64,000 nucleotides of DNA from Chamaesiphon minutus PCC 6605 (GTDB lineage: Bacteria > Cyanobacteriota > Cyanobacteriia > Cyanobacteriales > Chamaesiphonaceae): NCBI RefSeq assembly GCF_000317145.1, contig NC_019697.1:1426001-1490000 (forward strand), written 5' to 3'. Of the stretch, positions 1 to 64,000 are shown in pieces (positions within the stretch are counted from its first letter, which is position 1; every line of letters starts with the position of its first letter). The notes beneath the pieces are model-generated. The model saw only the letters and a list, made by a program, of their open reading frames with translations. It had not been told where the DNA came from and ran no database searches. Position numbers and translations under genes: made by a program.

Positions 1-2
1 TG

Positions 3-1097
3 TGGTATTACGAAGGCAAGAGACAAAGGTTATCGCTAGGAATACCCGATAACCCCATCGGGAGAGCATTGGCAGCCAAGAAGATGGCAGAGATTAAGAT
101 CGATCTCGAATCTGGTTACTATGACCCAACCCTATTGAAGTACCGACCGTGCAAGCTTGGAGCTAACCCTACCCAAATAAGTGCGGTACAACTATTTGAA
201 AAATATCTGACCCACTACCAGCAACAGAGATCGCTTACTCCTGGTTCTGTGGTGAAGTTAAACGGGATCGCTTCCAAGCTGCAACTATTTTTAGGCGACA
301 TACCCGCCAACAAAGTAACTGAATCAGTCGCTACTAAAGCCGTAGCACAATGGTCTGAATCTGCCTCAAACCGGACGGTCAAGGAATATTTGTACATCAT
401 CAAGGGGTGCTGGGACTGGGCTAAAGACAAGTATTCTGTAGCCGATCCTAACCCTTGGGATGACTCACTCACAAGATCGCGTTCTAGAGACAATAATCGA
501 GTTCCCAAACAGCCCAAGCCATTTACCATTGCCGAATTCCAAGCGATCGTTAGTGCGTTTACAAATCACCCCCAATACTCCCATTACACTGATTTTGTCT
601 TATTCCTCGCTAATTCAGCTTGCCGTCCTGGTGAAGCTGCTGGCTTGAGATGGAAGCATTTGGGAGCCGATTATGCCACTGCTTGGATCGGTGAATCGAT
701 CTCTAGGAGGACTCAGAAGGGGACGAAAACTGGCAAGGCTAGAACGATTCAACTCAACCCAGTACTCAAGCAAATATTAATCTCTCGCTACGAAAGGTTA
801 GAGCCGAAACCAGATGACTTAGTGTTCCCTAGTCCCAAGGGTGTCGCCATCGACGACCACAATTTCTGTAATCGAGCTTGGAAAACTATTTTAACCAGTT
901 GTCACATCGAGTACCGAACGCCCTATAACTTGAGACATTCAGCCATTTCTCACGCTCTCGCTCAAGGTGCAAACCCAATTGCGCTGGCAGAACAGACAGG
1001 ACACGATAAGCGCGTTCTACTGTCTACATACGCTCATGCAATCGACCGAGAGGTCTTATTTGTGAGTATAAACGATCGCAATTTAGAGGATCGATAG
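3..1097 (+). CDS. Tyrosine recombinase/integrase, 5' end cut by window edge
   Basis: Phage-type integrase that would catalyse site-specific strand exchange through a tyrosine. The frame is open from base 3 with no stop, and the codons before the TTG at 69 read like the usual integrase arm-binding domain (RLSLGIPDNP), so the true start lies left of the window. Counting from TTG 69: a SAM-like core-binding region at about 40-125, first catalytic Arg in SACRPGEAAGLRW (R186), the second catalytic box as YNLRH (R289; the usual first His is Tyr286), TGHDKR (H312) and nucleophile Tyr321 in LSTYAH. A hairpin terminator follows. It may move the plasmid or one of its islands; no att site was recognised. 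Confidence 0.9.
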   Translation, partial: WYYEGKRQRLSLGIPDNPIGRALAAKKMAEIKIDLESGYYDPTLLKYRPCKLGANPTQISAVQLFEKYLTHYQQQRSLTPGSVVKLNGIASKLQLFLGDIPANKVTESVATKAVAQWSESASNRTVKEYLYIIKGCWDWAKDKYSVADPNPWDDSLTRSRSRDNNRVPKQPKPFTIAEFQAIVSAFTNHPQYSHYTDFVLFLANSACRPGEAAGLRWKHLGADYATAWIGESISRRTQKGTKTGKARTIQLNPVLKQILISRYERLEPKPDDLVFPSPKGVAIDDHNFCNRAWKTILTSCHIEYRTPYNLRHSAISHALAQGANPIALAEQTGHDKRVLLSTYAHAIDREVLFVSINDRNLEDR

Positions 1098-1101
1098 CAA
1101 C

Positions 1102-1144
1102 TGCAATTGTCAAGTCTTTTTCGATACAATTGCATCGATTTTTT
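1102..1144 (+). terminator. Rho-independent terminator after the integrase
   Basis: Nine-base arms TGCAATTGT (1102-1110) and ACAATTGCA (1126-1134) flank a 15-nt loop and are followed by TCGATTTTTT. It starts a few bases after the integrase stop. Confidence 0.5.
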
Positions 1145-1397
1145 GCCAAAAAGGGAAAGAAAATAAATAGCTGTTGCCATCATAGTAGACATGTACTATA
1201 TTATACTTATCAGCCTTGCCAAGCTTATTTGTTACTAACCCTTATCGCAAGTAAAACAGCCAAAACCGATATTGACGATTGCCGCTAATTGGATCTAGTC
1301 CAAAGACTAGACCTAGAAAACCGTGGCGATTTTGTAACCAATCGGTGAATTAACTGAATCGAACACTTTGTTTGACCAGTTATGCAATAGAAAAGAA

Positions 1398-1431
1398 TTA
1401 ATCGAAAGACGAAATTAAGTCTTTCGATTAA
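1398..1431. repeat. Inverted repeat in the 1098-1477 gap
   Basis: Perfect 13-bp arms TTAATCGAAAGAC and GTCTTTCGATTAA separated by 8 nt, about 46 bp before the next small ORF. A second short hairpin (TCTAGTC/GACTAGA, 1294-1311) lies upstream. There is no T-run, so these look more like operator or mRNA structures than terminators. Nothing else was seen in this 380-bp gap. Confidence 0.45.
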
Positions 1432-1477
1432 GACTTAAAAAACAAAACATCACTATTATCTCACGATCGTTAGTGCT

Positions 1478-1744
1478 ATGAAAACATCAACCAAAGCCAA
1501 ACCCCGATGCTTCAAATTTTTATCAGAGACTGCAATTAGACAGGAGCGTTTCGATATCTCTGCTTGGCAATCAGCTCAGTTAAGAGCCAAGTTACCCAAA
1601 GGGATTTACTGGATTCAGCCAGTAGAAAGGGGGAAGATCCTCTGGAACCTAATTTTGTTAATCGATTATTTAACGTCTGGCGATCGACCAGAACATCAAA
1701 TCTTAGTTGAAGAGTATATAGCAACGTTACCATCAGTGGGCTAA
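1478..1744 (+). CDS. Small hypothetical protein (88 aa)
   Basis: Unrecognised. Starts at ATG after a long intergenic region with inverted repeats. It has a basic N-terminus (KTSTKAKPR), a central segment QSAQLRAKLPKGIYWIQPVERGK split here as QSAQLRAKLPKG and IYWIQPVERGK, and a hydrophobic stretch ILWNLILLIDYL at about 53-64 too short for a clear membrane helix. Codon use (CGATCG, GGGATT) matches the neighbours. It lies 275 bp upstream of the DUF3854 gene on the same strand and could be a replication accessory, but nothing shows this directly. Confidence 0.55.
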   Translation: MKTSTKAKPRCFKFLSETAIRQERFDISAWQSAQLRAKLPKGIYWIQPVERGKILWNLILLIDYLTSGDRPEHQILVEEYIATLPSVG

Positions 1745-1938
1745 AACAATACCCCATTAGTAGAGCTAAAAACTACTAGTGGGGCGATAGTATTACCTCG
1801 ATAAATTCACATCTGCAAATCCGAAGTCGGTGGTTTTAAGCTTGTAAAACCCTAGTCGGATTTGTGTAATTTTGCGTTGCGAACCAATACCCTAGGAGAT
1901 AACCAGATAGTTATTTTACTGTGAAAAATCACTAAGTA

Positions 1939-1952
1939 TGACATACGTGTCA
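1939..1952. promoter_or_regulatory. Palindrome in the leader of the DUF3854 gene
   Basis: TGACA-TACG-TGTCA lies 67 bp before the ATG at 2019. The 1745-2018 gap also holds an imperfect 12-bp hairpin at about 1752-1783 (CCCCATTAGTAG / CTACTAGTGGGG, one mismatch), which may end the small upstream gene. The palindrome is a candidate operator only. Confidence 0.3.
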
Positions 1953-2018
1953 ACTACTCGCATGTTGCTTTGAGAATTCAACAAGTATAAACCTTGACAT
2001 TATCAAAGAGAATATCTC

Positions 2019-4790
2019 ATGAAGTACGACTACTCGATTCTGTCAGAATACTTTCCTGAAAGTGTCATTGAAGAATTTTATGCTAGTGCGATCGAACCCA
2101 AATTGTGTTTGCTAAATGCTGAGTTTCTTAACGGCGATAAAGCAATTAGCGAACTCTTGGGGGAAGTGAAGATCCACAATAACAACGGGACGTTAAAAAA
2201 GGGATATCGGGATACATACGCCTCGATCGTCGAACATGGCGGTATATCCTACACGGGCATCGATATCGAACGCGATCGGATTGCTAGTTGTAATAGTTTC
2301 AAACCGCTCCAGCCGCGACTTGACAAAGAAGGAAAGTCAATTAAATACGAGCATCCAGCGAAAAAGCCTTGTAAGGCATTCTTACCCATAATCGATCTGG
2401 AAACATGGCAAGCGATCTCAGTGCGTGTAGGCGTGGCTTTACCTGCCGATCTAGTTACAAGGCAATGGCAATTGGTAGATATCGGCTCGGATGAATGGCG
2501 AAATGAATGCCAACGACTCAGCCTAGCATTTTTACAGTGGATTCGGGATGATTCAAGTATCCCTGTAACCACTACGGAAGGGGCAAAGAAGGCATTAAGT
2601 GGGATTAGCACTGGTGAGATTTGTATCTCGTTAACTGGAGTTTGGAATGGCTGTCCCGAACTGAATAAAGGCGAAAAGGATTACACATTAATTAACGATT
2701 TAAAGTTAATTTCTACCCCGAATAGAAGGATAAATATTGCATTTGACAAGGACAGCAAACCTAAAACGATAAATATGGTTCGTGCTGCAATTAAAAGATT
2801 CGCTGGTTTATTAATAGCAGCAGATTGTCAAGTATATTTAGCTGAATGGAGTAGCGATCGAGGTAAAGGCATTGACGATTTAATCTTTAACGATGGAGTC
2901 GAGGCATTCCGTCGTGTTATCGACAGTGCCAAACCGATCGAAGCAGCGGCAATAGAAGGTACTGAAGATGGGAAAAAGCCACATAAGTCAGTTGCAGAGC
3001 GGTTGTTGGAGATCGGGAGAACGGCTACTTACTTTCAAACTCCCGATCGAGTTGCTTATTCCGATATTACAATCTCTGGCAACCGTCACACTTATGCAGT
3101 TCGCTCCAGAGCTTTTAGGATGTGGCTGGCTGGAATGTATTTTAATGTCGAGGGAAAAGGAATTGGCTCTCAAAGGATGCAAGATACGCTCTCAACCCTA
3201 GAAGCGATCGCTCTGTACGGGAGGGATTCGGTAACTCGCGAAGTCCATCTTCGCATAGCCCAACATGAGGAGAAAATTTATCTCGACCTGGGGACTCCAG
3301 ACTGGAAGGCGATCGAGATCGATGCTACTGGCTGGCGGATAATTAACGAACCTCCTATAAGATTCTGGCGACCAGATTCCCTTCAGGCTCTACCTTACCC
3401 AGCCCAAAACGGCACCTTAGATGAATTAAAGGATTTGCTCGATGTCGATGACCGCACCTGGACTCTCATAATTACCTTCGTTCTATTCTGTTTCTTCCCT
3501 AAATATCACAAGCCGATTCTGATTCTGCATGGCGAACAGGGCAGCGGCAAAACGACAATCGCCGAATTCCTCAAAAGCTTAATCGACCCAGGTAAGGCGG
3601 GTTTACTGCCTGCGATTAGTGACTTGCATCGACTGGCGATCGCGGCATCGCGGCGGTGGGTGATAGCTTATGATAACCTCTCTGGCATCAATGCCGAACA
3701 GTCCGACGCACTATGTCGGATTTCAACGGGTGGAGGCTTTTCAACTCGCACTCTCCACACCACAGATGAGGAAACAGTCTTTGAATTTACTCGACCGCAA
3801 ATTATCACAGGTATCGATTCACTCGCAACGCGGGGGGACTTACTACAGCGTTCGCTGATGGTGTCTCTGCCCTCGATTAGTCCACAGCGGCGGAAAACCA
3901 GAGCAGCATTAGAAACCCAACTTAATGAGGCTAGACCGCGCATTCTCGGAGCATTACTTACCGCTCTGAGTCAAACGCTCAGGGCATTACCCGATACTAA
4001 CCCCACCGAGCTACCGCGAATGGCTGACTTCGCCAAGTTTGCGCTCGCGAGTACCAAAGCGTTGGGATTGACGCAGACAGCATTTTTGGATGCTTATAAC
4101 TCCAACCAGGAGGAAGCGCACGAAATCGCCACAGAATCTTCACCCATTGCTCAAGCAATTCTTCGATTGATGGAAACTCGCACGGTTTGGCAAGGCACGG
4201 CTGCTGAATTGTTGGCAGAGATCGAACCATTGACTCCAGAAAAAACATTGCGCTCTCGGCAATGGGCTGGCAACCCCCGCAGTCTGGGTAAGGCATTAAC
4301 CAGGCTGGCACCCGACCTCAGAGGATTAGGAATTGATGTCGATTCGCTCCGTTCGGGAAAAGCAGGAACTCGAACGATTGTCTTAGAAAAACTTGCTAAG
4401 AAAATGTCAGAAAGGTCAGAAAGTTTATCCAGTAACAGTTCTAAGGCTGACATTAAGGCTGACATGAAAAGTGAGGCTGACGTTTCATATCAGCCAAATG
4501 TCAGCCAAAACGTCAGCCATGAAACCTTGATGCAGCAAGAGATCCAGCTATCGGCTGACATTACTGACATGGCTGACATTAAAAAAACAACAAATTCTAG
4601 CAATACGAGCGACAAATATGTCGCTCTATTCAATATTGGCGATCGCGTCAAGGCTGCCGATCCATACCATCGGCGCGGTGACGATCTGGGAGTAGTTAAG
4701 AAGATCGAGGGAGATTTTTACTCGGTCGAATGGGAGAGCGATCGCAAGTGTTATCGTTACACCATTGATGAGTTGGCGGCGATCGGATGA
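2019..4790 (+). CDS. DUF3854-type plasmid primase/helicase (923 aa)
   Basis: Probably the plasmid replication protein: a DUF3854 (Toprim-related primase) N-terminal half joined to a P-loop ATPase. The N-terminal part contains INIAFDKDSKPKTINMVR-type and LAEWSSDRGKGIDDL-type strands expected of a Toprim-like fold (about 235-295). The ATPase has a Walker A motif GEQGSGKTTIAEFL near 505-515 and a Walker B-like RRWVIAYDNLSG near 546. The last 110 residues are unusual: a stretch built on ADI/ADM units encoded by interspersed GGCTGAC heptamers (4445-4580), then an SH3/KOW-like tail (NIGDRVKAADPYHRRGDD, EGDFYSVEWESDRK). The start is chosen because homologous-looking sequence begins there; an operator-like palindrome lies upstream. 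A decayed copy of the 3' end occurs at 15545-15830. Confidence 0.75.
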   Translation: MKYDYSILSEYFPESVIEEFYASAIEPKLCLLNAEFLNGDKAISELLGEVKIHNNNGTLKKGYRDTYASIVEHGGISYTGIDIERDRIASCNSFKPLQPRLDKEGKSIKYEHPAKKPCKAFLPIIDLETWQAISVRVGVALPADLVTRQWQLVDIGSDEWRNECQRLSLAFLQWIRDDSSIPVTTTEGAKKALSGISTGEICISLTGVWNGCPELNKGEKDYTLINDLKLISTPNRRINIAFDKDSKPKTINMVRAAIKRFAGLLIAADCQVYLAEWSSDRGKGIDDLIFNDGVEAFRRVIDSAKPIEAAAIEGTEDGKKPHKSVAERLLEIGRTATYFQTPDRVAYSDITISGNRHTYAVRSRAFRMWLAGMYFNVEGKGIGSQRMQDTLSTLEAIALYGRDSVTREVHLRIAQHEEKIYLDLGTPDWKAIEIDATGWRIINEPPIRFWRPDSLQALPYPAQNGTLDELKDLLDVDDRTWTLIITFVLFCFFPKYHKPILILHGEQGSGKTTIAEFLKSLIDPGKAGLLPAISDLHRLAIAASRRWVIAYDNLSGINAEQSDALCRISTGGGFSTRTLHTTDEETVFEFTRPQIITGIDSLATRGDLLQRSLMVSLPSISPQRRKTRAALETQLNEARPRILGALLTALSQTLRALPDTNPTELPRMADFAKFALASTKALGLTQTAFLDAYNSNQEEAHEIATESSPIAQAILRLMETRTVWQGTAAELLAEIEPLTPEKTLRSRQWAGNPRSLGKALTRLAPDLRGLGIDVDSLRSGKAGTRTIVLEKLAKKMSERSESLSSNSSKADIKADMKSEADVSYQPNVSQNVSHETLMQQEIQLSADITDMADIKKTTNSSNTSDKYVALFNIGDRVKAADPYHRRGDDLGVVKKIEGDFYSVEWESDRKCYRYTIDELAAIG
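4445..4580. repeat. GGCTGAC/GTCAGCC heptamer array inside the DUF3854 gene
   Basis: About nine copies of GGCTGACAT-like and inverted GTCAGCC-like units in 136 bp, in frame with the gene and coding for ADI, ADM and QPNVSQNVS residues. The same array recurs at 15580-15760, and a variant (GCTGACGAT) at 32651-32870. Confidence 0.75.
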
Positions 4791-4836
4791 TTTACCATCT
4801 CGGCTCATATCATAGATCGGGAGAATAAAATCGCAA

Positions 4837-7800
4837 TTAGACCTTCAAGAGTAAGGCGTTAACCGATATTTTAAGGCTAGCTTTTTTTGCCTTGGGAAGA
4901 TCGATCAGATTCAAGAGATCTACCTCAGTTAAGAACTCCATCAGAAATTGAGTATCCGGTAATTGGGATTTTTCGCCGTCGTTGTAGGCGCGTAATAGCT
5001 TTTCCACAACTTTGGATTCCTTCCAGCTATCCAATTTACCGATCGCAGTTTTGACGACTTTCGGTGAAATATCTGCTGGTAAGTCATTTAGGTGAAGCCG
5101 TTGTATCCGCTGTTGGATGCGACTGAGGCGTTCGGAAGCAGTCTTCACATCTGAGGTTGTCTCTTCGCGATCGAGATCGGCTAGATATTCCTGCTTGAGC
5201 TTGACTAACCGATCGTACAGTTCGGTTAATTCAGTTAGCGATCGCTCGCGGGGGATAACTCGACCGAGTGCGGGTGTTTGATTAGCGGTAGCGATCGCCA
5301 GTCCATAAGCATCTTTTTCGCCCGTTTTATCGTTCCAATAAATTGTCTGACGTTCCTCTATAATTAACTTGCCATTCGGATCGAAATAATCGATCGTTAG
5401 TGCGACTAACTGCTTAACTTCTCCCTCGCCTCCTGCACCTAACGCGATCGGATTAGCGAGATAATCTTCCCCCAATGCCCGAATTTTCTCGCTCACATCT
5501 TCCCGAAATAACAGTTCGTATTGGGTATACATACTAGGAGTCTGTTCTTGACGACTATAACAGTTTTCTTGCCAATTCTCCTGTTCTGTTTTGCGGACTT
5601 GGGCTAGGCGACCTAGAAAGTTTACATAATCGGGAAGGATAGCATCATCGAATAAAGTATCGCCATAAATTGAAGCTCCTAAATTACTTAAATCTCCCGA
5701 ATTCTCACTGTCGATATTAAATCTATCGCCTACCAACTTTTTGTTTAAGTTCTTTAACCGACTGGCTTGGCGGAGGAGTTGACTTTCACTATTGGCATAA
5801 TAGATATAAATCCGATCGGGATGGTGTTGTTTGGGTCTGTCGATCCGTCCGATCCGCTGTTCTAATACCATCGGATTCCACGGGAGATCGATATTAATTA
5901 GGTAGTCGGCATCCTGCATATTTTGTCCCACAGATAGGGTTTCTGAGCCGATTAAGACCATGATTTCCTCACTTTGGAGTGGACGATCGTTTGGTTCTCT
6001 ACAGGTGGCTATGGGGGCAAATAAGCGGAATAATTCCTGACGTTTCATTCCTTTGTGCTTGATGCAATTTTTAGTTGCATTATGTGGTAAGAATTGTCGA
6101 TCGTTACCAGACTCATCATCGGCTCGATAGTATTTCGTCGAACCGATCGCCATGCCGATTCCAGCTCGATCGATATCAGGTTTTTGTGCCATGTAGCGAT
6201 AGTAATCCACCACTGTATCGGAGAAGGTAGAGATTAATAATACCTTTTTCCCCTGACGAATTAATTCTTGCACCTGGGCGGTAACTTGCGATCGCTTGTG
6301 GTCTTTAACAAATTCATATGCGAGTAGCTGTTGAATCTCCTGAAGTTCGATTAAATCAGCTTCGCAGTGACTCTGCATTAACTGGTAAATATCCTTAGCT
6401 TTACTGGGGTTAGCCTCCAAGTGATGAATAGCAATCTCGATCGATCTGCGTAATTGTTGACGTTTTTCTTGTTTTTCTTCCCCTTCTGATTCTTCCTCTT
6501 CTTCTGATTCTTCGTAGTCTTCATCTTCTGAGTCAAACACTCCAGCAGGGATCGCCGCCGGATTGACGAGGGTGTTAAATCCATAGTGGAGTAAGAGAAA
6601 TTGCTCCAATCCACTGGCATCAGGCGTTACCGCATCCAAACGGGACTGCATCAACTCGATCTTGTTGCGGAAGTTAACGATCGTTCGGCGCAGGGCGTAC
6701 ATACTCGATTCTGCCCGTTGGAGGAAGAACCGTCGTTGGTTGGCAAGTAAGGAACGCTGTTCGACATTGCCGCTGAGGTATTTGATGGGATCGGCACTGG
6801 GAATAAATAAATCGGTTTCAAAGCGGGTGAAAATTCGATCGAGGGCGACTTCGGTATCGGGTTCAAAAATGACAGGTAGCCATTCGGCTTGGCGTTTGGC
6901 GTAGACATTGAGATCCGGCATGGCATCCCGCAACATCTGGCGGGTGCGTTGGAGGAAGATCTGACGGTAGGTGCGACGAAATAGGGGAGTATTATCGACA
7001 AATTGATTCACTCCCGTATCTCGCTTTTTGAACCAGTCAGAGACTTCGACGGGAAAATCCCACTCTTTGAATCCTTCGGGGCGGGTGAGGAAAGGGTAAA
7101 GGATGTTGTAGATATCTTCACGGCGGTTATTCCAGGGGGTAGCCGTTAGTAAGAGGTAGTGGCGATTGCGTTTAGCTATGCTATCTCGCTCCTTTAGTTC
7201 CAAACATAGTTTATGAATGCGGTTTTTGTCATTGCGAATACCCTCGTGAGCCTCGTCAATAATGACTAAATCTGCCCCAAATCGGGTAAAGTCTTCAATA
7301 AATTGACCGCGCCGACTCATCCGGTTTTTATTAAATAACCCGTAGTGATTATTTTTCTCCAGTCCTAGTTCGCTCATTTCCCGTTCCCAGTTGAGATGGA
7401 GTTTCTGGGCAGCGATAATGGCGATTCTTGCAGTGGATGTTTGTTGGCGGTAAAGACGAGCGACAGCAGCGGCGAGGCGAGTTTTGCCCAAACCTACGGC
7501 ATCAGCACAGACGGCTACGCCAAAGTTTTCCATTACCATCAAGCAGTGTTGCGCTCCATCTTTTTGGTGCTGAAAGAGGATACCGCGATCGACTAATGTA
7601 TCTAAAAGATCGCTGCGGGTAATCTTAAACTGTTGGATTTGTTTTTGTGCCAGCCAGTAGAGGAAGTCTTGGGGTTGCCCGTATTTACCAGCGAGAATTA
7701 ATTCGGCGGCAGCACGAAAGCCGTCTATTTCGGCAAAATCTGGGAGTTGCTGGGCGTTCTTAACTTGTGGAGGATGGGTGGGAGTGATGTTATATTCACC

Positions 7801-9063
7801 TTGTTTATCCTTAACTCGAACTTCGGTAATCGCTTGGGGTGGATATTCAGGGGAGATGGTAATTTCAGCGTCGATTTGAGTGGGAGTGCGGTCAATAATA
7901 TCGATTTGAATCAAGTCATTATCTGGTAAATCGATTGTCTCAACGGTATCGAGGTTAGTCCCAGTAATAATTACAGCAGTGGTTTCGCCTGGGGGTAATT
8001 CTGTAGGGGTAATCGTGTCGATTTGAGGTTGATTTTGTTGAATTCTCCGATCGCGTTCTAGTAATACTTGTTGGAGGAAGGTTTGGGTGAGGTCGAAGCT
8101 AATATCTTCTTTGTTCCACTCACGATCGAAATCATGAATGCTGTCGATAATCGTCTCGCGATCGTTACCTTCCCACGATTTAAAAAAGGTGACACTTTCG
8201 GCATTCCGACTATGGGCGGCGCGGGTGAAGTTGTCCGAACCTTCATGCAGGATATGGTTATTGTAATTATCGCTAAGTATTCCTGTCTTGCGATGATAGA
8301 TTCCTCGCCCTGAGTCCATCTTAATTAACTTAATTTGGAGAAATTCTAACCGCACTAATTCTGCTAATAGTTCGGTGCTATTAAAATCGGTATCGTCTAA
8401 AGTCTGGACAAATTCTTGGAGGGTACGATCGATAAATAGATCGCGATATTCAGGATCGTGCAGGCGTTCTAAGCTGGCAACATCATCGCGTTTGGTAAAC
8501 CCCTGCCAATCCATTAAGAGTCTAATTTTCCCCTCAGTCCGCATAATCGATTTGAGGGGTTCTTCGTACAATTTGAGAACGCCACTATCGAAGTAGGCTG
8601 TAGAACGGCGGTAAATGGTACTGCGTTCTAATATTTGCTCGATCGCCTGATTATAATCGGCGAGTTGGGCGGGGAGACTGTATCTTCTTTTAATACCCTC
8701 GATTTCCTTGAAACTACCCGCCCACAAGGTGCGATCGGTTGTAAATTCTTCTAAATAGAGAAACTTTTCAATTAGATCTAGTCCGGCTGTTCGTAGTAAG
8801 GCTGGACTGGGAATATCGCCCGATTGTTTGGGTAAATAGGTGTGAATTTCGGCGGCGTGAGGATCGATACACAACAGCTTATGAGTGGCTTGTTTGCCAT
8901 TGACAAGCCGCTTGAAGAAACGTTTGACGACTGTAGCCTCTTCTGCATCTCGATGGACGAATACCAACCAGTAGCGACCATCTATGCCCTTAATCGGTTG
9001 ACCGACTGGCAGATAGTAGGGGCGTTGGTTGCGGATTTGCTGGTTGAAGACAGTTTCTAACAT
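4837..9063 (-). CDS. PLD-like nuclease + IPT/TIG + SNF2 helicase, anti-phage type (1408 aa)
   Basis: Large RapA-like SNF2 helicase fused to a phospholipase D-like nuclease domain, an architecture found in anti-phage helicases. Order: PLD-like region with YHRKTGIL (HxK half-motif) near 256-263 and GSDNFTRAA; an IPT/TIG (Ig-like) segment at about 345-425 (TELPPGETTAVIITGTNLD, INTEVRVKD-type strands); helicase Walker A AVGLGKTRLAA near 521; DEAH box VIIDEAHEG near 604; TATPWNN; an acidic run (about 838-862, nearly all D/E); motifs V/VI ending LEQRIGRIDRP near 1072. A long charged helical tail follows. It is transcribed divergently from the ImmA-type gene and stands 45 bp from the convergent DUF3854 gene. 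It probably works with the adenine methylase at 11.7-15 kb, which is on the same strand but separated by plus-strand genes. The nuclease role is inferred. Confidence 0.85.
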   Translation of the reverse strand: MLETVFNQQIRNQRPYYLPVGQPIKGIDGRYWLVFVHRDAEEATVVKRFFKRLVNGKQATHKLLCIDPHAAEIHTYLPKQSGDIPSPALLRTAGLDLIEKFLYLEEFTTDRTLWAGSFKEIEGIKRRYSLPAQLADYNQAIEQILERSTIYRRSTAYFDSGVLKLYEEPLKSIMRTEGKIRLLMDWQGFTKRDDVASLERLHDPEYRDLFIDRTLQEFVQTLDDTDFNSTELLAELVRLEFLQIKLIKMDSGRGIYHRKTGILSDNYNNHILHEGSDNFTRAAHSRNAESVTFFKSWEGNDRETIIDSIHDFDREWNKEDISFDLTQTFLQQVLLERDRRIQQNQPQIDTITPTELPPGETTAVIITGTNLDTVETIDLPDNDLIQIDIIDRTPTQIDAEITISPEYPPQAITEVRVKDKQGEYNITPTHPPQVKNAQQLPDFAEIDGFRAAAELILAGKYGQPQDFLYWLAQKQIQQFKITRSDLLDTLVDRGILFQHQKDGAQHCLMVMENFGVAVCADAVGLGKTRLAAAVARLYRQQTSTARIAIIAAQKLHLNWEREMSELGLEKNNHYGLFNKNRMSRRGQFIEDFTRFGADLVIIDEAHEGIRNDKNRIHKLCLELKERDSIAKRNRHYLLLTATPWNNRREDIYNILYPFLTRPEGFKEWDFPVEVSDWFKKRDTGVNQFVDNTPLFRRTYRQIFLQRTRQMLRDAMPDLNVYAKRQAEWLPVIFEPDTEVALDRIFTRFETDLFIPSADPIKYLSGNVEQRSLLANQRRFFLQRAESSMYALRRTIVNFRNKIELMQSRLDAVTPDASGLEQFLLLHYGFNTLVNPAAIPAGVFDSEDEDYEESEEEEESEGEEKQEKRQQLRRSIEIAIHHLEANPSKAKDIYQLMQSHCEADLIELQEIQQLLAYEFVKDHKRSQVTAQVQELIRQGKKVLLISTFSDTVVDYYRYMAQKPDIDRAGIGMAIGSTKYYRADDESGNDRQFLPHNATKNCIKHKGMKRQELFRLFAPIATCREPNDRPLQSEEIMVLIGSETLSVGQNMQDADYLINIDLPWNPMVLEQRIGRIDRPKQHHPDRIYIYYANSESQLLRQASRLKNLNKKLVGDRFNIDSENSGDLSNLGASIYGDTLFDDAILPDYVNFLGRLAQVRKTEQENWQENCYSRQEQTPSMYTQYELLFREDVSEKIRALGEDYLANPIALGAGGEGEVKQLVALTIDYFDPNGKLIIEERQTIYWNDKTGEKDAYGLAIATANQTPALGRVIPRERSLTELTELYDRLVKLKQEYLADLDREETTSDVKTASERLSRIQQRIQRLHLNDLPADISPKVVKTAIGKLDSWKESKVVEKLLRAYNDGEKSQLPDTQFLMEFLTEVDLLNLIDLPKAKKASLKISVNALLLKV

Positions 9064-9210
9064 CGGGGCACTCTCGATTTAGCTCTAAATTTAGAGTGCC
9101 TGATTTCACTGGTAAAGTAACGTTTTCTGCACCGATCCTCCTTACAGATTGGAGCTTGGTCGCTGGGGTATATTACGATCGGAACCAATGATAGTATGTA
9201 ATTTAAAGGC

Positions 9211-9239
9211 TTGCCGATCGATTGACGATCCGATACAAT
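9211..9239 (+). promoter_or_regulatory. Sigma-70-like promoter for the ImmA-type gene
   Basis: TTGCCG, a 17-bp spacer and TACAAT lie 47 bp before the ATG at 9287, in the 223-bp divergent gap with the helicase gene. The ribosome site AAGGAGGT follows at 9278-9285 or so. Confidence 0.45.
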
Positions 9240-9286
9240 ATAGATGTACTAACTATTCTTAGTACAATCGACAACAAGGAGGTTGT

Positions 9287-10279
9287 ATGACACAGACACT
9301 CCAAAACATGTCCCAACTTTACGCTCGGCTAGACCAAATTGGCTTGCCGAAGAAGTTTGTGCGAGATAAAGCACTACCAGATTGGTGGTGTGATGAATTC
9401 GAGCAGACTCCCAGTGCGGTAACAGAAGCTGCATTGTATGTCTCCCATCGACTAAATCTCAATCTCCAATCTTTGCTGGAAGAGACAGCACAGCCAGAAT
9501 TCGTCCTAACCTGTCAGCCTAAATTCTACGCGCAGTCTAATAACCCCAGCTTAAAAATTGCGACTGCACTTGCGACGCAGATTGCTAAATTAGTCGCTCA
9601 AGGCTGTCCGAATGATTACCAGTCAATCTGTAATTTATCGAGATCGGAAATCAGACAAATAATATTACAGACACAAAACTGCGTTAATTTAATCGGGTTG
9701 CTAGATTTTTGTTGGGATCGGGGAATTCCAGTGGTTCATTATAATAATTATCCCAAAACGGTCTGTAAATTCCACGGCATGGTTGCAGTAGTTGCAAATC
9801 GTCCAGTCATAATGATTAGCCTCAATCATGCTTCTCCGGCTAGGTTAGCTTTTATTATCGCCCATGAACTGGGTCATATATATCACCAACATCTGCCTGA
9901 AGGTGGATTATTAGTAGATGAGGAGATCAGTCTAGAAAGCATTGATGAAGAGGAAATTGCAGCAAATGAATTCGCAGGTGAGTTATTACTTGGTAGACCG
10001 GATGTGAGCTATTATACCCCTCATAAATTCTCTGGCAATCGATTGGCATCCTATGCGAAAAGAATTGCCGAGCGAGATAGTGTCGATGCGGGGGTGGTGA
10101 TTTGGAACTATGCTTGGACGAAAAAAGAATGGGCGGTAGCTCAAAATGCGCTCAAAGTAGTAGAAGGTGCGAGTAAAGCTAACGAAATTATCGATCGATA
10201 TCTTCAGGATCGACTAGATTGGGAGCGGTTGAGTGATGATAATCAAGATTATCTATCACTGATGTTGCGATTGGATTAG
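9287..10279 (+). CDS. ImmA/IrrE-family metallopeptidase (330 aa)
   Basis: Gluzincin-like zinc protease of the ImmA/IrrE family, which usually cleave a repressor or partner. The zinc site is IIAHELGHIYHQH (about 191-203) with the third ligand in EEIAANEFAGELLL further on. It is longer than the usual 150-200 aa, with an N-terminal helical extension (1-140) that lacks a clear XRE helix-turn-helix. The ATG has a strong Shine-Dalgarno (AAGGAGGTTGT) and a promoter 47 bp upstream. The PIN-like gene follows after 10 bp and is probably co-translated. The pair stands divergently from the PLD-SNF2 helicase, which suggests a defence or toxin-antitoxin role; this is inference. Confidence 0.85.
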   Translation: MTQTLQNMSQLYARLDQIGLPKKFVRDKALPDWWCDEFEQTPSAVTEAALYVSHRLNLNLQSLLEETAQPEFVLTCQPKFYAQSNNPSLKIATALATQIAKLVAQGCPNDYQSICNLSRSEIRQIILQTQNCVNLIGLLDFCWDRGIPVVHYNNYPKTVCKFHGMVAVVANRPVIMISLNHASPARLAFIIAHELGHIYHQHLPEGGLLVDEEISLESIDEEEIAANEFAGELLLGRPDVSYYTPHKFSGNRLASYAKRIAERDSVDAGVVIWNYAWTKKEWAVAQNALKVVEGASKANEIIDRYLQDRLDWERLSDDNQDYLSLMLRLD

Positions 10280-10289
10280 GGCAGGGATT

Positions 10290-10913
10290 TTGAGTGCGAT
10301 CTGCTTTTTAGATAACGATGCAATTCTCAAGTTGACTGCTTGTAATTTACTGGCAGAAGCGATGCTCTGTTTGGGTGTGGAGCGGGCTGATATTTATGTG
10401 TTGGAATCAGCCCAGCATGTTTTTAGATCGAATCAGAGACTGCGCCGCAACTATTCAGAGCAAACTTGCGATCTGGCGATCGAATTTGTCCTTGGCTGTC
10501 AAGTAATTACACCACCAACCGATCTGAGTGAATTGGCTCTATTAAACCAGATTGTGAATATCGATCGTGGTGAAGCGTTATTAATCTCTGCTACTGTAAA
10601 TGTCGATGTATTTTGGTTGACTACTGGTGATAAACGCTGTATCAATGCGGTTGCTAGTTCGGGTTTAGAAGAGATCGAGCGACGATTAGCTGGTCGGGTT
10701 GTGTGTCTAGAGCAAGTTATACTCAAATTAATCGATCGAGAGGGGTTTGAGTTAGTACGCGATCGAGTTATTCCAGGTAGAGATTGCGACAAAGTTCTCA
10801 AATCTGCGTTTGGTTCTGGGAGATATGCAGAGCAAAAAAATGTGGTAGAGACGTTGGAAAGTTACGTTCTAGATTTGCGGAATAGTTCGCAGGGATTACT
10901 GGCAAATTTTTAA
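10290..10913 (+). CDS. PIN-like protein paired with the ImmA-type peptidase (207 aa)
   Basis: Probable PIN-fold ribonuclease. Features: N-terminal CFLDNDAILKL (D8/D10), a central acidic GEALLISA (Glu) near 91, and WLTTGDKRCINAV (Asp) near 107, the spacing expected of PIN catalytic acids. Starts with TTG, 10 bp after the peptidase stop, with GCAGGGA as a weak ribosome site, so it is likely translated by coupling. It is longer than VapC toxins (about 130-150 aa), with a C-terminal 70-residue extension. A toxin role with the peptidase as controller is a hypothesis. Confidence 0.6.
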   Translation: MSAICFLDNDAILKLTACNLLAEAMLCLGVERADIYVLESAQHVFRSNQRLRRNYSEQTCDLAIEFVLGCQVITPPTDLSELALLNQIVNIDRGEALLISATVNVDVFWLTTGDKRCINAVASSGLEEIERRLAGRVVCLEQVILKLIDREGFELVRDRVIPGRDCDKVLKSAFGSGRYAEQKNVVETLESYVLDLRNSSQGLLANF

Positions 10914-10970
10914 AGGCGAACTGCTGCGCTGGTCTGCCATAATAATAGATAAATTAGCGCAATCTCAGCT

Positions 10971-11204
10971 ATGGAAGCGATCGCTCTCGAACAACAAATC
11001 TTAGCAAGCATCCGCACTTTGCCCGTACAGCAACAGCATGAAGTATTAAACTTTGCTCGATTTCTGCATCAAAAAGCAGCAAATAAACCGCCTCGTCGCA
11101 GTCTCAAGGGCTTATGTGCCGATTTGAAAATTCAGATTACCGCAGCAGATATTGACGAAGCTCGTCAGGAAATGTGGGGGACATTTCCACGGGAGATCGT
11201 CTAG
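10971..11204 (+). CDS. DUF2281-type antitoxin (77 aa)
   Basis: Matches the small DUF2281 proteins that accompany VapC toxins: an N-terminal helix LEQQILASIRTLPVQQQHEV, split by the NFARFLHQK motif, then PRRSLKGL and a C-terminal ITAADIDEARQEMWG that would wrap the toxin. Its stop lies 2 bp before the toxin start, so the two form an operon and presumably autoregulate. Confidence 0.8.
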   Translation: MEAIALEQQILASIRTLPVQQQHEVLNFARFLHQKAANKPPRRSLKGLCADLKIQITAADIDEARQEMWGTFPREIV

Positions 11205-11206
11205 AT

Positions 11207-11608
11207 ATGGCGATTGTTGCAGATACACATGCCATCATTTGGTATTTGGTTGAGCCAGAGCGATTGTCTCAAGTAGCTTTAGATGCACTAGAAGGAGCAA
11301 TTGCGGCTGGAGAACCAGTATATATTTCGGCGATTTCTATAATTGAAATCTGCTATTTAATCGAAAAAAGTAGAATAGCCAGCGATCTACTCCAACGGAT
11401 TCTAGCAGTACTGAATGAGCCAGATCCTAGCCTAATCGTAGTGCCGATCGATCTGGCAATTTCCATCGCAGTTCAAAATATCGATCGTGATACCGTTCCC
11501 GATATGCCGGATCGAATTATTGCCGCAACCGCCTTACATTTGAATTTACCACTGGTGACTCGCGATCGAAAGATCCAAGCTTCACAGTCAATTATCACAA
11601 TTTGGTAA
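11207..11608 (+). CDS. VapC-type PIN toxin (133 aa)
   Basis: PIN-domain ribonuclease toxin. MAIVADTHAIIWYL gives the first catalytic Asp (D6); ISIIEICYLIEK supplies the conserved Glu; DMPDRIIAATALHL and LVTRDRKI supply the last acids. The ATG at 11207 is preferred over an in-frame ATG at 11174 because the peptide then begins at the canonical VapC strand and follows the antitoxin stop by 2 bp. Length is normal for VapC. Confidence 0.85.
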   Translation: MAIVADTHAIIWYLVEPERLSQVALDALEGAIAAGEPVYISAISIIEICYLIEKSRIASDLLQRILAVLNEPDPSLIVVPIDLAISIAVQNIDRDTVPDMPDRIIAATALHLNLPLVTRDRKIQASQSIITIW

Positions 11609-11643
11609 AGGTACTTAGTTGTACTCAGCGTCAATCGGTCAAT

Positions 11644-11831
11644 AATGTGCGACCTTTGTGGTCTTTGAGCCATTTATGACAAACTTGGTATCCGCCAACA
11701 TGGAAGTTCCAAACCGCTTCAGTTACATCCATAAAGCCACTTTTTACTTATTAATGACTACTTCACCACGTTCATAGTTAGAATGTTCAGCATCGATAAT
11801 CCAGCCGCCGCCATTCTCGATAAATGGGGAT
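11644..11831. repeat. Decayed second copy of the methylase 3' end
   Basis: This stretch repeats 11931-12119 at a distance of 287-288 bp. Read on the minus strand it codes for EAVWNFHVGGYQVCHKW and ENGGGWIIDAEHSNY, as in the upstream copy. One indel makes a stop (11744-11746) just after VVINK, so the far part of the copy (11644-11743) is no longer translated. Confidence 0.8.
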
Positions 11832-14038
11832 TTATATTTCTTTATAGCCTCATCAATTTCATCCATCAGTTCAATCGACTGTCCTAGCGCAACGATAATT
11901 TTTTGATAATGCCGGATATCAGCTTGACTCAATGTGCGACCTTTGCGGTCTTTGAGCCATTTATGACAAACTTGATAGCCGCCAACATGGAAGTTCCAAA
12001 CGGCTTCAGGTACATCCACAAAGCGATCTTTTTGCTTATTGATAAATACTTTGCCATTTTCATATTTAGGATGCCCAGCATCGACAATCCAGCCTCCACC
12101 ATTTTCGATAGATGGGGATGATATCTGGTTTAGAACTGGGGATTTCATCAGGTGCAGATTCACCAATTGCTTTCCCAATTCACCCAATTGATGGAATAAA
12201 TCGACATTACGGGTGAGTGGTACACGGGGAAAGTCTATCTTCAGGAATTCAGCGTAGCGGCTGCGGTAGGTAGGGGAATGGAAGATGGCGTAGATGTAGT
12301 AAAAAATGGCTTCTGGTGTGGGAGTATAGCCGAGGTTTTGTTCTATCTTGGCGAGAAATTCGGGTGAAATATTCGGCTTACGAGTAATTCCCATGTCTTT
12401 CTCTGCTTTAGTAGTGGGATATAGATAGAGGGGAGCAAGTTGCATTATCCCTTTGTTACTATAAAAACCTCTGTTATCAATCAAATCAGTGGTGACGAGA
12501 AAATGAGTGTAATTTCCTTCGACTGCCACTTGACGCATGAAAATTAACCCTAAATTATCTCCTGCTAGTATATGACGCATTATTTTTGAACCTGGAGTGC
12601 CTATAAATCCCCTTGTTTTTCCGCTGTACCATGTCTCTCGAATATCAAATGGTCTGTACAAAATTGATGTATAAAAGTTTCTATTCTTATTGGCTAAGAC
12701 ATCAGCTTTGGCATTTGACACCTTCCAATCTCTACTGTCTTCACCAAGAGAATACTTTGTTCTGAGGGAGATATCATCTAGCAGCTCAAAATCTTCAACT
12801 GATTCTTTGATTCCATCACAATCAAAGTGTATTGTGACTTTATCCCTCTCGGTTTTAACTCCACAACTATGTTCAACAAAAATTTTACCTAGTGGGATAT
12901 ACTCTTCATATTCTTCTTCTAATGAAAAGTCTTTCGGAACAAAGAAAAAATTGCATTTTTTTGGAAATATAATATTCCAATTAGTTGTAGATATAGAATT
13001 ATTTTTGAGATTAATATATTTGTCGTCTCTAAGCCCCCATATACTTGAGTGATTTATATTGCATTCTTTGCCAGATTGTGAACATCGAGAAAATATATTA
13101 ATGGAAACGCCTTGTTTAATATCAAAAATATTTTGGTCTTTCGATCCATCTGGACATATTTCTTTTTTGTTGATACTACCATGCAAGTCTAATGTCCAAA
13201 TATCATTAAAGCTATTCATTAAACTTTCACGCATTCGGCGGTGTGTTATTCCATCTAAGAAAGTGTTGCTAGACACAAATGAAACAATACCATATCCGGT
13301 GTTGTCAATTCTCCATTGAGCAGCTCTAATAAACTTAATAAAGTCATCATCTAAATTTATTTTTTTCTCATTTAAATTCTTTTTATAATCTTTTATTAAA
13401 TTTCTTATCCATTCACTTGAATTTACAGAGCTAACTGAATATGGAGGATTACCAATAACAACCATGATTGGTTTCTCTTTCTTGATATCTGCTGCCTGAC
13501 TAGACTCTTCAGCAATAAACTCATCAACTAGTAATTCACTCTTTTTAGTGGGTTCATCCAGAGTATTTGTTAGATACACGCCCAAACGTTTCCCCTCATC
13601 AAACTGATATCCCGTTTCTTGTAAAAATAGACCTAGTTTTAAATGTGCAATTGCATAGGGAGCCATCAATAACTCAAAACCGAAAATTCTTGGTAATAAA
13701 TGATCGCGGACATATTCCGACCAAGTAATATCACCCACGCGCTCAATGATAGCTTCCCGCTCTTCGTGAAAGCGGGTGTGAATTAGTTGGCAAATCCATA
13801 ATAAAAATGTCCCAGTACCTGTAGCTGGGTCGAGAATCATCACCTCTGGATCGGCTAATCCCAAAGCTTTATTAAACTTATCTTTGAGTAAAATATCGAC
13901 CGATCTCACCATGTAAGATACGACTGGTTCGGGAGTATAGTAAACACCCCGCCGTTCGCGCATTTTTGGTTTATATGCGGCTAAGAAATCCTCATAAAAC
14001 CGAATGACGATATCTTCTTGATTCGTGCGTTGTTTCAA
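11744..14038 (-). CDS. N6-adenine DNA methylase, C-terminal part of a frameshifted type ISP-like enzyme (764 aa)
   Basis: Carries the catalytic and target-recognition parts of a large gamma-class adenine methyltransferase. RRGVYYTPEPVVSYMVRSVD is the family's usual entry to motif X/I; SAM-binding motif I is DPATGTGTF (about 70-78) and the catalytic motif IV is GNPPYSVSS (about 196-204). The remaining 550 residues match type ISP-like specificity regions, ending with the YQVCHKWLKDRKGR box. The frame opens at a TTG (14038) with no ribosome site, and the first residues KQRTNQEDIVIRFYE continue the sense of the upstream 336-aa frame. The two ORFs overlap by 47 bp in different frames, so this is the distal part of one gene of about 1100 codons. 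The extreme end is a tandem duplication (see 11644-11831). Confidence 0.8.
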   Translation of the reverse strand: MKQRTNQEDIVIRFYEDFLAAYKPKMRERRGVYYTPEPVVSYMVRSVDILLKDKFNKALGLADPEVMILDPATGTGTFLLWICQLIHTRFHEEREAIIERVGDITWSEYVRDHLLPRIFGFELLMAPYAIAHLKLGLFLQETGYQFDEGKRLGVYLTNTLDEPTKKSELLVDEFIAEESSQAADIKKEKPIMVVIGNPPYSVSSVNSSEWIRNLIKDYKKNLNEKKINLDDDFIKFIRAAQWRIDNTGYGIVSFVSSNTFLDGITHRRMRESLMNSFNDIWTLDLHGSINKKEICPDGSKDQNIFDIKQGVSINIFSRCSQSGKECNINHSSIWGLRDDKYINLKNNSISTTNWNIIFPKKCNFFFVPKDFSLEEEYEEYIPLGKIFVEHSCGVKTERDKVTIHFDCDGIKESVEDFELLDDISLRTKYSLGEDSRDWKVSNAKADVLANKNRNFYTSILYRPFDIRETWYSGKTRGFIGTPGSKIMRHILAGDNLGLIFMRQVAVEGNYTHFLVTTDLIDNRGFYSNKGIMQLAPLYLYPTTKAEKDMGITRKPNISPEFLAKIEQNLGYTPTPEAIFYYIYAIFHSPTYRSRYAEFLKIDFPRVPLTRNVDLFHQLGELGKQLVNLHLMKSPVLNQISSPSIENGGGWIVDAGHPKYENGKVFINKQKDRFVDVPEAVWNFHVGGYQVCHKWLKDRKGRTLSQADIRHYQKIIVALGQSIELMDEIDEAIKKYKSPFIENGGGWIIDAEHSNYERGEVVINK

Positions 14039-15002
14039 AATCTTGTAAAATTGTTTCCATCTTTGCTGCTCGGAGCGTTACAAAGATATCAGAGATCGCA
14101 CCGATCAATTTATCGCCTAATTCTTCAGAACTACGATTAGAGATATCTTCAAATAACTTTCGCAAGAATGGATTAGTTTCTGGTAATTGTTTCCAAGCTG
14201 AAGTACGGTCAAAATGAGTCTTCTTGTCCTTATCTTTATCTTTTATATGACTGAATACTCGTGCGGTAAACAAAGCATAAGCAACTGTTTGGGCATAGAT
14301 ATCAGCTAATGAATATTCTTTGTCATTATCAGGTTTGACTTTCAGATCCGGCAATAACTCTCGCTTGAAACTCTCTAGCAGTTGGTGAAGATAACCATCT
14401 TTTGATTCTAGAACGTATGATTCGGGGATAATCTTTTCAATTTCTCGTGCTGACTCCGCTAACTTTTGAGCTAACTCTTTAGCTGTCTGAATCGGATCGT
14501 AAAATACCCGCTCGGCTAAAGGCACCGAACATAAAATATTTTGAGCGATCGGTACTTTTTTTAATCGCTCTATTCGAGTATCTAACTCTCGATCGTCTAC
14601 TAAATCGAAGGTTTGAATGTGACGTTGTTTAATGCCCCCTTCTTGGGGCAATATAAATGCAACTCGCCCTGAATCCTCACTGGTAGGATACAGCAAATAC
14701 ATCGCGGGTTGATTTTGGTTTACGCGATCGATGTAGTGATTTATATATATTTCTTGCTGCTGCTCTTCTTCCGTCAGCCAGCGTTTGATTTCGTCATTTG
14801 ATAGGATGTTCAGCTTATCATAGAATTTAACCGCGATCGGACGAGTTTCCGCCGCAGTCTCTTCATCGTCACCCAGTCGTAAATACCAAAAATCAGAACC
14901 ATTCGGATCGTTCTCACCAATCGGGCATCCCAATTGCGATCGGAGGCGATCGATTTTAGATTCGATTGTATTTACGCTGAGATTAGAGCCGATCGTATCC
15001 AT
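13992..15002 (-). CDS. N-terminal part of the frameshifted adenine methylase (336 aa)
   Basis: Helical N-terminal portion of the same methylase: LAQKLAESAREIEKII, SLADIYAQTVAYALFTARV and ISNRSSEELGDKLIGAISD are typical of the segment before the YYTPEPVVSY motif. After METILQDF the frame runs off into a short nonsense tail and stops, whereas the sense continues in the neighbouring frame. Removing one T from GATTTTG (about 14029-14034) would join the two frames. A perfect 15-bp inverted repeat covers its start codon. It might be a pseudogene, a sequencing error, or an mRNA requiring frameshifting; the sequence alone cannot tell. Confidence 0.75.
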   Translation of the reverse strand: MDTIGSNLSVNTIESKIDRLRSQLGCPIGENDPNGSDFWYLRLGDDEETAAETRPIAVKFYDKLNILSNDEIKRWLTEEEQQQEIYINHYIDRVNQNQPAMYLLYPTSEDSGRVAFILPQEGGIKQRHIQTFDLVDDRELDTRIERLKKVPIAQNILCSVPLAERVFYDPIQTAKELAQKLAESAREIEKIIPESYVLESKDGYLHQLLESFKRELLPDLKVKPDNDKEYSLADIYAQTVAYALFTARVFSHIKDKDKDKKTHFDRTSAWKQLPETNPFLRKLFEDISNRSSEELGDKLIGAISDIFVTLRAAKMETILQDFETTHESRRYRHSVL

Positions 15003-15032
15003 ATTAAACCTAGATTACTAGGTTTAATATGG
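14999..15032 (-). promoter_or_regulatory. Perfect inverted repeat over the methylase start codon
   Basis: Arms CCATATTAAACCTAG (14999-15013) and CTAGGTTTAATATGG (15018-15032) with a 4-nt loop. The distal arm includes the ATG. As DNA it could be an operator; as RNA it would hide the start codon and leave no room for a ribosome site outside the stem. Confidence 0.6.
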
Positions 15033-15244
15033 ACATCAGTAGACTATAACTAACTCAGTACATTAGAACTGTTTTATGTGTGTAGTTAAATTTATTTTAG
15101 TTCGATCCGAAAATTCTAGGATATTCGGTGAGTTAGGGATTTAATCTATACACCATTAGAATTTTGACCTCATAAGATGCGATCGATAATGCCTACAAGC
15201 CGATCTTTTGATAAGTAATCCTCATTAATCGCTCTCGATCGATA

Positions 15245-15526
15245 TTATTCAGACAGTTCGCTGTCTTGGATGTGTTGAAGGAGTTGTCTTACTAGCAATC
15301 CATCAGCCGCTAAATCGCCGCCCATCTGTGCGAATGCTGCAATCCCCCTAATCGAATTGGGTATATTCAGCATGATTTCCTGGCTGGTGCGATCGAGTTC
15401 TAATTCTTTGTGAATCTCCATTCCTGCCACACGCGCCGCTTCTTGAGCCTGTAACTTCGCCAGCGTTGGAGCCAGATAATAATTTACTGCTTCAACCAGA
15501 CGTGCTGCCAGATCGAGCAACTTCAT
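15245..15526 (-). CDS. Small helical protein downstream of the relaxase (93 aa)
   Basis: Unrecognised helical protein beginning MKLLDLAARLVEAVNYYL, with TLAKLQAQEAARVAGMEIHKELE and a glycine-containing SIRGIAAFAQMGGDLAADGLL. The frame stays open upstream to 15661, but that extra part is antisense to the duplicated DUF3854 tail, so the internal ATG at 15526 is preferred. Its position near a relaxase suggests a mobilisation accessory, though this is only proximity. No stem-loop follows within 100 bp that I could see. Confidence 0.5.
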   Translation of the reverse strand: MKLLDLAARLVEAVNYYLAPTLAKLQAQEAARVAGMEIHKELELDRTSQEIMLNIPNSIRGIAAFAQMGGDLAADGLLVRQLLQHIQDSELSE

Positions 15527-15544
15527 CGCCACCACTTCATTTTG

Positions 15545-15830
15545 CTTCGTCTTAGAAAAACTTGCCCAGAAAATGTCAGAAACGTCAGCCATGTCAGAAG
15601 GCTTATCCAGTAATGGTTCTGTGGCTGACATTAAGGCTGACATGAAAAGTGTGGCTGACATGAAACGTCAGCCAAATGTCAGCCAAAACGTCAGCCATGA
15701 AACCTTTATACAGTAAGAGATACAGCTATTGGCTGACATTACTGACATGGCTGACATCAAAAAAACAATAAATTCTAGAAATACCAGCAAGAAGTATGTC
15801 AATCGATTCAATGTTGGCGATCGCTGTCGA
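15545..15830 (+). pseudogene. Duplicated, stop-containing copy of the DUF3854 gene 3' end
   Basis: Closely matches 4378-4650: it keeps CTTAGAAAAACTTGC, the GGCTGAC/GTCAGCC array, the ACAGCTAT-GGCTGACATTACTGACATGG stretch (shown in parts), AAATTCTAGAAATACCAGC and GGCGATCGC. The copy has a TAA where the gene reads CAA-GAG (in TACAGTAAGAG, about 15711-15717) and lacks the upstream gene body. It ends next to a second array of different short repeats. Confidence 0.8.
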
Positions 15831-15841
15831 ATGATAAAACT

Positions 15842-16034
15842 ATCGTCCACTAATGACGATCGAGAGCCAGAAACCAATCGGGGCAGGGATTTAGGAGTGG
15901 ACGATAAGACCGATTTTAATCGTCCACCAATCATCCACTCCAGAACGAGTATCGTCCACTCCCGTTTCATCGTCCACTTATCGTCCACCAACAGAACCTT
16001 TACCGGATAAGGATTTGAGTGACCGAGTGGACGA
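15842..16034. repeat. ATCGTCCAC/GTGGACGAT short repeat array
   Basis: About seven copies of CGTCCAC or its complement in 193 bp, in both orientations, following the duplicated DUF3854 tail and running into the 3' end of the relaxase gene. Spacing is irregular, which argues against iterons or CRISPR. The design (a short odd-length unit in both orientations) is the same as the GGCTGAC arrays, but the unit differs. Confidence 0.7.
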
Positions 16035-17262
16035 TGTGAGTAGGAACTTTTACACCGCCACCATGAGTAGGAACCCTGACACTTTCTTGCCGATCTAATT
16101 CAGCTTCGCTTTCATTTACATTATCTAGCAACGGCTCAACCTGTATCGGCTCGCCAATTTCATCTTGTATTTGTGCCCTAAAAGTGGTGTAGTGCCGATC
16201 GAGTTTAATTAAATCCGATCGAGCATCGCAAAGTGGCTTAATCTCGGCAATATCGATCGGTAATCGTTGGGCGATGACAAATTTCTCGATATCTTCCACA
16301 CTAAAGTCCACACTCCGTTCCAAACAGTGAGCGATCGCATCATTGATGAACCGCTCCGTTGTTTCTGAGTCGTTCGCGAAGCGTCGGCTCTGCCGAATCG
16401 ACTGGGCAACTGTCAGCACTCCGGCTTTGACGATCTCAATGCCTAAATCCGTCGCTTCCTGCTGCCACCGTGCTTTTAACTCCGTTGAGGCGATGTGTTC
16501 TTTATGCTTGCGGGTACGCTCCCAACTATCCTCCCGCGTCTGCCAAGTGCTATTACTTGGACACTGGGCGAGAATCTGCATCCGGCGTTTGCTAAATTCG
16601 ACTAAATTCTCTCGCTTGTAACCCTTAATCTCAAACATCCCGTGAGGACTAGGTTCGATTTCATAGCCCAGTCGTTCTACTTCGGCGGCAAGATCGGCCT
16701 GATAAATCGTTCCTAAGTGTTTCTTATTCTGAAAAATTAGATCGTTATCGTTGGCATACCATTTACCGCTCTGTGCTTGGGTTAGATTCATCACTAAAGC
16801 GTGAGTGTGCAGGTGCGGGTCTAGCTCACGGCTCTCGATGTGGTCAAACTGGGCGACCATGATGTTGCCAGTTTTAACTTCTGCTACTTTCTTATCTTTG
16901 GTAATACGGGTTTGTGCGTAGCGTGATTCGATTAGTGCCAGAGTTTTCTCGACAGCGTTGCGATGGGCGACCTCCAACCGAGTATCCCCACCGACTAATG
17001 CAGTTAGGCTCACAGATTTCGGGGCTGAGAATGTAAAATCCGTCCCCGCGCGGCGTTTGTCGGGGTCGCCTTTAGTACCAAGATATTTAGTTCCATCGGG
17101 CGATCGACCGTAGCAAATATGCTCGAATGATTCTCGATCGATTTCACCTTTTAAGCCGAGCGCAGAAGCACCTTTACCAAACCATCGAGTTTGCCCTTGC
17201 TCGTAATCGTCAGTGAAATACTGCACCGCCGTACTAGCTTTACAATTTTTTGCTGTCAGCAT
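16000..17262 (-). CDS. MobF/TrwC-type conjugative relaxase, N-terminal domain only (420 aa)
   Basis: Would nick and covalently hold plasmid DNA at oriT. Candidate catalytic tyrosines are Y15 and Y20 (VQYFTDDY); the metal-binding histidine triad is DPHLHTHALV (H150, H152, H154); the loop GTDFTFSAPKSVSL at 73-86 is typical of TrwC relaxases. The helicase half of ordinary MobF relaxases (often 900 aa or more) is missing: the frame ends in low-complexity VPTHGGGVKVPTH next to a repeat array and a duplicated gene fragment, so the gene was probably cut by rearrangement. Transcribed away from the ParM operon. Confidence 0.85.
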   Translation of the reverse strand: MLTAKNCKASTAVQYFTDDYEQGQTRWFGKGASALGLKGEIDRESFEHICYGRSPDGTKYLGTKGDPDKRRAGTDFTFSAPKSVSLTALVGGDTRLEVAHRNAVEKTLALIESRYAQTRITKDKKVAEVKTGNIMVAQFDHIESRELDPHLHTHALVMNLTQAQSGKWYANDNDLIFQNKKHLGTIYQADLAAEVERLGYEIEPSPHGMFEIKGYKRENLVEFSKRRMQILAQCPSNSTWQTREDSWERTRKHKEHIASTELKARWQQEATDLGIEIVKAGVLTVAQSIRQSRRFANDSETTERFINDAIAHCLERSVDFSVEDIEKFVIAQRLPIDIAEIKPLCDARSDLIKLDRHYTTFRAQIQDEIGEPIQVEPLLDNVNESEAELDRQESVRVPTHGGGVKVPTHIVHSVTQILIR

Positions 17263-17521
17263 CGATCTCGCTGTAACATTATTAATTTTATTTCCACTAC
17301 TCTCAACTCGATCTGGAAGTTATTTTGAGCATTAATTTCCCTCATGCCTTCTATTATCGCCCAATCTACAGTTATTATAGTAAATGCGTACTGTGCGTTA
17401 CTAAGACTTCATTCAGTTGAAATTAGTGTTGGCAAGGTATGCACATAAACATGACAAAGATGTCGTAAATATGGCTGTCACTCCAAATTGTCGATCGCCT
17501 AATCTTGGGTGAATTTGGCTA

Positions 17522-17543
17522 ATTTATGTACGATTTATGTACG
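17522..17543. repeat. Tandem 11-bp repeats in the relaxase/ParM divergent gap
   Basis: ATTTATGTACG occurs twice back to back, with an inverted GTACATAAA at 17618-17626 and GCGTAC at 17383 and 17579. The 415-bp gap (17263-17677) lies between a relaxase and a segregation operon, the usual places for oriT and a parC-type centromere. The assignment is inferred. Confidence 0.5.
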
Positions 17544-17677
17544 GTAAATATTCATAAAAAAGCTAAAAATGTCGCAATTGCGTACAAAAAATCGACGTAA
17601 AACTGGGTTCTATTTCTGTACATAAAATACTTCTATCCAAAATATCTAAGTAGTATCTCGAATCGAGAGCAATCTTT

Positions 17678-18139
17678 ATGAGTAAAAATTTTGGCATCAG
17701 ATTCGTACCAGACCCCAATCGATCGGAAGAGATATTGCTGCATCGTTACTACAGCAATACCAGAGAGGGGATCTATGCAAAGTTAATCGCAAATGCAATG
17801 GCAATCGATCTGCCGCTAGCAATGGATGAATCGGGAGAGTGCGAGCGAGGCGAGATTGAAGCAGCGATCGATGACTCGCTAGCAACTTTACACTCAAAGA
17901 TCGATCGACTCAATCGTTTATCTCGGAGGCGCGGATTAGATTGTCACCTCCTAGCTCGATCGTTAAGTACAACAGCAGATGCGATCGCTGATGATGTGCG
18001 GCACACAACCACCGAGCGATCTCAAACCCACTCTCATCTACCTCTGATTGCGAACATCGATGCCGAGCGGGATGATGACCGACAGCCTATTCAGCCAGTG
18101 AGAAGAAAAATGCTGCTAGGACAGGAGGAAAATGGCTAG
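17678..18139 (+). CDS. Probable ParR-like partner of the ParM actin (153 aa)
   Basis: First gene of the segregation operon; overlaps the ParM start by 8 bp (GAGGAAAATGGCTAG). Actin-type partition systems pair a filament protein with a DNA-binding adaptor, and this gene is in the adaptor position, though in classical systems ParR lies downstream. N-terminus FGIRFVPDPNRSEEILLHRY followed by a helical region DDSLATLHSKIDRLNRLSRRRG and a charged tail. I do not recognise a ribbon-helix-helix by eye, so the function rests on context. Confidence 0.5.
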   Translation: MSKNFGIRFVPDPNRSEEILLHRYYSNTREGIYAKLIANAMAIDLPLAMDESGECERGEIEAAIDDSLATLHSKIDRLNRLSRRRGLDCHLLARSLSTTADAIADDVRHTTTERSQTHSHLPLIANIDAERDDDRQPIQPVRRKMLLGQEENG

Positions 18140-19277
18140 TAATATAGAGCATTTATACGCAGTTGTAGATTACGGAAGCAGCTCGCTCAAGTTTGTCTAC
18201 AGCCAAGAACTCGACGAAAATCCTCACTACTTCATGATGGAACCTGAAACGATCGAGATTCCTGCTGCTTCGATCGATGAATGTAGACAAAATTTTAATA
18301 CCTATCCAGTCGGACATGCTTTCGTGGGAATCGGAGGTCGTTACTATGCTGTTGGCGAATTAGCTCGAACTAGATTCCATTCGACGATGAATTATCACGA
18401 GCCAAAAACTAATAATGCTATTTGCCGCACCTTAGCAGCAATAGCAGTGGCGGTACGACTGTGTAGAATCAAGACTGGCAAAATCAGGTTATTCCTTTGC
18501 TGTGTGCTGCCTCCTGGCGAACTCCTAGACCGCGATATTCTGGAGGACGATCTCAGACAGGCGTTGACAAGCTTTGAAACGCCAATCGGCGAGCTTCGAG
18601 TCCAGCTCAAGTACTTTAATTGCCATCCTGAAGGTGGTGGATTATCGCTGTTTTACGAACACAAACGCGGCGATTTAGGCGATCGATCGCTGGGTGTAAT
18701 CATGATGGGACACAGAAATTCAAGCTGCTTTAAGCTCGCCAACAATACTTATAGCTCTTTTCGGTCTTGCGATCTGGGATTTATCTGGATGGTGAATTAC
18801 ATTCGATCGCGAACTTCAGGCTATCAAGATAACGATCTTACTGTTGCAGTTGCAACTTACTTACTCGGTAAAGAAGAGAATAAAGCACCGCTACTCAAAC
18901 TGTTACTTAGAAACACGGAAACCGGACGGGAAAAGGAACTAGATCGATTAATCGAAGCGATCGCCTCAGCTAAGATCGAATTTTGGCAGTCATTGAGCCA
19001 GTGGTTGCGGATTCAGCTTCCAAACATCGACGAAATTGTCTTCGGTGGCGGAGTCGGTCGAATATTTGCCCAGGAAATAGTCGATCGCTTTGAAAATAAG
19101 TTGTCTAACGTACCTGGAGAAAATCATCAGGCAATATATATCAATGGTGGATTGATTTATCCAGAAGGTACGTCGATTCCTGTAGAGCTACAAGATAGAT
19201 TTGCTGACGTGCAATGCCTGTGGGAGAAAGATATTCTGCCAATCGCTAAGTCTTATCACGGTAAGGATACTTTATAA
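18132..19277 (+). CDS. ParM/StbA-like plasmid segregation actin (381 aa)
   Basis: Actin-fold ATPase that would form filaments pushing plasmid copies apart. Phosphate-1 loop is VVDYGSSSLKFVYS (about 11-24), a second loop lies at LGVIMMGHRNSSCF, and the adenosine motif is EIVFGGGVGRIFAQEI (about 302-317). The region YYAVGELA after a VGIGGRYY turn is typical of cyanobacterial ParM relatives. Start chosen at ATG 18132 with AGGAGG 5 bp upstream. A hairpin follows the stop. Confidence 0.8.
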   Translation: MASNIEHLYAVVDYGSSSLKFVYSQELDENPHYFMMEPETIEIPAASIDECRQNFNTYPVGHAFVGIGGRYYAVGELARTRFHSTMNYHEPKTNNAICRTLAAIAVAVRLCRIKTGKIRLFLCCVLPPGELLDRDILEDDLRQALTSFETPIGELRVQLKYFNCHPEGGGLSLFYEHKRGDLGDRSLGVIMMGHRNSSCFKLANNTYSSFRSCDLGFIWMVNYIRSRTSGYQDNDLTVAVATYLLGKEENKAPLLKLLLRNTETGREKELDRLIEAIASAKIEFWQSLSQWLRIQLPNIDEIVFGGGVGRIFAQEIVDRFENKLSNVPGENHQAIYINGGLIYPEGTSIPVELQDRFADVQCLWEKDILPIAKSYHGKDTL

Positions 19278-19291
19278 GTGTTCGGTTTCTC

Positions 19292-19318
19292 ATCTAACGC
19301 ACCTAGTGTGCGTTAGAT
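19292..19318. terminator. Hairpin after the ParM gene
   Basis: Perfect 11-bp arms ATCTAACGCAC and GTGCGTTAGAT with a CTAGT loop, 15 bp after the stop. No T-run follows, so it is either a factor-dependent terminator or a protein site. Confidence 0.45.
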
Positions 19319-19375
19319 CCGGCAGCACTAGGAAAATATACAGAATATTTCGGAAAGTAAAAAATTTCCACCGCT

Positions 19376-19422
19376 CTACCACTCGTCGCGTGCGGGTTTG
19401 CTAGAATCGGAGCGAGTGGTAG
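19376..19422. repeat. Inverted repeat between ParM and WD40 genes
   Basis: Arms CTACCACTCG (19376-19385) and CGAGTGGTAG (19413-19422) around a 27-nt loop. It resembles half a tRNA by eye but no full cloverleaf can be drawn. Confidence 0.4.
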
Positions 19423-19439
19423 CACATAGAAACCACACT

Positions 19440-19562
19440 ATGGTTGCCAAAGCATCGCACACAAGGAACAAAAGAATGGATCAAATATATATCCAGAGAG
19501 AGTTACGTCGAAATGAATACGCGAAAATAGTAACAGAAAGATTTAATTCGATCGTAGGCTAA
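19440..19562 (+). CDS. Possible small basic protein (40 aa)
   Basis: ATG 19440 to TAA 19562, product MVAKASHTRNKRMDQIYIQR followed by ELRRNEYAKIVTERFNSIVG. It is rich in Arg/Lys and ends 67 bp before the WD40 gene. No clear ribosome site; it may instead be leader sequence. Confidence 0.25.
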   Translation: MVAKASHTRNKRMDQIYIQRELRRNEYAKIVTERFNSIVG

Positions 19563-19629
19563 GACGATCGCAGCTCGAACAGTTAGAAATATATAAAGCT
19601 GTCAATAGACTAAATATTAAGAAACAATT

Positions 19630-21735
19630 ATGGAAACACTCAATCGACGGAAGATGCTCAAAAAGCTGATTGGTGTTAGTGTTGGGACGACCATTGCCCA
19701 AGTATTAGGAGTGGGACAGTCTCTTAATGCGATAACTGCTTTAGCTGATGTCTCGTCAAATAGTGAAAATATTAATATTCTTAATTATGGACTTCGTTTA
19801 GATTATGATTTTCTCAGCCCGATCTCTAAGGGAATTGGTGGAGGTATAGGAGAGTTTAGTTACTCGATTGGAGAAGCGGGTGCAAACACTGTTAGAGGCG
19901 CGGGAGAAGCAGGCGGAAACGTTTTACGTGGCATTGGCGAAGGACTCAGAGAACGTTTGAGAGATATTATTTCTAATGCTGAAGGTAAACGGAAATTAAT
20001 AGAATTCTCTCAGCAACAGGATTTGCAGAGGAAACGCGAAATAATCGAGCTAATGCGCGATTCTCTGCGCGAGGATCGAGACAAACAAATCGCTCTGAAA
20101 TTAACCGAGATTCAATCTAATTGGGATTTACAAAATTGGAATGGCGTTCTGAGTCGTCAGGAGACAGAAGATCTATTAAAACAGCAGAAAGACTGTTTGG
20201 TAATTTTGATGTCACCTCCGGAAATTAGTATAGATGCTCCGGCATCGATTCGGAATAATCTGCAAATTGAATTAAACGAGCTAGAATCATTCTTAGTAAA
20301 CTATTATCCAGACAGCGATCGATCGCACCAAGTTAAGTTTTATAGTGATTATTTTAAACGTCCGATAGGTAATATTAATGTAGATCAATTACAAAAAATT
20401 TTAGCTCCCGTACCGACCGTTATTCTCGATTTAGATGTCACCGACTATACTTATAAGGTAAAGGTTCATTTTTGGGGCGTACAAAATAATCAACGTCGCT
20501 TCTATTCTAGTAAGGTGTGGAATTGGGAAAGAGGTAATAAGGAACTAATCTCAAAAGGGGCTGAAGAAAAAGAAGCTTTGCGAACGATCCGACAGACGAT
20601 CGTTAACACTAATAAGTTTTTAGCTGCTTATATAGCCGATCTATATTACCTCAATCTCGATCCTTATTATGAAATTAAGTTCCCCAAAATTAGTGCCGAA
20701 CTCAACCAAGCTGGATTGGATGATAATTGGCTTCAACCCTACGTGGACGATCTGAAAAAAATTCAACTTAGCGAACAAAAAATCTACGAAAGTGAGTTAA
20801 AGGTATTAGCTGATGCCACCGAAGAGGAGGAAACGATTAGAACAGAGGCTCAAAAATGGAAATTAATAAATACTTTGTCTGGTCATTCTGGTACGATTCA
20901 TTCGATTGCAATTAGTCCAGATGGACAGATGCTTGTCAGCAGTAGCGATGACAAAACAATTAAAGTATGGAATTTAAAAACAGGAGAACTTCTTAACTCC
21001 ATTGAAGGGCTTTCAACTGAATTTAATTCGATTGCAATTAGTCCAGATGGACAGATGATTGTCAGTAGTAATGGTAAAACAATTACACTATGGAGTCTAA
21101 AGACAGGAGAACTTCTTAACGCGATTCAAGGTCATTCAGGTGAGCTAGATTCTTTTGCAATTAGTCCAGATGGGCAGATGATTGCTAGTAGTAGTACCGA
21201 CAATACAATGGATCTGTGGAGTCTAAAAACTGGGAAACTTCTTCGCACAATTGAAAAACTTTCATTGGTGGCATTTAGTAGGCTTGGCTATATTGTTGCC
21301 AGAGATAGCAATAATACTAAAATATTGGATCTAGAGACTGGTAAAATTATCCGCTCGATTGAAGGACTTGCCCTAGAAATCAGTCCAGATGGACAAAAAA
21401 TACCTGTAGTTGATAGTAAAACTGAAACTATTAAGCTATGGAATCTAGAAACTGGAAATATATACACATGGGGGTTGTCCAACGCAGCACTTTTTAAAGG
21501 TTCATATTTAGGAAATAGTACAATTAGTCCAGATGGAAGGATTCTTGTCAATGGAGATAGTAATGGTAAAGTTAAACTATGGAATCTCAAAACAGGGGAA
21601 CTTCTTCGCGTCCTTGAAGGACATTCAAATTGGATTTCTTCAAATTGGATCTATTCTGTTGCAATTAGTCCGAATGGGCACACTCTTGCTAGCGGTCGTA
21701 GTGATAAAACTATTGAAATTTGGTCGAATATTTAG
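19630..21735 (+). CDS. WD40-repeat protein with a Tat-like signal (701 aa)
   Basis: Begins METLNRRKMLKKLIGVSVG: a twin-arginine signature (R6, R7, then K-M-L-K) before a hydrophobic segment, so it may be exported folded to the periplasm or thylakoid lumen. Residues 75-125 are glycine rich (GIGGGIGEFS, GGNVLRGIGEGL), followed by a long helical domain (about 125-410) that I do not recognise. From about 415 to the end there are six or seven WD40 blades, several decayed, with the SPDGQMLVSSSDDKTIKVWN pattern. Such C-terminal propellers usually bind partners. It stands alone between hairpins; a repeat-mediated change in blade number is likely. Confidence 0.8.
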   Translation: METLNRRKMLKKLIGVSVGTTIAQVLGVGQSLNAITALADVSSNSENINILNYGLRLDYDFLSPISKGIGGGIGEFSYSIGEAGANTVRGAGEAGGNVLRGIGEGLRERLRDIISNAEGKRKLIEFSQQQDLQRKREIIELMRDSLREDRDKQIALKLTEIQSNWDLQNWNGVLSRQETEDLLKQQKDCLVILMSPPEISIDAPASIRNNLQIELNELESFLVNYYPDSDRSHQVKFYSDYFKRPIGNINVDQLQKILAPVPTVILDLDVTDYTYKVKVHFWGVQNNQRRFYSSKVWNWERGNKELISKGAEEKEALRTIRQTIVNTNKFLAAYIADLYYLNLDPYYEIKFPKISAELNQAGLDDNWLQPYVDDLKKIQLSEQKIYESELKVLADATEEEETIRTEAQKWKLINTLSGHSGTIHSIAISPDGQMLVSSSDDKTIKVWNLKTGELLNSIEGLSTEFNSIAISPDGQMIVSSNGKTITLWSLKTGELLNAIQGHSGELDSFAISPDGQMIASSSTDNTMDLWSLKTGKLLRTIEKLSLVAFSRLGYIVARDSNNTKILDLETGKIIRSIEGLALEISPDGQKIPVVDSKTETIKLWNLETGNIYTWGLSNAALFKGSYLGNSTISPDGRILVNGDSNGKVKLWNLKTGELLRVLEGHSNWISSNWIYSVAISPNGHTLASGRSDKTIEIWSNI

Positions 21736-21846
21736 ATTTATGTTCAATTGGTGCAATAATTGATGGTTCTCCAGTGGCTAGTGGGCTAGTTTTCACATCA
21801 AACTACTAATATCAAAATATTCTATCGAAATATTGTCGTTGTTAAA

Positions 21847-22116
21847 TCAATTAGCTTTTGTAAATTTCATAATACTAACTTCTTTGCCTATACCAGCATT
21901 GGTAAGTTTGTAAAGCTCGTTGATTGAATAATCATTATATTCTGAATATGATAGCTTGACTGCCGAACCTACACGAGGAATAGCTTCATTATCGTACCAA
22001 TAAGTCCAAACGTAATACTGCTGACCATTTGGTAATTGAATTAAAGTTTTAGCTCCATCATTAGCAGCGTCATAACCAATTTTTTGAACTATTGTTACCA
22101 AAGTTGTTTTAGACAT
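21847..22116 (-). CDS. Small hypothetical protein (89 aa)
   Basis: Unrecognised. MSKTTLVTIVQKIGYDAAND, then a Tyr/Trp-rich beta segment QQYYVWTYWYDNEAIPRVG and a charged end. ATG has AGGAGC upstream (read on the minus strand, AAAAAGGAGCTATCTTGC), a plausible ribosome site. Monocistronic, converging on the WD40 gene. Confidence 0.6.
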   Translation of the reverse strand: MSKTTLVTIVQKIGYDAANDGAKTLIQLPNGQQYYVWTYWYDNEAIPRVGSAVKLSYSEYNDYSINELYKLTNAGIGKEVSIMKFTKAN

Positions 22117-22264
22117 GCAAGATAGCTCCTTTTTAAACTAACAAACTAGAGTGAATTAGATTTGATAGATCTTACCACTTTAACACTACAATAATTTAAT
22201 ATTAAAGCGGCATGATTTTATTATTTCTTATGTTATCTTGTTAGTAGTGATATCGACCGCTCTT

Positions 22265-22300
22265 GAGAAGTCACTGTAATGCTACTTACAATGACTTCTC
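22265..22300 (-). terminator. Hairpin after the DUF932 gene
   Basis: Arms GAGAAGTCACTGTAA and TTACAATGACTTCTC (one mismatch, a G-U pair in RNA) 11 bp beyond the DUF932 stop. No U-run follows on the minus strand. Confidence 0.45.
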
Positions 22301-22310
22301 GCCATTTTAG

Positions 22311-23030
22311 CTAGTTACTGGCTGTTGCTACTTCGCGCCAAGTGCTTTGCGGCAAGTACAGCACGCTCGAACCCAACCGCTCGACTTCAGTTGCCCGATC
22401 GTAAGATTCGATATCTTCCGCAGTGCGGGTGACTGCATTCAACATGCCAAACCGCGACAAGTCACCAGAACGAATCAAATGGTCGAGAACCGAACTAGAT
22501 TCGTCACTGTTTAAGCCAATTGCTTTGGCGGTAAGCTCGACAGCCTTTGCCGAATGACCAGTGATGAGGTCGTTCTTAGAAGCTTGCAGATCGGCAACGG
22601 CATCGCGGAACGTGGTGATGCTGATTGCATTTCGTACTAGATCGCGAATCTTCAACTTGAAGGCGTTATCGATCGCTTGCACGGTATCCGAAGCATATAA
22701 ATCGGTGCTTTCATTCGCACGACCCGCATGGTTCTTCCGCTGCTTGGCATCTTTGAGCGTTAAGCCATTGGTGCAAACTAATCGATAGATAAAGGGTTCG
22801 ACCGAGATCGAGCCATTGCCGAGTTCGCCATTCGACAGCACGAATCCTGCTTGAACTGGGTCGCCAACCGAGATAGCAGCTTCAATGTTGGTGTTAATAA
22901 CTTTGAGGTACATCTTCTCGTCGGTGACGTTGCAGCTTGCGATCCGAATGCCATCACCCATTTCAGCCAGCTCAGGCATTACCATTGCGAGAATCTCGTG
23001 GTTGTCTACGATCCGATAGCGATTAGAAAG
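22311..23030 (-). pseudogene. DUF932 protein, C-terminal exon (interrupted by a group II intron)
   Basis: C-terminal two thirds of a plasmid/phage-type DUF932 protein. The frame begins at the intron border with LSNRYRIVDNHEILAMVMPE, and continues through FVLSNGELGNGSISVEPFIY and RLVCTNGL, the family's most recognisable segment. Its N-terminal part is at 27081-27410. The two exons total 1050 bp (349 aa) if one shared C at the junction is counted once, so the gene would be functional after splicing. DUF932 proteins are common plasmid genes of unknown role. Confidence 0.8.
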
Positions 23031-23071
23031 GTAGAGTCGAGGGAGACTATTATGTCTCGCCCCTCTCTGTT

Positions 23072-23106
23072 AGATCTGGACGTGCGACTTTCACCGCATC
23101 CAGCTC
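23072..23106 (-). ncRNA. Domain V of group II intron 1
   Basis: Minus-strand GAGCTGGATGCGGTGAAAG continues with TCGCACGTCCAGATCT, the catalytic stem with its GTGAAA tetraloop region and bulge. It sits 40 nt from the 3' border, as expected. Confidence 0.85.
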
Positions 23107-23115
23107 CCGATATTC

Positions 23116-23846
23116 TTAGCTTGCGCTTTTGCTCATGTGTATATAATCGTGACAGGATTCATGTATTGCTACAAGATTTTTCTGTTTCCAATTATCATGA
23201 TTTCCATCTACATGGTGTAAATGTATTCTCTCTTCTCCTACGAATTTTAAGCCGCAGGATGCACATGAATGGTGTTGCTTTTTGAGCAGTTTAGAGATAG
23301 TTCCGTCATAGAGTTTGCTTTTACGTTCGCTCCAGTAGACTATATCCCCGTCATAAGGTGATTTATTGCCTTTGACATTGATATGTTTATTTTCGGAATA
23401 GGGAACTGTAGGAAACGCTTTTTCCAGTAATTTCTTACAAGTGTATCGGTTCTGTTTAGTTTCCTTATTGAATACCGTAAATGTTCTTCTGCGGATGGAG
23501 CTTATGGAACTTCTAGTCCCCGCCATCTGACAGTATCTATGGTAATTCAGCCATCCTCTAACCACAGGTGCTAGCTTTTGGGCTTTGACTGCGGCACCAT
23601 AATTCGAGCCGTTGACAATTGCTTTTACCTTCTTACGGAATACTTTAAAATTGTCCACTGATGGAACGCATCTAAATTTTCCGTTGTTTTGCACTTTGAA
23701 GTGCCAACCGAGGAAGTCAAAGCCATCTGTCGTAGCGGTTACTCTAGTTTTACTCGCGCTAACATTCATTCCTCTCGCTGTTAGGAATTCTTGGATTTTG
23801 TCTAGGATTACTTTTTCATCGTCTTCGGGGCGAAGGATGATTACCA
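23116..23846 (-). pseudogene. Intron 1 maturase, 3' exon: RT end, X domain and HNH
   Basis: Begins at the intron 2 border with VIILRPEDDEKVILDKIQEF, directly continuing the YADD box of the 5' part. It contains the FDFLGWHFKV box, the X/maturase region (LAPVVRGWLNYHRYCQM) and a zinc-type HNH nuclease (CASCGLKF, HLHHVDGNHDNW, HESCHDYIH). Joined to 25715-26711 the coding length is 1728 bp, an exact multiple of three, giving 575 aa with a restored YADDMVIIL box. The listed frame upstream of 23846 belongs to intron 2. Confidence 0.85.
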
Positions 23847-23885
23847 GTAGAGTCGCCCAGAGGAACCACCCCTCCAGGCGCTCGC

Positions 23886-23920
23886 AGAACCGGACGTGAA
23901 CGTCTCCGCTCATCCGGCTC
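23886..23920 (-). ncRNA. Domain V of group II intron 2
   Basis: Minus-strand GAGCCGGATGAGCGGAGACG followed by TTCACGTCCGGTTCT, the typical GAGC...CGTCCGGTTC stem. A domain VI stem (GGAGGGGTGGTTCCTC) lies before the 3' border. Confidence 0.9.
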
Positions 23921-23923
23921 CTA

Positions 23924-25168
23924 TTATCCAGCCGCCATATACAGCAATCCCCAGTGAGCAAACAGGTTCGGCTGTTTTCGCGCTATGCGTCTCAACCATT
24001 GTGCTGCCTGCCGCCGATGATTCCGTAGACGTTTGTATTTCCGCGTCGCCCACATGACTAGGCGACGTTCCAAGCATTTTAGGGTCGGGTATAGGGCTGA
24101 CTTGTAGTAGCGACCATAGTAGTTAATCCAACCTCTAATGACTGGATTAAACATCCTGGCCAGGTCTTCTAACTTTTTATCGCTCCTTAATTGCCAGTCC
24201 CACTGGCGCGATGTCTTCCGAATCGCCTTAGCTGCCTGATTACTAATCGCTGGAGTAAAGTTGATGAAGTGTTTTCCCCATCGATTCTTTGACCTGCGAG
24301 GTCTAAATGTATACCCCAAAAAGTCAAAGCTGGTGAGGGGATATTCTTCCCGTCGGTCATCATCCTTGCAATAGACTATATTCGTCTTTTCTGGATGAAG
24401 TTCCAACCCAACTTCCTTCATGCGCTCATTTAGGTCTTGCTTCAGCTTTTGCGCCTGGGCTTCGCTCTTACAGTGACACACCGCATCATCCGCATACCGC
24501 TCAAATTGAATGTCCGGATTTTTCCGCTCCATCCACTTGTCGAATGCGTAATGCAAAAACAGATTCGCCAGCAATGGACTGGCAACTCCGCCTTGCGGTA
24601 GCCCTTTGTCTGGAAGTTGTTTGGTGCCATCTGGCATCTGAATCGGTGACTTTAGCCAGCGTTCGATGTACAGAATTACCCATTTCTCTTCCGTATGTAC
24701 GCGCACCGCCCGCATCATCAGCTCATGGTCGATGTTATCGAAAAAGCCTTTGATGTCTAGCTCTAGCACCCAGTTGCTTTTCCAGCAACGTTTTCGCGCC
24801 ATTCCCACCGCATCTAATGCCGATTTTCCCGGTCGATAGCCATATGAATCTGGATGGAAGTGTTTTTCCAATTCCGGTTCCAATAAATCTTTGGCTACCA
24901 TCTGGGCTACCCGATCTGACACAGTCGGAATTCCCAATGGCCTCATCCTGCCGTCTCCTTTTGGTATTTCTACCCGTAGAACCGGGGATGGAAAGTAGCT
25001 GCCAGATGTCATCCGATTCCATAATTTGTAGAGGTTATCCGACAGATTCTCTTCAAACTTTTCGATCGTCTGTCCATCTACTCCAGCCGCTCCCTTGTTG
25101 GCTTTGACCCGTTTATATGCTTCCCAAACTTGGCGTTTGGTGATACTCAACGGCTTTGCTTGTTCCAT
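23924..25168 (-). CDS. ltrA: Intron 2 reverse transcriptase/maturase (414 aa)
   Basis: Complete LtrA-type intron-encoded protein for splicing and retrohoming of intron 2. Begins MEQAKPLSITKRQVWEAY; RT motifs include GAAGVDGQTIEKF, IPKGDGRMRPLGIPTVSDR, SYGYRPGKSA, LELDIKGFFDNIDH, GLPQGGVASPLLAN, RYADDAVCH and DFLGYTF, then the X domain (FNPVIRGWINYYGRYY). No HNH is visible, so it may rely on nascent-strand priming. The frame is open upstream to 25339, but ATG 25168 is preferred: GGGAGG lies 7 bp before it and the family usually starts here. Stop lies 4 bp before domain V. Confidence 0.92.
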   Translation of the reverse strand: MEQAKPLSITKRQVWEAYKRVKANKGAAGVDGQTIEKFEENLSDNLYKLWNRMTSGSYFPSPVLRVEIPKGDGRMRPLGIPTVSDRVAQMVAKDLLEPELEKHFHPDSYGYRPGKSALDAVGMARKRCWKSNWVLELDIKGFFDNIDHELMMRAVRVHTEEKWVILYIERWLKSPIQMPDGTKQLPDKGLPQGGVASPLLANLFLHYAFDKWMERKNPDIQFERYADDAVCHCKSEAQAQKLKQDLNERMKEVGLELHPEKTNIVYCKDDDRREEYPLTSFDFLGYTFRPRRSKNRWGKHFINFTPAISNQAAKAIRKTSRQWDWQLRSDKKLEDLARMFNPVIRGWINYYGRYYKSALYPTLKCLERRLVMWATRKYKRLRNHRRQAAQWLRRIARKQPNLFAHWGLLYMAAG

Positions 25169-25714
25169 TTGAATCCTCCCGATTTCCGGTTGTTCGATTT
25201 TTCCAAGCTGGACAATGCTTCCCCTTCGCTCCCATCCCATTACAGGATGTTCTTCGCTACTACGGGTCGCTCCGCCCCTGCCACCTGCATCGGTACTCTC
25301 ACACTTATGGGGCTTCCACTTGTGTTTCTCCCTTATCATCAGGATGGCAGGTTCCCACGTTCCACATCAGAGCCTAGATCGAGTTCACGCCGTCTTCATG
25401 CCGGAGGCCATCTGGCCAGTAATCAGGTTGCTGCCAGACTAATCCCGAAGTAACGACTACCCCTCGGTTTTGACCTCATTCCTATGCTTTCGACACTTCA
25501 TCAACGGTTCACTCGCGTTCGTCTCCTCGATCCTTACCTGACAGAGTCTTGCTCTGCCTTTTCCGTAACGCTCACCACCTCGGCTCTTTACCGATGCAGC
25601 TTACGGTGGTTTGAAGCCTCCACCTGAATGGCGGCTCCGAGGGGCCTTCCCTCATCTCTTATGCAGCATAGCTGCCAGGAGGACTTCGTCCTCCTATGCG
25701 CCTTCGTGGCACAC

Positions 25715-26711
25715 TGTCATCCGCATAACGGATTGTTGGTTCTATCCATTTGCTCTTAGTGGGGTCTTTGTATCTGTGGATACTTTCGATCCCGTTGAGG
25801 GCGATGTTTGCCAACAGAGGACTCACTACTCCACCTTGTTGTGTTCCTTGTTCTGGAAATCCTGCATTCGTTCCAGCTTTCAGACATCTGAAGATGCCTA
25901 GCTTTAGCCCTGTAGGGGCGATTAGGTTGTCCATGATACAGGTGTGTGAGATTCTGTCAAAGCACTTTTCGATATCTAATTCGATTACTCGTTTATGGAT
26001 ACCATTAGCGTTTGAGCGTAGATTGAGGAACAGTTGTTTCTGGGCATCATGAGCCGAACGTCCCGTTCTAAAACCATAGCTTCTAGCGTGAAAAGTGGCT
26101 TCGTGTGCTGGTTCTAAGGCGTACTTTGCTAGGCATTGCCAAGCTCGGTCTGCAATGGTGGGTACTTTAAGCGTTCGGGTAGTTCCGTCCTTTTTAGGGA
26201 TTGGAATGGAGCGAAGCTTATTGTGTGACCATGTGTTAACATTTGCTTTAAGATTTTGTTCTAAAGCGAAGCGTTCTTCAAATGAGAGGGACGCTTTTCC
26301 GTCAACGCCTGCCGTCTTTTTCCCAGCATTAAGCTGTGTAACCTGTCGTATTGCAAGAAATCTTGCAGCTTTGGATTTGAGAATTAGTTTCTGTAAAGAC
26401 CGCGCTTTCCGCTTGTCCCCAACTCGAACTGCTTCGTACACGCGCTTCTGTAGGCGGAATAGCTCTTTACGGAATTTCTTCCATGGGAGATTCTTCCAAG
26501 ATTCACTAGTTTTTAGACTGTGCCCAATCATTCTCTGCATTGCTTTGTGTAATCTGAATACCTTGCGGCAATTACGCCGCATCCTACCCGAATCTGAGGG
26601 ATTAATCCGCTCGTCTGGTCTACCGTCAAGGCGACCCCTGACAGACCTCAAATTCGTTTTTATTCGTTCCCCTCGATAGATAGTTAATCCGGTTAGGTGG
26701 TGCCATTTCAA
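25715..26711 (-). pseudogene. Intron 1 maturase, 5' exon: RT fingers and palm
   Basis: N-terminal portion of the outer intron's reverse transcriptase: GKKTAGVDGKASLSFEER, IPIPKKDGTTRTLKVPTIAD, SYGFRTGRSAHDA, IELDIEKCFDRISH, GTQQGGVVSPLLANI and the RYADD box, where intron 2 starts. The unspliced frame runs on into a short junk tail ending at 25659. The TTG at 26711 is the earliest start; a later ATG (for example at MRRNCRKVF) is possible. Translation of the full maturase needs intron 2 to be removed. Confidence 0.85.
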
Positions 26712-27065
26712 CTGTCAGAACCCCATACTCTTGCCACTAACCATTCCATATTGTGGCGGGATACTAATCTCTGACCATCTCGGACTTATGGATTGCGTCC
26801 GTATTGCGCTAAGTTGCTTTTCTAGGCATCTGTTTCACCATTTGGATTTCCCTATTAGCACCAGTGTCCCCTGCAATTGAGGTCTGATTGTGCTCTGTTC
26901 CCCGCTTCAGTCTCTAGAATTCCGAGTCTAGTCGCTGGGGGCAGTTAAGGATTCACATCTGAGTTTGATGGGAGGGACTTACACCCTCATACATCAAGGA
27001 GTTCAACTGGACTATTATGTCTAGTTGGAGTTAGTATTTACGGACTGGGTACCGTGATTCCTAAC

Positions 27066-27410
27066 TCAACGAATCGCACGAAACGCTCGCATTTGACCCC
27101 GTAAAGTACGAATCAGCGAGGTTTCGCCCTGCTTTTTACCCAGCCAATAGTTGATATTAGTAGACAAGAGTTCGGGAGATAACGATCGCATCCGATCGTA
27201 ATATGGCTTGGGAACCTGGATGCGACTTGCCATTTGTGCGTGAGCATAGTCTGTCGCTGGCATCTCTTCAATGCCATTATTGGTTTCGAGGTGAAAGTTG
27301 CCATTACCAAGCATACTCAAGCTAGAAGTTAGAGCGTGGAAGTCGCGCTTAGTCTCTTGTTGGGCGGTGAGTTCTTCGGCGAGTTGGACTAGAGTTAGAC
27401 CAGTTTTCAT
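27066..27410 (-). pseudogene. DUF932 protein, N-terminal exon (ends in intron 1)
   Basis: MKTGLTLVQLAEELTAQQET, then SLSMLGNGNFHLETNNG, RIQVPKPYYDRMRSLSPELL and LIRTLRGQMRAF, all typical of the N-terminal part of DUF932 proteins. The exon ends after GCGTTT(C) at 27080-27081; the last residues RAIR and the stop come from the intron. See 22311-23030 for the rest. Confidence 0.8.
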
Positions 27411-27445
27411 GATATTGCCTCAAAAATAGTTATGGATACGACAAA

Positions 27446-27473
27446 GCCGCCAAACTCAGATAGATTTGACGGC
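27446..27473 (-). terminator. Hairpin between the methyltransferase and DUF932 genes
   Basis: GCCGCCAAA and TTTGACGGC (one mismatch) flank a 10-nt loop in the 92-bp gap. No U-run; a weak call. Confidence 0.3.
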
Positions 27474-27502
27474 AGAATAGATGAACTTTCAAATAGCTGC
27501 GG

Positions 27503-28627
27503 CTATGCCGCGTCCCGACGCAAGTGAATTAGATGGGTCGATACTCCACAGCTATGATCGCTCTTGGTGAAAGCATCAGCGGGATTGTCATAACGACTGG
27601 CATCGAGATCGTCGAGCCAATCCGAGAAATTCCGACGCTGTAGGCTACGGCTGGATCGATATCCATTGGGTAATACCGAAACAAGTTCGCCGCCAGGAGC
27701 CAGCCAGCCATAGGCAGCTCGAACGTGGTCGATATAAGCATCATTAGAAAATGGCGGATTCATCAGTACACGATCGTAGATCGGTCGTGGAGTGGCGAAC
27801 AGAAAATCGCGATCTAACGGCTGAAAATCAAGCAGAGTAAGTGCTTGGTGTAGATCTGAGTTAATCTCGAAGCACTCCACCACCGCCCCTAACTTGCGAA
27901 CGGCAAGACAGAGATCGCCAGCTCCAGCACTGGGATCGAGTACTCGGTGAGTGGTTTCTATTCGCGCAAGCTGTAGCATCCGATCGATTATTTCTGGCGG
28001 AGTGGGGAAGAAGTCGGGCACTTTGGTGTAAATCGCGCGACGACGCAGCTCGTTCGCCTTTTCCACAGACCTGTCGATTTCAGGTGCGGGATTGCTAGAA
28101 CATAATTTTCCCAACAGTTCCACAGCCACAATCGCTTCATCCTTCGATCTAATGCCAAACTGTACGAGTCGCTCGACGATCGAATAACCGTAGGTAAAGG
28201 AGTCCTGGAGATACTTAGAATCTTCTTCGTGCCAGCGGCAAAGGGTAGCGAGATCGGCTAATTGCTTGCGGTTATCAATTTTCGCAAACTGAGGAGGACA
28301 TGTGCCAGTACGATGTGACTGGGCGAGTCCTTCGAGCAAGCGTTGGATGAGTGCTAAATGCTCGCCTTCTTCACGCATTCCAGCGGCAATTCGCGAACGA
28401 CGGGCGGTGATGTTTTGTTGCCCGATTGCGGGATGCAGTTTTGAGTCAATGGTTGTCTGCATTGTGGCTGCTAATTTATCCAATTTATCAGCCAGTTTGA
28501 GGCTGCGGCTCGATATTGGTTGAGGATGTAGATATCGGACTTCTGGGATGCGATCGCTCTGTGCATTTACGGGCTGCGGTGTAAATAGGTCTAGCTTGAG
28601 CTGGGCTGGGTTATCAATGGTTCTCAT
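27503..28627 (-). CDS. N6-adenine-type DNA methyltransferase (374 aa)
   Basis: SAM-dependent methyltransferase of the plasmid/phage kind. DFFPTPPEIIDRMLQLA leads into motif I LDPSAGAGDLCLAVR (about 230-245) and catalytic motif IV LMNPPFSNDAYIDHV (about 285-299), an NPPF variant expected for N6-adenine or related chemistry. The 200-residue N-terminal part is helical and unassigned. ATG 28627 is preferred to an upstream ATG at 28666 because the latter lies inside the terminator of the preceding gene. First of the genes read after that terminator. Confidence 0.8.
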   Translation of the reverse strand: MRTIDNPAQLKLDLFTPQPVNAQSDRIPEVRYLHPQPISSRSLKLADKLDKLAATMQTTIDSKLHPAIGQQNITARRSRIAAGMREEGEHLALIQRLLEGLAQSHRTGTCPPQFAKIDNRKQLADLATLCRWHEEDSKYLQDSFTYGYSIVERLVQFGIRSKDEAIVAVELLGKLCSSNPAPEIDRSVEKANELRRRAIYTKVPDFFPTPPEIIDRMLQLARIETTHRVLDPSAGAGDLCLAVRKLGAVVECFEINSDLHQALTLLDFQPLDRDFLFATPRPIYDRVLMNPPFSNDAYIDHVRAAYGWLAPGGELVSVLPNGYRSSRSLQRRNFSDWLDDLDASRYDNPADAFTKSDHSCGVSTHLIHLRRDAA

Positions 28628-28650
28628 GAGGTTTGAGGATGATAGGTAGA

Positions 28651-28686
28651 TAAAAAACAGCCCCAACCATCTAGTGATGGTTGGGG
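28651..28686 (-). terminator. Rho-independent terminator
   Basis: Minus strand: CCCCAACCATC, loop ACTA, GATGGTTGGGG, then CTGTTTTTTATC. Perfect 11-bp stem plus U-run after the 131-aa gene. Confidence 0.85.
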
Positions 28687-28705
28687 CCGATCGAGCAGGA
28701 GGACA

Positions 28706-29101
28706 TTAAGCCGCAATTGGGGTCTTCGCAGCTTTCTTGCTTCGAGTGGTCGAGGTCTTGCGCTTGGACTTAGCCGGAGCTTCAGTAGGGGCGATAACTC
28801 GATTCTCCGAGGGAGAGGCTTCGCCAACGATAGGAGTTGCAACCTCGACAGGAGTTGCGACAGGCAAAGAGACGACGGCAATAATACTCGCGATCGCGAT
28901 GCCAACAGTGCAAGCGTCACGACCGAGCCGAAACTTCCCACTAACGACGAGATTGGCTTTGGGCACAAATAGCCGCTGGTAGATTTCGCTCGCACCAGTA
29001 CTAAACAGCACTTTGATATCGCCGTCGATGGCAGTACCAGTCAGCTTGTCACCATTAATTTCAGCGGTCAGAATAACGAGATTGGAAGTAGCAGAATTCA
29101 T
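28706..29101 (-). CDS. Hypothetical protein with possible OB-like N-terminus and basic tail (131 aa)
   Basis: Residues 1-60 are beta-rich (SNLVILTAEINGDKLTGTAI, VLFSTGASEIYQRLFVP, NLVVSGKF), similar in feel to a single OB fold; 60-80 is hydrophobic (TVGIAIASIIAVVSLPV) and could be a membrane segment; the end is Pro/Ala/Lys rich (KSKRKTSTTRSKKAAK), suited to nucleic acid binding. Ribosome site TTGGAG 7 bp upstream. Its neighbour is an SSB-like gene, and it has its own terminator. Function unknown. Confidence 0.6.
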   Translation of the reverse strand: MNSATSNLVILTAEINGDKLTGTAIDGDIKVLFSTGASEIYQRLFVPKANLVVSGKFRLGRDACTVGIAIASIIAVVSLPVATPVEVATPIVGEASPSENRVIAPTEAPAKSKRKTSTTRSKKAAKTPIAA

Positions 29102-29140
29102 AAGTAGTCTCCAAAGGTAGGGTAAGTGGATATTGAAAAG

Positions 29141-29431
29141 CTAGTAAGCAACAGCAAGGTCGCATACTTGCAAATCCGAGACAGCAACAACAGGCTTAGA
29201 GGGCGCGGTCGAACCATCGGGGAGTGGTTCAAAAGTCAGATCGCCAGTGACGGAGATCGTGTCGCCTTTGCGGATGGTTTGGGCAGCATTGACTAAGGCA
29301 TTGCTAAATCTGATCGCAAACCAATCTTTTCCGTCATTAGTTGTTACTGCTAGGGCAGCTTCGAGGCTCGAACTATCATCGGGTAAGCACTTAGGAGCGC
29401 GACCGACTAAACCGGAAATGTTAACTTGCAT
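29141..29431 (-). CDS. SSB-like single-stranded DNA-binding protein (96 aa)
   Basis: Single OB-fold protein: MQVNISGLVGRAPKCLPDDS, FAIRFSNALVNAAQTIRKGD and TISVTGDLTFEPLPDG follow the SSB pattern (the KGD-x-x-x-V-x-G turn is diagnostic). It is short and has no acidic C-terminal tip, so it probably does not recruit SSB partners itself. ATG 29431 is chosen over the longer open frame because GGAGG lies 8 bp upstream. Confidence 0.75.
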   Translation of the reverse strand: MQVNISGLVGRAPKCLPDDSSSLEAALAVTTNDGKDWFAIRFSNALVNAAQTIRKGDTISVTGDLTFEPLPDGSTAPSKPVVAVSDLQVCDLAVAY

Positions 29432-29633
29432 GAGCGGATTCCTCCAAAGGATGGGTGAGTTGAAGCAATAGTGCTTCAACTCGATTCGGCTTTGCCGATG
29501 GTTCTTACGGACACTCCAGCAGCACATCAGCTAGAGTGACAATCTTGCTCCGAATGGGGCAAACGCCATAGTAATCGGCGTTCGCAAGTACCCGTGATTG
29601 CAATGCTTGATGTCTCAGTTCTGTAATTTGGGT

Positions 29634-29670
29634 TAAAAAAGATAGCGACGATCTCAGTTGAGATCGTCGC
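29634..29670 (-). terminator. Rho-independent terminator
   Basis: Perfect 12-bp arms GCGACGATCTCA / TGAGATCGTCGC with a 2-nt loop, followed on the minus strand by TATCTTTTTTAACCC. Ends the 75-aa gene. Confidence 0.85.
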
Positions 29671-29674
29671 CAAG

Positions 29675-29902
29675 TCAAGTTGAAATAAAGTCTAAGGTAG
29701 CTAAATCAACGATTGTCATCGAAGAATCATCGTCTGTGTAACTATCGATAACTTCGCGGATTGTTTTATAGGCATATTCTCCGTGTGAATCGGTAAGAGC
29801 GTTAAGTTTATTAAGCAGTTGTTTGGGCGAACAAACAATCTTGTTAACTAGGCGTTGGCGAGATTCGCGGTGATTGAGGCGTAGCACTAAATACGAACGC
29901 AT
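29675..29902 (-). CDS. Small hypothetical protein (75 aa)
   Basis: MRSYLVLRLNHRESRQRLVN, KIVCSPKQLLNKLNALTDSH and an acidic end (SYTDDDSSMTIVDLATLDF). Unrecognised. Its own terminator begins 5 bp after the stop and the upstream region has a GGGGGTG ribosome-like site, so expression is likely. Confidence 0.6.
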   Translation of the reverse strand: MRSYLVLRLNHRESRQRLVNKIVCSPKQLLNKLNALTDSHGEYAYKTIREVIDSYTDDDSSMTIVDLATLDFIST

Positions 29903-30015
29903 ATTTTTTATGGGGGTGAGTTAATCGGGTTGTAGAGTGGTGCGCTTGCGCGATTGATATCAGCCGCAGCAAAGAATCCCGATCCATACCGGATCGGCTG
30001 GCTACGCGATGGCAA

Positions 30016-30420
30016 TTAAAGATCGATCTTTAATTGTTTAGACTTGCAATCAACACCAAATTGCTCTTTCAGCCAGCGATTGGCATTGATTAAAGACATA
30101 ATAATTTGACTCCAAGCTTCTCGATCTAGATCGTTAATTTCATGCTCCTCGTAGTATTGGTTAAGCAGTTTGCCAGCATTAACTATCGATGTACCAGCAT
30201 CGAAGGCGATGCCCTCCATCTTTTTGTTGACAGCAAACTTAGTAGCACTATTACTCCGTTTCCAGAAGATAGAGCACCAAATTCTTCGTCGAGCCTCCAA
30301 TAGTTCGTAGGCGATCGTCATCTCTAGACCCGCCAAGATTAGCAATTGATTATTTTGATATTCTGGAAATTTCTTTAAATACTGTAAACTCGAACCAACT
30401 CCGGCTGTGGATGAATACAT
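30016..30420 (-). CDS. Hypothetical helical protein (134 aa)
   Basis: All-helical by eye: QYLKKFPEYQNNQLLILAGL, YELLEARRRIWCSIFWKRSN, AGKLLNQYYEEHE, EAWSQIIMSLINANRWL. Unrecognised. Its last codons lie in a TTAAAGATCGATCTTTAA palindrome (30016-30033). A terminator of the preceding gene ends 14 bp before its start, so it has its own promoter or relies on read-through. Confidence 0.6.
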   Translation of the reverse strand: MYSSTAGVGSSLQYLKKFPEYQNNQLLILAGLEMTIAYELLEARRRIWCSIFWKRSNSATKFAVNKKMEGIAFDAGTSIVNAGKLLNQYYEEHEINDLDREAWSQIIMSLINANRWLKEQFGVDCKSKQLKIDL

Positions 30421-30433
30421 GATTACCTCTATT

Positions 30434-30471
30434 AATAAAAATACCTGCGAACTCCTCCAGAGTTCGCAGGT
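30434..30471 (-). terminator. Rho-independent terminator
   Basis: Minus strand: ACCTGCGAACTC, loop TGGAG, GAGTTCGCAGGT, then ATTTTTATTAAT. Perfect 12-bp stem behind the SSB-tailed gene. Confidence 0.85.
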
Positions 30472-30491
30472 AAGATCGATGAGACAGATGG

Positions 30492-31337
30492 TTAGAACGG
30501 GATGTTGTCATCCTCACTATCATCGACAGTAAGGGTTTGGACGACTGGCTCGATCGCCGGAGCGATCTGGGCGATGGGCTTGGCAGCGGCGAAAACTGCT
30601 GGCTCGACGGGGATATCAAGCAATTGGAGGACGCGATTTGCCAGTTCGTCATTGCGACCGAGAAAGAAGCTCTCCCAGTTATCGAGCGTGGGCTTGGAAT
30701 GACTGGCAACCTTACAAGCAGGTGCTTTATTACTGTTATTACCAGCTAGCTCGCGCGTGACCTCAAACTCAAACACGCACAGGGCGTTAAATTCGAGGTT
30801 CTTGGGACGCGCGGAAATACCATTGGCTTGAGCGTGGCACATAGTTATCTCTAGGAGAAACTGCTGGTAGTGGAACGAGAAAGTGGCTTGGGTAGCACCT
30901 TTGGCGATGTACTGCAAGGGGATTTCATGCAGGGGATTATTGTCGCAATCGAGCAATAGCACTTCAAAGATCTGGATATTAGTAACACCAGCTTGTCCTT
31001 TAAACTCACCGTACTTTCCAAGCAACTCCAGCTCGGAGTTACCGTTTTCACCTTTGACAGTTCGCGCCGCCATTAATCCAGATTTAGGGACTACTAGCAT
31101 CCGAGGCTGGCGGAGGATCGAGCCTTGCTCTACCGCCCCGCTAGAGAAGGTATAGGTATCCAACGTCTCAGGCACATTAACCCAGCTTGCTTTAGCCATC
31201 TGGTCGAGGCTGACAAAGAAACCGCACTCGACGGGATTCTCGCCGCGCAAGCTTTGGATGTATGGTAGCTTGGCATTGGGATTGCAATATTCGGGTGAGG
31301 CAAAGCGATCGCGGACGGGCTGAGAAGAATTAGTCAT
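30492..31337 (-). CDS. DUF5895-like plasmid protein with an SSB-type C-terminal tip (281 aa)
   Basis: Looks like the DUF5895 proteins of cyanobacterial plasmids. Core includes NPVECGFFVSLDQMAKASWV, ILRQPRMLVVPKSGLMA and an ECxFE-like strand CVFEFEVTREL. Most telling is the end: an Ala/Pro/Val-rich linker, then VDDSEDDNIPF, which copies the acidic DDDIPF tip by which bacterial SSB recruits partners. I therefore infer a single-stranded-DNA role. Start ATG 31337 has TTAGGAG 7 bp upstream; the longer open frame begins in the leader. It has its own terminator. Confidence 0.7.
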   Translation of the reverse strand: MTNSSQPVRDRFASPEYCNPNAKLPYIQSLRGENPVECGFFVSLDQMAKASWVNVPETLDTYTFSSGAVEQGSILRQPRMLVVPKSGLMAARTVKGENGNSELELLGKYGEFKGQAGVTNIQIFEVLLLDCDNNPLHEIPLQYIAKGATQATFSFHYQQFLLEITMCHAQANGISARPKNLEFNALCVFEFEVTRELAGNNSNKAPACKVASHSKPTLDNWESFFLGRNDELANRVLQLLDIPVEPAVFAAAKPIAQIAPAIEPVVQTLTVDDSEDDNIPF

Positions 31338-31469
31338 GATAAAAACTCCTAAAGATATCGTGTCGGGTGACCCGACACGAAATGAATCGGTCAAATGGAT
31401 GCGGCTCTGCCGAAAACATAAAAATAGCTCGCAGATCGAGGGATCTACGAACTGATAAGGGTCGATAGA

Positions 31470-31592
31470 TTAAGCAAAGAACTCGAAATATATTTCGAGT
31501 ATTGCTTCAATGACTGAAAATTGGCGAGATTCAAACTCACTGGAACGCAAACAAATGAAGTAGCGGTAGGCAGAAGTTAAACGATCGAACAT
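31470..31592 (-). CDS. Small protein (40 aa) with a palindrome in its coding sequence
   Basis: MFDRLTSAYRYFICLRSSEF then ESRQFSVIEAILEIYFEFFA. CCAGGAG lies 8 bp before the ATG, a good ribosome site. A perfect 20-bp palindrome (ACTCGAAATA/TATTTCGAGT, 31481-31500) codes for its last residues. The ending resembles that of the 47-aa ORF at 32348 (LEELILEICES), hinting at a tiny paralogous pair. Confidence 0.5.
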   Translation of the reverse strand: MFDRLTSAYRYFICLRSSEFESRQFSVIEAILEIYFEFFA

Positions 31593-31710
31593 ATTGGTTT
31601 CTCCTGGAAGTCTAAAGATCGAGCTACTTAACGCTCATCTAAATTCGGCTTTGCCGATGACTTTCTCTGGATTTATCGTTTCAACCTGCTCTTTTTACAG
31701 TTGCTAGTGC

Positions 31711-31754
31711 TAAAAGAAAAAGCTGGCAGTTCCAAGTAATTACCTGGAACTGCC
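31711..31754 (-). terminator. Rho-independent terminator
   Basis: Arms GGCAGTTCCA and TGGAACTGCC (31725-31734, 31745-31754; the left arm extends by one mismatch) followed on the minus strand by GCTTTTTCTTTTA. Ends the 160-aa gene. Confidence 0.8.
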
Positions 31755-31760
31755 AAAGAA

Positions 31761-32243
31761 CTAGAAGTATTCGGGGACGAGCGATCGAGCAGCTACGATC
31801 TCATCGGGGATTCGATCCAAGTAGTCGGGATGAATTAAATGCAGTGCCAACCAATAAGGATTGGGAGATTGCATACCAACTAGCCGTTCGCAATAATAGA
31901 CATCGGCATCACGGCGCAGATACCCGATGCGTAAGTCTTGATGGCAGACTTCGACCGCAATCTCACCGTCTTTTGCTACTGGTGCATCATCAAACACATC
32001 GAGCCAATTCAATGATAAGTGGATACGATCGCAAACCCACTCAGGTTCTAAACTTTGTAGATCGGGCAGCGGTAAAGGTTGGAAATAGCGGTGGGAAAAA
32101 TTGCGAACGGCATCGTGGCACTCGGCGGTACTAAGATGATGACCACGTACTACTTTATTTAGGCTGTTACCACAAGAGAAGCGATCGCGATCTAAATGAC
32201 GTGCCATCGGACAATCTAGGCAATTTGAGGGTAGTGCTGTCAT
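31761..32243 (-). CDS. Hypothetical Cys-rich-start protein (160 aa)
   Basis: The N-terminus has NCLDCPMARHLDRDRFSCGN, a Cys-x2-Cys plus a third Cys and a nearby His that might bind metal. The rest (HLSLNWLDVFDDAPVAKDGE, VEVCHQDLRIGYLRRDADVY) is mixed alpha/beta and unrecognised. Independent terminator downstream. Confidence 0.6.
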   Translation of the reverse strand: MTALPSNCLDCPMARHLDRDRFSCGNSLNKVVRGHHLSTAECHDAVRNFSHRYFQPLPLPDLQSLEPEWVCDRIHLSLNWLDVFDDAPVAKDGEIAVEVCHQDLRIGYLRRDADVYYCERLVGMQSPNPYWLALHLIHPDYLDRIPDEIVAARSLVPEYF

Positions 32244-32347
32244 GTTTTAATAGTTACGATCGATTAGTTGAAAGTATTGTTGAGAAACAACCGAGAGTTT
32301 GCACACCCTCAGTTATTTTTTTGTGATGAGAAATGGATAACTAGCAA

Positions 32348-32491
32348 TTAATATTGGGGATCGGAGTGATAATAATCTTGGCGATCGTTATGAGATGACT
32401 CGCAAATTTCGAGTATTAATTCTTCCAAGAATTGCAAGTATTCTGTCGATTCGAGCGGCTGTTCGGTGGTTAAATCGGCTTCGATGTGCAT
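32348..32491 (-). CDS. Small acidic protein (47 aa)
   Basis: MHIEADLTTEQPLESTEYLQ, FLEELILEICESSHNDRQDY, YHSDPQY. Starts at ATG 32491 without a strong ribosome site; its leader carries a perfect 14-bp hairpin (32511-32544). Acidic composition and codon use are plausible for a real gene. Confidence 0.4.
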   Translation of the reverse strand: MHIEADLTTEQPLESTEYLQFLEELILEICESSHNDRQDYYHSDPQY

Positions 32492-32510
32492 GATGGTTAT
32501 AAATAAATGA

Positions 32511-32544
32511 ACGAGGTAGCACAAGTGAAATTGTGCTACCTCGT
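32511..32544. promoter_or_regulatory. Perfect 14-bp hairpin in the leader of the 47-aa ORF
   Basis: ACGAGGTAGCACAA, loop GTGAAA, TTGTGCTACCTCGT. Twenty bases upstream of the ATG at 32491. T-runs are weak on both sides, so an attenuator or operator is as likely as a terminator. Confidence 0.5.
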
Positions 32545-32650
32545 TTAGATGCGGCTATGCCGCCCAATAAATTAGTTAACTCCTCGTCCGAGAAGCTCGA
32601 ATTAGCAAAATGGGAACTCAGAAGATCGTCTTAGAGTAAAGTGATAATTT

Positions 32651-32870
32651 TATCGTCAGTATCGTCAGCAGAGCGTGATTCTCCACCAAAAACTAGTCAG
32701 GGCAACGCTCTTGGGGCTGACGATAATGCTGACGATATTTTAATGGCTGACGATATTGACGGTAAGGCTGACGATATTTTCAATGGCTGACGATCGGACT
32801 AAAGATATCGTCAGCCATCGAACGACATAACAGCAGTGGGTTTCAAGGTTGGCTGACGATACTGACGATA
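32651..32870. repeat. GCTGACGAT/ATCGTCAGC array
   Basis: About ten copies of GCTGACGAT-like units and complements in 220 bp, beyond the 3' end of the DFDGD gene. Same design as the GGCTGACAT arrays at 4.4 and 15.6 kb but with a one-base-longer unit. The 32492-33031 gap holds this array and no convincing gene. Confidence 0.7.
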
Positions 32871-33031
32871 AAAATTCCCGCTTGACCTGTTCTAGTAATC
32901 GTCCGCGCTGATTTAAAATTGGGGATTTAGTCAGGTAAGCGGCAAAAGTGCCAACCTCAAGCAGCAACAAGCTGGATCGAGTTTGTTGCGGGTTGAGACT
33001 GGCGATCGAAGATCTATTTATTAGTAAAATG

Positions 33032-36000
33032 TCACATCGAGCGAGCGATATTTTCGGTTGGCGATCGGTCTACTACGATAGAAGTCTTTGCTTTATTAAC
33101 GGGTACGATTACAGTAGGTTCTCGCTCTGTCGATCTAGAGGGAGTTTCAGTTACTTCTTGTTCGGGCACAGGAATTTCTACAACCCAATGAGAAAAATCA
33201 TCCGGTGCGCGATCTCCATCGGGGTAGACTTCATTGAGCAATACTCCCAAGCTCTTGATTTCTACCATCTTTGCAATGTCGCCAGCCGACTCGGAAGCTT
33301 GATAGAGCTGCCGCAGTTCTCCTGCTGTCGGATAATAGCGTCGCTCTGATGAAGGAGCTGGATCGATCTGCTCCAGTGGTGGAGATTGTTGTGATAGTGG
33401 CATGATTTCGCCACGATCGATCCTAGCAATGGGGTGATGGTCGATAAGATGTTGGACTTGAATTTCTAGAATTTTCTCATTCGAGCCACGCCATAGAGTG
33501 CCCCTCAGTAAGTTGCTTCCATCTTTGAGCTTGGCTTTGGACTCTTTATTGATTAACTCTCGCCCCAGTACTCCGATCGGTATCCGTCGTTCCCCAGAAC
33601 CAATATAATCGACTGAAATCTCCTTACCCCGACGCTCGAATGCGAACTTTCCTGCGAAGTCTTCAATCTGAGTGTTGCTAATAGCAGGGGCAGGATTGAC
33701 AACAAATTCTCCTAGCTCGGTGCGGATGTGAATTTTTGGATCGAGAGGTCGCGATATTTTAGCGGCTACCACCGTGCCAGGGGTAAGCAGCGGTGAATCA
33801 CCGTAAGTACTCAAGCCCAGGTCGATCGTGCTGCCATCTGGTGCGATCGCGCCAACGTGCAGATCGCGCTCGAACCTAATTGCTAGTTCCGCTCCATCTC
33901 GTAACTCTAGCGCGGCTGCCGTAGGACGATTGAGCGCGATCGGCGGTACTTTATCCAGGTGTTGGCTAATTTCGTTAGCAAAGATTTTGGCAGCCATGCC
34001 CATCCCTGCGCTGGAATGCCATGCAGCGGACGCATACTGCATCCGTTTGTCGTTGGGAATCGAGCTTTCTAGTTCGGTGAGTACTTTATCTGCACTGGCA
34101 AATACCGCATCGACATCGTTTTCTAGAGCGTAGGGCGGATGAAAATCTAGCGTCGATTTTGATATTGAGAATTTTTTTGCACTGCCGATTTGTGCAATTG
34201 GAAATTTATCTAGTTGATTGACTCTGGCTGACTCTGGCGATACTTCACCAACTAAGACTTTCTCTGACTCATCAGTAACTAAATAAACACCATAATATTC
34301 ACGATCGTCATTTTCCCGTTCGCGTAGCGTTCCCTTTGGGAAATCGCGATAAATCTCAAACCTTGCATTGCTCTCACCATCGCCTAAATCCCAGATTGGT
34401 GAATCACCTGCAACATCTGCATCGCATAGTCCTTGAACTACAAGGCTCTTACCGCTACTAGATACGATCGTCAAAGTCGGCTGCTGGTCTTGGGGTAACT
34501 CCCGATACAATCGTTCTTTAATCTCGCCGATCGCCTTAGTACAATTACGATATCGACGGGCGAACTCATCTACAATTGCTTTGTGAGCGTCATTATGGGT
34601 AATCGGCACCAGCGAACGAAACCGCTTATTCAAATCTTCTGACTCGATCTCCTGTAATTCATGCTGCTGACCACCATTGTAAAATCGGTTTGCCGTTTCC
34701 ACCGCCCACCCGATCGGTTCTTGAGTATTAGTTGGGAGGTCGCGGCGGAGATAGATATCAGGCTTTTTGACATTCTGGCGAAGTTGGTGAGACTTGTACT
34801 GAAGGCGTTCGCCAAATTCATGAATCGTCTCATCAATGCCGACGCTGCTTTTGGCTGTATCGACAGCAGTTTGCAGATTTTTGGCAACTGCACTGTCACA
34901 ATAGCTTTTGAGAAGCCGATTGACATTACCTAAATTCAGCTCGGCAAACGCCAATCGCTCTGCTACTGGTAATCGATCTAGCTGTTTACTCGCTTGGACG
35001 ATATTCTCGATCTTCTCGGCTAGCTGCATCGGTGGCAACCCATGATCGATTAAATACTCATCGTTGGGAATCACCTCGATCGGAATCTCACTGTACGCTG
35101 TCCCGATTTGCTTGAGTAAACCGATCTTCCGCTCCGGTTCGATATAAACTGTCTCGGATGCGAGAGATTGCAAGATTATCGACTGATTGGCAACTTTTCC
35201 AGTCGGGTTGTTAGCGGTAATGTCCCAAGCTCGCCAAATAGCTTGAGTTAGTGACTCGCCCTCATGCCAAGGATGGTCGGCTTTTTTAGCTTTGGCAATC
35301 GGTAACGGCTTGAGATCGGGCGCATTAGCCTGGGTAAATTCTTTGACTGCCAGCGGGAACTTACCGCGTTCTAAATCTCGCTGAAGGATTATTTGAGCAA
35401 GAACTTCTCTACCTGCTTCATACCGCTCGCCACCTGTAATGGGTAAATTGCCTAACTGCTCGCGGAGTTGGTGGGGGAGATTATCATTTGCTAGATAACC
35501 GACGAAGAAACCATTCCGATCGCCATCGAAATCGGTAATGGCGATATGTTTTGCTGTCCAGGGATTCAGATAGACTACGCCCTGCTTGGCGAACGCTTCA
35601 CGGTCGCGCTCGTGCAATACTTCTAAGTTATTAATCGCAATTGCCGCCGCACCGATATTCGGAAATGGCGATCGATAGTACGCAATGATCGCGCCGTGGG
35701 GTAAGTCGCGATTGCAGATCTCCCAAGGTTCCAGCTTGCTATGGTGCTGGGCGATCGCAGCGGGGACGACGATCCCACTAGTGGCTATATCCAACCTGTC
35801 GCGTCTGAGCGATTTGTTAAGCTGGCGACCTATATTTGGCAGTTGGGTAAGCTGCCCGTACTTATCGGCTTTAAGCAGTGCGGCAAGTGTCGATCGATTG
35901 TTACGCGGTTCGTCATCATCCACACCATCGATTCCTTCGGGCGTATCGATAACTAGCTCGCGCTCGTGCCTTGCTTCTTCTTTGGCTACAAATTTAGCTG

Positions 36001-36528
36001 CCACTTGCCAGTTATCGATCGCTACATCGGCTAGCTCTGCGGCTTTGGCTGCCATCATCGGATTGAGTTCGTTCAGGGTTGCATCTGGAATCGTACCCTT
36101 GACTTGGGCACCTACCGATTGATTGGAATATTCGGCTTTAATCTTCCGGTTGACCCATAAAAAACTCTCTAATTCTAAGATCCCTGGTTGCTTGAGTCTG
36201 CCGTCATCGCCTTTGATATCGTTGGTTGAGACGATCGCATCTACTCCCAGCCGTTCGCACCAGGAGCTAGTAGCTACCGTCCCTTTGGCAATTCCAGGTA
36301 AATCCGGTGTGGCGGCACGAAATTGTAAGACCGCACTCCGAGCGAGTCTATCGATCTTTTTCTCGATCGCTTGAGCGGTTTGGAGATCGACAGAATAGTT
36401 AGAGATTCTGCCCGTATGCTTATATTCTTCGAGTAGCTTTCCGGCTAATTCTGAATCGTAACTCTCACCGAATGCTGTATCGATCCACTCGCCTAAGTTG
36501 CCTAACTCATCATCAACAACATCTTCAC
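33032..36528 (-). pseudogene. DFDGD (RNA polymerase beta'-like) protein, distal part after the IS insertion
   Basis: Continues the frame of 37976-38594 (…RGLQQ-SEDVVDDEL). Joined without the IS and one target copy, the gene is 4116 bp, exactly 1372 codons (1371 aa). In joined numbering: LPGIAKGTVATSSW near 282-295 resembles the Lys-Gly strand of a beta-type double-psi barrel; RLDIATSGIVVP, AIIAYYRSPFPNIGAAAI and VVYLNPWTAKHI lead into TDFDGDRNGFFVG near 537-549, in the order seen before NADFDGDQMAVH of RNA polymerase beta'. The C-terminal half holds a possible beta-rich region (GTVVAAKISRPLDPKIHI, IDFAG-type strands) and a Pro/Glu-rich end. As it stands, translation would restart at ATG 36058 and lose the Lys-Gly strand. 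Role as a polymerase is inferred. Confidence 0.65.
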
Positions 36529-36534
36529 TCTGTT
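36529..36534. repeat. Target site duplication, left copy (TCTGTT)
   Basis: TCTGTT at 36529-36534 repeats at 37976-37981, flanking the insertion sequence. It is reading-frame sequence of the DFDGD gene. Confidence 0.75.
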
Positions 36535-37975
36535 CAATAGTCCGGACAGATTTATGGAGCTAGAGAGCCATAGTGGAGAAGACTATCGTAGTTAGGATGG
36601 GATTTAATCAAAGTCGGGTCAAGTTCTAACATGGAAATAAACCGCTCAAGTAGATGTCCATTGAGAGCTAGCCGCTTGTAAGTTGCCATTGAAAAAGATT
36701 GCGGCTGTGAATCTTCCCCAGTATCCGACTGAGTTTTTTGCTGTTCAAGCTTGGCAATATTGAGAGCTGCCAAGGATGCATTGAAATGAAAATCCAGGGA
36801 TTGTTGGTGGCGGGATTGACAGTCGCAAAGCCCAGTAAATTGTTTGGCATCACGAAAGATGAATTCGATTTGAAACCGAGATTTGTAGTACTCGTACAGA
36901 CTGATGGGATTAATCATCGTGTCGGTAGAAAAGAGCAAAGCTACTCGCTGCTTCTCGGGATGACGTTGGTCAACCAAGTAAACGATGCGAATTTTACGTT
37001 TAAGTGAAACATGCCAAACCACTTGGCTATACAATTTAGTGCCATTAGCTAACTCACCACCGAATTCCAGTCGGGACAAATCACTCAAATTCACCTTGCC
37101 ATCATACTTACGCGGCGCACCTTTGGGCTTTTGCTTGCCAGTGTAGCAGTATCGTAGATCCGCATCAATCCGCAATTTGCTAATCAAATGAAGGTCTAGC
37201 TCAATCACCCCATCAACAACAGATTTCTTACTGTAAAAGCTGTCTGCGGTTAAATATTTTACTACCGCAGGCAAATGGGAGCGAGCTATTTTCAGTTGTT
37301 TCAGATAGCCTTTGACTCGCTCAGAAATCACTGGTTCTGTTTTCGCTTTCGATTTAGATTTAGATTTCGACTTCGATTTCGACTTCGATTTCGACTTCGA
37401 TTTACGCTTCTTCTTCGCCGTTGGTTTCGCGTCGGGGATGGGTTGACGCTCGGTTTTTGCAGTTTGTTGTACTGAGAGAGTGTAACCTTGATGGGCTAAT
37501 ACATCCACCACTGCAATCACCGAAATTTCTAACCCTTTTTGAGACTTGCTGATACTACCGTTATAGAAATTATCTACTCCCCATGTCTGTTTTCCACTCT
37601 TGCTGATAAATGAGCAATCAATCGCTGCGATCTGCTCTCGATTTGGTTCAATTGCTGCTGCAATTGTCTGCGCGTGGAAGGGAATGAAATCGAATGTTTT
37701 TTTGTACTGACGACGGTATGTTCGTTCGCTATACTGCCCATAACGACTGAGATTAGTAAAGTTTGCCTTGCCGCATACCACAAACAACGTCACAAATATA
37801 CTGGCTAAGAACTGGCGTTGCGGTTTGCTAAATTACCCACTTTGGCAAGTAGGTTCTGTACAATATCCATAGGGCAATTCATCTGGTACTTGGGTTCTAC
37901 TTGTACTTTAAGCGATGAATTGCTTTTTTTGGATCGATCGATCATTTTTCTTTTCAAAAGGTGTCCGGACTATTG
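36535..37975 (-). mobile_element. IS4-family-like insertion sequence (1441 bp)
   Basis: Ends in identical 14-bp inverted repeats CAATAGTCCGGACA (36535-36548) and TGTCCGGACTATTG (37962-37975), flanked by 6-bp TCTGTT duplications. Carries one DDE transposase gene on the minus strand. Inserted inside the DFDGD gene. Confidence 0.85.
36552..37793 (-). CDS. DDE transposase of the IS (413 aa visible frame)
   Basis: IS4-like DDE transposase: first Asp in QIAAIDCSFISKSGK (about 60), second in YLTADSFYSKKSV, and the Y-R-E-K box in YYKSRFQIEFIFRDAKQ. Between the first two acids is a low-complexity Lys-Ser repeat of about ten KS units (37333-37400) made of GATTTC/GACTTC hexamers. The visible frame opens at GTG 37793, but upstream codons continue the family sense in the same frame (PQRQFLASIF), while ATG 37870 (MDIVQNLLAKVGNL) is one base out of frame. 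A one-base shift near 37825 therefore separates start and body, so the copy may be inactive. Confidence 0.8.
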   Translation of the reverse strand: MTLFVVCGKANFTNLSRYGQYSERTYRRQYKKTFDFIPFHAQTIAAAIEPNREQIAAIDCSFISKSGKQTWGVDNFYNGSISKSQKGLEISVIAVVDVLAHQGYTLSVQQTAKTERQPIPDAKPTAKKKRKSKSKSKSKSKSKSKSKSKAKTEPVISERVKGYLKQLKIARSHLPAVVKYLTADSFYSKKSVVDGVIELDLHLISKLRIDADLRYCYTGKQKPKGAPRKYDGKVNLSDLSRLEFGGELANGTKLYSQVVWHVSLKRKIRIVYLVDQRHPEKQRVALLFSTDTMINPISLYEYYKSRFQIEFIFRDAKQFTGLCDCQSRHQQSLDFHFNASLAALNIAKLEQQKTQSDTGEDSQPQSFSMATYKRLALNGHLLERFISMLELDPTLIKSHPNYDSLLHYGSLAP

Positions 37976-38594
37976 TCTGTTGTAAGCCGCGATCTATTGC
38001 AAGTAGCACTTCCTTATCTAACAACAGTCCGCGTAAGAGTTTGGTCGATGCCAACATCGTACCGTCACCCATCTTGTCATAAAGGTGGGCTAATTCTTTG
38101 GCTGGAATTTTGCGTCCATTGAGGTCTAGGAGTGGAGTAGAACCACTAGATCTTTGCTCGTCATCGATAATTAATATCCTTGTGTTGCCCGATTTTGTCT
38201 GAGCCGCAGCTTTCCCATCGCTAACGACGAGCGAACCATAGGCGACGGCATTATGGGCACTGCGCTTGCCATCTGCGTAGATCGGTTGGATATCGCGGCT
38301 TTTGTCCCCTTTGGCAATCAGCTCGGCAGTCGATTTGTCTGTGAAGTATCCAGATTTGCCACTGGTGCAGATGAGATATTTCCCTTGAGCTTCTAATCGA
38401 ATCCGATCTGAGTCATTTACTCCTTTATAGAAGTTAGCGACATACAAACTCTGCGATTCGATCCGATGAGTTTGGAGCCACTTTTCTAAGTAACAATTTT
38501 CTACCGATTTCACCCTTGGCGTTCGCTTGTCTTCTGGTGCAAAATTGGTGAGGTTTTTACCAGTTTTTAAGTCAAACTCTTGAAACTGGAGCAT
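37976..38594 (-). pseudogene. DFDGD protein, N-terminal part before the IS insertion
   Basis: First 206 residues of the interrupted large protein. MLQFQEFDLKTGKNLTNFAP, then GVNDSDRIRLEAQGKYLICT, AVAYGSLVVSDGKAAAQTKS, RILIIDDEQRSSG and KMGDGTMLASTKLLRGLLLD, beta-rich with Gly-Asp turns. The open frame runs into the IS (…TIVRTPFEKKN) and stops at 37908. Starts 11 bp after the upstream acidic gene, with CTAGGAAC upstream as a weak ribosome site. First of the exons that make the 1371-aa protein. Confidence 0.7.
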
Positions 38595-38605
38595 GAGGAT
38601 AGTTC

Positions 38606-38947
38606 CTAGAACTCGATAATATCTTCTTCTACATCAGGTACGGTTTGAATGAATCTGGCAGGAAAACGAAGTGGTTCTCTTGGTTTGCTATTCCCTTTAG
38701 TGTAAGTGTAGTAGGTCTCAGGAATATCATCGATGTCGATGCCATCGGCAAGCATATCACCCAAATTGTCATAGTCTTCATGTCGATGCGATCGCTCGTA
38801 TGCCCATCCTTCCATGTCAACTTCAGCCATTAGTTTCTCATCCTCAATATTTTGGGCTTCTTCTTCCTCGGTGTAGGTGCGCGGCGGCGGTGGGATGATA
38901 TCGCCTTCTCTGTAGAAAATGTCTTCGATGGAATTTATTTTAACCAC
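38606..38947 (-). CDS. Acidic proline-containing small protein (113 aa)
   Basis: Very acidic: DIIPPPPRTYTEEEEAQNIE, DEKLMAEVDMEGWAYERS, DMLADGIDIDDIPETYYTY, VEEDIIEF. Such composition suits a protein-binding or DNA-mimic partner; no family recognised. Lies directly before the DFDGD gene (11 bp) and after the 60-aa gene (4 bp), so the three form an operon. A subunit or inhibitor role is a guess. Confidence 0.6.
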   Translation of the reverse strand: MVKINSIEDIFYREGDIIPPPPRTYTEEEEAQNIEDEKLMAEVDMEGWAYERSHRHEDYDNLGDMLADGIDIDDIPETYYTYTKGNSKPREPLRFPARFIQTVPDVEEDIIEF

Positions 38948-38951
38948 AATT

Positions 38952-39134
38952 TTACTCTGAATATAAGATTGCTGCTTTTAGGGTAGCAAACTTCTTCATG
39001 GTTTCATTTGCAGCGGAGCTAGCTGGTGACATTTTATTCAACATTTTTTGTAGTTCGCGATTGACTGCAAATCTAAAATAGCTACGCCTTGGTTGTGGGT
39101 GTAGAGGTAGATAGATTGAGAGAGACATTATCAC
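38952..39134 (-). CDS. Small basic protein (about 60 aa)
   Basis: MIMSLSIYLPLHPQPRRSYF then RFAVNRELQKMLNKMSPASS. Basic, with a possible helix at 28-40. First gene of the three-gene operon ending in the DFDGD gene. The second Met (MSLSIY) may be the start. Unrecognised. Confidence 0.45.
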   Translation of the reverse strand: MIMSLSIYLPLHPQPRRSYFRFAVNRELQKMLNKMSPASSAANETMKKFATLKAAILYSE

Positions 39135-39147
39135 CAGAGGGGATGGC

Positions 39148-39330
39148 GTGAAGTTGGAGCCGATTCGGTTGTGTGGGGATTGCTATGGGGATTGTTATGG
39201 GGAGTCGTCTTATCATCGGATTGAGTGGCAATTGAAAAGTGTCGATCGATGTCAACGACATCAGTTGCGTTTATTGCCAAAATGTTGTAATTGTCAGGCT
39301 AAGTTTCCGATGCCAGCATGTCAATTTTAA
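39148..39330 (+). pseudogene. TniQ-like zinc-finger fragment (60 aa)
   Basis: LCGDCYGESSYHRIEWQLKS and VDRCQRHQLRLLPKCCNCQA reproduce the C-x2-C ... W-L ... C-x2-H ... L ... C-x2-C pattern of TniQ/TnsD proteins that choose targets for Tn7-like transposons. Only this finger region remains; GDCYGDCYG is a small internal duplication. No transposase genes tnsB/tnsC are near, so it is a relic. Starts at GTG in a frame open a little upstream. Confidence 0.55.
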
Positions 39331-39548
39331 TACAGCATGTTTGAAACTAACCATCATGGCATTGAGGGAAAATAGCTAATGGAGGCTTTTGCTGGGCTGG
39401 GATTTGAAAGACAGCATCGATCGAGCTAGACCTTACTATTAGCATTACTATTAGCAAAGCCAGCACCACGAAAGGAATGTCGATCGCGGTTATTGACTTT
39501 GCCGATCGGCAAAACAAGCGATTACGCGCTAGGCTCGGATAGCGATAT

Positions 39549-39587
39549 TAAAAAAATCGGGACTAAACTAGCTAGTTTAGTCCCGAT
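39549..39587 (-). terminator. Rho-independent terminator after mtgA
   Basis: Perfect 15-bp arms ATCGGGACTAAACTA / TAGTTTAGTCCCGAT with a GC loop, then TTTTTTTAATATCG on the minus strand. Confidence 0.88.
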
Positions 39588-39602
39588 CGAGAGAGGTGAT
39601 AA

Positions 39603-40361
39603 TTATGGCTTTAAGGCTCCACTAACATCGGCGGCTCCAGTGACTTGATCGATTAATTCCATCGTGGGAACGTCACGTTCGAGGGCTTTCATTTCTTTGC
39701 GAATGTGGGCTTGGACAAGTTTGAGTGGCTTGGTATGAACTCGGTAACGCAAACATCCTTTAGGTTGGGGAATGCAGCTTACGATTTCGATTGCTTCTCG
39801 TTTGGTAAGATTTTTAGCAGATTTATGGTAGAACTTTTTGGCTGCGGATTCGATCCCATATACCCCATCTTCAAATTCGATGATGTTGACATAAATTTCG
39901 AGTGTTCTCTCTTTGCCCCAGATTTTTTCGACTGTTGGTGTTAGATACAATTCGCCAACTTTACGGAGAATTGCTGGTTCTTTCCACAGCAGCGCATTTT
40001 TTACAGCTTGTTGTGTGATTGTACTACCACCGCCAGTTTTATTCCGAAGAGCTTCTTTGATACCTTCGATGTCGAAGCCGTTATGGTGAGCGAACGAAGT
40101 ATCTTCAGAACCAATCAGTGCGTGGTAGAGATGGAATGAAACTTTTTTGCCATCTATGTACGTTCGATCGAAAGAGCGAGATTTAAGAATCAGTGATTCT
40201 GCCTGAATGATCGTAATTGGTGGCAGTACATATTTGTAGACAACACAACATCCAATTTGAAGGGGGACGATCGCGAGAACGAACAGTGTGGCTTTCCTTT
40301 TCCATTGTTGCCAGATAGTCAAGCTTGTTGCGGTGGGTTTCAATTCTGAAGCTTTGTTCAT
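39603..40361 (-). CDS. mtgA: Monofunctional peptidoglycan glycosyltransferase (GT51, 252 aa)
   Basis: Polymerises lipid II into glycan strands. One N-terminal membrane anchor (about 25-45, TLFVLAIVPLQIGCCVVY), then GT51 motifs: HALIGSEDTSFAHHNGFD with catalytic Glu86, KTGGGSTITQQAVKN, KIWGKERTLEIYVNIIEF, GVYGIESAAKKFYHKSA. No transpeptidase domain. It has its own terminator. A wall enzyme on a plasmid may serve conjugation or be cargo; neighbours are amino acid genes on the same strand, but the 166-bp gap to alaX makes an operon uncertain. Confidence 0.9.
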   Translation of the reverse strand: MNKASELKPTATSLTIWQQWKRKATLFVLAIVPLQIGCCVVYKYVLPPITIIQAESLILKSRSFDRTYIDGKKVSFHLYHALIGSEDTSFAHHNGFDIEGIKEALRNKTGGGSTITQQAVKNALLWKEPAILRKVGELYLTPTVEKIWGKERTLEIYVNIIEFEDGVYGIESAAKKFYHKSAKNLTKREAIEIVSCIPQPKGCLRYRVHTKPLKLVQAHIRKEMKALERDVPTMELIDQVTGAADVSGALKP

Positions 40362-40527
40362 AGTTCAACTTGCCTTAATTTTCAGAAAATTGACACAAGG
40401 ATTATGTGAGTTGTCTCGATCGAGATAGAGACAACCCTATAAAATGGCTCAAGAATTAGTTACCCTGTTGATTTATCGATGGCTCTTTACACGATCGATT
40501 ATTGAAATCTTTAACTCGATTCAAGCT

Positions 40528-41265
40528 TTATGTGAGTGAAATATAGATTCGATCGAGCGACTTGCCATGACTCTTCCGCCGAATGTTTACTACGCCAATA
40601 TCTTTGGCACTGCGGACATGAGTACCGCCGCAGGGCATAATGATGTCACCGTAACGCCAGTAGGAAATGTCTTTGGTACTGGGGTCTGACTCCATGATGA
40701 TGTCTTCACCTCGATCGATTAAATCGTTGGTTAGCTTAGTTACTTCTGGAATTAGATCGGGATTGAATTTGTTAGAGTAGTCTAAACGGGCACTCTCGTC
40801 ATAGATGTAGCAACCCTTGAGATAAAGTTTTTCCTCCTGACCGTAAATGCGATCGAGTGCGTGTAGTACGAAGTGAGTTGCGCTATGGTATCGCATTAAT
40901 AAATGGCGATACGACCAATCGATTTCTAGTCGAACTTTTTGTCCGATCTCAAAAGGCGCAGGTTGAGTCAGTTGATGGACGACTACCGTATCGACCTGTA
41001 CGACGGGAACTTCGATATCTGGGCGATTGATGTAGATTAATTTCCCTGGTTGCTTTTGAACATCTTTTACCTCGACACCATCGATTGAGCCTCGATCTGC
41101 GACTTGCCCTCCCGATTCAGCATAGAATACCGTCTGGTCTAGTACTACTAAATCGTCTTGGACATGCAAGACGGTTGCTTCGCATGAGGTTTGATAGGGA
41201 TCGTCGATGAATAACTTCTGTGTGGGAGGTAATTTTGATTGATTGTTTAAAGTGAATGTTGCCAT
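40528..41265 (-). CDS. alaX: AlaX-like trans-editing aminoacyl-tRNA hydrolase (245 aa)
   Basis: Free-standing relative of the alanyl-tRNA synthetase editing domain, which removes Ser or Gly wrongly attached to tRNA-Ala. Both zinc/active-site motifs are present: RYHSATHFVLHAL (H127, H131) and MPCGGTHVRSAKDIG (C212, H216). An N-terminal barrel (FYAESGGQVADRGSIDG) is the usual AlaX-M arrangement, and length fits. Lies between a cysteine-type gene set and mtgA on the same strand. Since it acts on amino acids misread as alanine, it could protect the cell from a product of the nearby genes; this is inferred. Confidence 0.9.
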   Translation of the reverse strand: MATFTLNNQSKLPPTQKLFIDDPYQTSCEATVLHVQDDLVVLDQTVFYAESGGQVADRGSIDGVEVKDVQKQPGKLIYINRPDIEVPVVQVDTVVVHQLTQPAPFEIGQKVRLEIDWSYRHLLMRYHSATHFVLHALDRIYGQEEKLYLKGCYIYDESARLDYSNKFNPDLIPEVTKLTNDLIDRGEDIIMESDPSTKDISYWRYGDIIMPCGGTHVRSAKDIGVVNIRRKSHGKSLDRIYISLT

Positions 41266-41327
41266 TGTTGTTACCTTAGTTGAGCGGTTGACAATCTAAA
41301 AGGTTAGGAGTAGCTATTCGTTCTAAA

Positions 41328-42461
41328 TCAATTCAGATATTTGGTAATATCACTCTTAGTTCTGATCCGGATGTTTTTGTACTTGTCGAAATTCTTTTTG
41401 AATATCTCTTGTAGCAATTTCTCGATTTCTTCTTTGTTTAATCCATCTATTTCCTCGATCGCTAATTCTTCAAATGTTGAAGTTAATGTCAAGCCAACAA
41501 TAAGAATAAATGTTGCTGCGGTACCTCCTGCAATAGCTGGTGTAAAGATGAAATCTAAAACAAAAAAATCGGCAATGGTGGTTATCACTAATGCAGCTAA
41601 AGCCTGTGGAGAAAATGTTATTTTTTGCCAAAGTGCGCCCAGTCCTTTGAGCTTGTCAAATCCATATAAAGCAGCTATTCGATTCCAGAGTACTGTTTCA
41701 GCAGTTAAGGCTGCTGCTGTAGTTGTGAATGGGATAGGAACAAATCCTGAAGCAAAGCATGAAACTGCTGATGCGCTTATATAACTATAAGCTAAGATTT
41801 TTTTAGCTTTAACATCTACTACTTGTCGTGAAATAAAGGCATCACTCAAAAGCTTGGGTAATAGTTCAGAAGTTTTTGTCACCAATTCAGTTAAGCCAAA
41901 CTGTTTTTGATTAAGTCCTTCTAAAGGAAAGGCAGCAACTTCAATAATATGATAGACTTTTTTTAAGTCAAAGGATTTAATTGCCTTTGTGATATTGTCA
42001 ATTTCATTTCTGCGCGCACGATCGCATTGTGATAGAACAACAATCACAGGTATCCGCTGTTCGTAAAGCTTGTTGATTATTTCACATTCAAATGCTTCAA
42101 CTCTTGCTGATGAGGCATTAATCACATACCAGGCTAAATGTATCTGCTCATTCACACCTTTTTCTAGTTGTTCGCTTACAAAATCAAATACTCCTTTTAC
42201 AAAAATATTTTCTTTGTTTAACTCAAGACCACTAGAATCGAAAAGGTTGATTGGAATACCCTCTTCTATATTATTAGTATCGAGAGTATATTTTTCAAAA
42301 TACTGTGTAACTGGCAACCCCGAACCTGTTTGTGCGACTTCTTCCCCGAAAATTACATTAATGAGGCTGCTTTTGCCAACACCTGTCTTACCAATCACTA
42401 AGATGTTGAGACTTGAGATGTTTTGTGAGAAATCGTCAATATTCTGCTCTAGATTATTCAT
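41328..42461 (-). CDS. Membrane-associated Era/dynamin-like GTPase (377 aa)
   Basis: GTPase with G1 ILVIGKTGVGKSSLINVIFG (24-31 core), G3 LFDSSGLELN, and G4-like VVLSQCDR. The second half has a DUF697-like hydrophobic region with several helices (ILAYSYISASAVSCFASGFV, ALAALVITTIADFFVLDFIF, TAATFILIVGLTLTSTFEEL), so the protein should sit in a membrane. Codons are AT richer than the neighbours (A/T third positions), suggesting separate origin. Downstream of the cysK-like gene by 161 bp on the same strand; link to amino acid metabolism is not shown. Confidence 0.8.
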   Translation of the reverse strand: MNNLEQNIDDFSQNISSLNILVIGKTGVGKSSLINVIFGEEVAQTGSGLPVTQYFEKYTLDTNNIEEGIPINLFDSSGLELNKENIFVKGVFDFVSEQLEKGVNEQIHLAWYVINASSARVEAFECEIINKLYEQRIPVIVVLSQCDRARRNEIDNITKAIKSFDLKKVYHIIEVAAFPLEGLNQKQFGLTELVTKTSELLPKLLSDAFISRQVVDVKAKKILAYSYISASAVSCFASGFVPIPFTTTAAALTAETVLWNRIAALYGFDKLKGLGALWQKITFSPQALAALVITTIADFFVLDFIFTPAIAGGTAATFILIVGLTLTSTFEELAIEEIDGLNKEEIEKLLQEIFKKNFDKYKNIRIRTKSDITKYLN

Positions 42462-42622
42462 GAGATTTGTTTTTGATTAAAAGGAGTTGAGAATTTTAAT
42501 TGCATGGACTAATAAATAGTGGGGATTTAACTAGTGTTGAATTGACATTGGCGCGGCTCAATATTTTGCATTTTACCCTCATTATTTAGAGAACTTTATT
42601 TATTGCCTTTGACTCTAAGCGA

Positions 42623-43552
42623 TTATTCCAATAAGTTGAGATAATCAAAGACTGAATCGTAAGCCATCGTCAGAATATGGATTGGTCTGTCTAATTGTTT
42701 CCCCCTTAGTTCTTCAACTATTTTGGATACGGCGGCGAGATTTGCTCCGCTAGAAAGTCCAACTAGTAGAGCTTCTTGCCTCGTCGCGGCAAGCATCATG
42801 GCTAGTGACTCTTCATAGGTAACGTCAATCATTCGATCGATAATCTCAAGGTTCAATACTTTCGGAATGATGCCAACGGCAAGTCCTTGAATTTGATGGA
42901 GTACAAACTTGTTTGCCAAAAGGTCACAGCCACGCGGCTGTACGCCAACAATTTGCGCTTTGGGGTATTCTTGTTTGAGAACTTCGCCGATTCCGGTAAT
43001 ATGACCGCCAGTGCCAATTCCACCCACAAAATAATCGATCGATACATCCCGAAAATCTCGTAATATTTCTTGGGCTGTGGTCTGGCGATGGATATCAGGA
43101 TTGGCTGGGTTTTGACCTTGATTTAACATTACATAGTCATAATTTTCTAATTGAATCTCCATTGCTAATTCACCATGCGAGTTACCGCCACGGTTGCTAT
43201 CTGACAGAACGATCTCGACCCCAAAGAGTTTCAATTTTTTCTGCTTATCTGGACTATAGTTGTCAGGAATTACCAACTTAACTTTATATCCACGACAAGC
43301 CGCGACTATTGCTATTCCTAACCCAGTATTTCCTCCCGTTGGTTCGAGAATGGTTTGCCATTCATTTGGGCTAAGAATGCCTTGCTTTTCAGCATCTAGT
43401 ATCATGTTCATGGCAGCTCTAATTTTATGGCTGCCACCAGGATTAAAGGTTTCCATTTTCATGTAGACATGGACACCAGGGAAACCAAAGAATTTACTAA
43501 TTTCGATAACTGGCGTGTTACCGACAAGTTCGAGCATCGATGGATAAATCAT
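42623..43552 (-). CDS. cysK: Cysteine synthase-like PLP enzyme (309 aa)
   Basis: Beta-replacement PLP enzyme of the CysK/CysM fold. PLP lysine is K43 in NPGGSHKIRAAM; substrate loop EPTGGNTGLGIAIVAA; phosphate cradle GGIGTGGHITGIGE; C-terminal GLSSGANLAAV. The usual S-V-K-D/C-R around the lysine reads G-S-H-K-I-R, unlike canonical SVKDR, so the sulfur donor or product may differ from plain O-acetylserine sulfhydrylase (compare CysM and SbnA branches). Upstream are a JAMM protease and a serine acetyltransferase on the same strand with 20- and 73-bp gaps, hence one operon. Confidence 0.85.
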   Translation of the reverse strand: MIYPSMLELVGNTPVIEISKFFGFPGVHVYMKMETFNPGGSHKIRAAMNMILDAEKQGILSPNEWQTILEPTGGNTGLGIAIVAACRGYKVKLVIPDNYSPDKQKKLKLFGVEIVLSDSNRGGNSHGELAMEIQLENYDYVMLNQGQNPANPDIHRQTTAQEILRDFRDVSIDYFVGGIGTGGHITGIGEVLKQEYPKAQIVGVQPRGCDLLANKFVLHQIQGLAVGIIPKVLNLEIIDRMIDVTYEESLAMMLAATRQEALLVGLSSGANLAAVSKIVEELRGKQLDRPIHILTMAYDSVFDYLNLLE

Positions 43553-43572
43553 AGGTTGTGTCTCCTAAAAAG

Positions 43573-44064
43573 TTATTTATCGTTGTTACCAGGGAGGATG
43601 GCGATTAACTTGTAGTCACCGTTAATAAATCTGAAAAGTTTGGAGCAAACTACGCCGCTGCTTTGAACGTCAATTACCAGGTGATCGACTGGATAGATGG
43701 GTTCGCCATCGAATAGGGCGTTTTGCTTGTCTTCGTCGCTAAAGTAGGCACCGACATCAGGGTGCGAGTGGTAGATGATTTTGACCGGATTATCCGAATT
43801 GATATTTTTGCTCAGGAATAGTGCATCCTCTGATGAAAATACGAAACCTTCAGCAGCATTGCGGGGGTAGGTTAAGGGATCTGCTTTGTGTAGATCGTTA
43901 AGGATATTAGTACAGGGTCGGATACCTTGTTTTAGTAGCAAGCCACAGCATTCATCGGGATAGCTCGAATGAGCTTGAGCATAGATTTTAGCAACCAAAT
44001 CTGTCGAAAGAATATCATCCAGTTCTCGGATTGAATCTTGATCGAGCGTGTAAAGATATTGCAT
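43573..44064 (-). CDS. JAMM/MPN metalloprotease (163 aa)
   Basis: Zinc isopeptidase-like JAB1/MPN protein. Catalytic Glu38 in YPDECCGLLL and the JAMM box HSHPDVGAYFSDED (H99, H101, S109, D112) are complete. In Mycobacterium the relative Mec releases cysteine from a sulfur-carrier protein (CysO-cysteine) made by CysM, and this gene stands between cysE and cysK homologues, so the same chemistry is likely. No ThiS/MoaD-like carrier gene is visible nearby. ATG 44064 has GGAG 6 bp upstream and is preferred to the longer frame. Confidence 0.85.
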   Translation of the reverse strand: MQYLYTLDQDSIRELDDILSTDLVAKIYAQAHSSYPDECCGLLLKQGIRPCTNILNDLHKADPLTYPRNAAEGFVFSSEDALFLSKNINSDNPVKIIYHSHPDVGAYFSDEDKQNALFDGEPIYPVDHLVIDVQSSGVVCSKLFRFINGDYKLIAILPGNNDK

Positions 44065-44137
44065 CTTAGTCTCCTTCTCAAGGGTTTTAGTGGGTGCTGG
44101 GATGCCTATTGCTAGGCATCCCATGTACTATCTCGAC

Positions 44138-44926
44138 CTAGCTTTTAATCACTTGGTTGATCGTCTTGACAACTACTCGTGAGTTAGCTGGGATATCTTC
44201 CACGATCGATGCCCAAGGTGAAATTTCGACGTTATCACCGATGTGAATTGATCCAAAGACTCGGACAAATCCTCCCACTCGGACGTTATCGCCTAATTGA
44301 GGGTGTCTACGTCCGCTGATGTTGTCAGCAATACCTGTCGATCCAAGGATGATACATTGGAGCAAGTAGCATTTATCTCCAATTACAGTCGTCTCACCGA
44401 TCACTGTTCCAACGCCATGATCGATTACCAGTTCTCGCCCGATGGTCGCGCCAGGGTGGATTTCAATTCCTGTCTCAACTTTGGTCGTCTCACTAATCCG
44501 ACGAGCTACTGCTCGCAAGTTTAGATTGCCGATCTTATAGGTGTAGAGCGCATTGGCTATTCGGTAATTCGCAACGGCGCGGAGCGAAAGGTAGGTTTCC
44601 CACACTTCGAGCGGATCGTCACCTGCTGCTGGATCGCGGTGCATTAAGATAGCTAAATCCTCTTCGATACGTCGAACGATTTTCTTGACAGTCCGATCGC
44701 GGATGAGTTCAGCAACTTGTTGAGTCAGCAAGTTATGTTTCAACAACTCGATGACGTATTGACGAATGCGGCGATGGGGTTCTGGGGAATCGAGTCGTAA
44801 AAGAGGGGGTTTTGGAGGTTTGGGCGGTACGGGTGCTGTCGAAGAATGGGATGATCGGTCATTCGCCAAAATTTGGTCGGTTTCACTGATACCGAATTGT
44901 CCTAGCTTTGGTAAGATAGTGGTCAT
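44138..44926 (-). CDS. cysE: Serine acetyltransferase-like hexapeptide enzyme (262 aa)
   Basis: Would make O-acetylserine from serine and acetyl-CoA. The N-terminal helical part (DPLEVWETYLSLRAVANYRI) and the left-handed beta-helix (GIEIHPGATIGRELVIDHGV, GTVIGETTVIGDKCYLLQ) are typical of CysE, with the catalytic His in the DHG loop. The usual TLGGTG-K motif reads ILGSTGIADNISGRRHP, consistent with CysE. ATG 44926 has AAGGAG 7 bp upstream. First gene of the minus-strand block; a 732-bp regulatory gap separates it from the divergent regulator. Confidence 0.88.
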   Translation of the reverse strand: MTTILPKLGQFGISETDQILANDRSSHSSTAPVPPKPPKPPLLRLDSPEPHRRIRQYVIELLKHNLLTQQVAELIRDRTVKKIVRRIEEDLAILMHRDPAAGDDPLEVWETYLSLRAVANYRIANALYTYKIGNLNLRAVARRISETTKVETGIEIHPGATIGRELVIDHGVGTVIGETTVIGDKCYLLQCIILGSTGIADNISGRRHPQLGDNVRVGGFVRVFGSIHIGDNVEISPWASIVEDIPANSRVVVKTINQVIKS

Positions 44927-45018
44927 GATTATCTCCTTAGTGTTTACGAAAGGAACTGGCACGAGATGAGTTGCGACCTCATCTCACGCTAACTAATCAA
45001 AAAATAAAGAAAATAACA

Positions 45019-45055
45019 GCAGCCTTATCCCCCAAAGGGATGGGGCTGTTTTTAA
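45019..45055 (+). terminator. Terminator-like hairpin upstream of cysE
   Basis: CAGCAGCCTTATCCCCC / GGGATGGGGCTG with an imperfect stem followed by TTTTTAATTTT on the plus strand. No plus-strand gene ends here, so it may terminate an antisense or small RNA, or act within the cysE leader. Confidence 0.4.
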
Positions 45056-45146
45056 TTTTACACTATTAATAAAAATTATCGCTGTCAGGTTAAAAGTTAA
45101 TAACTCGAAAAGACAAGCTAGTATATTGATAACAAGACATTTGATC

Positions 45147-45203
45147 GTGCAAGCCTACAATGACTTACCCCGCAGTCTCTAGTGCAAGCCCTCTAATGAG
45201 GGC
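45147..45203. promoter_or_regulatory. Repeats and hairpin in the cysE/regulator gap
   Basis: GTGCAAGCC occurs at 45147-45155 and 45182-45190, and a perfect hairpin GCCCTC-TAAT-GAGGGC lies at 45188-45203. The 44927-45658 gap separates divergent genes; these may be binding sites for the regulator encoded at 45659 or part of an RNA leader. The rest of the gap (45210-45658) is AT rich with no gene seen. Confidence 0.35.
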
Positions 45204-45658
45204 AAATAGAATTAAAAATCGATTATGCTGCTATGAATGTGGTTGTTACTTGCGATACCTCGATACCATAGTCGGGTTACTGGTCTAGAATCACCGATCC
45301 ACATCGCAAAATAATTATCCGATCTATATTTAGCTTTTGTCAATATTTTTCTGTAAATTTACTAATTGCCTTATGCCTGTGTAAACTCGTATAATATTAA
45401 TAGCAACATGTGCAGTACAAATGAATTAGTATAAAATTTCTAGCTCAAATTCTTTATTCTTGGATTTTAATTCATTTGCACTATGAATTGATGTAAAGCT
45501 TGACCTATTAAAGGAACTAAATTCCGTTATTTCCGTTCAACGATCCAAATACAGCCAATATTTTTGAAAAATTAATCTTAAAAGAATAGTTGTATTTTGC
45601 TTATAAAGACATATTCAAATGATAAAATGGCAATAATGTTTAATCTTGTAAACTACAC

Positions 45659-46780
45659 ATGAGCGAAGCAAAAAAACGGGGACGACCAAAACGAGAGCAT
45701 GAATCTCAGCAGCCGGATTTGCCCATTCCCAAGGGGAATCCTACTTTCGTTGAGACGATCGATAAATACCTAGCAGAAGCAAAATGGTCGAAGCGCGAAT
45801 TGATGACTTCGATTGGCTTTGGCGAGACACAATTGTATCGCTGGGGACGAGGCGAATCTGTCCCGCGTAAAGCAACGGTCAATCGGATTGCAATTCGGCT
45901 GGCGATGAGGCTGGACGAAATCTATGGACGACCACCGGAAGATCCTTCTCCAGCAACGGATGCGATCGACGGTTTATTAAATGAGCTTTTAGAGGCCGCA
46001 GGCTTTGCCGCCTCGATCGAAGGCAAAACTGGTGATAGCTGCTGGCACAAAATCGCTAACAATCAATACTGGACGTTGGGGTATACTAGCGTACCAGAGT
46101 GGGCGATTCGTCCGACTCGACCTGGTGGAAAACCGACAGGAAAAGCGATTGTCTATGCGGAAACGATCGGACGATTGCTCGGACTGGAGACTTTTTGGCA
46201 GTACCTCAATTTTGACGAAATGCCGCAAGCTATCCGCCAAAGACAAGTTGATGGAATCGTGCCGCTGATGCTGGTTTTGCCGGGGCGACTGTTCGATTAC
46301 AGCTTCTCCGAGCGATGTAGTGAAGAACCATTTACTTTAAACGCGGTCGCCCACAGTCAATCTGTCGAGGCGATAAAAAATTTAGAAGATTTGAACCCCA
46401 TGCAAGTCGAGTTGTTATTTGTCAACGGAGAGCTTGGTGACTGGGGGGCAAAAGTCTTATCACAGTATGAAAACAGCCAGAGTTTTTCTAATGCTGACGA
46501 GGCGATTAGTTATATGCAGGGGAGCGTCGAGCGACGGGAGCTAACAACTATTCCCATCCTGCTGATCGATAGCATTACGGGGAAATATCTGATTGATCGC
46601 GAAAATGACCGAGGACAGCTAAGGTTATCATCTCTTACCATTAAAAGTATCCAACTAAAAACTTTTAATGCCTTCGCTTTTCATCCAGACGAAACAAGTT
46701 TACTAAATGCGGTAAATCAAGCCCTGCCTCTAATTCCATGTATTGAAACAACAAAGGTATATACTAAAAATGAAAAATAA
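45659..46780 (+). CDS. HTH regulator fused to a solute-binding-like sensor domain (373 aa)
   Basis: Starts with an AT-hook-like KKRGRPKREH, then an XRE-type helix-turn-helix (about 30-95: WSKRELMTSIGFGETQLYRW). From about 105 the sequence follows a type 3 periplasmic binding domain without signal peptide: LEAAGFAASIEGKTGD, YWTLGYTSVPEWAI, ETFWQYLNFDEMPQAIRQRQVDGIVPLML. So it probably senses in the cytoplasm the amino acid that the adjacent ABC importer brings in. Overlaps the next gene by 11 bp and stands divergent from cysE across a 732-bp gap. Confidence 0.75.
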   Translation: MSEAKKRGRPKREHESQQPDLPIPKGNPTFVETIDKYLAEAKWSKRELMTSIGFGETQLYRWGRGESVPRKATVNRIAIRLAMRLDEIYGRPPEDPSPATDAIDGLLNELLEAAGFAASIEGKTGDSCWHKIANNQYWTLGYTSVPEWAIRPTRPGGKPTGKAIVYAETIGRLLGLETFWQYLNFDEMPQAIRQRQVDGIVPLMLVLPGRLFDYSFSERCSEEPFTLNAVAHSQSVEAIKNLEDLNPMQVELLFVNGELGDWGAKVLSQYENSQSFSNADEAISYMQGSVERRELTTIPILLIDSITGKYLIDRENDRGQLRLSSLTIKSIQLKTFNAFAFHPDETSLLNAVNQALPLIPCIETTKVYTKNEK

Positions 46781-47462
46781 TAAGCCAAATCATCTCGTTA
46801 GTATCATATCGGAGATGGAAAAATCGGTTATAAATGAACACGACATACAGCACAAGTTAAATCACTACCTTGTAAAACATAAGCAATTAATACAATTCAG
46901 TGAAATTTTTCATTTTGTGCGCTATGACTTTTGCAGATTGAATTTTATAGTTGGAGCTAGATGTCTTAATGATGAAATTTTGTGGGCGGGTTTAGCCAGA
47001 AATCTTATGGAAGAGTTAGGTGGAAAAAGTGGGATCAGTCACAATCAACTCTATCGCAACTTCCTCAAATCCATTGGAACTAAACCAGAAGCAGAATTAC
47101 AATGTCCTGCCTTCGCGCGAGATTTTAACGATAGCTGGGAAGAATTTGCTAGAAATGCACCGCTGATTGAGGCTTTAGCGGCGATTGCCATTTATGAAAT
47201 ATTTGATGTCCCAGATTATCAGATGCTATTAGAACTGCTAGAACAAGCGAAAGTACCGGAAGAAGGACTAATATTCTTCAGGGTTCATGCTAACGCACAT
47301 CATTTTGCAATGTTTGAAGATACGGTAGCTTGGATACTTACTCAAGAAGGCGGACAAGAAGCATTTGATCGAGCGCAGTACTTTGTATTTGAGACTCAAA
47401 GAAAGATGTGGATTGGCTTAACAGAATGCCTCGAAACAAAACAACTAGTAGCCGCCAATTAA
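46770..47462 (+). CDS. Heme-oxygenase-like diiron oxidase family protein (230 aa)
   Basis: Belongs to the all-helical iron-containing redox family (HDO; relatives include BesC, UndA and SznF domains). Possible iron ligands: E81/E82 and H91 in LMEELGGKSGISH, E143 in IYEIFDVPDY, H173 and H177 in FRVHANAHHFAMFED plus Glu/Asp183-184. HDO enzymes often cleave or oxidise amino acids and fatty acids. Translation probably starts at ATG 46770, inside the regulator gene, so they are coupled. It is followed by an amino acid importer, so an amino acid substrate is likely; the reaction is not known. Confidence 0.7.
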   Translation: MKNNKPNHLVSIISEMEKSVINEHDIQHKLNHYLVKHKQLIQFSEIFHFVRYDFCRLNFIVGARCLNDEILWAGLARNLMEELGGKSGISHNQLYRNFLKSIGTKPEAELQCPAFARDFNDSWEEFARNAPLIEALAAIAIYEIFDVPDYQMLLELLEQAKVPEEGLIFFRVHANAHHFAMFEDTVAWILTQEGGQEAFDRAQYFVFETQRKMWIGLTECLETKQLVAAN

Positions 47463-47484
47463 AATCTAAAACTGGAGAGATCGA

Positions 47485-48357
47485 ATGTTGAAAAAATCAC
47501 TGCTCAGATATGTATTGATAGGGTTGTCCCTATTTAGCGTACTCATCTTTAATTTAGCTGGCTGCACAAATAGTAATGTTACACCGCCCACGGCTACCGC
47601 TAGTGCCTCTGTCATGGATCGGGTGGCAACCGATAGTAAGGTTAAAATTGGCTACTTAGTCTTCCCGCCAGCGATTACTAAAAATCAAACTAGTGGAGAA
47701 CTTGGCGGACATCTGATCGACACCATCAAAGAGATTGCGCGACTCAGTAAATGGACTCCTGAATTTGTCGAAACAGATTGGGCAGGGTTTACTACTGGAT
47801 TAGATTCCGGTCGGTTTGATATCTCCGTCGTCCCTACTTTTGTGACAGTACCCAGAGCATTATCGATATATTTTACTAAGCCCCTATTCTTCGCTGGCAA
47901 CAGTGCGATCGTCCGTGCGGGTGAAACTAAAATTACCACCCTCACCAGCATCGATAAACCCGAAATTAGAGTCGCCGTCACCCAAGGAGAAGCAGGGGAT
48001 GAATACGCCAAGGCGAATTTTAAAAAAGCGAAGATTACCAGCTTTCCAGGGAGCGATCAATCTGCTGCCTTTCAAGCCGTAGTTGCTGGACGCGCTGATA
48101 TTGCCCTGGGCGATGCCTATGCTACCGCCCAGTTTGCTAAAGCTAATGCCGCTAAGGTAAAAGATCTATTTGCCGCTAATCCCTACAACCTCACCCCCGT
48201 ATCCTGGGCAGTGAAGAAGGGTGACGACAAATTACTCAATTTCCTCAATAGCAGCATCGAAGCCCTCGATTATCAAGGTCGTTTGCGCGAATTCGAGCAA
48301 AAAGCAGGTGCTAACTGGCTCCACCCCAAAAAAGTCTTGGAATTCACTAAAGGCTAA
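47485..48357 (+). CDS. Amino acid ABC transporter substrate-binding lipoprotein (290 aa)
   Basis: Type 3 solute-binding protein. Signal peptide with lipobox NLAGC (Cys27), then SKVKIGYLVFPPAI, GHLIDTIKEIARLSKWTPEF, GLDSGRFDISVVPTFVT, PEIRVAVTQGEAGDEYAKAN and GDAYATAQFA, the normal SBP_bac_3 order. GAGAG upstream of the ATG. Followed after 6 bp by the permease gene. Confidence 0.88.
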   Translation: MLKKSLLRYVLIGLSLFSVLIFNLAGCTNSNVTPPTATASASVMDRVATDSKVKIGYLVFPPAITKNQTSGELGGHLIDTIKEIARLSKWTPEFVETDWAGFTTGLDSGRFDISVVPTFVTVPRALSIYFTKPLFFAGNSAIVRAGETKITTLTSIDKPEIRVAVTQGEAGDEYAKANFKKAKITSFPGSDQSAAFQAVVAGRADIALGDAYATAQFAKANAAKVKDLFAANPYNLTPVSWAVKKGDDKLLNFLNSSIEALDYQGRLREFEQKAGANWLHPKKVLEFTKG

Positions 48358-48363
48358 AACCTC

Positions 48364-49038
48364 ATGGGTTGGAATTTTGCGGTCATGTGGAATAGTTTCT
48401 TACCCCTGTGCCTTGCCATGCTCACCACCATTTGGATTAGCATTGGCACGATTGTGCTGGGCACGATTTTAGGGGTGCTGTTGGGGATTCTATCCCTCAC
48501 CTCAAATCAATTTGCCTCCAAACTAGCACAGGCATTTATCGAACTATTCCTCGCCTTACCAGCCCTAGTGATTCTCGTCTGGCTCTACTACAGTTTGCCA
48601 CTGATTTTCCCTGGCTTTATCTTGAGCGGCGATGCCTGCGCTGTGCTTGGGTTGGGATTGAGTTTATCCGCCTTCGTTGCCGACATCATCCGAGGTGGCA
48701 TCAATGCCATCCCCCCAGGGGAAATAGAAGTAGCCTACTGTACCGGAATGTCTCGACTCCAAGCAATCCGCTATATCCTGATTCCCCAAGTCCTCCAGCG
48801 ATCTTGGCTACCGCTGATGGGGCAATATATTACCACCTACAAATTTTCGACCCTGGCATCAGTCATCGCCGTCCCCGAAATCCTGCATACAGCCAATGCA
48901 ATCATCGCTCAAACCTATCGCCCACTAGAGATTTACTCGATCGTCGCCTTCATGTTCGTCATCACAATTATGCCGCTCAACCTGCTCCTCCGCAGACTTC
49001 AGCGCGTGAGCAACCTCGGTGGCATGGAGAAAATTTAG
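48364..49038 (+). CDS. Polar amino acid ABC transporter permease (224 aa)
   Basis: HisM/GlnP-type permease with about five membrane spans (LCLAMLTTIWISIGTIVLGT, FIELFLALPALVILVWLYYS and others) and the cytoplasmic EAA loop EVAYCTGMSRLQAIRYIL-IPQ. Start ATG 48364, six bases after the binding-protein stop; the ATPase gene begins six bases after its stop. Confidence 0.88.
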   Translation: MGWNFAVMWNSFLPLCLAMLTTIWISIGTIVLGTILGVLLGILSLTSNQFASKLAQAFIELFLALPALVILVWLYYSLPLIFPGFILSGDACAVLGLGLSLSAFVADIIRGGINAIPPGEIEVAYCTGMSRLQAIRYILIPQVLQRSWLPLMGQYITTYKFSTLASVIAVPEILHTANAIIAQTYRPLEIYSIVAFMFVITIMPLNLLLRRLQRVSNLGGMEKI

Positions 49039-49043
49039 TCCCT

Positions 49044-49724
49044 ATGGCAGAAGTACTCCTCCGGCTCGAAAACATCCAAAAAAGAATCGCTGGCAATACG
49101 ATTCTCGATAACGTTAGTTTGACACTCGATCGTGGTGAAAGTCTGCTAATTCGCGGTAAAAGCGGCTGCGGCAAAACCACCCTACTCAGATGTATCGCCC
49201 TCCTAGAACCGATCGATCGCGGTCAAATTCTGTTCGATGGCAAGGTAGTATCTGAGAAGGGTATGCTCGATCGCACCAAGCACAAGCCCGAAATCGGCAT
49301 GGTATTCCAGCAACTCTATCTATGGCCGCATCTAACCGTCTTAGATAATGTCTCCCTCCCCCTCCATCTACGCCAAGGCGGACACAAAAAAATAGCTGAT
49401 GGACTCGCGATCGAAAAACTATCCCAACTCGGCGTAATCGGCAAAGAAACCGCCTATCCCCATCAACTCTCAGGCGGACAAAGACAGCGAGTCGCCCTAG
49501 CCAGAGCCTTAGTCCATTCCCCAAGTCTCCTCCTCCTCGATGAAATCACCGCCAACCTAGATCCCGAAACCGCCAGCATCGTCCTCGAACTCGTCGAAAA
49601 AATTATTCTCTCCGGTACCACCGTCATCATGATTTCCCACCTACCCGTCACATCCCCAGTCTGGATGTACGAACTAAACGCCAGCAACTGGACGTTGGAA
49701 AAAAGACAACAGCACAATAGCTGA
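49044..49724 (+). CDS. Amino acid ABC transporter ATPase (226 aa)
   Basis: Complete ABC ATPase: Walker A GKSGCGKTTLLR (38-49), Q-loop MVFQQLYLWPHL, signature LSGGQRQRVALARAL, Walker B LLLLDEITANLD, switch His ISHLP. ATG 49044 is used although the frame is open upstream through the permease gene. The final residues (WTLEKRQQHNS) are non-standard. A decayed copy of the last 510 bp is at 52166-52681. Confidence 0.9.
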   Translation: MAEVLLRLENIQKRIAGNTILDNVSLTLDRGESLLIRGKSGCGKTTLLRCIALLEPIDRGQILFDGKVVSEKGMLDRTKHKPEIGMVFQQLYLWPHLTVLDNVSLPLHLRQGGHKKIADGLAIEKLSQLGVIGKETAYPHQLSGGQRQRVALARALVHSPSLLLLDEITANLDPETASIVLELVEKIILSGTTVIMISHLPVTSPVWMYELNASNWTLEKRQQHNS

Positions 49725-50217
49725 AATTAATAGATCTGCGGAACACTCTCTCCCCCTCCCCAACGATATAGCTGAGTTTCCCTAAATCCGCGTAATACTA
49801 GTTGACAAAGGTGTGTAACGGCAATTTTACTGCCATTCCAAGACATGTTCGGCTACTGTTGGACGGTTGAGGTAGTAATTTATCGACATCCCAGCTTCGT
49901 AACATGACACTTCTGGAAGCTAGAATGGGTAAGCTTACTAGAGAAACCGCTTAAATTGCTTAGTTAAGTACACATTACTTCTCAATTCCCAAGGCTATGT
50001 GTAAAATTGAGATAGGTCAACACTTTATCAAAAAATATATATTTCATGACGATACATGGTAAACCTCTCCTTATCTGTGGCATATTTTAAGTCATGGATA
50101 TCATTCGTGACATAGGCTTATAGCCATTTTATATATCAACCAGTCCGATCTAGATCTTATTAAATTAGTAGATATGTTCTTACACACTAAGCTTGAACGG
50201 TTTCCCATAGATGAACA
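49725..50217. other. Intergenic region, no gene seen
   Basis: 493 bp between the ATPase gene and the TIGR04255 gene. No ORF with a ribosome site or coding bias was found, and no strong hairpin; AT content rises toward 50.2 kb. It may contain the promoter of the TIGR04255 module. Confidence 0.5.
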
Positions 50218-50979
50218 ATGACATTCTCTAATCCACCGATTGTTGAAGCTATATTCCATGTCGTTGTAGAACGTGACAGTGAATTTAACAATGAAAAATT
50301 GAATGATTATGCTAAACACATTACAGAAGGCTTTCCTGCTTTCGATCGACAAGAACAAAGATTTCTAAAAAATGACATATCATTTCATTCTGACGATCCA
50401 CACAACATAACTTCTTCTATTAGCAATATTTTACAAGGATATCTTTTAGCATCCAATGATAACCCCAGAGTTATTCAAGCTAATATAGACAACTTCTCCT
50501 TTAGTAAATTGCCTCCTTATGGAACATGGGAATCATTCTACAAAGAAGCAAATGAATTCTGGGAGAAATACGCTGAGATAACTTCAGTTGATCGAGTCAA
50601 ACGCCTTGGATTACGCTATCTAAATCGGATTGAAATTCCTTTTGACAATAGATCTTTTAAGTTACGAGAATACATCAAGATATTCCCTGAAGTCACTGAT
50701 GATTTATCAGTAACAATTTCTGGACACTTTATGCAAATGTCTCTTGACTCTGAGCTTTATAAACCGTCCAGAGCGATTGTAAATCAAGCAGTTGGCAATG
50801 TAGGCGATATGAAGTCCACTCCTTTAATATTTGATGTTGAAGTTTTTCAAGATGTAGACCTTACGCATCAAAACAATTCCAAAGAAATAGAATCAATTTT
50901 TATTAATAACTTACGAATATTCAAGAATAGTATATTCTTGAATAGTATCACTGAAAAATCACAGGAGCTTTTCAAATGA
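50218..50979 (+). CDS. TIGR04255 family protein (253 aa)
   Basis: Begins FSNPPIVEAIFHVVVERD, the signature opening of TIGR04255 proteins (NPP-x-VE ... F), which occur next to diverse small genes, often in defence-like islands. Later segments SVDRVKRLGLRYLNRIEIPF fit the family core. AT-rich codons unlike the importer genes suggest recent transfer. Overlaps the next gene by 4 bp (ATGATA), so the three downstream genes are one operon. Function unknown. Confidence 0.7.
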   Translation: MTFSNPPIVEAIFHVVVERDSEFNNEKLNDYAKHITEGFPAFDRQEQRFLKNDISFHSDDPHNITSSISNILQGYLLASNDNPRVIQANIDNFSFSKLPPYGTWESFYKEANEFWEKYAEITSVDRVKRLGLRYLNRIEIPFDNRSFKLREYIKIFPEVTDDLSVTISGHFMQMSLDSELYKPSRAIVNQAVGNVGDMKSTPLIFDVEVFQDVDLTHQNNSKEIESIFINNLRIFKNSIFLNSITEKSQELFK

Positions 50980-51551
50980 TAGTTTCAGAACGTCAAACCA
51001 TCGCAAAAAGTCCTATTCAAACAGTAACAAAATCAGGTAGTTACAATGTTATTGCAAGCTCTAGCAAAGGTGAAAGCTGCGAATACAAGCGAGTTGAAGC
51101 ACAGATAAAGTGTCAAGATCGTACTGAGGTTGCTCACGTACTTGAAAGTCCTGATGTTGCTGAATTAGAAAAAAGAGCAGAGGATTTAAGAGACTTATTA
51201 CTTGAAAATCGTACTGCTTTGTCAGAGCAGGAAATGCGTCTACTCAAAGGACTTTTTAATAGTAACAAGCAACTCATTGCTCTGAACAAAAAAACATCTC
51301 CATTAATTTTAGTAGCATTAGCAAGTCTTTTAGAGCCACTAATTGAAAATCCTGCCTATGCTCAAGACATAGAGTCTATCGTCAAGAGCTTACTAAAATC
51401 ACCATCAACAAGTTTAAGATATGCTGCTCTAGACATTATCACTGCTGGATTAGGAATAGTTCCTGTTGCAGATTCATTACTAAAAGAAGCGAAAATATTG
51501 CTAAAAAATGAAGAGCCTGGGTATGTTCTCGAATACTTGGAGTCTCTTTAA
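50976..51551 (+). CDS. Hypothetical protein, second gene of the TIGR04255 module (191 aa)
   Basis: Mainly helical: VAELEKRAEDLRDLLLENRT and QEMRLLKGLFNSNKQLIALN, then a leucine-rich C-terminal half (PLILVALASLLEPLIENPAY). No transmembrane signal. Unrecognised. Translated through the ATGA-type overlap with the first gene and 3 bp from the third. Confidence 0.55.
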   Translation: MIVSERQTIAKSPIQTVTKSGSYNVIASSSKGESCEYKRVEAQIKCQDRTEVAHVLESPDVAELEKRAEDLRDLLLENRTALSEQEMRLLKGLFNSNKQLIALNKKTSPLILVALASLLEPLIENPAYAQDIESIVKSLLKSPSTSLRYAALDIITAGLGIVPVADSLLKEAKILLKNEEPGYVLEYLESL

Positions 51552-51554
51552 TTT

Positions 51555-52106
51555 GTGGAGCAATTTCTTTATTATCGAAGTTTGAGTAAAAGTGCAGATA
51601 TCTGGAGAAAGGGGAAAAAAATCAAAGCTTTTCCCCCTGATGTTGAAAAAGAGACATACTTGAGCCACATGACAATGGGAAAAGGATTTCCTTCGATATG
51701 GATGTCATCAAACAATGAAGATCTAGAAAGAATTGCTCTTGGGCTTATGCTATGCAAAGGAAGTCTTGACAGGATAGAATTTGTCGGATTAAATCTATGC
51801 TGTTTTGAAAAAACACAAGTCAAAATTATCCAATCTTCTAATCCTCAATTTCCATTACCTTCGGTTGGCAATCTTCATCATGAATTACACAGCTATAATG
51901 ACGACAATATTACCGAATCAATTGAAATATTCCTACATTGCAATGGAAAGATCGAGAAATTTCCAAAAGTCTCGAATTCAGACACAGAGACAAGTATGCT
52001 AAATATAGCAAAGAAGTATATCGATGAAATAAGTGGTGAAGTTTATATAAAGAAAGCTAGGGACTGGATTGAAAAATACGGAAAATCTCAAGTAACTGGG
52101 AATTAA
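51555..52106 (+). CDS. Hypothetical protein, third gene of the TIGR04255 module (183 aa)
   Basis: GTG start 3 bp after the previous stop. Mixed alpha/beta; SIWMSSNNEDLERIALGLML and ESIEIFLHCNGKIEKFPKVS. No known motif. The shared codon style and spacing place it in the operon. Ends 60 bp before a decayed ABC ATPase copy. Confidence 0.55.
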   Translation: MEQFLYYRSLSKSADIWRKGKKIKAFPPDVEKETYLSHMTMGKGFPSIWMSSNNEDLERIALGLMLCKGSLDRIEFVGLNLCCFEKTQVKIIQSSNPQFPLPSVGNLHHELHSYNDDNITESIEIFLHCNGKIEKFPKVSNSDTETSMLNIAKKYIDEISGEVYIKKARDWIEKYGKSQVTGN

Positions 52107-52165
52107 AAAAGACAGTTGAATTAAATGGAGTTATTTCTCGATCTACTATAGACGTTAGTAGATCT

Positions 52166-52681
52166 AGGACAAATCCTCTTCGATGGCAAAGTAGTATCAG
52201 AAAAAGGTGGACTCGATCGCGCCAAGCACAAACCAGAAATTGGCATGGTATTCCAGCAACTCTACCTATGACCACATCTAACCGTCTTAGATAATGTCTC
52301 CCTCCCCCTCCATCTACGCCAAGGCGGACACAAAAAAATAGCTGATGGACTCGCGATCGAAAAACTATCCCAACTCGGCGTAATCGGCAAAGAAACCGCC
52401 TATCTCCATCAACTCTCATGCGGACAAAGACAGCGAGTCGCCCTAGCCAGAGCCTTAGCTCATTCCCCTAGCCTTCTGCTCCTCGATGAAATCATCGCCA
52501 ACCTAGATCCCGAAACCGCCAGCGTCGTCCTCGAACTCGTCGAGAAAATTATCCTTTCCGGTACCACTTTCATCATGATTTCCCACCTACCCGTCACATC
52601 TCCAGTCTGGATGTACGAACTAAACGCCACCAACTGGACAGTGGAAACAAGGCAACAGCATCAAGAATTTGAGAATCGATG
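52166..52681 (+). pseudogene. Decayed partial copy of the ABC ATPase gene
   Basis: Matches the end of the ATPase at 49216-49724 nearly base for base, but the Trp codon of the LYLWPHL stretch is TGA (52269-52271) and the LSGGQ signature reads LSCGQ. The 5' third is missing, and a 9-bp inverted repeat (GATCTACTA/TAGTAGATC, 52140-52164) marks its start. The TIGR04255 module lies between the two copies. Confidence 0.85.
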
Positions 52682-52809
52682 AATTAGCCTATCCAGGCAT
52701 GGCAATTATCCCTGAAGGAGGGCGGATATTGAAATTCGTCGAAATCACCCAACAAGGCATCAGCATCGTGTTAGTAGAACAAAAGATTCATCCGAGTTTT
52801 ATTAAGTGA
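52673..52809 (+). pseudogene. Possible LivF-like fragment
   Basis: Reads RIDELAYPGMAIIPEGGRIL then KFVEITQQGISIVLVEQKIH before a TGA; the last part resembles the ATPase end of branched-chain amino acid importers (GITILLVEQN). It is a remnant at best. The ends join the ATPase pseudogene with no spacer. Confidence 0.3.
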
Positions 52810-53015
52810 CAGCGACATTGGCAATCGCCTCCCCTGTCACCGATCCGGAGAAATGAGAGTACGATATCGCGCTTTTTCGCTTTATAGTTATTTTAATCAA
52901 GAATGATACAACTACCGTTCGCTCGAACCGCTGTTGACAATGGATTGAGCGAATCAGGCTGTCTCAAACTTATTTGGAATGACTGTACCAAGGCAAAATA
53001 GCGATGCTGACAGCA

Positions 53016-53288
53016 TCAACCCATCATCAATCTGATATCTTTGAGCAACTTATACATAGTCAGTGGCGATGCTGGAAATGGCTCGAACCCAAAATGACCA
53101 TAAAACTTGCCCGCACTCTCATCTTTAGCATGAACCAGAATCGCCCTAATTCCAGCAATGTCAGCGGCATCTACGGTTCGACGCAAAGCATCCAACAATA
53201 AACCCTGTCCTAGCTTTTGCCCTTGAAAACGATTATCTACAGCCAACCGCGCCAAGATCATCACAGGAATCGGGTAACGTGCCAACCG
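53016..53288 (-). pseudogene. TacT-like GNAT toxin, C-terminal part (split by IS607)
   Basis: LARYPIPVMILARLAVDNRF and QGQKLGQGLLLDALRRT give the acetyl-CoA-binding R/Q-x-x-G-x-G/A loop; the end FYGHFGFEPFPASPLTMYKL is typical of TacT toxins that acetylate aminoacyl-tRNA. Its N-terminal part lies at 55243-55487; the IS607 element separates them. Joining across the element restores SKGLARY. Confidence 0.85.
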
Positions 53289-53480
53289 CTTGATAGAACC
53301 TATACAAATCTAGACAAGCTAGATTGATGTCTACTTCCTACTTCAACGGGGGCATCGGAGCGGCTATCCCTCTGTAGGCTTCCAGGCGCAAGCTGCACCC
53401 AGTATAGTGTTTAGGCTACTATAAGCGGCGCATCGAACGGGAGGTTCCCTCCCGTTTGTGTGCGACAAGACAGAGCTTGA
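53289..53480 (-). ncRNA. Possible TnpB guide (omega) RNA
   Basis: TnpB elements usually make a guide RNA from the end of tnpB through the right end of the element. Here that is the stretch 3' of the TnpB stop (53289-53410, with hairpin-prone sequence near 53330-53400) plus the end of the gene. Predicted by position only. Confidence 0.3.
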
Positions 53481-54571
53481 TGTTCTAGATTGCGTGCAGC
53501 ATTCAGATCGCGGTCGATAGTGATATTGCATTGCTGACAGTTAAAAACACGTTCTTTGAGCAGCATGTCTTGGATATGCCCACAACAAGAACAAGTTTTA
53601 GAACTTGGAAAAAAGCGACCTACAGTAATCAATTCACTACCATATAGCTCACATTTATAAGTTAATTGGCGACGAAATTCATACATACCTAAATCTGCAA
53701 TTGACTTAGCCAAACAATGATTGGATAACATTCCCGATACATTCAAATCTTCAATTACTACTTGGCTGTGGTTCTTAGCCAAGTGAGTAGTTAATTTGTT
53801 AAGTGTATCTTTACGAATGTTGGCAGTTTTTGCATGTTGTTTGGCTACTTTTAAATTCGCCTTTTGTCGATTGTTTGAGCCTTTAACCTTGCGGCTAGCT
53901 GCTTTTTGAAGCCTAGCTAATCTGGATTGAGATTGACGGTAAGGTTGAGGGTTGGGGAACGTTGCACCTGTGCTTAAAGTAGCTAGTGTTTTAATCCCTA
54001 AGTCTACACCACAAACACCAACTAGTTTAGCTGTAGTGTTTGGTTCGACTTCATAGCTAAAAGAGACAAACCAACGGTCAGCGGTTCGACTAATTATTGC
54101 TGTTTTAGGCGTCAATCCTTGCGGCAATCGTTCGTAAGTCTTTACTACTCCTATTTTTGGTAATTGAAGCCAACGATGTTCAACTTTAATAGTCCCTTCC
54201 AAGGTAAAGCTATCATGCTGACCTTTGCGCTTGAATCTGGGAAAGCCCACCCGCCGACCATTCGCAGTTTTCTTTCTAAAGAAATCAGAAAATGCACTCG
54301 CTAAGTATCTCAGCGCATATTGAGGGCTAGTTTTGGATACTTCGTAATACCAAGGGTTTTCAACCTTCACCCACTTGACTAGGAATTTATGCAGATCGAT
54401 CGCTGATGGAAATCTTAGTTTCTCTGTTGGATTTTCTCGATTGTAGTCGAGAATTTTTTTACACAGATCTAAGCCCCAGTTCCAAGCATGACGAGCTACA
54501 CCCGCATGTCTAGCCAGTTGAGTTCTTTGATAGTTATTCAGTTTTAGTTCGGTTTTAAAACTGATTCTCAT
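53411..54571 (-). CDS. tnpB: TnpB RNA-guided nuclease (386 aa)
   Basis: Ancestor-type Cas12 relative. N-terminal FKTELKLNNYQRTQLARHAG; RuvC acids D190 (GVDLGIKTLATL), E274 (VVIEDLNVSG) and D353/355 (IDRDLNAARN); a four-Cys zinc finger (TCSCCGHIQ, FNCQQCNI). All active residues are present, so it may cleave DNA. Overlaps tnpA by 4 bp (ATGA). Confidence 0.93.
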   Translation of the reverse strand: MRISFKTELKLNNYQRTQLARHAGVARHAWNWGLDLCKKILDYNRENPTEKLRFPSAIDLHKFLVKWVKVENPWYYEVSKTSPQYALRYLASAFSDFFRKKTANGRRVGFPRFKRKGQHDSFTLEGTIKVEHRWLQLPKIGVVKTYERLPQGLTPKTAIISRTADRWFVSFSYEVEPNTTAKLVGVCGVDLGIKTLATLSTGATFPNPQPYRQSQSRLARLQKAASRKVKGSNNRQKANLKVAKQHAKTANIRKDTLNKLTTHLAKNHSQVVIEDLNVSGMLSNHCLAKSIADLGMYEFRRQLTYKCELYGSELITVGRFFPSSKTCSCCGHIQDMLLKERVFNCQQCNITIDRDLNAARNLEHQALSCRTQTGGNLPFDAPLIVA

Positions 54572-55170
54572 AACTGTTTTGCTACCTCCTTTAACTCTTC
54601 TACTATTTTCTTATTCTTATGAGAACGACTACCGTATAAACGAGCAGAAAATACAGTGATGATTTCGAGTACGTCTGATGCTAAATCTTCCTCAAATGTA
54701 CTATCATCAGAGCGATTGATAATTATCACCTCTGTTCCAAATTGTTCGCATAATGTGAAAATTAGATCTGACCCAAATCTAAGTAATCTATCTTTATGAG
54801 TTAGAACTAGTCGTTCAACTTGATAAGATGTAATTAACTTGATTAGCCTAATTAGTCCTTTCTTTTTATAGTTCATTCCACTGCCAAGATCTTGAATTAC
54901 TTCAAACCCCCAGCCATGTTTAGCACAATAACTTTCTAAAACTATAACTTGCCTAGTTAGATCTTCTTTCTGGTCGTGACTAGAAACTCTGGCATAGCCT
55001 ACTGTTAATTGAGTATCCGATTTATTGCTAATTAAATCTGCTATGTCATACCGACGATGACCGCCAGCAGTGCGAGTGGACTTGATTTTTCCATCAAGTT
55101 CCCATCTGTGTAGGGTTCTAACCGTTACACCGAGTAAGGTGGCTGCTTCCTGTGGCGTTAAACTAGACAT
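54568..55170 (-). CDS. tnpA: IS607 serine transposase (200 aa)
   Basis: MerR-type helix-turn-helix (TPQEAATLLGVTVRTLHRWE, GGHRRYDIADL) followed by a small serine recombinase domain: VGYARVSSHDQKEDL with the nucleophile serine near 63-64. It would move the element through a circular intermediate. Starts just inside the element's right end. Confidence 0.93.
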   Translation of the reverse strand: MSSLTPQEAATLLGVTVRTLHRWELDGKIKSTRTAGGHRRYDIADLISNKSDTQLTVGYARVSSHDQKEDLTRQVIVLESYCAKHGWGFEVIQDLGSGMNYKKKGLIRLIKLITSYQVERLVLTHKDRLLRFGSDLIFTLCEQFGTEVIIINRSDDSTFEEDLASDVLEIITVFSARLYGSRSHKNKKIVEELKEVAKQL

Positions 55171-55242
55171 AAAATCATTATAACAGATAATTTGTCTAGT
55201 TATGTATAGTTTGATCTAGGTATTTAGGTGCAGTTCAAAAAC

Positions 55243-55487
55243 CCTTTGCTCATTCCTTCAGGTGACTCAGAATGCGTGACTTCTCCCACCGTGAGGGTGT
55301 AATAACCAACCACCCGTTCGCCAATTAATGCCAGCCAAGTTTGGGCACTATCTTTCTTTTGATTTTGGGATGCGTATCGGTGTAAAAACTGATTTAGTGC
55401 CTCTACCCCACAATCGAATTCGGCGATCGGTTGCCTAGATGTAAGTTTTTCGATCCTTGGCTGAGAATCGTCTGCGGCTAGGGACAT
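55243..55487 (-). pseudogene. TacT-like GNAT toxin, N-terminal part (split by IS607)
   Basis: MSLAADDSQPRIEKLTSRQP, IAEFDCGVEALNQFLHRYAS and DSAQTWLALIGERVVGYYTL are the standard opening of TacT GNAT toxins. After SKG the frame enters IS607 and stops. Overlaps the antitoxin end by 10 bp, as usual in tacAT operons. The toxin is broken, the antitoxin is intact. Confidence 0.85.
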
Positions 55488-55759
55488 CGATCGAACACAC
55501 TGGGCGTATTTAGCAGTTGTTGCAGACGGGGATGAGTACGAGGCGGAGCATCAAGAGCTGCCTGGAAAGCATCCCATTCTTTATCGTTGAGACTAAATTG
55601 TCTTCGTTCGGCTAGGGTACTTTCTGCTTCTGTCAGAGCAGTCTCCAGTACGAACTCACTGAGGGTTTGATGACGAGATTGTGCCGCAGCTTGCAACAAC
55701 CTCTTCGCAGTTGGGGAAAGACGAATATCTAGCCTTTCTGTCCGTAAATTAGAAGACAT
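55478..55759 (-). CDS. TacA-like DUF1778 antitoxin (93 aa)
   Basis: Ribbon-helix-helix antitoxin: RTERLDIRLSPTAKRLLQAA for DNA binding and DKEWDAFQAALDAPP for toxin neutralisation, the typical TacA/DUF1778 pattern. It is now partnerless because the toxin gene is split. Confidence 0.88.
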   Translation of the reverse strand: MSSNLRTERLDIRLSPTAKRLLQAAAQSRHQTLSEFVLETALTEAESTLAERRQFSLNDKEWDAFQAALDAPPRTHPRLQQLLNTPSVFDRCP

Positions 55760-55831
55760 ACTCGATACCTTGGCAATTTAATCCTATTTTACCTATAATT
55801 TCTATAGGAGCTATAGAAATATATCCAAGCC

Positions 55832-56179
55832 ATGTCAGCAACCACCGTCTCCGCCCATACCAGTACAGAAATTGCCGAGCGGATCGATGCGATCGCTAAA
55901 TCCGAGCGACGCAACCGCTCCCAAATCGTCGCGATGGCGTTAGAGCTATTCGTCGAACTCCCCCCACAAGCACGCGCAGCTTGGCTGAAAATCAGCACCA
56001 CTGGTTCCGATCGAGAACTGAAAACCCTGATCGATAAAATTAGCCGCACGATCGTCGATCTTCAATACGAAACAGCACGAGAACAGGCGATCGCCCAAAT
56101 TCAGCTCGAACATCTAGAGCCATTAGCAACTGAGGACGACATTCTTGCCGCTGCCGTTCGCATCACCAAGTCAAAATAG
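55832..56179 (+). CDS. Ribbon-helix-helix antitoxin (115 aa)
   Basis: CopG/ParD-like: TSTEIAERIDAIAKSERRNR, SQIVAMALELFVELPP is a clear RHH dimer segment. The C-terminal half (IDKISRTIVDLQYETAREQA) would bind the following toxin, whose gene begins 2 bp later. Confidence 0.8.
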   Translation: MSATTVSAHTSTEIAERIDAIAKSERRNRSQIVAMALELFVELPPQARAAWLKISTTGSDRELKTLIDKISRTIVDLQYETAREQAIAQIQLEHLEPLATEDDILAAAVRITKSK

Positions 56180-56181
56180 CG

Positions 56182-56718
56182 ATGTTACGGTTGTGTCTGG
56201 ACTTAAATATTTGGGTGGCAGCTTTACTCGCCGACGGCAAAGGTAGAAATAACACAGCATCCCAGTATCTCGTAGAAGTAGTCAGGAGCGGTAATTCTCC
56301 GGCTGGCTCGATTAGCTTGGTAGTGTCTTGGGGCATGTTGGACGAACTCAGATCTGTCATCATCGAGCATTTAAACTTGAGCGAAGAAACCGCCACCAGC
56401 TATACAATAGCGATCGAAGAATATGCCAGACTGGGAACGCAGTTAACGTTGGGCGGTACGGGAGTTATTGCTTTGAGAGATACAGAAGACGCTCATGTTC
56501 TCGAAACCGCGATTGCAGGTAGGGCAGATTTTCTAGTCACAGCCAATTTTAGAGATTTTATCGTCGATCGAGACACCACAATCTCCATTCCAGAGCGTCA
56601 TTCATTCTATTATGGTGCGGCACATAACTTACAAATCGTTCATCCCTATCTCATGGTTGAATGGCTCAAAAGTGGAAAATTACCAACAATCCCGCCCCAA
56701 CATCCCGCTAATCTTTAG
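56182..56718 (+). CDS. PIN-domain toxin (178 aa)
   Basis: PIN-fold nuclease: LRLCLDLNIWVAALLADGKG gives the first Asp; ALRDTEDAHVLETAIAGRAD and FLVTANFRDFIV carry the other acids. Pairs with the RHH antitoxin 2 bp upstream. Ends overlapping the convergent 129-aa gene by 4 bp. Confidence 0.8.
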   Translation: MLRLCLDLNIWVAALLADGKGRNNTASQYLVEVVRSGNSPAGSISLVVSWGMLDELRSVIIEHLNLSEETATSYTIAIEEYARLGTQLTLGGTGVIALRDTEDAHVLETAIAGRADFLVTANFRDFIVDRDTTISIPERHSFYYGAAHNLQIVHPYLMVEWLKSGKLPTIPPQHPANL

Positions 56719-57104
56719 CATTCATCACAAAAGAGATCGCGGAATGTTACCTTCAGCCAAGTAGCTTGAGGAAAGTCCGAGTAGCCTGCCAACACTCTAT
56801 TCGAGATATCGGCAATACCTAAAAAAGCCACATCTCCACTAACTGGCGGCTCGTACCAAATCAAACTGGGGGGAATTGTTGGGATCGCTGATTCTCCCTG
56901 CCAAATTACTCTGGCAAAAGCGTCGCAAATAACCGAATTTCCCATTATTATTGTCGCTGTAATTATTGGATATTCATCGCCTTGTGAGTCGTATTTAAAG
57001 CAATTAGTGCGAATCTCTTCAATTGTCGTCGGTACGATTGTCAAACACAAATTATCTTGACACAGCCAACTTTCTGGCAAACTGTCATTAATCCAAATTG
57101 TCAT
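56715..57104 (-). CDS. Hypothetical protein (129 aa)
   Basis: Unrecognised. Beta-rich: WICQD-type strands, PTTIEEIRTNCFKYDSQGDE, YPIITATIIMGNSVICDAFA, SGDVAFLGIADISNRVL. Cys residues at the ends. Convergent with the PIN toxin, four bases shared; it could be an immunity-like or unrelated plasmid gene. Confidence 0.5.
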   Translation of the reverse strand: MTIWINDSLPESWLCQDNLCLTIVPTTIEEIRTNCFKYDSQGDEYPIITATIIMGNSVICDAFARVIWQGESAIPTIPPSLIWYEPPVSGDVAFLGIADISNRVLAGYSDFPQATWLKVTFRDLFCDEC

Positions 57105-57354
57105 GCCACCCCCCCAAATAAAAATGTAAAACCAATATCGATCTTAACATTAGCGTTCGCAACACCCGTTACTGAACCGAGGGCACCAGAATTGGATGCT
57201 GTTCTTCGATCCGCTGCCGTAAACATTTTTGATTGACGAGATCGGGATAATTTGGTCTAGTAAAACATCCTCATATCGATCGCAATCGATTACTCGATCG
57301 TTCTCAAAAACAATATTTTTTCAACATAGGCACTGGTAGATCGGATTGCATCAC

Positions 57355-57954
57355 TCACCCAGATACAGAATAATGAAAAAAAGGTTGAATTTGACCGATC
57401 GTGGATAAAAGCTCGGCAACTTTAGCATTGGTAGATCGATCGGCACGAGGATAAATCAGACAACTGCGTACCTGTCGATCGTACCCAGTATAATTGAGTT
57501 TTTGAAGATCGATATCGGATAGACTGACTAGTATATTTTTTTGACCGAGCGTTTTTAGTGTCAGAGAATCGACCCTGCTAAAAATCGTCTTCCATATATC
57601 TGCTGTGTAAGCTTGACTCAGAAAAAAACTATATTTTAAGTGCCGATATTTATTAGTAAATCCTGCTACTAAGGAAACAATCTCTTGTAACTCCCGATGA
57701 CATGGGGGTAGAATTTGCCACCAGTGAGCGCGAGTATCGATACTCAGAGGTAAACGTTCTAGATACATATTAAATTTTACGGGATCGCACTCAGACACGA
57801 TCGCATGAGCTTGACGATCGCACATCAACTCATCTAATTGCCAGTCAGGGAGCTGATGAAACACATGCTGTTGATATGAGGCTCCATAACACGTCAGCAG
57901 AGTTTGCAAGGCGCGATCGACCAATTCTCCCCCCGACGAAACATAATTAATCAA
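57355..57954 (-). CDS. Hypothetical protein, last gene of the 57-64 kb operon (199 aa)
   Basis: Unrecognised soluble-looking protein: ELVDRALQTLLTCYGASYQQ, DWQLDELMCDRQAHAIVSE, TLKTLGQKNILVSLSDIDLQ. Overlaps the ParA-like gene by 4 bp (ATGA), so translation is coupled. The 250-bp gap after it (57105-57354) holds no gene that I can support. Confidence 0.6.
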   Translation of the reverse strand: MINYVSSGGELVDRALQTLLTCYGASYQQHVFHQLPDWQLDELMCDRQAHAIVSECDPVKFNMYLERLPLSIDTRAHWWQILPPCHRELQEIVSLVAGFTNKYRHLKYSFFLSQAYTADIWKTIFSRVDSLTLKTLGQKNILVSLSDIDLQKLNYTGYDRQVRSCLIYPRADRSTNAKVAELLSTIGQIQPFFHYSVSG

Positions 57955-58841
57955 GGCAAATAACCCGTATTCCTAAAAGATTGCCAATTATCCTCCAACC
58001 ATTTATCTATTTTCAGTTTCACGATCGGATTGAGTTGTTTCCCGTTATACCCGTTCTTGACTATTTCATGTAACGGCGTACCGAGATCTACCGCTTCAAG
58101 AATTGCCGGATCTGCGAGCCAAGGTAGAATATTTGCGATCTTAACTTTTCCATCTTGAGAGAGTTTGTCCAGTGCTGGCAGCGGATCGAATCTATCCCAG
58201 TTAGGAACTGCGCTAGTTATGCCTAAGTTGAACACGCAGACATGATGCAGGTTGGGATATCTGGTAACAAAATCTACGAACATCTGTTGTGATGTACCAC
58301 TCCCAAAGCTACACCACCAATTTATAACTTTAAAAGGTGGCGATTCGCTTGCCATTAGTAAATTTATATTATTACTTTCTAGCCAAATATCGATTCCATC
58401 GTTTGCTGGAAGTGAAACAATTAGATCCAGCTTGACACTGTAGATAATATCTAATAAGCGATCGCCTAAATAGCTAAACTTAGCATCTTTAGAGAAGATA
58501 ATTTGTTCGCTAAGTAGGATCGATCCTACTTTCGGGTCAGTATCTACTTTATCGGCTAACGATCGACCAAATCGACTGCCGATCGAACCAACTGAAGACT
58601 TAACCTCCTTATGCTGCCAAAGAGACACAGTTTCTCGATCGTAAGCACGAGCTACATTATAATTAGGATCGGCATCAATTAAGGTAAATAACCGACCGAG
58701 TTTAATAAATCTCTCGCAAAACAGCCGCGCTAGAGTAGATTTACCAGATCCGCCTAAAAATCCATTGCAAAGATGTAATGTGGGAGTAAAATTATCATTA
58801 TTTGTTTGTTCTAAATTCTCTTGCTGTTTATTGTTTGCCAT
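57951..58841 (-). CDS. ParA/MinD-like P-loop ATPase (296 aa)
   Basis: P-loop NTPase: LHLCNGFLGGSGKSTLARLF (Walker A at 28-36) with TLIDADPNYNVARAYD as switch/Walker B. The first lysine of the ParA deviant Walker A is Leu, so it may not dimerise in the ParA way. LDLIVSLPANDGIDIWL is a further strand. ATG 58841 is preferred over the longer frame, lying one base after the stop of the upstream gene. It may position the nearby membrane or AAA components. Confidence 0.75.
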   Translation of the reverse strand: MANNKQQENLEQTNNDNFTPTLHLCNGFLGGSGKSTLARLFCERFIKLGRLFTLIDADPNYNVARAYDRETVSLWQHKEVKSSVGSIGSRFGRSLADKVDTDPKVGSILLSEQIIFSKDAKFSYLGDRLLDIIYSVKLDLIVSLPANDGIDIWLESNNINLLMASESPPFKVINWWCSFGSGTSQQMFVDFVTRYPNLHHVCVFNLGITSAVPNWDRFDPLPALDKLSQDGKVKIANILPWLADPAILEAVDLGTPLHEIVKNGYNGKQLNPIVKLKIDKWLEDNWQSFRNTGYLP

Positions 58842-58842
58842 A

Positions 58843-59490
58843 TTAACGGATCTCCAGCATACAAACAGTTTTACCAGTCTTTTTGATTCCTTTACGAATA
58901 CACGCTTCCACCGATTTATTGCCAGACAAAAACGCACGACGCAGGATTTTCCCATCAGACGTACTCAACCATTCCAGCATCGCTCCATCAGAACCTCTGG
59001 CTAATCTTAATTGTTGAGGAAATATGACAAAATATGCCAGCAATGATGTAGCAATCATCCCGATTGAGAATCCACCCAGACTCCAACATAAACTCCTGAG
59101 TCTAGTGTTAATATTCCTGCCGCTACGATCGATTGCTTGTTTGGTTAAATCTCGATAAACTTCGCGATCTCGATCGAGTTTTGCAAGTAGTTCTTCTTGT
59201 CGAGTATCACTCTCTGAAGATTCGGTCTGGCGTTGCTGCCGCTCCTCTTCGAGTAACGATTGAATTGCTTGAGGCACAGCAGAAGTAACCACATGCAGAT
59301 ACTCGCTAATTTTCTCGATTTGGGCGATCGTCCCAGTTATATGATAGATCTCATCATCGGTAGATAGTTCGCGGCTGTTAACGAGTTTGTCGATGTTAGC
59401 TAATGCTTCTTTTCGATCGATCGCATCCAGATAGGAGGTAAGTGGGGACTTATCAGAACTGTCACCATTATTATTTTTAACTGTAACCAT
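58843..59490 (-). CDS. Single-membrane-span coiled-coil protein (215 aa)
   Basis: Residues 55-120 predict a charged coiled coil (SLLEEERQQRQTESSESDTR, QEELLAKLDRDREVYRDLTK), then one strong membrane span at about 137-157 (SLGGFSIGMIATSLLAYFVIF) and a basic C-terminus that ends with MLEIR. It lies between the AAA ATPase (25 bp) and ParA-like genes (1 bp), so probably a membrane anchor for them. No family recognised. Confidence 0.65.
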   Translation of the reverse strand: MVTVKNNNGDSSDKSPLTSYLDAIDRKEALANIDKLVNSRELSTDDEIYHITGTIAQIEKISEYLHVVTSAVPQAIQSLLEEERQQRQTESSESDTRQEELLAKLDRDREVYRDLTKQAIDRSGRNINTRLRSLCWSLGGFSIGMIATSLLAYFVIFPQQLRLARGSDGAMLEWLSTSDGKILRRAFLSGNKSVEACIRKGIKKTGKTVCMLEIR

Positions 59491-59515
59491 TTTACGTCAA
59501 GTATTATCTAGTTTA

Positions 59516-60967
59516 TTAATTCGATGAGACTACCTTTGCAGGTCGGTAAGGATCGATATTCCGAGGTGCCAGAATACTCTGTTTTTTTGAATGAGAGGGC
59601 TTGGCTAATTCACGAATCGAGTTTCTAATCGTAACAATTTGCTTAGAGTTACGCTCGAACATACAATTAAATTGCATTGCTTCCTCAAGTAAATCTCCTG
59701 CTGTGACTTCGCCCTTAGGATCGCACTCTTTAACTCTGGCAATTGTATCGATAACAATTTGTTCGATTTCTGCGCCGACATACTCGATCGTTTCATCGAG
59801 AATACCTTGCCACTCATATTTATCAAAAACTAGATCGTCTGTGAATCTAGAATCGAATCGTTTGAGAAATAGTAAGAATAAATTCAACCTCGATTCGGCA
59901 TCGGGAGAATCGACTTCCCAAACACAATCAAATCTCCCAGCACGAGTAGCTTCTACGGGTAAGTCTTCAATCCGATTGAGAGTACCGATGACGAAAACTG
60001 GGAAGGTTTTATCTTGAAGCCAAGTTAGCAGCAAAGATAAAAGGGGTTTATCATCCCTGGTAAATAGTTTCTCGATCTCATCCATATAGAAGATACAAGG
60101 AGCGCAGACTTTAGCTATTTCTAAAACCCTTGCCATTGCCGTCAAACCACCGACTTTGATTTTGTCGATCTCTAGCGATAACATAGGGTAGCCCAGGGCA
60201 GAGGCGATCGATCGTGCAGAATACGTCTTACCCGTTCCTGGTATCCCGACCAACAGCCAACCTTTCGGGTAAGGTAGTCCGAGATCGATCGCCTGTTGAC
60301 TGAATCTAAACTTGAGCTTATCGATCGCCAGTACCAATTCATCCAAACCCGCAATTTCTTTAAAAGCTGGTGGGGGATCGTACTTAACCCCCATCAGCGA
60401 TAGACGGGCGTTGCGATAGGTTTCTAAATATAGTTCCGGCTCTGGACTCTCACCCGATTGTTGCAGTGCGAGCTTCAAATCTTGATAAGCCAGCCCCGAT
60501 GCCAGTCGGAGATTGCGATCGGTCGGCTCGAAGTGGTATTCGCCAAATAACTCGGTAATTTCCGCAGCACTCGGAAGCTTCCAGGTGTACTCATAGACAA
60601 ATCGTGCCAATTCGATCGGTAACGGCGTATCGTCCGTTTGCAATAGCACCAGCCGATAGCGAGACTGGCACAGGGAATAAAGATCGGCGAAATGCTCGTA
60701 GATTAATTGCCGCTCCCACGGCGCGAGCGTAGCGACGAAGGTTAAGTAATTATCGAAGACGAAATAGCCCTCACTACTGGCATTACAGATGGCATCGAGT
60801 AGCAGCCTAAAGGGTGAAGCGATGGCATTGTTGCCAACCAAAGCATTCAATCGCCACCGCTGGCAGTCGTTCAAATGAGTGCTGACGATCCATTCTCGAT
60901 CGAGTGGATTACAGCGCACCAAGATTATCTGGTGCTGGGTCATTAATTGGTTCAGATCTTGTGACAT
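59516..60967 (-). CDS. Ycf46-like AAA ATPase (483 aa)
   Basis: AAA ATPase with a plant/cyanobacterial Ycf46-style N-terminal domain (1-200) and one AAA module: Walker A LLVGIPGTGKTYSAR near 240, Walker B CIFYMDEIEKLF near 293, sensor 1 VIGTLNRIEDLP, Arg finger ATRAGRFDCVWEVD. It would remodel protein complexes. Shares one base with the preceding gene's end, in a tight operon. Confidence 0.85.
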   Translation of the reverse strand: MSQDLNQLMTQHQIILVRCNPLDREWIVSTHLNDCQRWRLNALVGNNAIASPFRLLLDAICNASSEGYFVFDNYLTFVATLAPWERQLIYEHFADLYSLCQSRYRLVLLQTDDTPLPIELARFVYEYTWKLPSAAEITELFGEYHFEPTDRNLRLASGLAYQDLKLALQQSGESPEPELYLETYRNARLSLMGVKYDPPPAFKEIAGLDELVLAIDKLKFRFSQQAIDLGLPYPKGWLLVGIPGTGKTYSARSIASALGYPMLSLEIDKIKVGGLTAMARVLEIAKVCAPCIFYMDEIEKLFTRDDKPLLSLLLTWLQDKTFPVFVIGTLNRIEDLPVEATRAGRFDCVWEVDSPDAESRLNLFLLFLKRFDSRFTDDLVFDKYEWQGILDETIEYVGAEIEQIVIDTIARVKECDPKGEVTAGDLLEEAMQFNCMFERNSKQIVTIRNSIRELAKPSHSKKQSILAPRNIDPYRPAKVVSSN

Positions 60968-62655
60968 TATCGGCTTTGGGATACTTCGGGTTCTGGACGC
61001 GATCGTTCGGGAGTGCCACCGCTAGTCGGCACTTGCACGGCTTCTTTCTCACCACGAGTCGGAACGTTAACGCCTAGAGAGTTAGCAGGAGTGGAAGCTA
61101 ACTCAGGCGAATCGTTACCGATATTTGGATTAGAGTTGGACGTGCTAACATCTGGAGCGTTACCAGCGGTGGCTAATTCAGATGTGTTATTTCTGTTCTT
61201 CGGCTTGGGTTTGGGCGTATTAACACCTAGAGCGTTACCAGCAGTTGCTAATTCAGGTGAGTTGCCAATAGTCGGCGTGGGATTGGGCGCGTTTTCCTGA
61301 GTGAGTGGGAGGTATTGAGGATCTTGAGATTCGCCAAAGGCGACGCTTCGCGAACGAGCAGCTAATTCGAGTTGTTGGGCTGCTTTAACCGATCGAGGGT
61401 CGATGCCTCGTGCCGCCAGGACGCGATCGAGTGCTTTAGTCACATCCGGATCGTTAAATTTGGAATCTGGCTTAAAGTTTCCATCTCGATCGAGTTCGCC
61501 AATTTGAACGGGTTTATTACCTTCACTTGGGGTAACGAAGATAGAGCGCGTTCCTTTTGTGGTTTGACGATTAAGCTTGAATGTTGTCCCCTCAATATTT
61601 ATGCTTTTGTAGCTTTTTGGTTTGACTCGATCGAATTCCGACTTTAGAACTCGATCGTAAACGACACTAGATGCTTGCTTGGGATCTACATCAGTTGTAA
61701 GTTCTGCGAGATCGAGAGTTTTCCCGATCGGGGATTGGGGTGAGACTTTACTAACTTCTTGAGGTGGTTCTGGTACTAATTCAGATTTGGGATCGGTTTT
61801 GGAAACTTTAGCCTCAACATCTGGAGTTGCCGCCATCCGTTTAGCATAATTCGTAAGGTCGGTCAGACCCTTTTCATCCTTGAGTTTGATACTGCTCAAA
61901 AGTTCGGGATCGCGATCGTAAGCACTGTAAATGACCACGCCTTGCGCGTCGGTTTCAAACAGCTTCTTGCCCCCATATTCAATTAGTAGATTCTCACCAC
62001 CTTTAATAGTCGTGCCCTCTTTGCCATTCATCAAATCGAGGATAGCTTGAGCATCTTTTTGGGAGAGGGTCTTTTCAATGAAATTGTTATTTGAGTCGTA
62101 GCCGTATAAAACCTCAGTTCGATTATTTATCTGCTTCGGTCGTTCTAAATCCAATTCGCGATCCACCCGTGCAACGATCTCTGGTAGATCTTTAATTAGT
62201 TTTGATTCATCTCCTTGAAATCTAATCTTCCCCGACTTTGCGTACAGTTTAGAATCTTGAGATTGAATACTTATCGCACCGCCTCGATATTTCTCGAAAT
62301 TATATTTAGTTCCATTTACATCTAGATCGCGCTGGAAGTATTTCCGATCTGGCAGGAGGCTATTTAACCGCTCGATCGATTGTTCTGCCTGTTGCTTAGG
62401 ACTGAGATCGGGATTATTAGCATCTTTTCGGGTAACTTTAAATCCAGAATCCATAGTTGCTTCGGGTGAATTTGTCCGAGATACTTTAACCGATTCGACA
62501 TCAGGTGCTTCGCGAGTTACTTGAAGCGATTTAGATTTGTTCTGCTCCCGATTAGATAGTTTGACTAATGCTGCCATCATATTAGCGAGTGCTTTAGAGC
62601 CTACTTCGTTGAGCTGCTGAGATAATCGTTCTGACTGGCTATGAATTTCCTGCAT
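60967..62655 (-). CDS. Large plasmid protein with tandem C-terminal repeats (about 562 aa)
   Basis: Unrecognised. N-terminal helix MQEIHSQSERLSQQLNEVGS, long charged middle with two FKVTRK/KYNFEKYRGG-like beta strands, and a C-terminal tract with three loose copies of SPELATAGNALGVNTPKPKP-type units (about 480-550 in the longer numbering), Pro/Asn/Ser rich and probably unfolded. ATG 62655 is preferred; a TTG at 62712 would overlap the upstream gene by 44 bp. Confidence 0.65.
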   Translation of the reverse strand: MQEIHSQSERLSQQLNEVGSKALANMMAALVKLSNREQNKSKSLQVTREAPDVESVKVSRTNSPEATMDSGFKVTRKDANNPDLSPKQQAEQSIERLNSLLPDRKYFQRDLDVNGTKYNFEKYRGGAISIQSQDSKLYAKSGKIRFQGDESKLIKDLPEIVARVDRELDLERPKQINNRTEVLYGYDSNNNFIEKTLSQKDAQAILDLMNGKEGTTIKGGENLLIEYGGKKLFETDAQGVVIYSAYDRDPELLSSIKLKDEKGLTDLTNYAKRMAATPDVEAKVSKTDPKSELVPEPPQEVSKVSPQSPIGKTLDLAELTTDVDPKQASSVVYDRVLKSEFDRVKPKSYKSINIEGTTFKLNRQTTKGTRSIFVTPSEGNKPVQIGELDRDGNFKPDSKFNDPDVTKALDRVLAARGIDPRSVKAAQQLELAARSRSVAFGESQDPQYLPLTQENAPNPTPTIGNSPELATAGNALGVNTPKPKPKNRNNTSELATAGNAPDVSTSNSNPNIGNDSPELASTPANSLGVNVPTRGEKEAVQVPTSGGTPERSRPEPEVSQSR

Positions 62656-62668
62656 ATATGTTCGCGAT

Positions 62669-63475
62669 CTAGAAAGGAGCGCAATGGGTGATATTTTGCC
62701 TGTTATATTCAACTAAACGAGAGATATCTCCAGTTTTAAAAGATTTCGATCGAAGGTCGATCATTAAATCTGTGGGGATATAGTACTTTTTATCATCTTC
62801 AATGTCGAAGTCAATCCTGAATCCTGCTACCTCTAAAGACCGTTCGATATCGCTACCAAAAATATAAAGAATATCGTCACCAGTTGTCAGATCTCGTTCG
62901 ATAAAAGTATTGCAAATATCTACGCTACTATTCCAATCGACAATATGCTGGATTCCTGACGGAGACAAATCGACAAGTTCATCTTTAACAAAATGTGGTG
63001 GGATAAAATATAGCTTTTCTGGATCGAATGGTAGACATAAATATTCAGCTAAAGGGTAGTCATAAAAGTAAGAATATCCAGCTCGTTCGATAATATCGAT
63101 CGCGTATTGTCCCTTGACATATAAAGGTTGCCCAGCATACTCGCCATCATGCACGATCTCTTGCCCATCGCTATCGCACAGCCAGCCAAAAAACACCTCA
63201 CATCGCTCGTTAAACTCACTAAGTTCGTTCGTATCCTCAATTTGTTTGACATGACTATGATAAATTGCCATACCGATCGGACATTCTATTAAAGTGCGAT
63301 TGGCAACTAAATCGTGGAAATAGATCGGTCGATCGTTTAAATGAATCGAAAGATATGTTTGTGACAATAGCGGATCGCGATCGACATAAAAAGTACTACC
63401 ACAATCGAGGGCAAATAGACATTGCTTGTCGGTTCTAACGTAAATTCGATCGTATGTGGATGGAGAAGTTAGCAT
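62669..63475 (-). CDS. Hypothetical protein with a C-terminal GSDI domain (268 aa)
   Basis: Unrecognised. The C-terminal 70 residues (YIFGSDIERSLEVAGFRIDF, DIEDDKKYYIPTDLMIDLRS) closely parallel the protein at 63542-64000 (VVGSDIINCFQASGFDITEY, EIEAHKKYLIPADLMVKDEL), so the two are paralogous. N-terminal part: DCGSTFYVDRDPLLSQTYLS and a beta-rich core. No catalytic motif visible. Confidence 0.65.
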   Translation of the reverse strand: MLTSPSTYDRIYVRTDKQCLFALDCGSTFYVDRDPLLSQTYLSIHLNDRPIYFHDLVANRTLIECPIGMAIYHSHVKQIEDTNELSEFNERCEVFFGWLCDSDGQEIVHDGEYAGQPLYVKGQYAIDIIERAGYSYFYDYPLAEYLCLPFDPEKLYFIPPHFVKDELVDLSPSGIQHIVDWNSSVDICNTFIERDLTTGDDILYIFGSDIERSLEVAGFRIDFDIEDDKKYYIPTDLMIDLRSKSFKTGDISRLVEYNRQNITHCAPF

Positions 63476-63541
63476 AAATTTAAGGTGAGTAAAAATATGA
63501 CAGCCGTAAGCCTAATCCCCGCCAACAGCTAAAGATAGTAT

Positions 63542-64000
63542 CTAGAAATTCGCGCCCGTAGCGGCGGGGATAGGCGGCGGCGGTTGTTCGTGTGACGATA
63601 CGTTGTAATTTAAGAGTCTACCGAGATCGGCATAAGTTAGTGGTTTGAGTTCGTCCTTAACCATTAAATCTGCGGGAATCAGGTATTTTTTATGAGCTTC
63701 AATTTCATACTCAGTTATGTCGAAACCAGAAGCTTGAAAACAATTGATGATATCGCTACCAACAACATGTAATGGATCGAAGTTAGACATTGAATCTTCT
63801 GTTACTGCTTCGGCACTTAATGGTAATAGCCGCTCTAGAATTTGCGTGTATCGTAATAATTCCTGACTGAAATCGATCTGTGAAGCGCGATCGCGTTCGT
63901 TAATTATAAATTCTCTAATTGCGTTATGATCTGCAAGCGATCGCTCCTTAAATGCTTTACTCTGCTCTGAATCGTAACTAAACTGATGAAGAAATGGGAT
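63542..64000 (-). CDS. Paralogue with a GSDI domain, 5' end cut by the window edge
   Basis: The frame is open from the right edge to the stop at 63542 (153 codons), reading SYDSEQSKAFKERSLADHNA, REFIINERDRASQIDFSQEL, then the GSDI domain and a proline-rich tail (EQPPPPIPAATGANF). An ATG at 63790 exists but has no ribosome site, so the start is probably beyond the window. First visible gene of the minus-strand operon that runs to 57355. Confidence 0.6.
   Translation of the reverse strand: MPFLHQFSYDSEQSKAFKERSLADHNAIREFIINERDRASQIDFSQELLRYTQILERLLPLSAEAVTEDSMSNFDPLHVVGSDIINCFQASGFDITEYEIEAHKKYLIPADLMVKDELKPLTYADLGRLLNYNVSSHEQPPPPIPAATGANF

Follow-up and report, generated by a model that had tools for sequence, protein, structure and literature searches.

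A VirD4-linked gene set at the distal end of a type IV secretion operon in a tRNA-Val integrative element of Chamaesiphon minutus PCC 6605

Gene organization of the locus

Seven minus-strand open reading frames lie at 57355-64000 of the window, which is the whole 64,000-nucleotide stretch of C. minutus DNA analysed here (NC_019697.1, positions 1,426,001 to 1,490,000). They are listed in Table 1 together with other features of the window. With the likely starts, the spacings from p199 to VirD4 are -4, -2, +25, -1, +13 and +66 bp, so the earlier note was right in describing at least seven tightly packed genes. The same gene order occurs in L060, in C3a, where one gene is added, and in L061 as far as its contig end. 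Compared with the copies on C3 and in G002, the six complete genes have dN/dS values of 0.06-0.32, which indicates purifying selection.

Table 1. Features of the element within the window
Feature	Position	Strand	Details
Tyrosine integrase	69..1097	plus	Adjoins tRNA-Val; PF00589 1.1e-15; in-frame ATG upstream of window
TrwC-type (MOBF) relaxase	16000..17262	minus	420 aa; PF08751 9e-89; VPTxG motif near C-terminus
ParM-like actin homologue	18132..19277	plus	Beside relaxase; PF17989 below cut-off
Homologue of C3 1438-aa gene, two pieces	33032..38594	minus	80% and 84% identity
Transposase gene between the two pieces	36552-37793
p199	57355..57954	minus	Complete gene; last of the set; partner of the ParA-like gene
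ParA/MinD-like ATPase	57951..58955	minus	Likely start 58844 (MANNK...)
Coiled-coil protein	58843..59490	minus	One hydrophobic segment; conserved C-terminal segment
AAA+ ATPase	59516..60967	minus	Intact AAA domain
RPT (repeat-tailed protein)	60967..62712	minus	581 aa, or 562 aa from possible later start 62655
RPT C-terminal tail	60967..61070	minus	Tandem VPTxG motif, common with relaxase tail
GSDI protein	62669..63475	minus	268 aa
VirD4/TraG coupling ATPase, C-terminal end	63542..64000	minus	Whole protein 671 aa; gene runs on to G000:C1:1491557
GSD-type tail of VirD4 (aa 591-671)	63542..63787	minus	Missing from VirD4 of C1b and C1c

The earlier note had seen paralogous GSDI proteins here. A common module does exist, in that residues 201-261 at the C-terminus of the GSDI protein match the VirD4 tail (independent E 4e-29), but the second 'GSDI protein' is that tail itself. 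The fold predicted for the GSDI protein alone had a mean pLDDT of 34.6 and was not used, and an hhalign comparison gave no match between the GSDI protein and the protein of about 105 aa at its place in other genera. The one-span coiled-coil protein is as claimed: a single hydrophobic segment was computed from residue 138 (mean Kyte-Doolittle 1.86), no segment of the remaining five complete proteins exceeds 1.6, and the coiled coil was judged by eye. The claimed repeat tail of RPT is weak; degenerate SPELATAGNA-type and VPTxG-type protein repeats are visible by eye, and neither TRF nor a second repeat search reported a DNA repeat there.

Type IV secretion genes upstream

Pfam gave no match at E up to 1 for three of the six complete proteins and only matches below cut-off for the coiled-coil protein, as might be expected of a new kind of membrane assembly that stands by itself and has nothing to do with conjugation. 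Such an assembly can hardly be what the locus encodes, since VirD4 and VirB-like genes belong to the same operon. Read beyond the window edge, the first gene of the set is a VirD4 homologue (PF12696 1.5e-23, PF10412 3.1e-22 and PF02534 2.7e-21, all over cut-off), and VirB10-, B8-, B6-, B4-, B3- and B2-like genes lie upstream of it. VirB3 scores over cut-off (PF05101 2e-5), and the 1034-aa VirB4 ORF matches TraC (6.4e-13) and VirB4_CagE (8e-12), both below the curated (TraC/VirB4 equivalog) cut-offs. B6, B8 and B10 were assigned by iterated profiles and gene order; the profiles reach an annotated TrbI locus, L014 (PF03743 1e-9), and none of the element's own three proteins matches these families in Pfam. 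The operon is thus a run of VirB2/B3/B4/B6/B8/B10-like genes and VirD4, with the window set at its distal end. The earlier note had taken the set for one membrane-attached assembly; the genes do belong together, as part of a conjugative type IV secretion system (T4SS), and a free-standing complex is refuted by the genes upstream of the window edge.

VirB11 is an ATPase that forms a ring and acts together with VirD4. The presence of a VirB11 gene within or close to the operon was considered and rejected, there being no PF00437 match there: four genes exceed the PF00437 cut-off in G000, none of them near the operons, and none does in the five plasmids (0/5).

The 95-kb element

An element of 95,098 bp is bounded by a perfect 46-bp repeat of the tRNA-Val 3' end, one copy of which is in the tRNA-Val gene, and the window falls inside this element, with both att sites outside the window. 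The element is an integrative and conjugative element (ICE). Its relaxase has no helicase half, which the C3 homologue has, and the second of its VPT repeats is truncated; this copy of the element may therefore not transfer. The 1438-aa gene homologue lies in two pieces around a transposase gene, and another transposase gene sits between p491 and p165. These defects would suit a degenerate, non-functional element whose operon persists only as a relic. We regard this as unlikely in view of the perfect att repeats, the open frames and dN/dS range of the operon, and the 919-aa relaxase retained in the C3 copy.

The AAA+ protein

The AAA protein belongs to a family which we take to be Ycf46. Its intact AAA domain has a Walker A motif at residues 241-248 and DE at 296-297, and its N-terminal domain resembles a degenerate AAA domain in which no Walker A was seen. 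Profile matches in other genomes span about positions 13-475 of 504, that is, both domains. In one kind of fold search, the predicted fold matches the D1-D2 pair of p97 over 397 residues (Z 20.1, rmsd 11.3); because VIA alignments across both AAA domains have rmsd values of about 8-12 Å and the model a middling pLDDT of 60.6, we read the N-terminal half as D1-like only tentatively.

The family was present in 291/291 genomes searched, with only 4 or 5 candidates scored per genome. Five copies occur in G000, and the locus of every one of them contains a VirD4 gene; the four extra loci were found with the AAA protein as the query, so they are no proof that every T4SS locus of G000 has it. In the contig scan the best 4 of 80 loci were used, and the remainder looked like generic AAA proteins. 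In Rivularia, Tolypothrix, Scytonema, Fischerella, Allocoleopsis and Gloeothece, VirD4 is followed two genes later by the AAA gene. Twenty-five places in other genomes score over 285 bits: 12 have VirD4 within 25 kb, and at the other 13, several on short contigs, none was seen within that distance. In a tree with groups set beforehand, one branch (support 100/99) parts 35 rows, 26 of them VirD4-linked, from 12 unlinked rows, which are best-scoring rows, presumably chromosomal, some on short contigs (G117 C158: 3.2 kb). L061 (226 aa) and second copies (e.g. G252 C42, G293 C323, G300 C324, G204 C38, G195 C89 and G117 C66) were left out of the tree, and the program warned about long branches. As placed in this tree, the AAA protein is a conjugation-linked branch of its family, which is new.

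The operon tail could instead be that of an ordinary conjugation operon in which the extra genes are cargo or maintenance functions, for example an AAA/coiled-coil stability or defence pair, with no role in transfer. IetA defence ATPases match the AAA protein weakly (8e-14, best stretch inside the ATPase core), and the stabilising pair of SGI1 is described as a serine protease with a SpoVK/Ycf46/Vps4-type AAA antitoxin (PMC10954446). On an IncA plasmid, the genes that adjoin a related ATPase carry no transfer annotation, and NIES-25 plasmid3 (Nostoc, 89.6 kb, L151) carries VirB4 to VirD4 and a MOBF relaxase without the AAA protein and without VirB11 over cut-off, so that the AAA protein does not generally stand in for VirB11. 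PADLOC/PHROGs gave AAA-core matches, the best (8.9e-49) to phrog_8638, of unknown function. Against cargo or maintenance stand the position of the AAA gene behind VirD4 across several genera and plasmids, the conjugation-linked branch, the C-terminus common to RPT and relaxases (see below), and the lack of any protease match among the operon proteins; we consider this explanation improbable.

Common C-termini of RPT and relaxases

In MOBP elements, RPT and the relaxase have a common C-terminal domain of about 100 aa. Within the same locus, the two agree over 96 aa at 60% (E 9e-34) in C1b and 59% (E 2e-32) in C1c, E-values that refer to a small subject set, and in G006 an RPT and a relaxase with a common tail are on one contig. 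The domain has no Pfam or NCBIfam match. In MOBF elements the common feature is a tandem VPTxG motif, found only in RPT and MOBF relaxase tails by a search pattern composed after the motif had been seen. Tail sharing between the protein at the RPT position and the relaxase was not found in seven MobV and two further MOBF loci (BLAST, nothing better than E 0.06). These common C-termini, a domain in MOBP elements and a motif in MOBF ones, appear from the alignments to be a new feature.

T4SS signals are often at or near the C-terminus. An RPT tail that is the same as the relaxase tail suggests that RPT may be sent across with the DNA, and we propose that RPT is a T4SS substrate or signal bearer. 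The common C-terminus might also be a site for a third protein (the AAA protein, ParM or an oriT protein), with RPT a relaxosome component or donor-side competitor that is not exported. Shared domains can be adaptors, and the RPT body has no recognised domain, both of which suit that explanation; we nevertheless find it doubtful, as both tails lie close to or at the very end of their proteins, and as each of two unrelated kinds of tail recurs in the relaxase that belongs to the same locus or element.

Separately, RPT and its positional equivalents end in arginine in 11/18 cases, compared with 55/789 other ORFs, a suggestive enrichment among related rows that was counted after being seen. RPT and the 450-540-aa protein at the same place in other genera gave an hhalign probability of 40 (E 3e-4, 67 columns), and kinship is not claimed.

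The ParA-like ATPase and p199

Around the P-loop, a ParA-like profile built from 12 sequences matches chains of the ArsA, MinD and ParA-like kinds (best E 3e-7). The single window protein matches CbiA below cut-off, and a search of the plasmid collection at E 1e-5 returned nothing for it. The changed first lysine pointed out in the earlier note is confirmed, LGGSGKS standing in place of KGGxGKS/T. This signature lysine of the deviant Walker A motif is replaced by L in the window, C3a, L060, L061 and C3b, and by Y in L063; these six are the operon-linked set, of which L063 is also near ParM. The lysine is present in 16/18 ParM-linked and in 0/6 operon-linked ParA-like proteins, a count that left out G232 and L064 (no ParM seen) and the short weak matches C1c 1856614, C3a 413593, C3c 272686, G334, L066 1431 and L067 16711. 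The two ParM-linked proteins without it are the first copy in L069 and that in G296. Judged from the P-loop alignment, the ParA-like ATPase is without the signature lysine where it is joined to the operon, a new observation.

Next to p199 there is a ParA-like gene also in C1b, C1c, L062 (E 3e-4) and L066, and p199 has one weak match in PADLOC/PHROGs. Genes occurring separately elsewhere would have spoken against a single set. In the sister loci C1b and C1c of the same genome, ParA and p199 are indeed apart from the rest and adjoin ParM and a relaxase, whereas VirD4, RPT, AAA and coiled-coil genes remain together, so the note's refuting condition holds in part and the set combines two modules.

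Proposed mechanism

The locus is the distal T4SS-operon end of a tRNA-Val ICE, and we think it somewhat more likely than not that its gene set delivers substrate to the coupling protein and feeds it in. The ParA-like ATPase may derive from a relaxase-ParM-ParA module that moved into the operon and, like StbB of R388 or VirC1, would bring the element DNA to the membrane. VirD4 would take in substrates, and the GSD tail added to it would form a putative docking pair with the 268-aa protein, which bears a GSD module too. The coiled-coil protein may hold the p97-like AAA protein at the membrane, where the latter could spend ATP on unfolding substrates or handing them over at VirD4, a job near that of VirB11. 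RPT, with its relaxase-type C-terminal signal, might itself be sent into the recipient, or might display the signal to regulate VirD4. A bolder proposal, to which we give little credence at present, is that a branch of cyanobacterial conjugation recruited a p97-like AAA+ unfoldase, anchored at the membrane through its coiled-coil partner, to the VirD4 gate and exports RPT into the recipient by means of the signal of its own relaxase. As each of the two unrelated signals follows its own relaxase, RPT would then serve as a natural secretion-signal reporter.

Conjugation in cyanobacteria has been little studied, though plasmids and integrated elements there carry transfer genes. The present result sets the boundaries of one element and describes its transfer operon along with several related copies. 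A p97-like ATPase serving a T4SS, the nature of the secretion signal, and the reason for lysine loss in ParA-like conjugation ATPases can now be tested.

Comparison with known systems

The earlier note knew of no described system with this make-up. Cyanobacterial conjugation is itself a described kind (PMC3158045, PMC8600333), but the AAA/RPT/coiled-coil/ParA tail has no description in the open-access literature searched. The system resembles the MPFC class, to which pCC7120alpha of Nostoc PCC 7120 belongs, in VirB4, VirD4, the order of VirB-like genes, the cyanobacterial host and the plasmid or ICE location. Published accounts, in the parts available to us, name the relaxase, VirB4 and VirD4; the tail is what the window adds.

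The ParA-like ATPase resembles StbB of R388, TraL of RP4, MobD and VirC1 as a ParA/MinD-type ATPase tied to a conjugation system, and StbB of R388 is likewise without the signature lysine. Here the KGG motif is retained alongside MOBP relaxases and lost alongside those of the MOBF type, much like the pattern described for StbB-like proteins, where some MOBP6 plasmids are also without it (PMC3098194). StbB differs in belonging to a three-gene stb operon rather than to the end of a VirD4 operon, and the related modules here carry a ParM homologue.

The BID domain of Bartonella effectors and alphaproteobacterial relaxases is described as a C-terminal domain of about 100 aa common to relaxases and other proteins belonging to one system (PMC6509941), as is the tail found here. 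Unlike BID, the shared tail is a candidate export signal that matches nothing in Pfam or NCBIfam, and a short tandem motif takes its place in MOBF elements.

The AAA protein is of a different family from VirB11. It resembles Ycf46-type AAA proteins and p97/Cdc48 in the profile match over both domains and in the D1-D2 fold match, and differs from them in that no Walker A was seen in its first domain and in its separate branch tied to VirD4 loci.

The operon and its element

The seven minus-strand genes agree in number, strand and spacing, and in the changed lysine of the ParA-like protein, with their description in the earlier note. The small 'GSDI protein' that it placed at the window edge does not stand; read past 64,000, it is a 671-aa VirD4/TraG coupling ATPase. 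On the same strand upstream of VirD4 lie, in order, p165, a transposase, p491, p168 and genes for VirB10-like, VirB8-like, VirB6-like, VirB4-like (1034 aa), VirB3-like and VirB2-like proteins. VirD4 and VirB3 pass the Pfam cut-offs and the VirB4-like protein matches TraC/VirB4 models under their cut-offs; the remaining VirB-like assignments come from iterated profiles, which tie the genes, conserved in order, to loci with an annotated TrbI/VirB10.

The source genome (G000) comprises 6,761,765 bases in three contigs, including C1 (6,284,095), which holds the window, and C3 (446,651). A tRNA-Val(GAC) gene lies just left of the window, and its last 45 bases plus the next base form a 46-bp repeat (att) with a perfect second copy on C1, at which a tRNA search finds none. 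The element bounded by these repeats is 95,098 bp long and carries a TrwC relaxase, a ParM homologue, the transfer operon and, next to the tRNA, a tyrosine integrase (PF00589, 1.1e-15); it is an integrative and conjugative element (ICE). We consider it nearly certain (probability about 0.97) that the seven genes form the distal end of an ICE's conjugation operon. The six complete genes are under purifying selection (dN/dS 0.06-0.32). The window copy of the element may be impaired, since its relaxase is without the helicase half present in the 919-aa C3 homologue, and a 1438-aa gene of C3 is represented in it by two pieces, with a transposase between them.

Conjugation systems of cyanobacteria have been described before (PMC3158045, PMC8600333). 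Our searches of an open-access library brought up no publication on the tail of AAA protein, repeat-tailed protein (RPT), coiled coil and ParA-like protein. A 2014 paper reportedly distinguishes eight MPF classes.

Features of the element, its surroundings and the C3 copy (window positions unless a contig or locus is named)
Feature	Coordinates	Remarks
ParM gene	18132-19277	beside the relaxase
Two group II intron-type reverse-transcriptase ORFs	23924-26711	RVT_1, GIIM, RVT_N
Cargo, possibly a small cluster (amino-acid or biosynthetic)	40528-49724	alanyl-tRNA-synthetase-like editing protein, PLP-dependent enzyme, JAB-domain protein, hexapeptide transferase; by eye, amino-acid ABC transporter-like genes
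What seems a toxin-antitoxin pair, toxin gene transposon-interrupted	53016-55759	
Resolvase-TnpB (IS607-like) pair	53411-55170	
87-aa ORF	55224-55487	93% identity over 83 aa with the N-terminal end of a 171-aa protein in L060, a locus with the window gene order; continuation seemingly beyond the resolvase-TnpB pair
TacA-type antitoxin gene	55478-55759	adjoins the 87-aa ORF; PF08681, 8.6e-26
Seven-gene set	57355-64000	minus strand
Second att copy	C1:1520863-1520908	
ORF right of right att copy; probably left over from a second element at this site	L246 1495-3000; G000:C1:1520994 onward	30 aa 50% identical to integrase start (E 6e-6); by eye, continues into helicase-like sequence
Extra 342-aa protein of the C3 copy	L010 10508-11536	between RPT and AAA; no match in a Pfam search; by eye, a pair of GSD/GSE-type units and a hydrophobic stretch at the C-terminus
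VirB4 of C3, split	G000:C3:423062-426902	two adjacent ORFs, 950 + 325 aa

Sister loci

Four further AAA-protein loci occur in the source genome, each with a VirD4 gene. C3a has the window gene order plus an extra 342-aa GSD-type protein and C3b a rearranged order; C1b and C1c keep VirD4, RPT, AAA and coiled coil together, and their ParA and its partner gene, p199, lie apart, clustered next to ParM and a MOBP relaxase. Elsewhere, a 10-kb stretch of locus L063 (genome G009) takes in AAA, coiled coil and a 502-aa protein together with ParA-like, ParM-like and a MOBF relaxase. The simplest reading is that there are two modules, one linked to VirD4 and one of relaxase, ParM and ParA; in the MOBF lineage, ParA and p199 of the latter would have been pulled into the operon, ParM staying beside the relaxase. 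VirD4 shares a module (independent E 4e-29), located in its last 81 aa, with the C-terminal part of the 268-aa GSDI protein. The module is absent from the VirD4 of C1b and C1c; as a guess, it could serve in docking.

AAA and ParA-like ATPases

A ten-sequence AAA profile finds a match in every one of the 291 genomes of the class that it was run against, and the protein thus belongs to a universal family, which we take to be Ycf46, as the earlier note named it. The named loci closest to the window protein are cyanobacterial. In a 47-sequence tree, a branch with support 100/99 splits 35 rows from 12 that have no VirD4 link and are presumably chromosomal; of the 35, 26 have a VirD4 gene at most 25 kb away. 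In other genomes this distance holds for 12 of the 25 AAA places above 285 bits (three at most 3.4 kb behind VirD4, nine 6.6-22.6 kb upstream, same strand); among the lower-scoring places listed, two were seen near VirD4 (G109, G296), both in the conjugation branch. The gene also lies two genes behind VirD4 in Rivularia, Tolypothrix, Scytonema, Fischerella, Allocoleopsis and Gloeothece. In the predicted fold (mean pLDDT 60.6), 397 residues can be superposed on the p97 D1-D2 pair (Z 20.1, rmsd 11.3), and the part from residue 191 to 362 aligns with FtsH (Z 19.9, rmsd 2.3); on this model the first AAA domain is probably degenerate and the second intact. No VirB11-type gene was found near the operons, and none over the cut-off in five conjugation plasmids; a general substitution of the AAA protein for VirB11 is disfavoured, because one of these plasmids is also without such an AAA protein. 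That it acts at the VirD4 gate is a tentative proposal, which we think somewhat improbable.

The ParA-like profile matches the P-loop region of ArsA, MinD and ParA-like structures. The signature lysine is present in 16 of 18 ParM-linked relatives (exceptions: the first copy in L069, and G296) and in none of the six that share an operon with AAA or coiled coil; four of the six are one lineage, and that of L063 also has ParM nearby. By relaxase type it is lost in 3/3 MOBF (window, C3a, L063) and kept in 8/8 MOBP and 6/6 MobV. PMC3098194 describes a similar lysine split among StbB-like proteins, and reports that R388 conjugation requires StbB and that plasmid foci at the polar membrane are missing without it; according to PMC4949242, partition proteins of R1 also help transfer. 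We give a positioning role for the ParA-like protein an even chance.

Comparison of RPT and relaxase tails

The C-terminal ~96 aa of RPT are 60% identical to the MOBP relaxase C-terminus in C1b (E 9e-34) and 59% in C1c (E 2e-32), where the relaxase lies ~10-14 kb away; by this nearness the two appear to form one element. In 60 relatives, eight matches to the relaxase tail occur, spread over three genomes (G000, G002, G006). One 10-kb contig of G006 has relaxase and RPT, both with the tail; its RPT is 59% identical to the C1b relaxase over 122 aa. The domain has no Pfam or NCBIfam match and was not found in the window lineage, in which RPT and the MOBF relaxase carry a tandem V-x-V/L-P-T-x-G motif 12-20 aa ahead of the stop. 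In a six-frame scan of 317 kb of own DNA and 2.4 Mb of other, partly overlapping loci, with a pattern defined after the motif was seen, it occurs only in RPT (window, C3a, G002) and two MOBF relaxases (window, C3). C3a and its relaxase are at opposite ends of C3, near each other if C3 is circular. No tail sharing was found in seven MobV loci, L151 (a Nostoc plasmid) or L063.

RPT would be an exported protein; that it is a substrate or signal bearer seems to us an evenly balanced proposition. A terminal arginine occurs in RPT or its positional equivalents at 11 of 18 loci, against 55 of 789 other ORFs, and is reminiscent of the basic C-termini that some T4SS substrates have. A parallel is the BID domain, which is carried both by relaxases and by toxins that the same systems export (PMC6509941); RPT and the relaxase of one system likewise have a tail in common.
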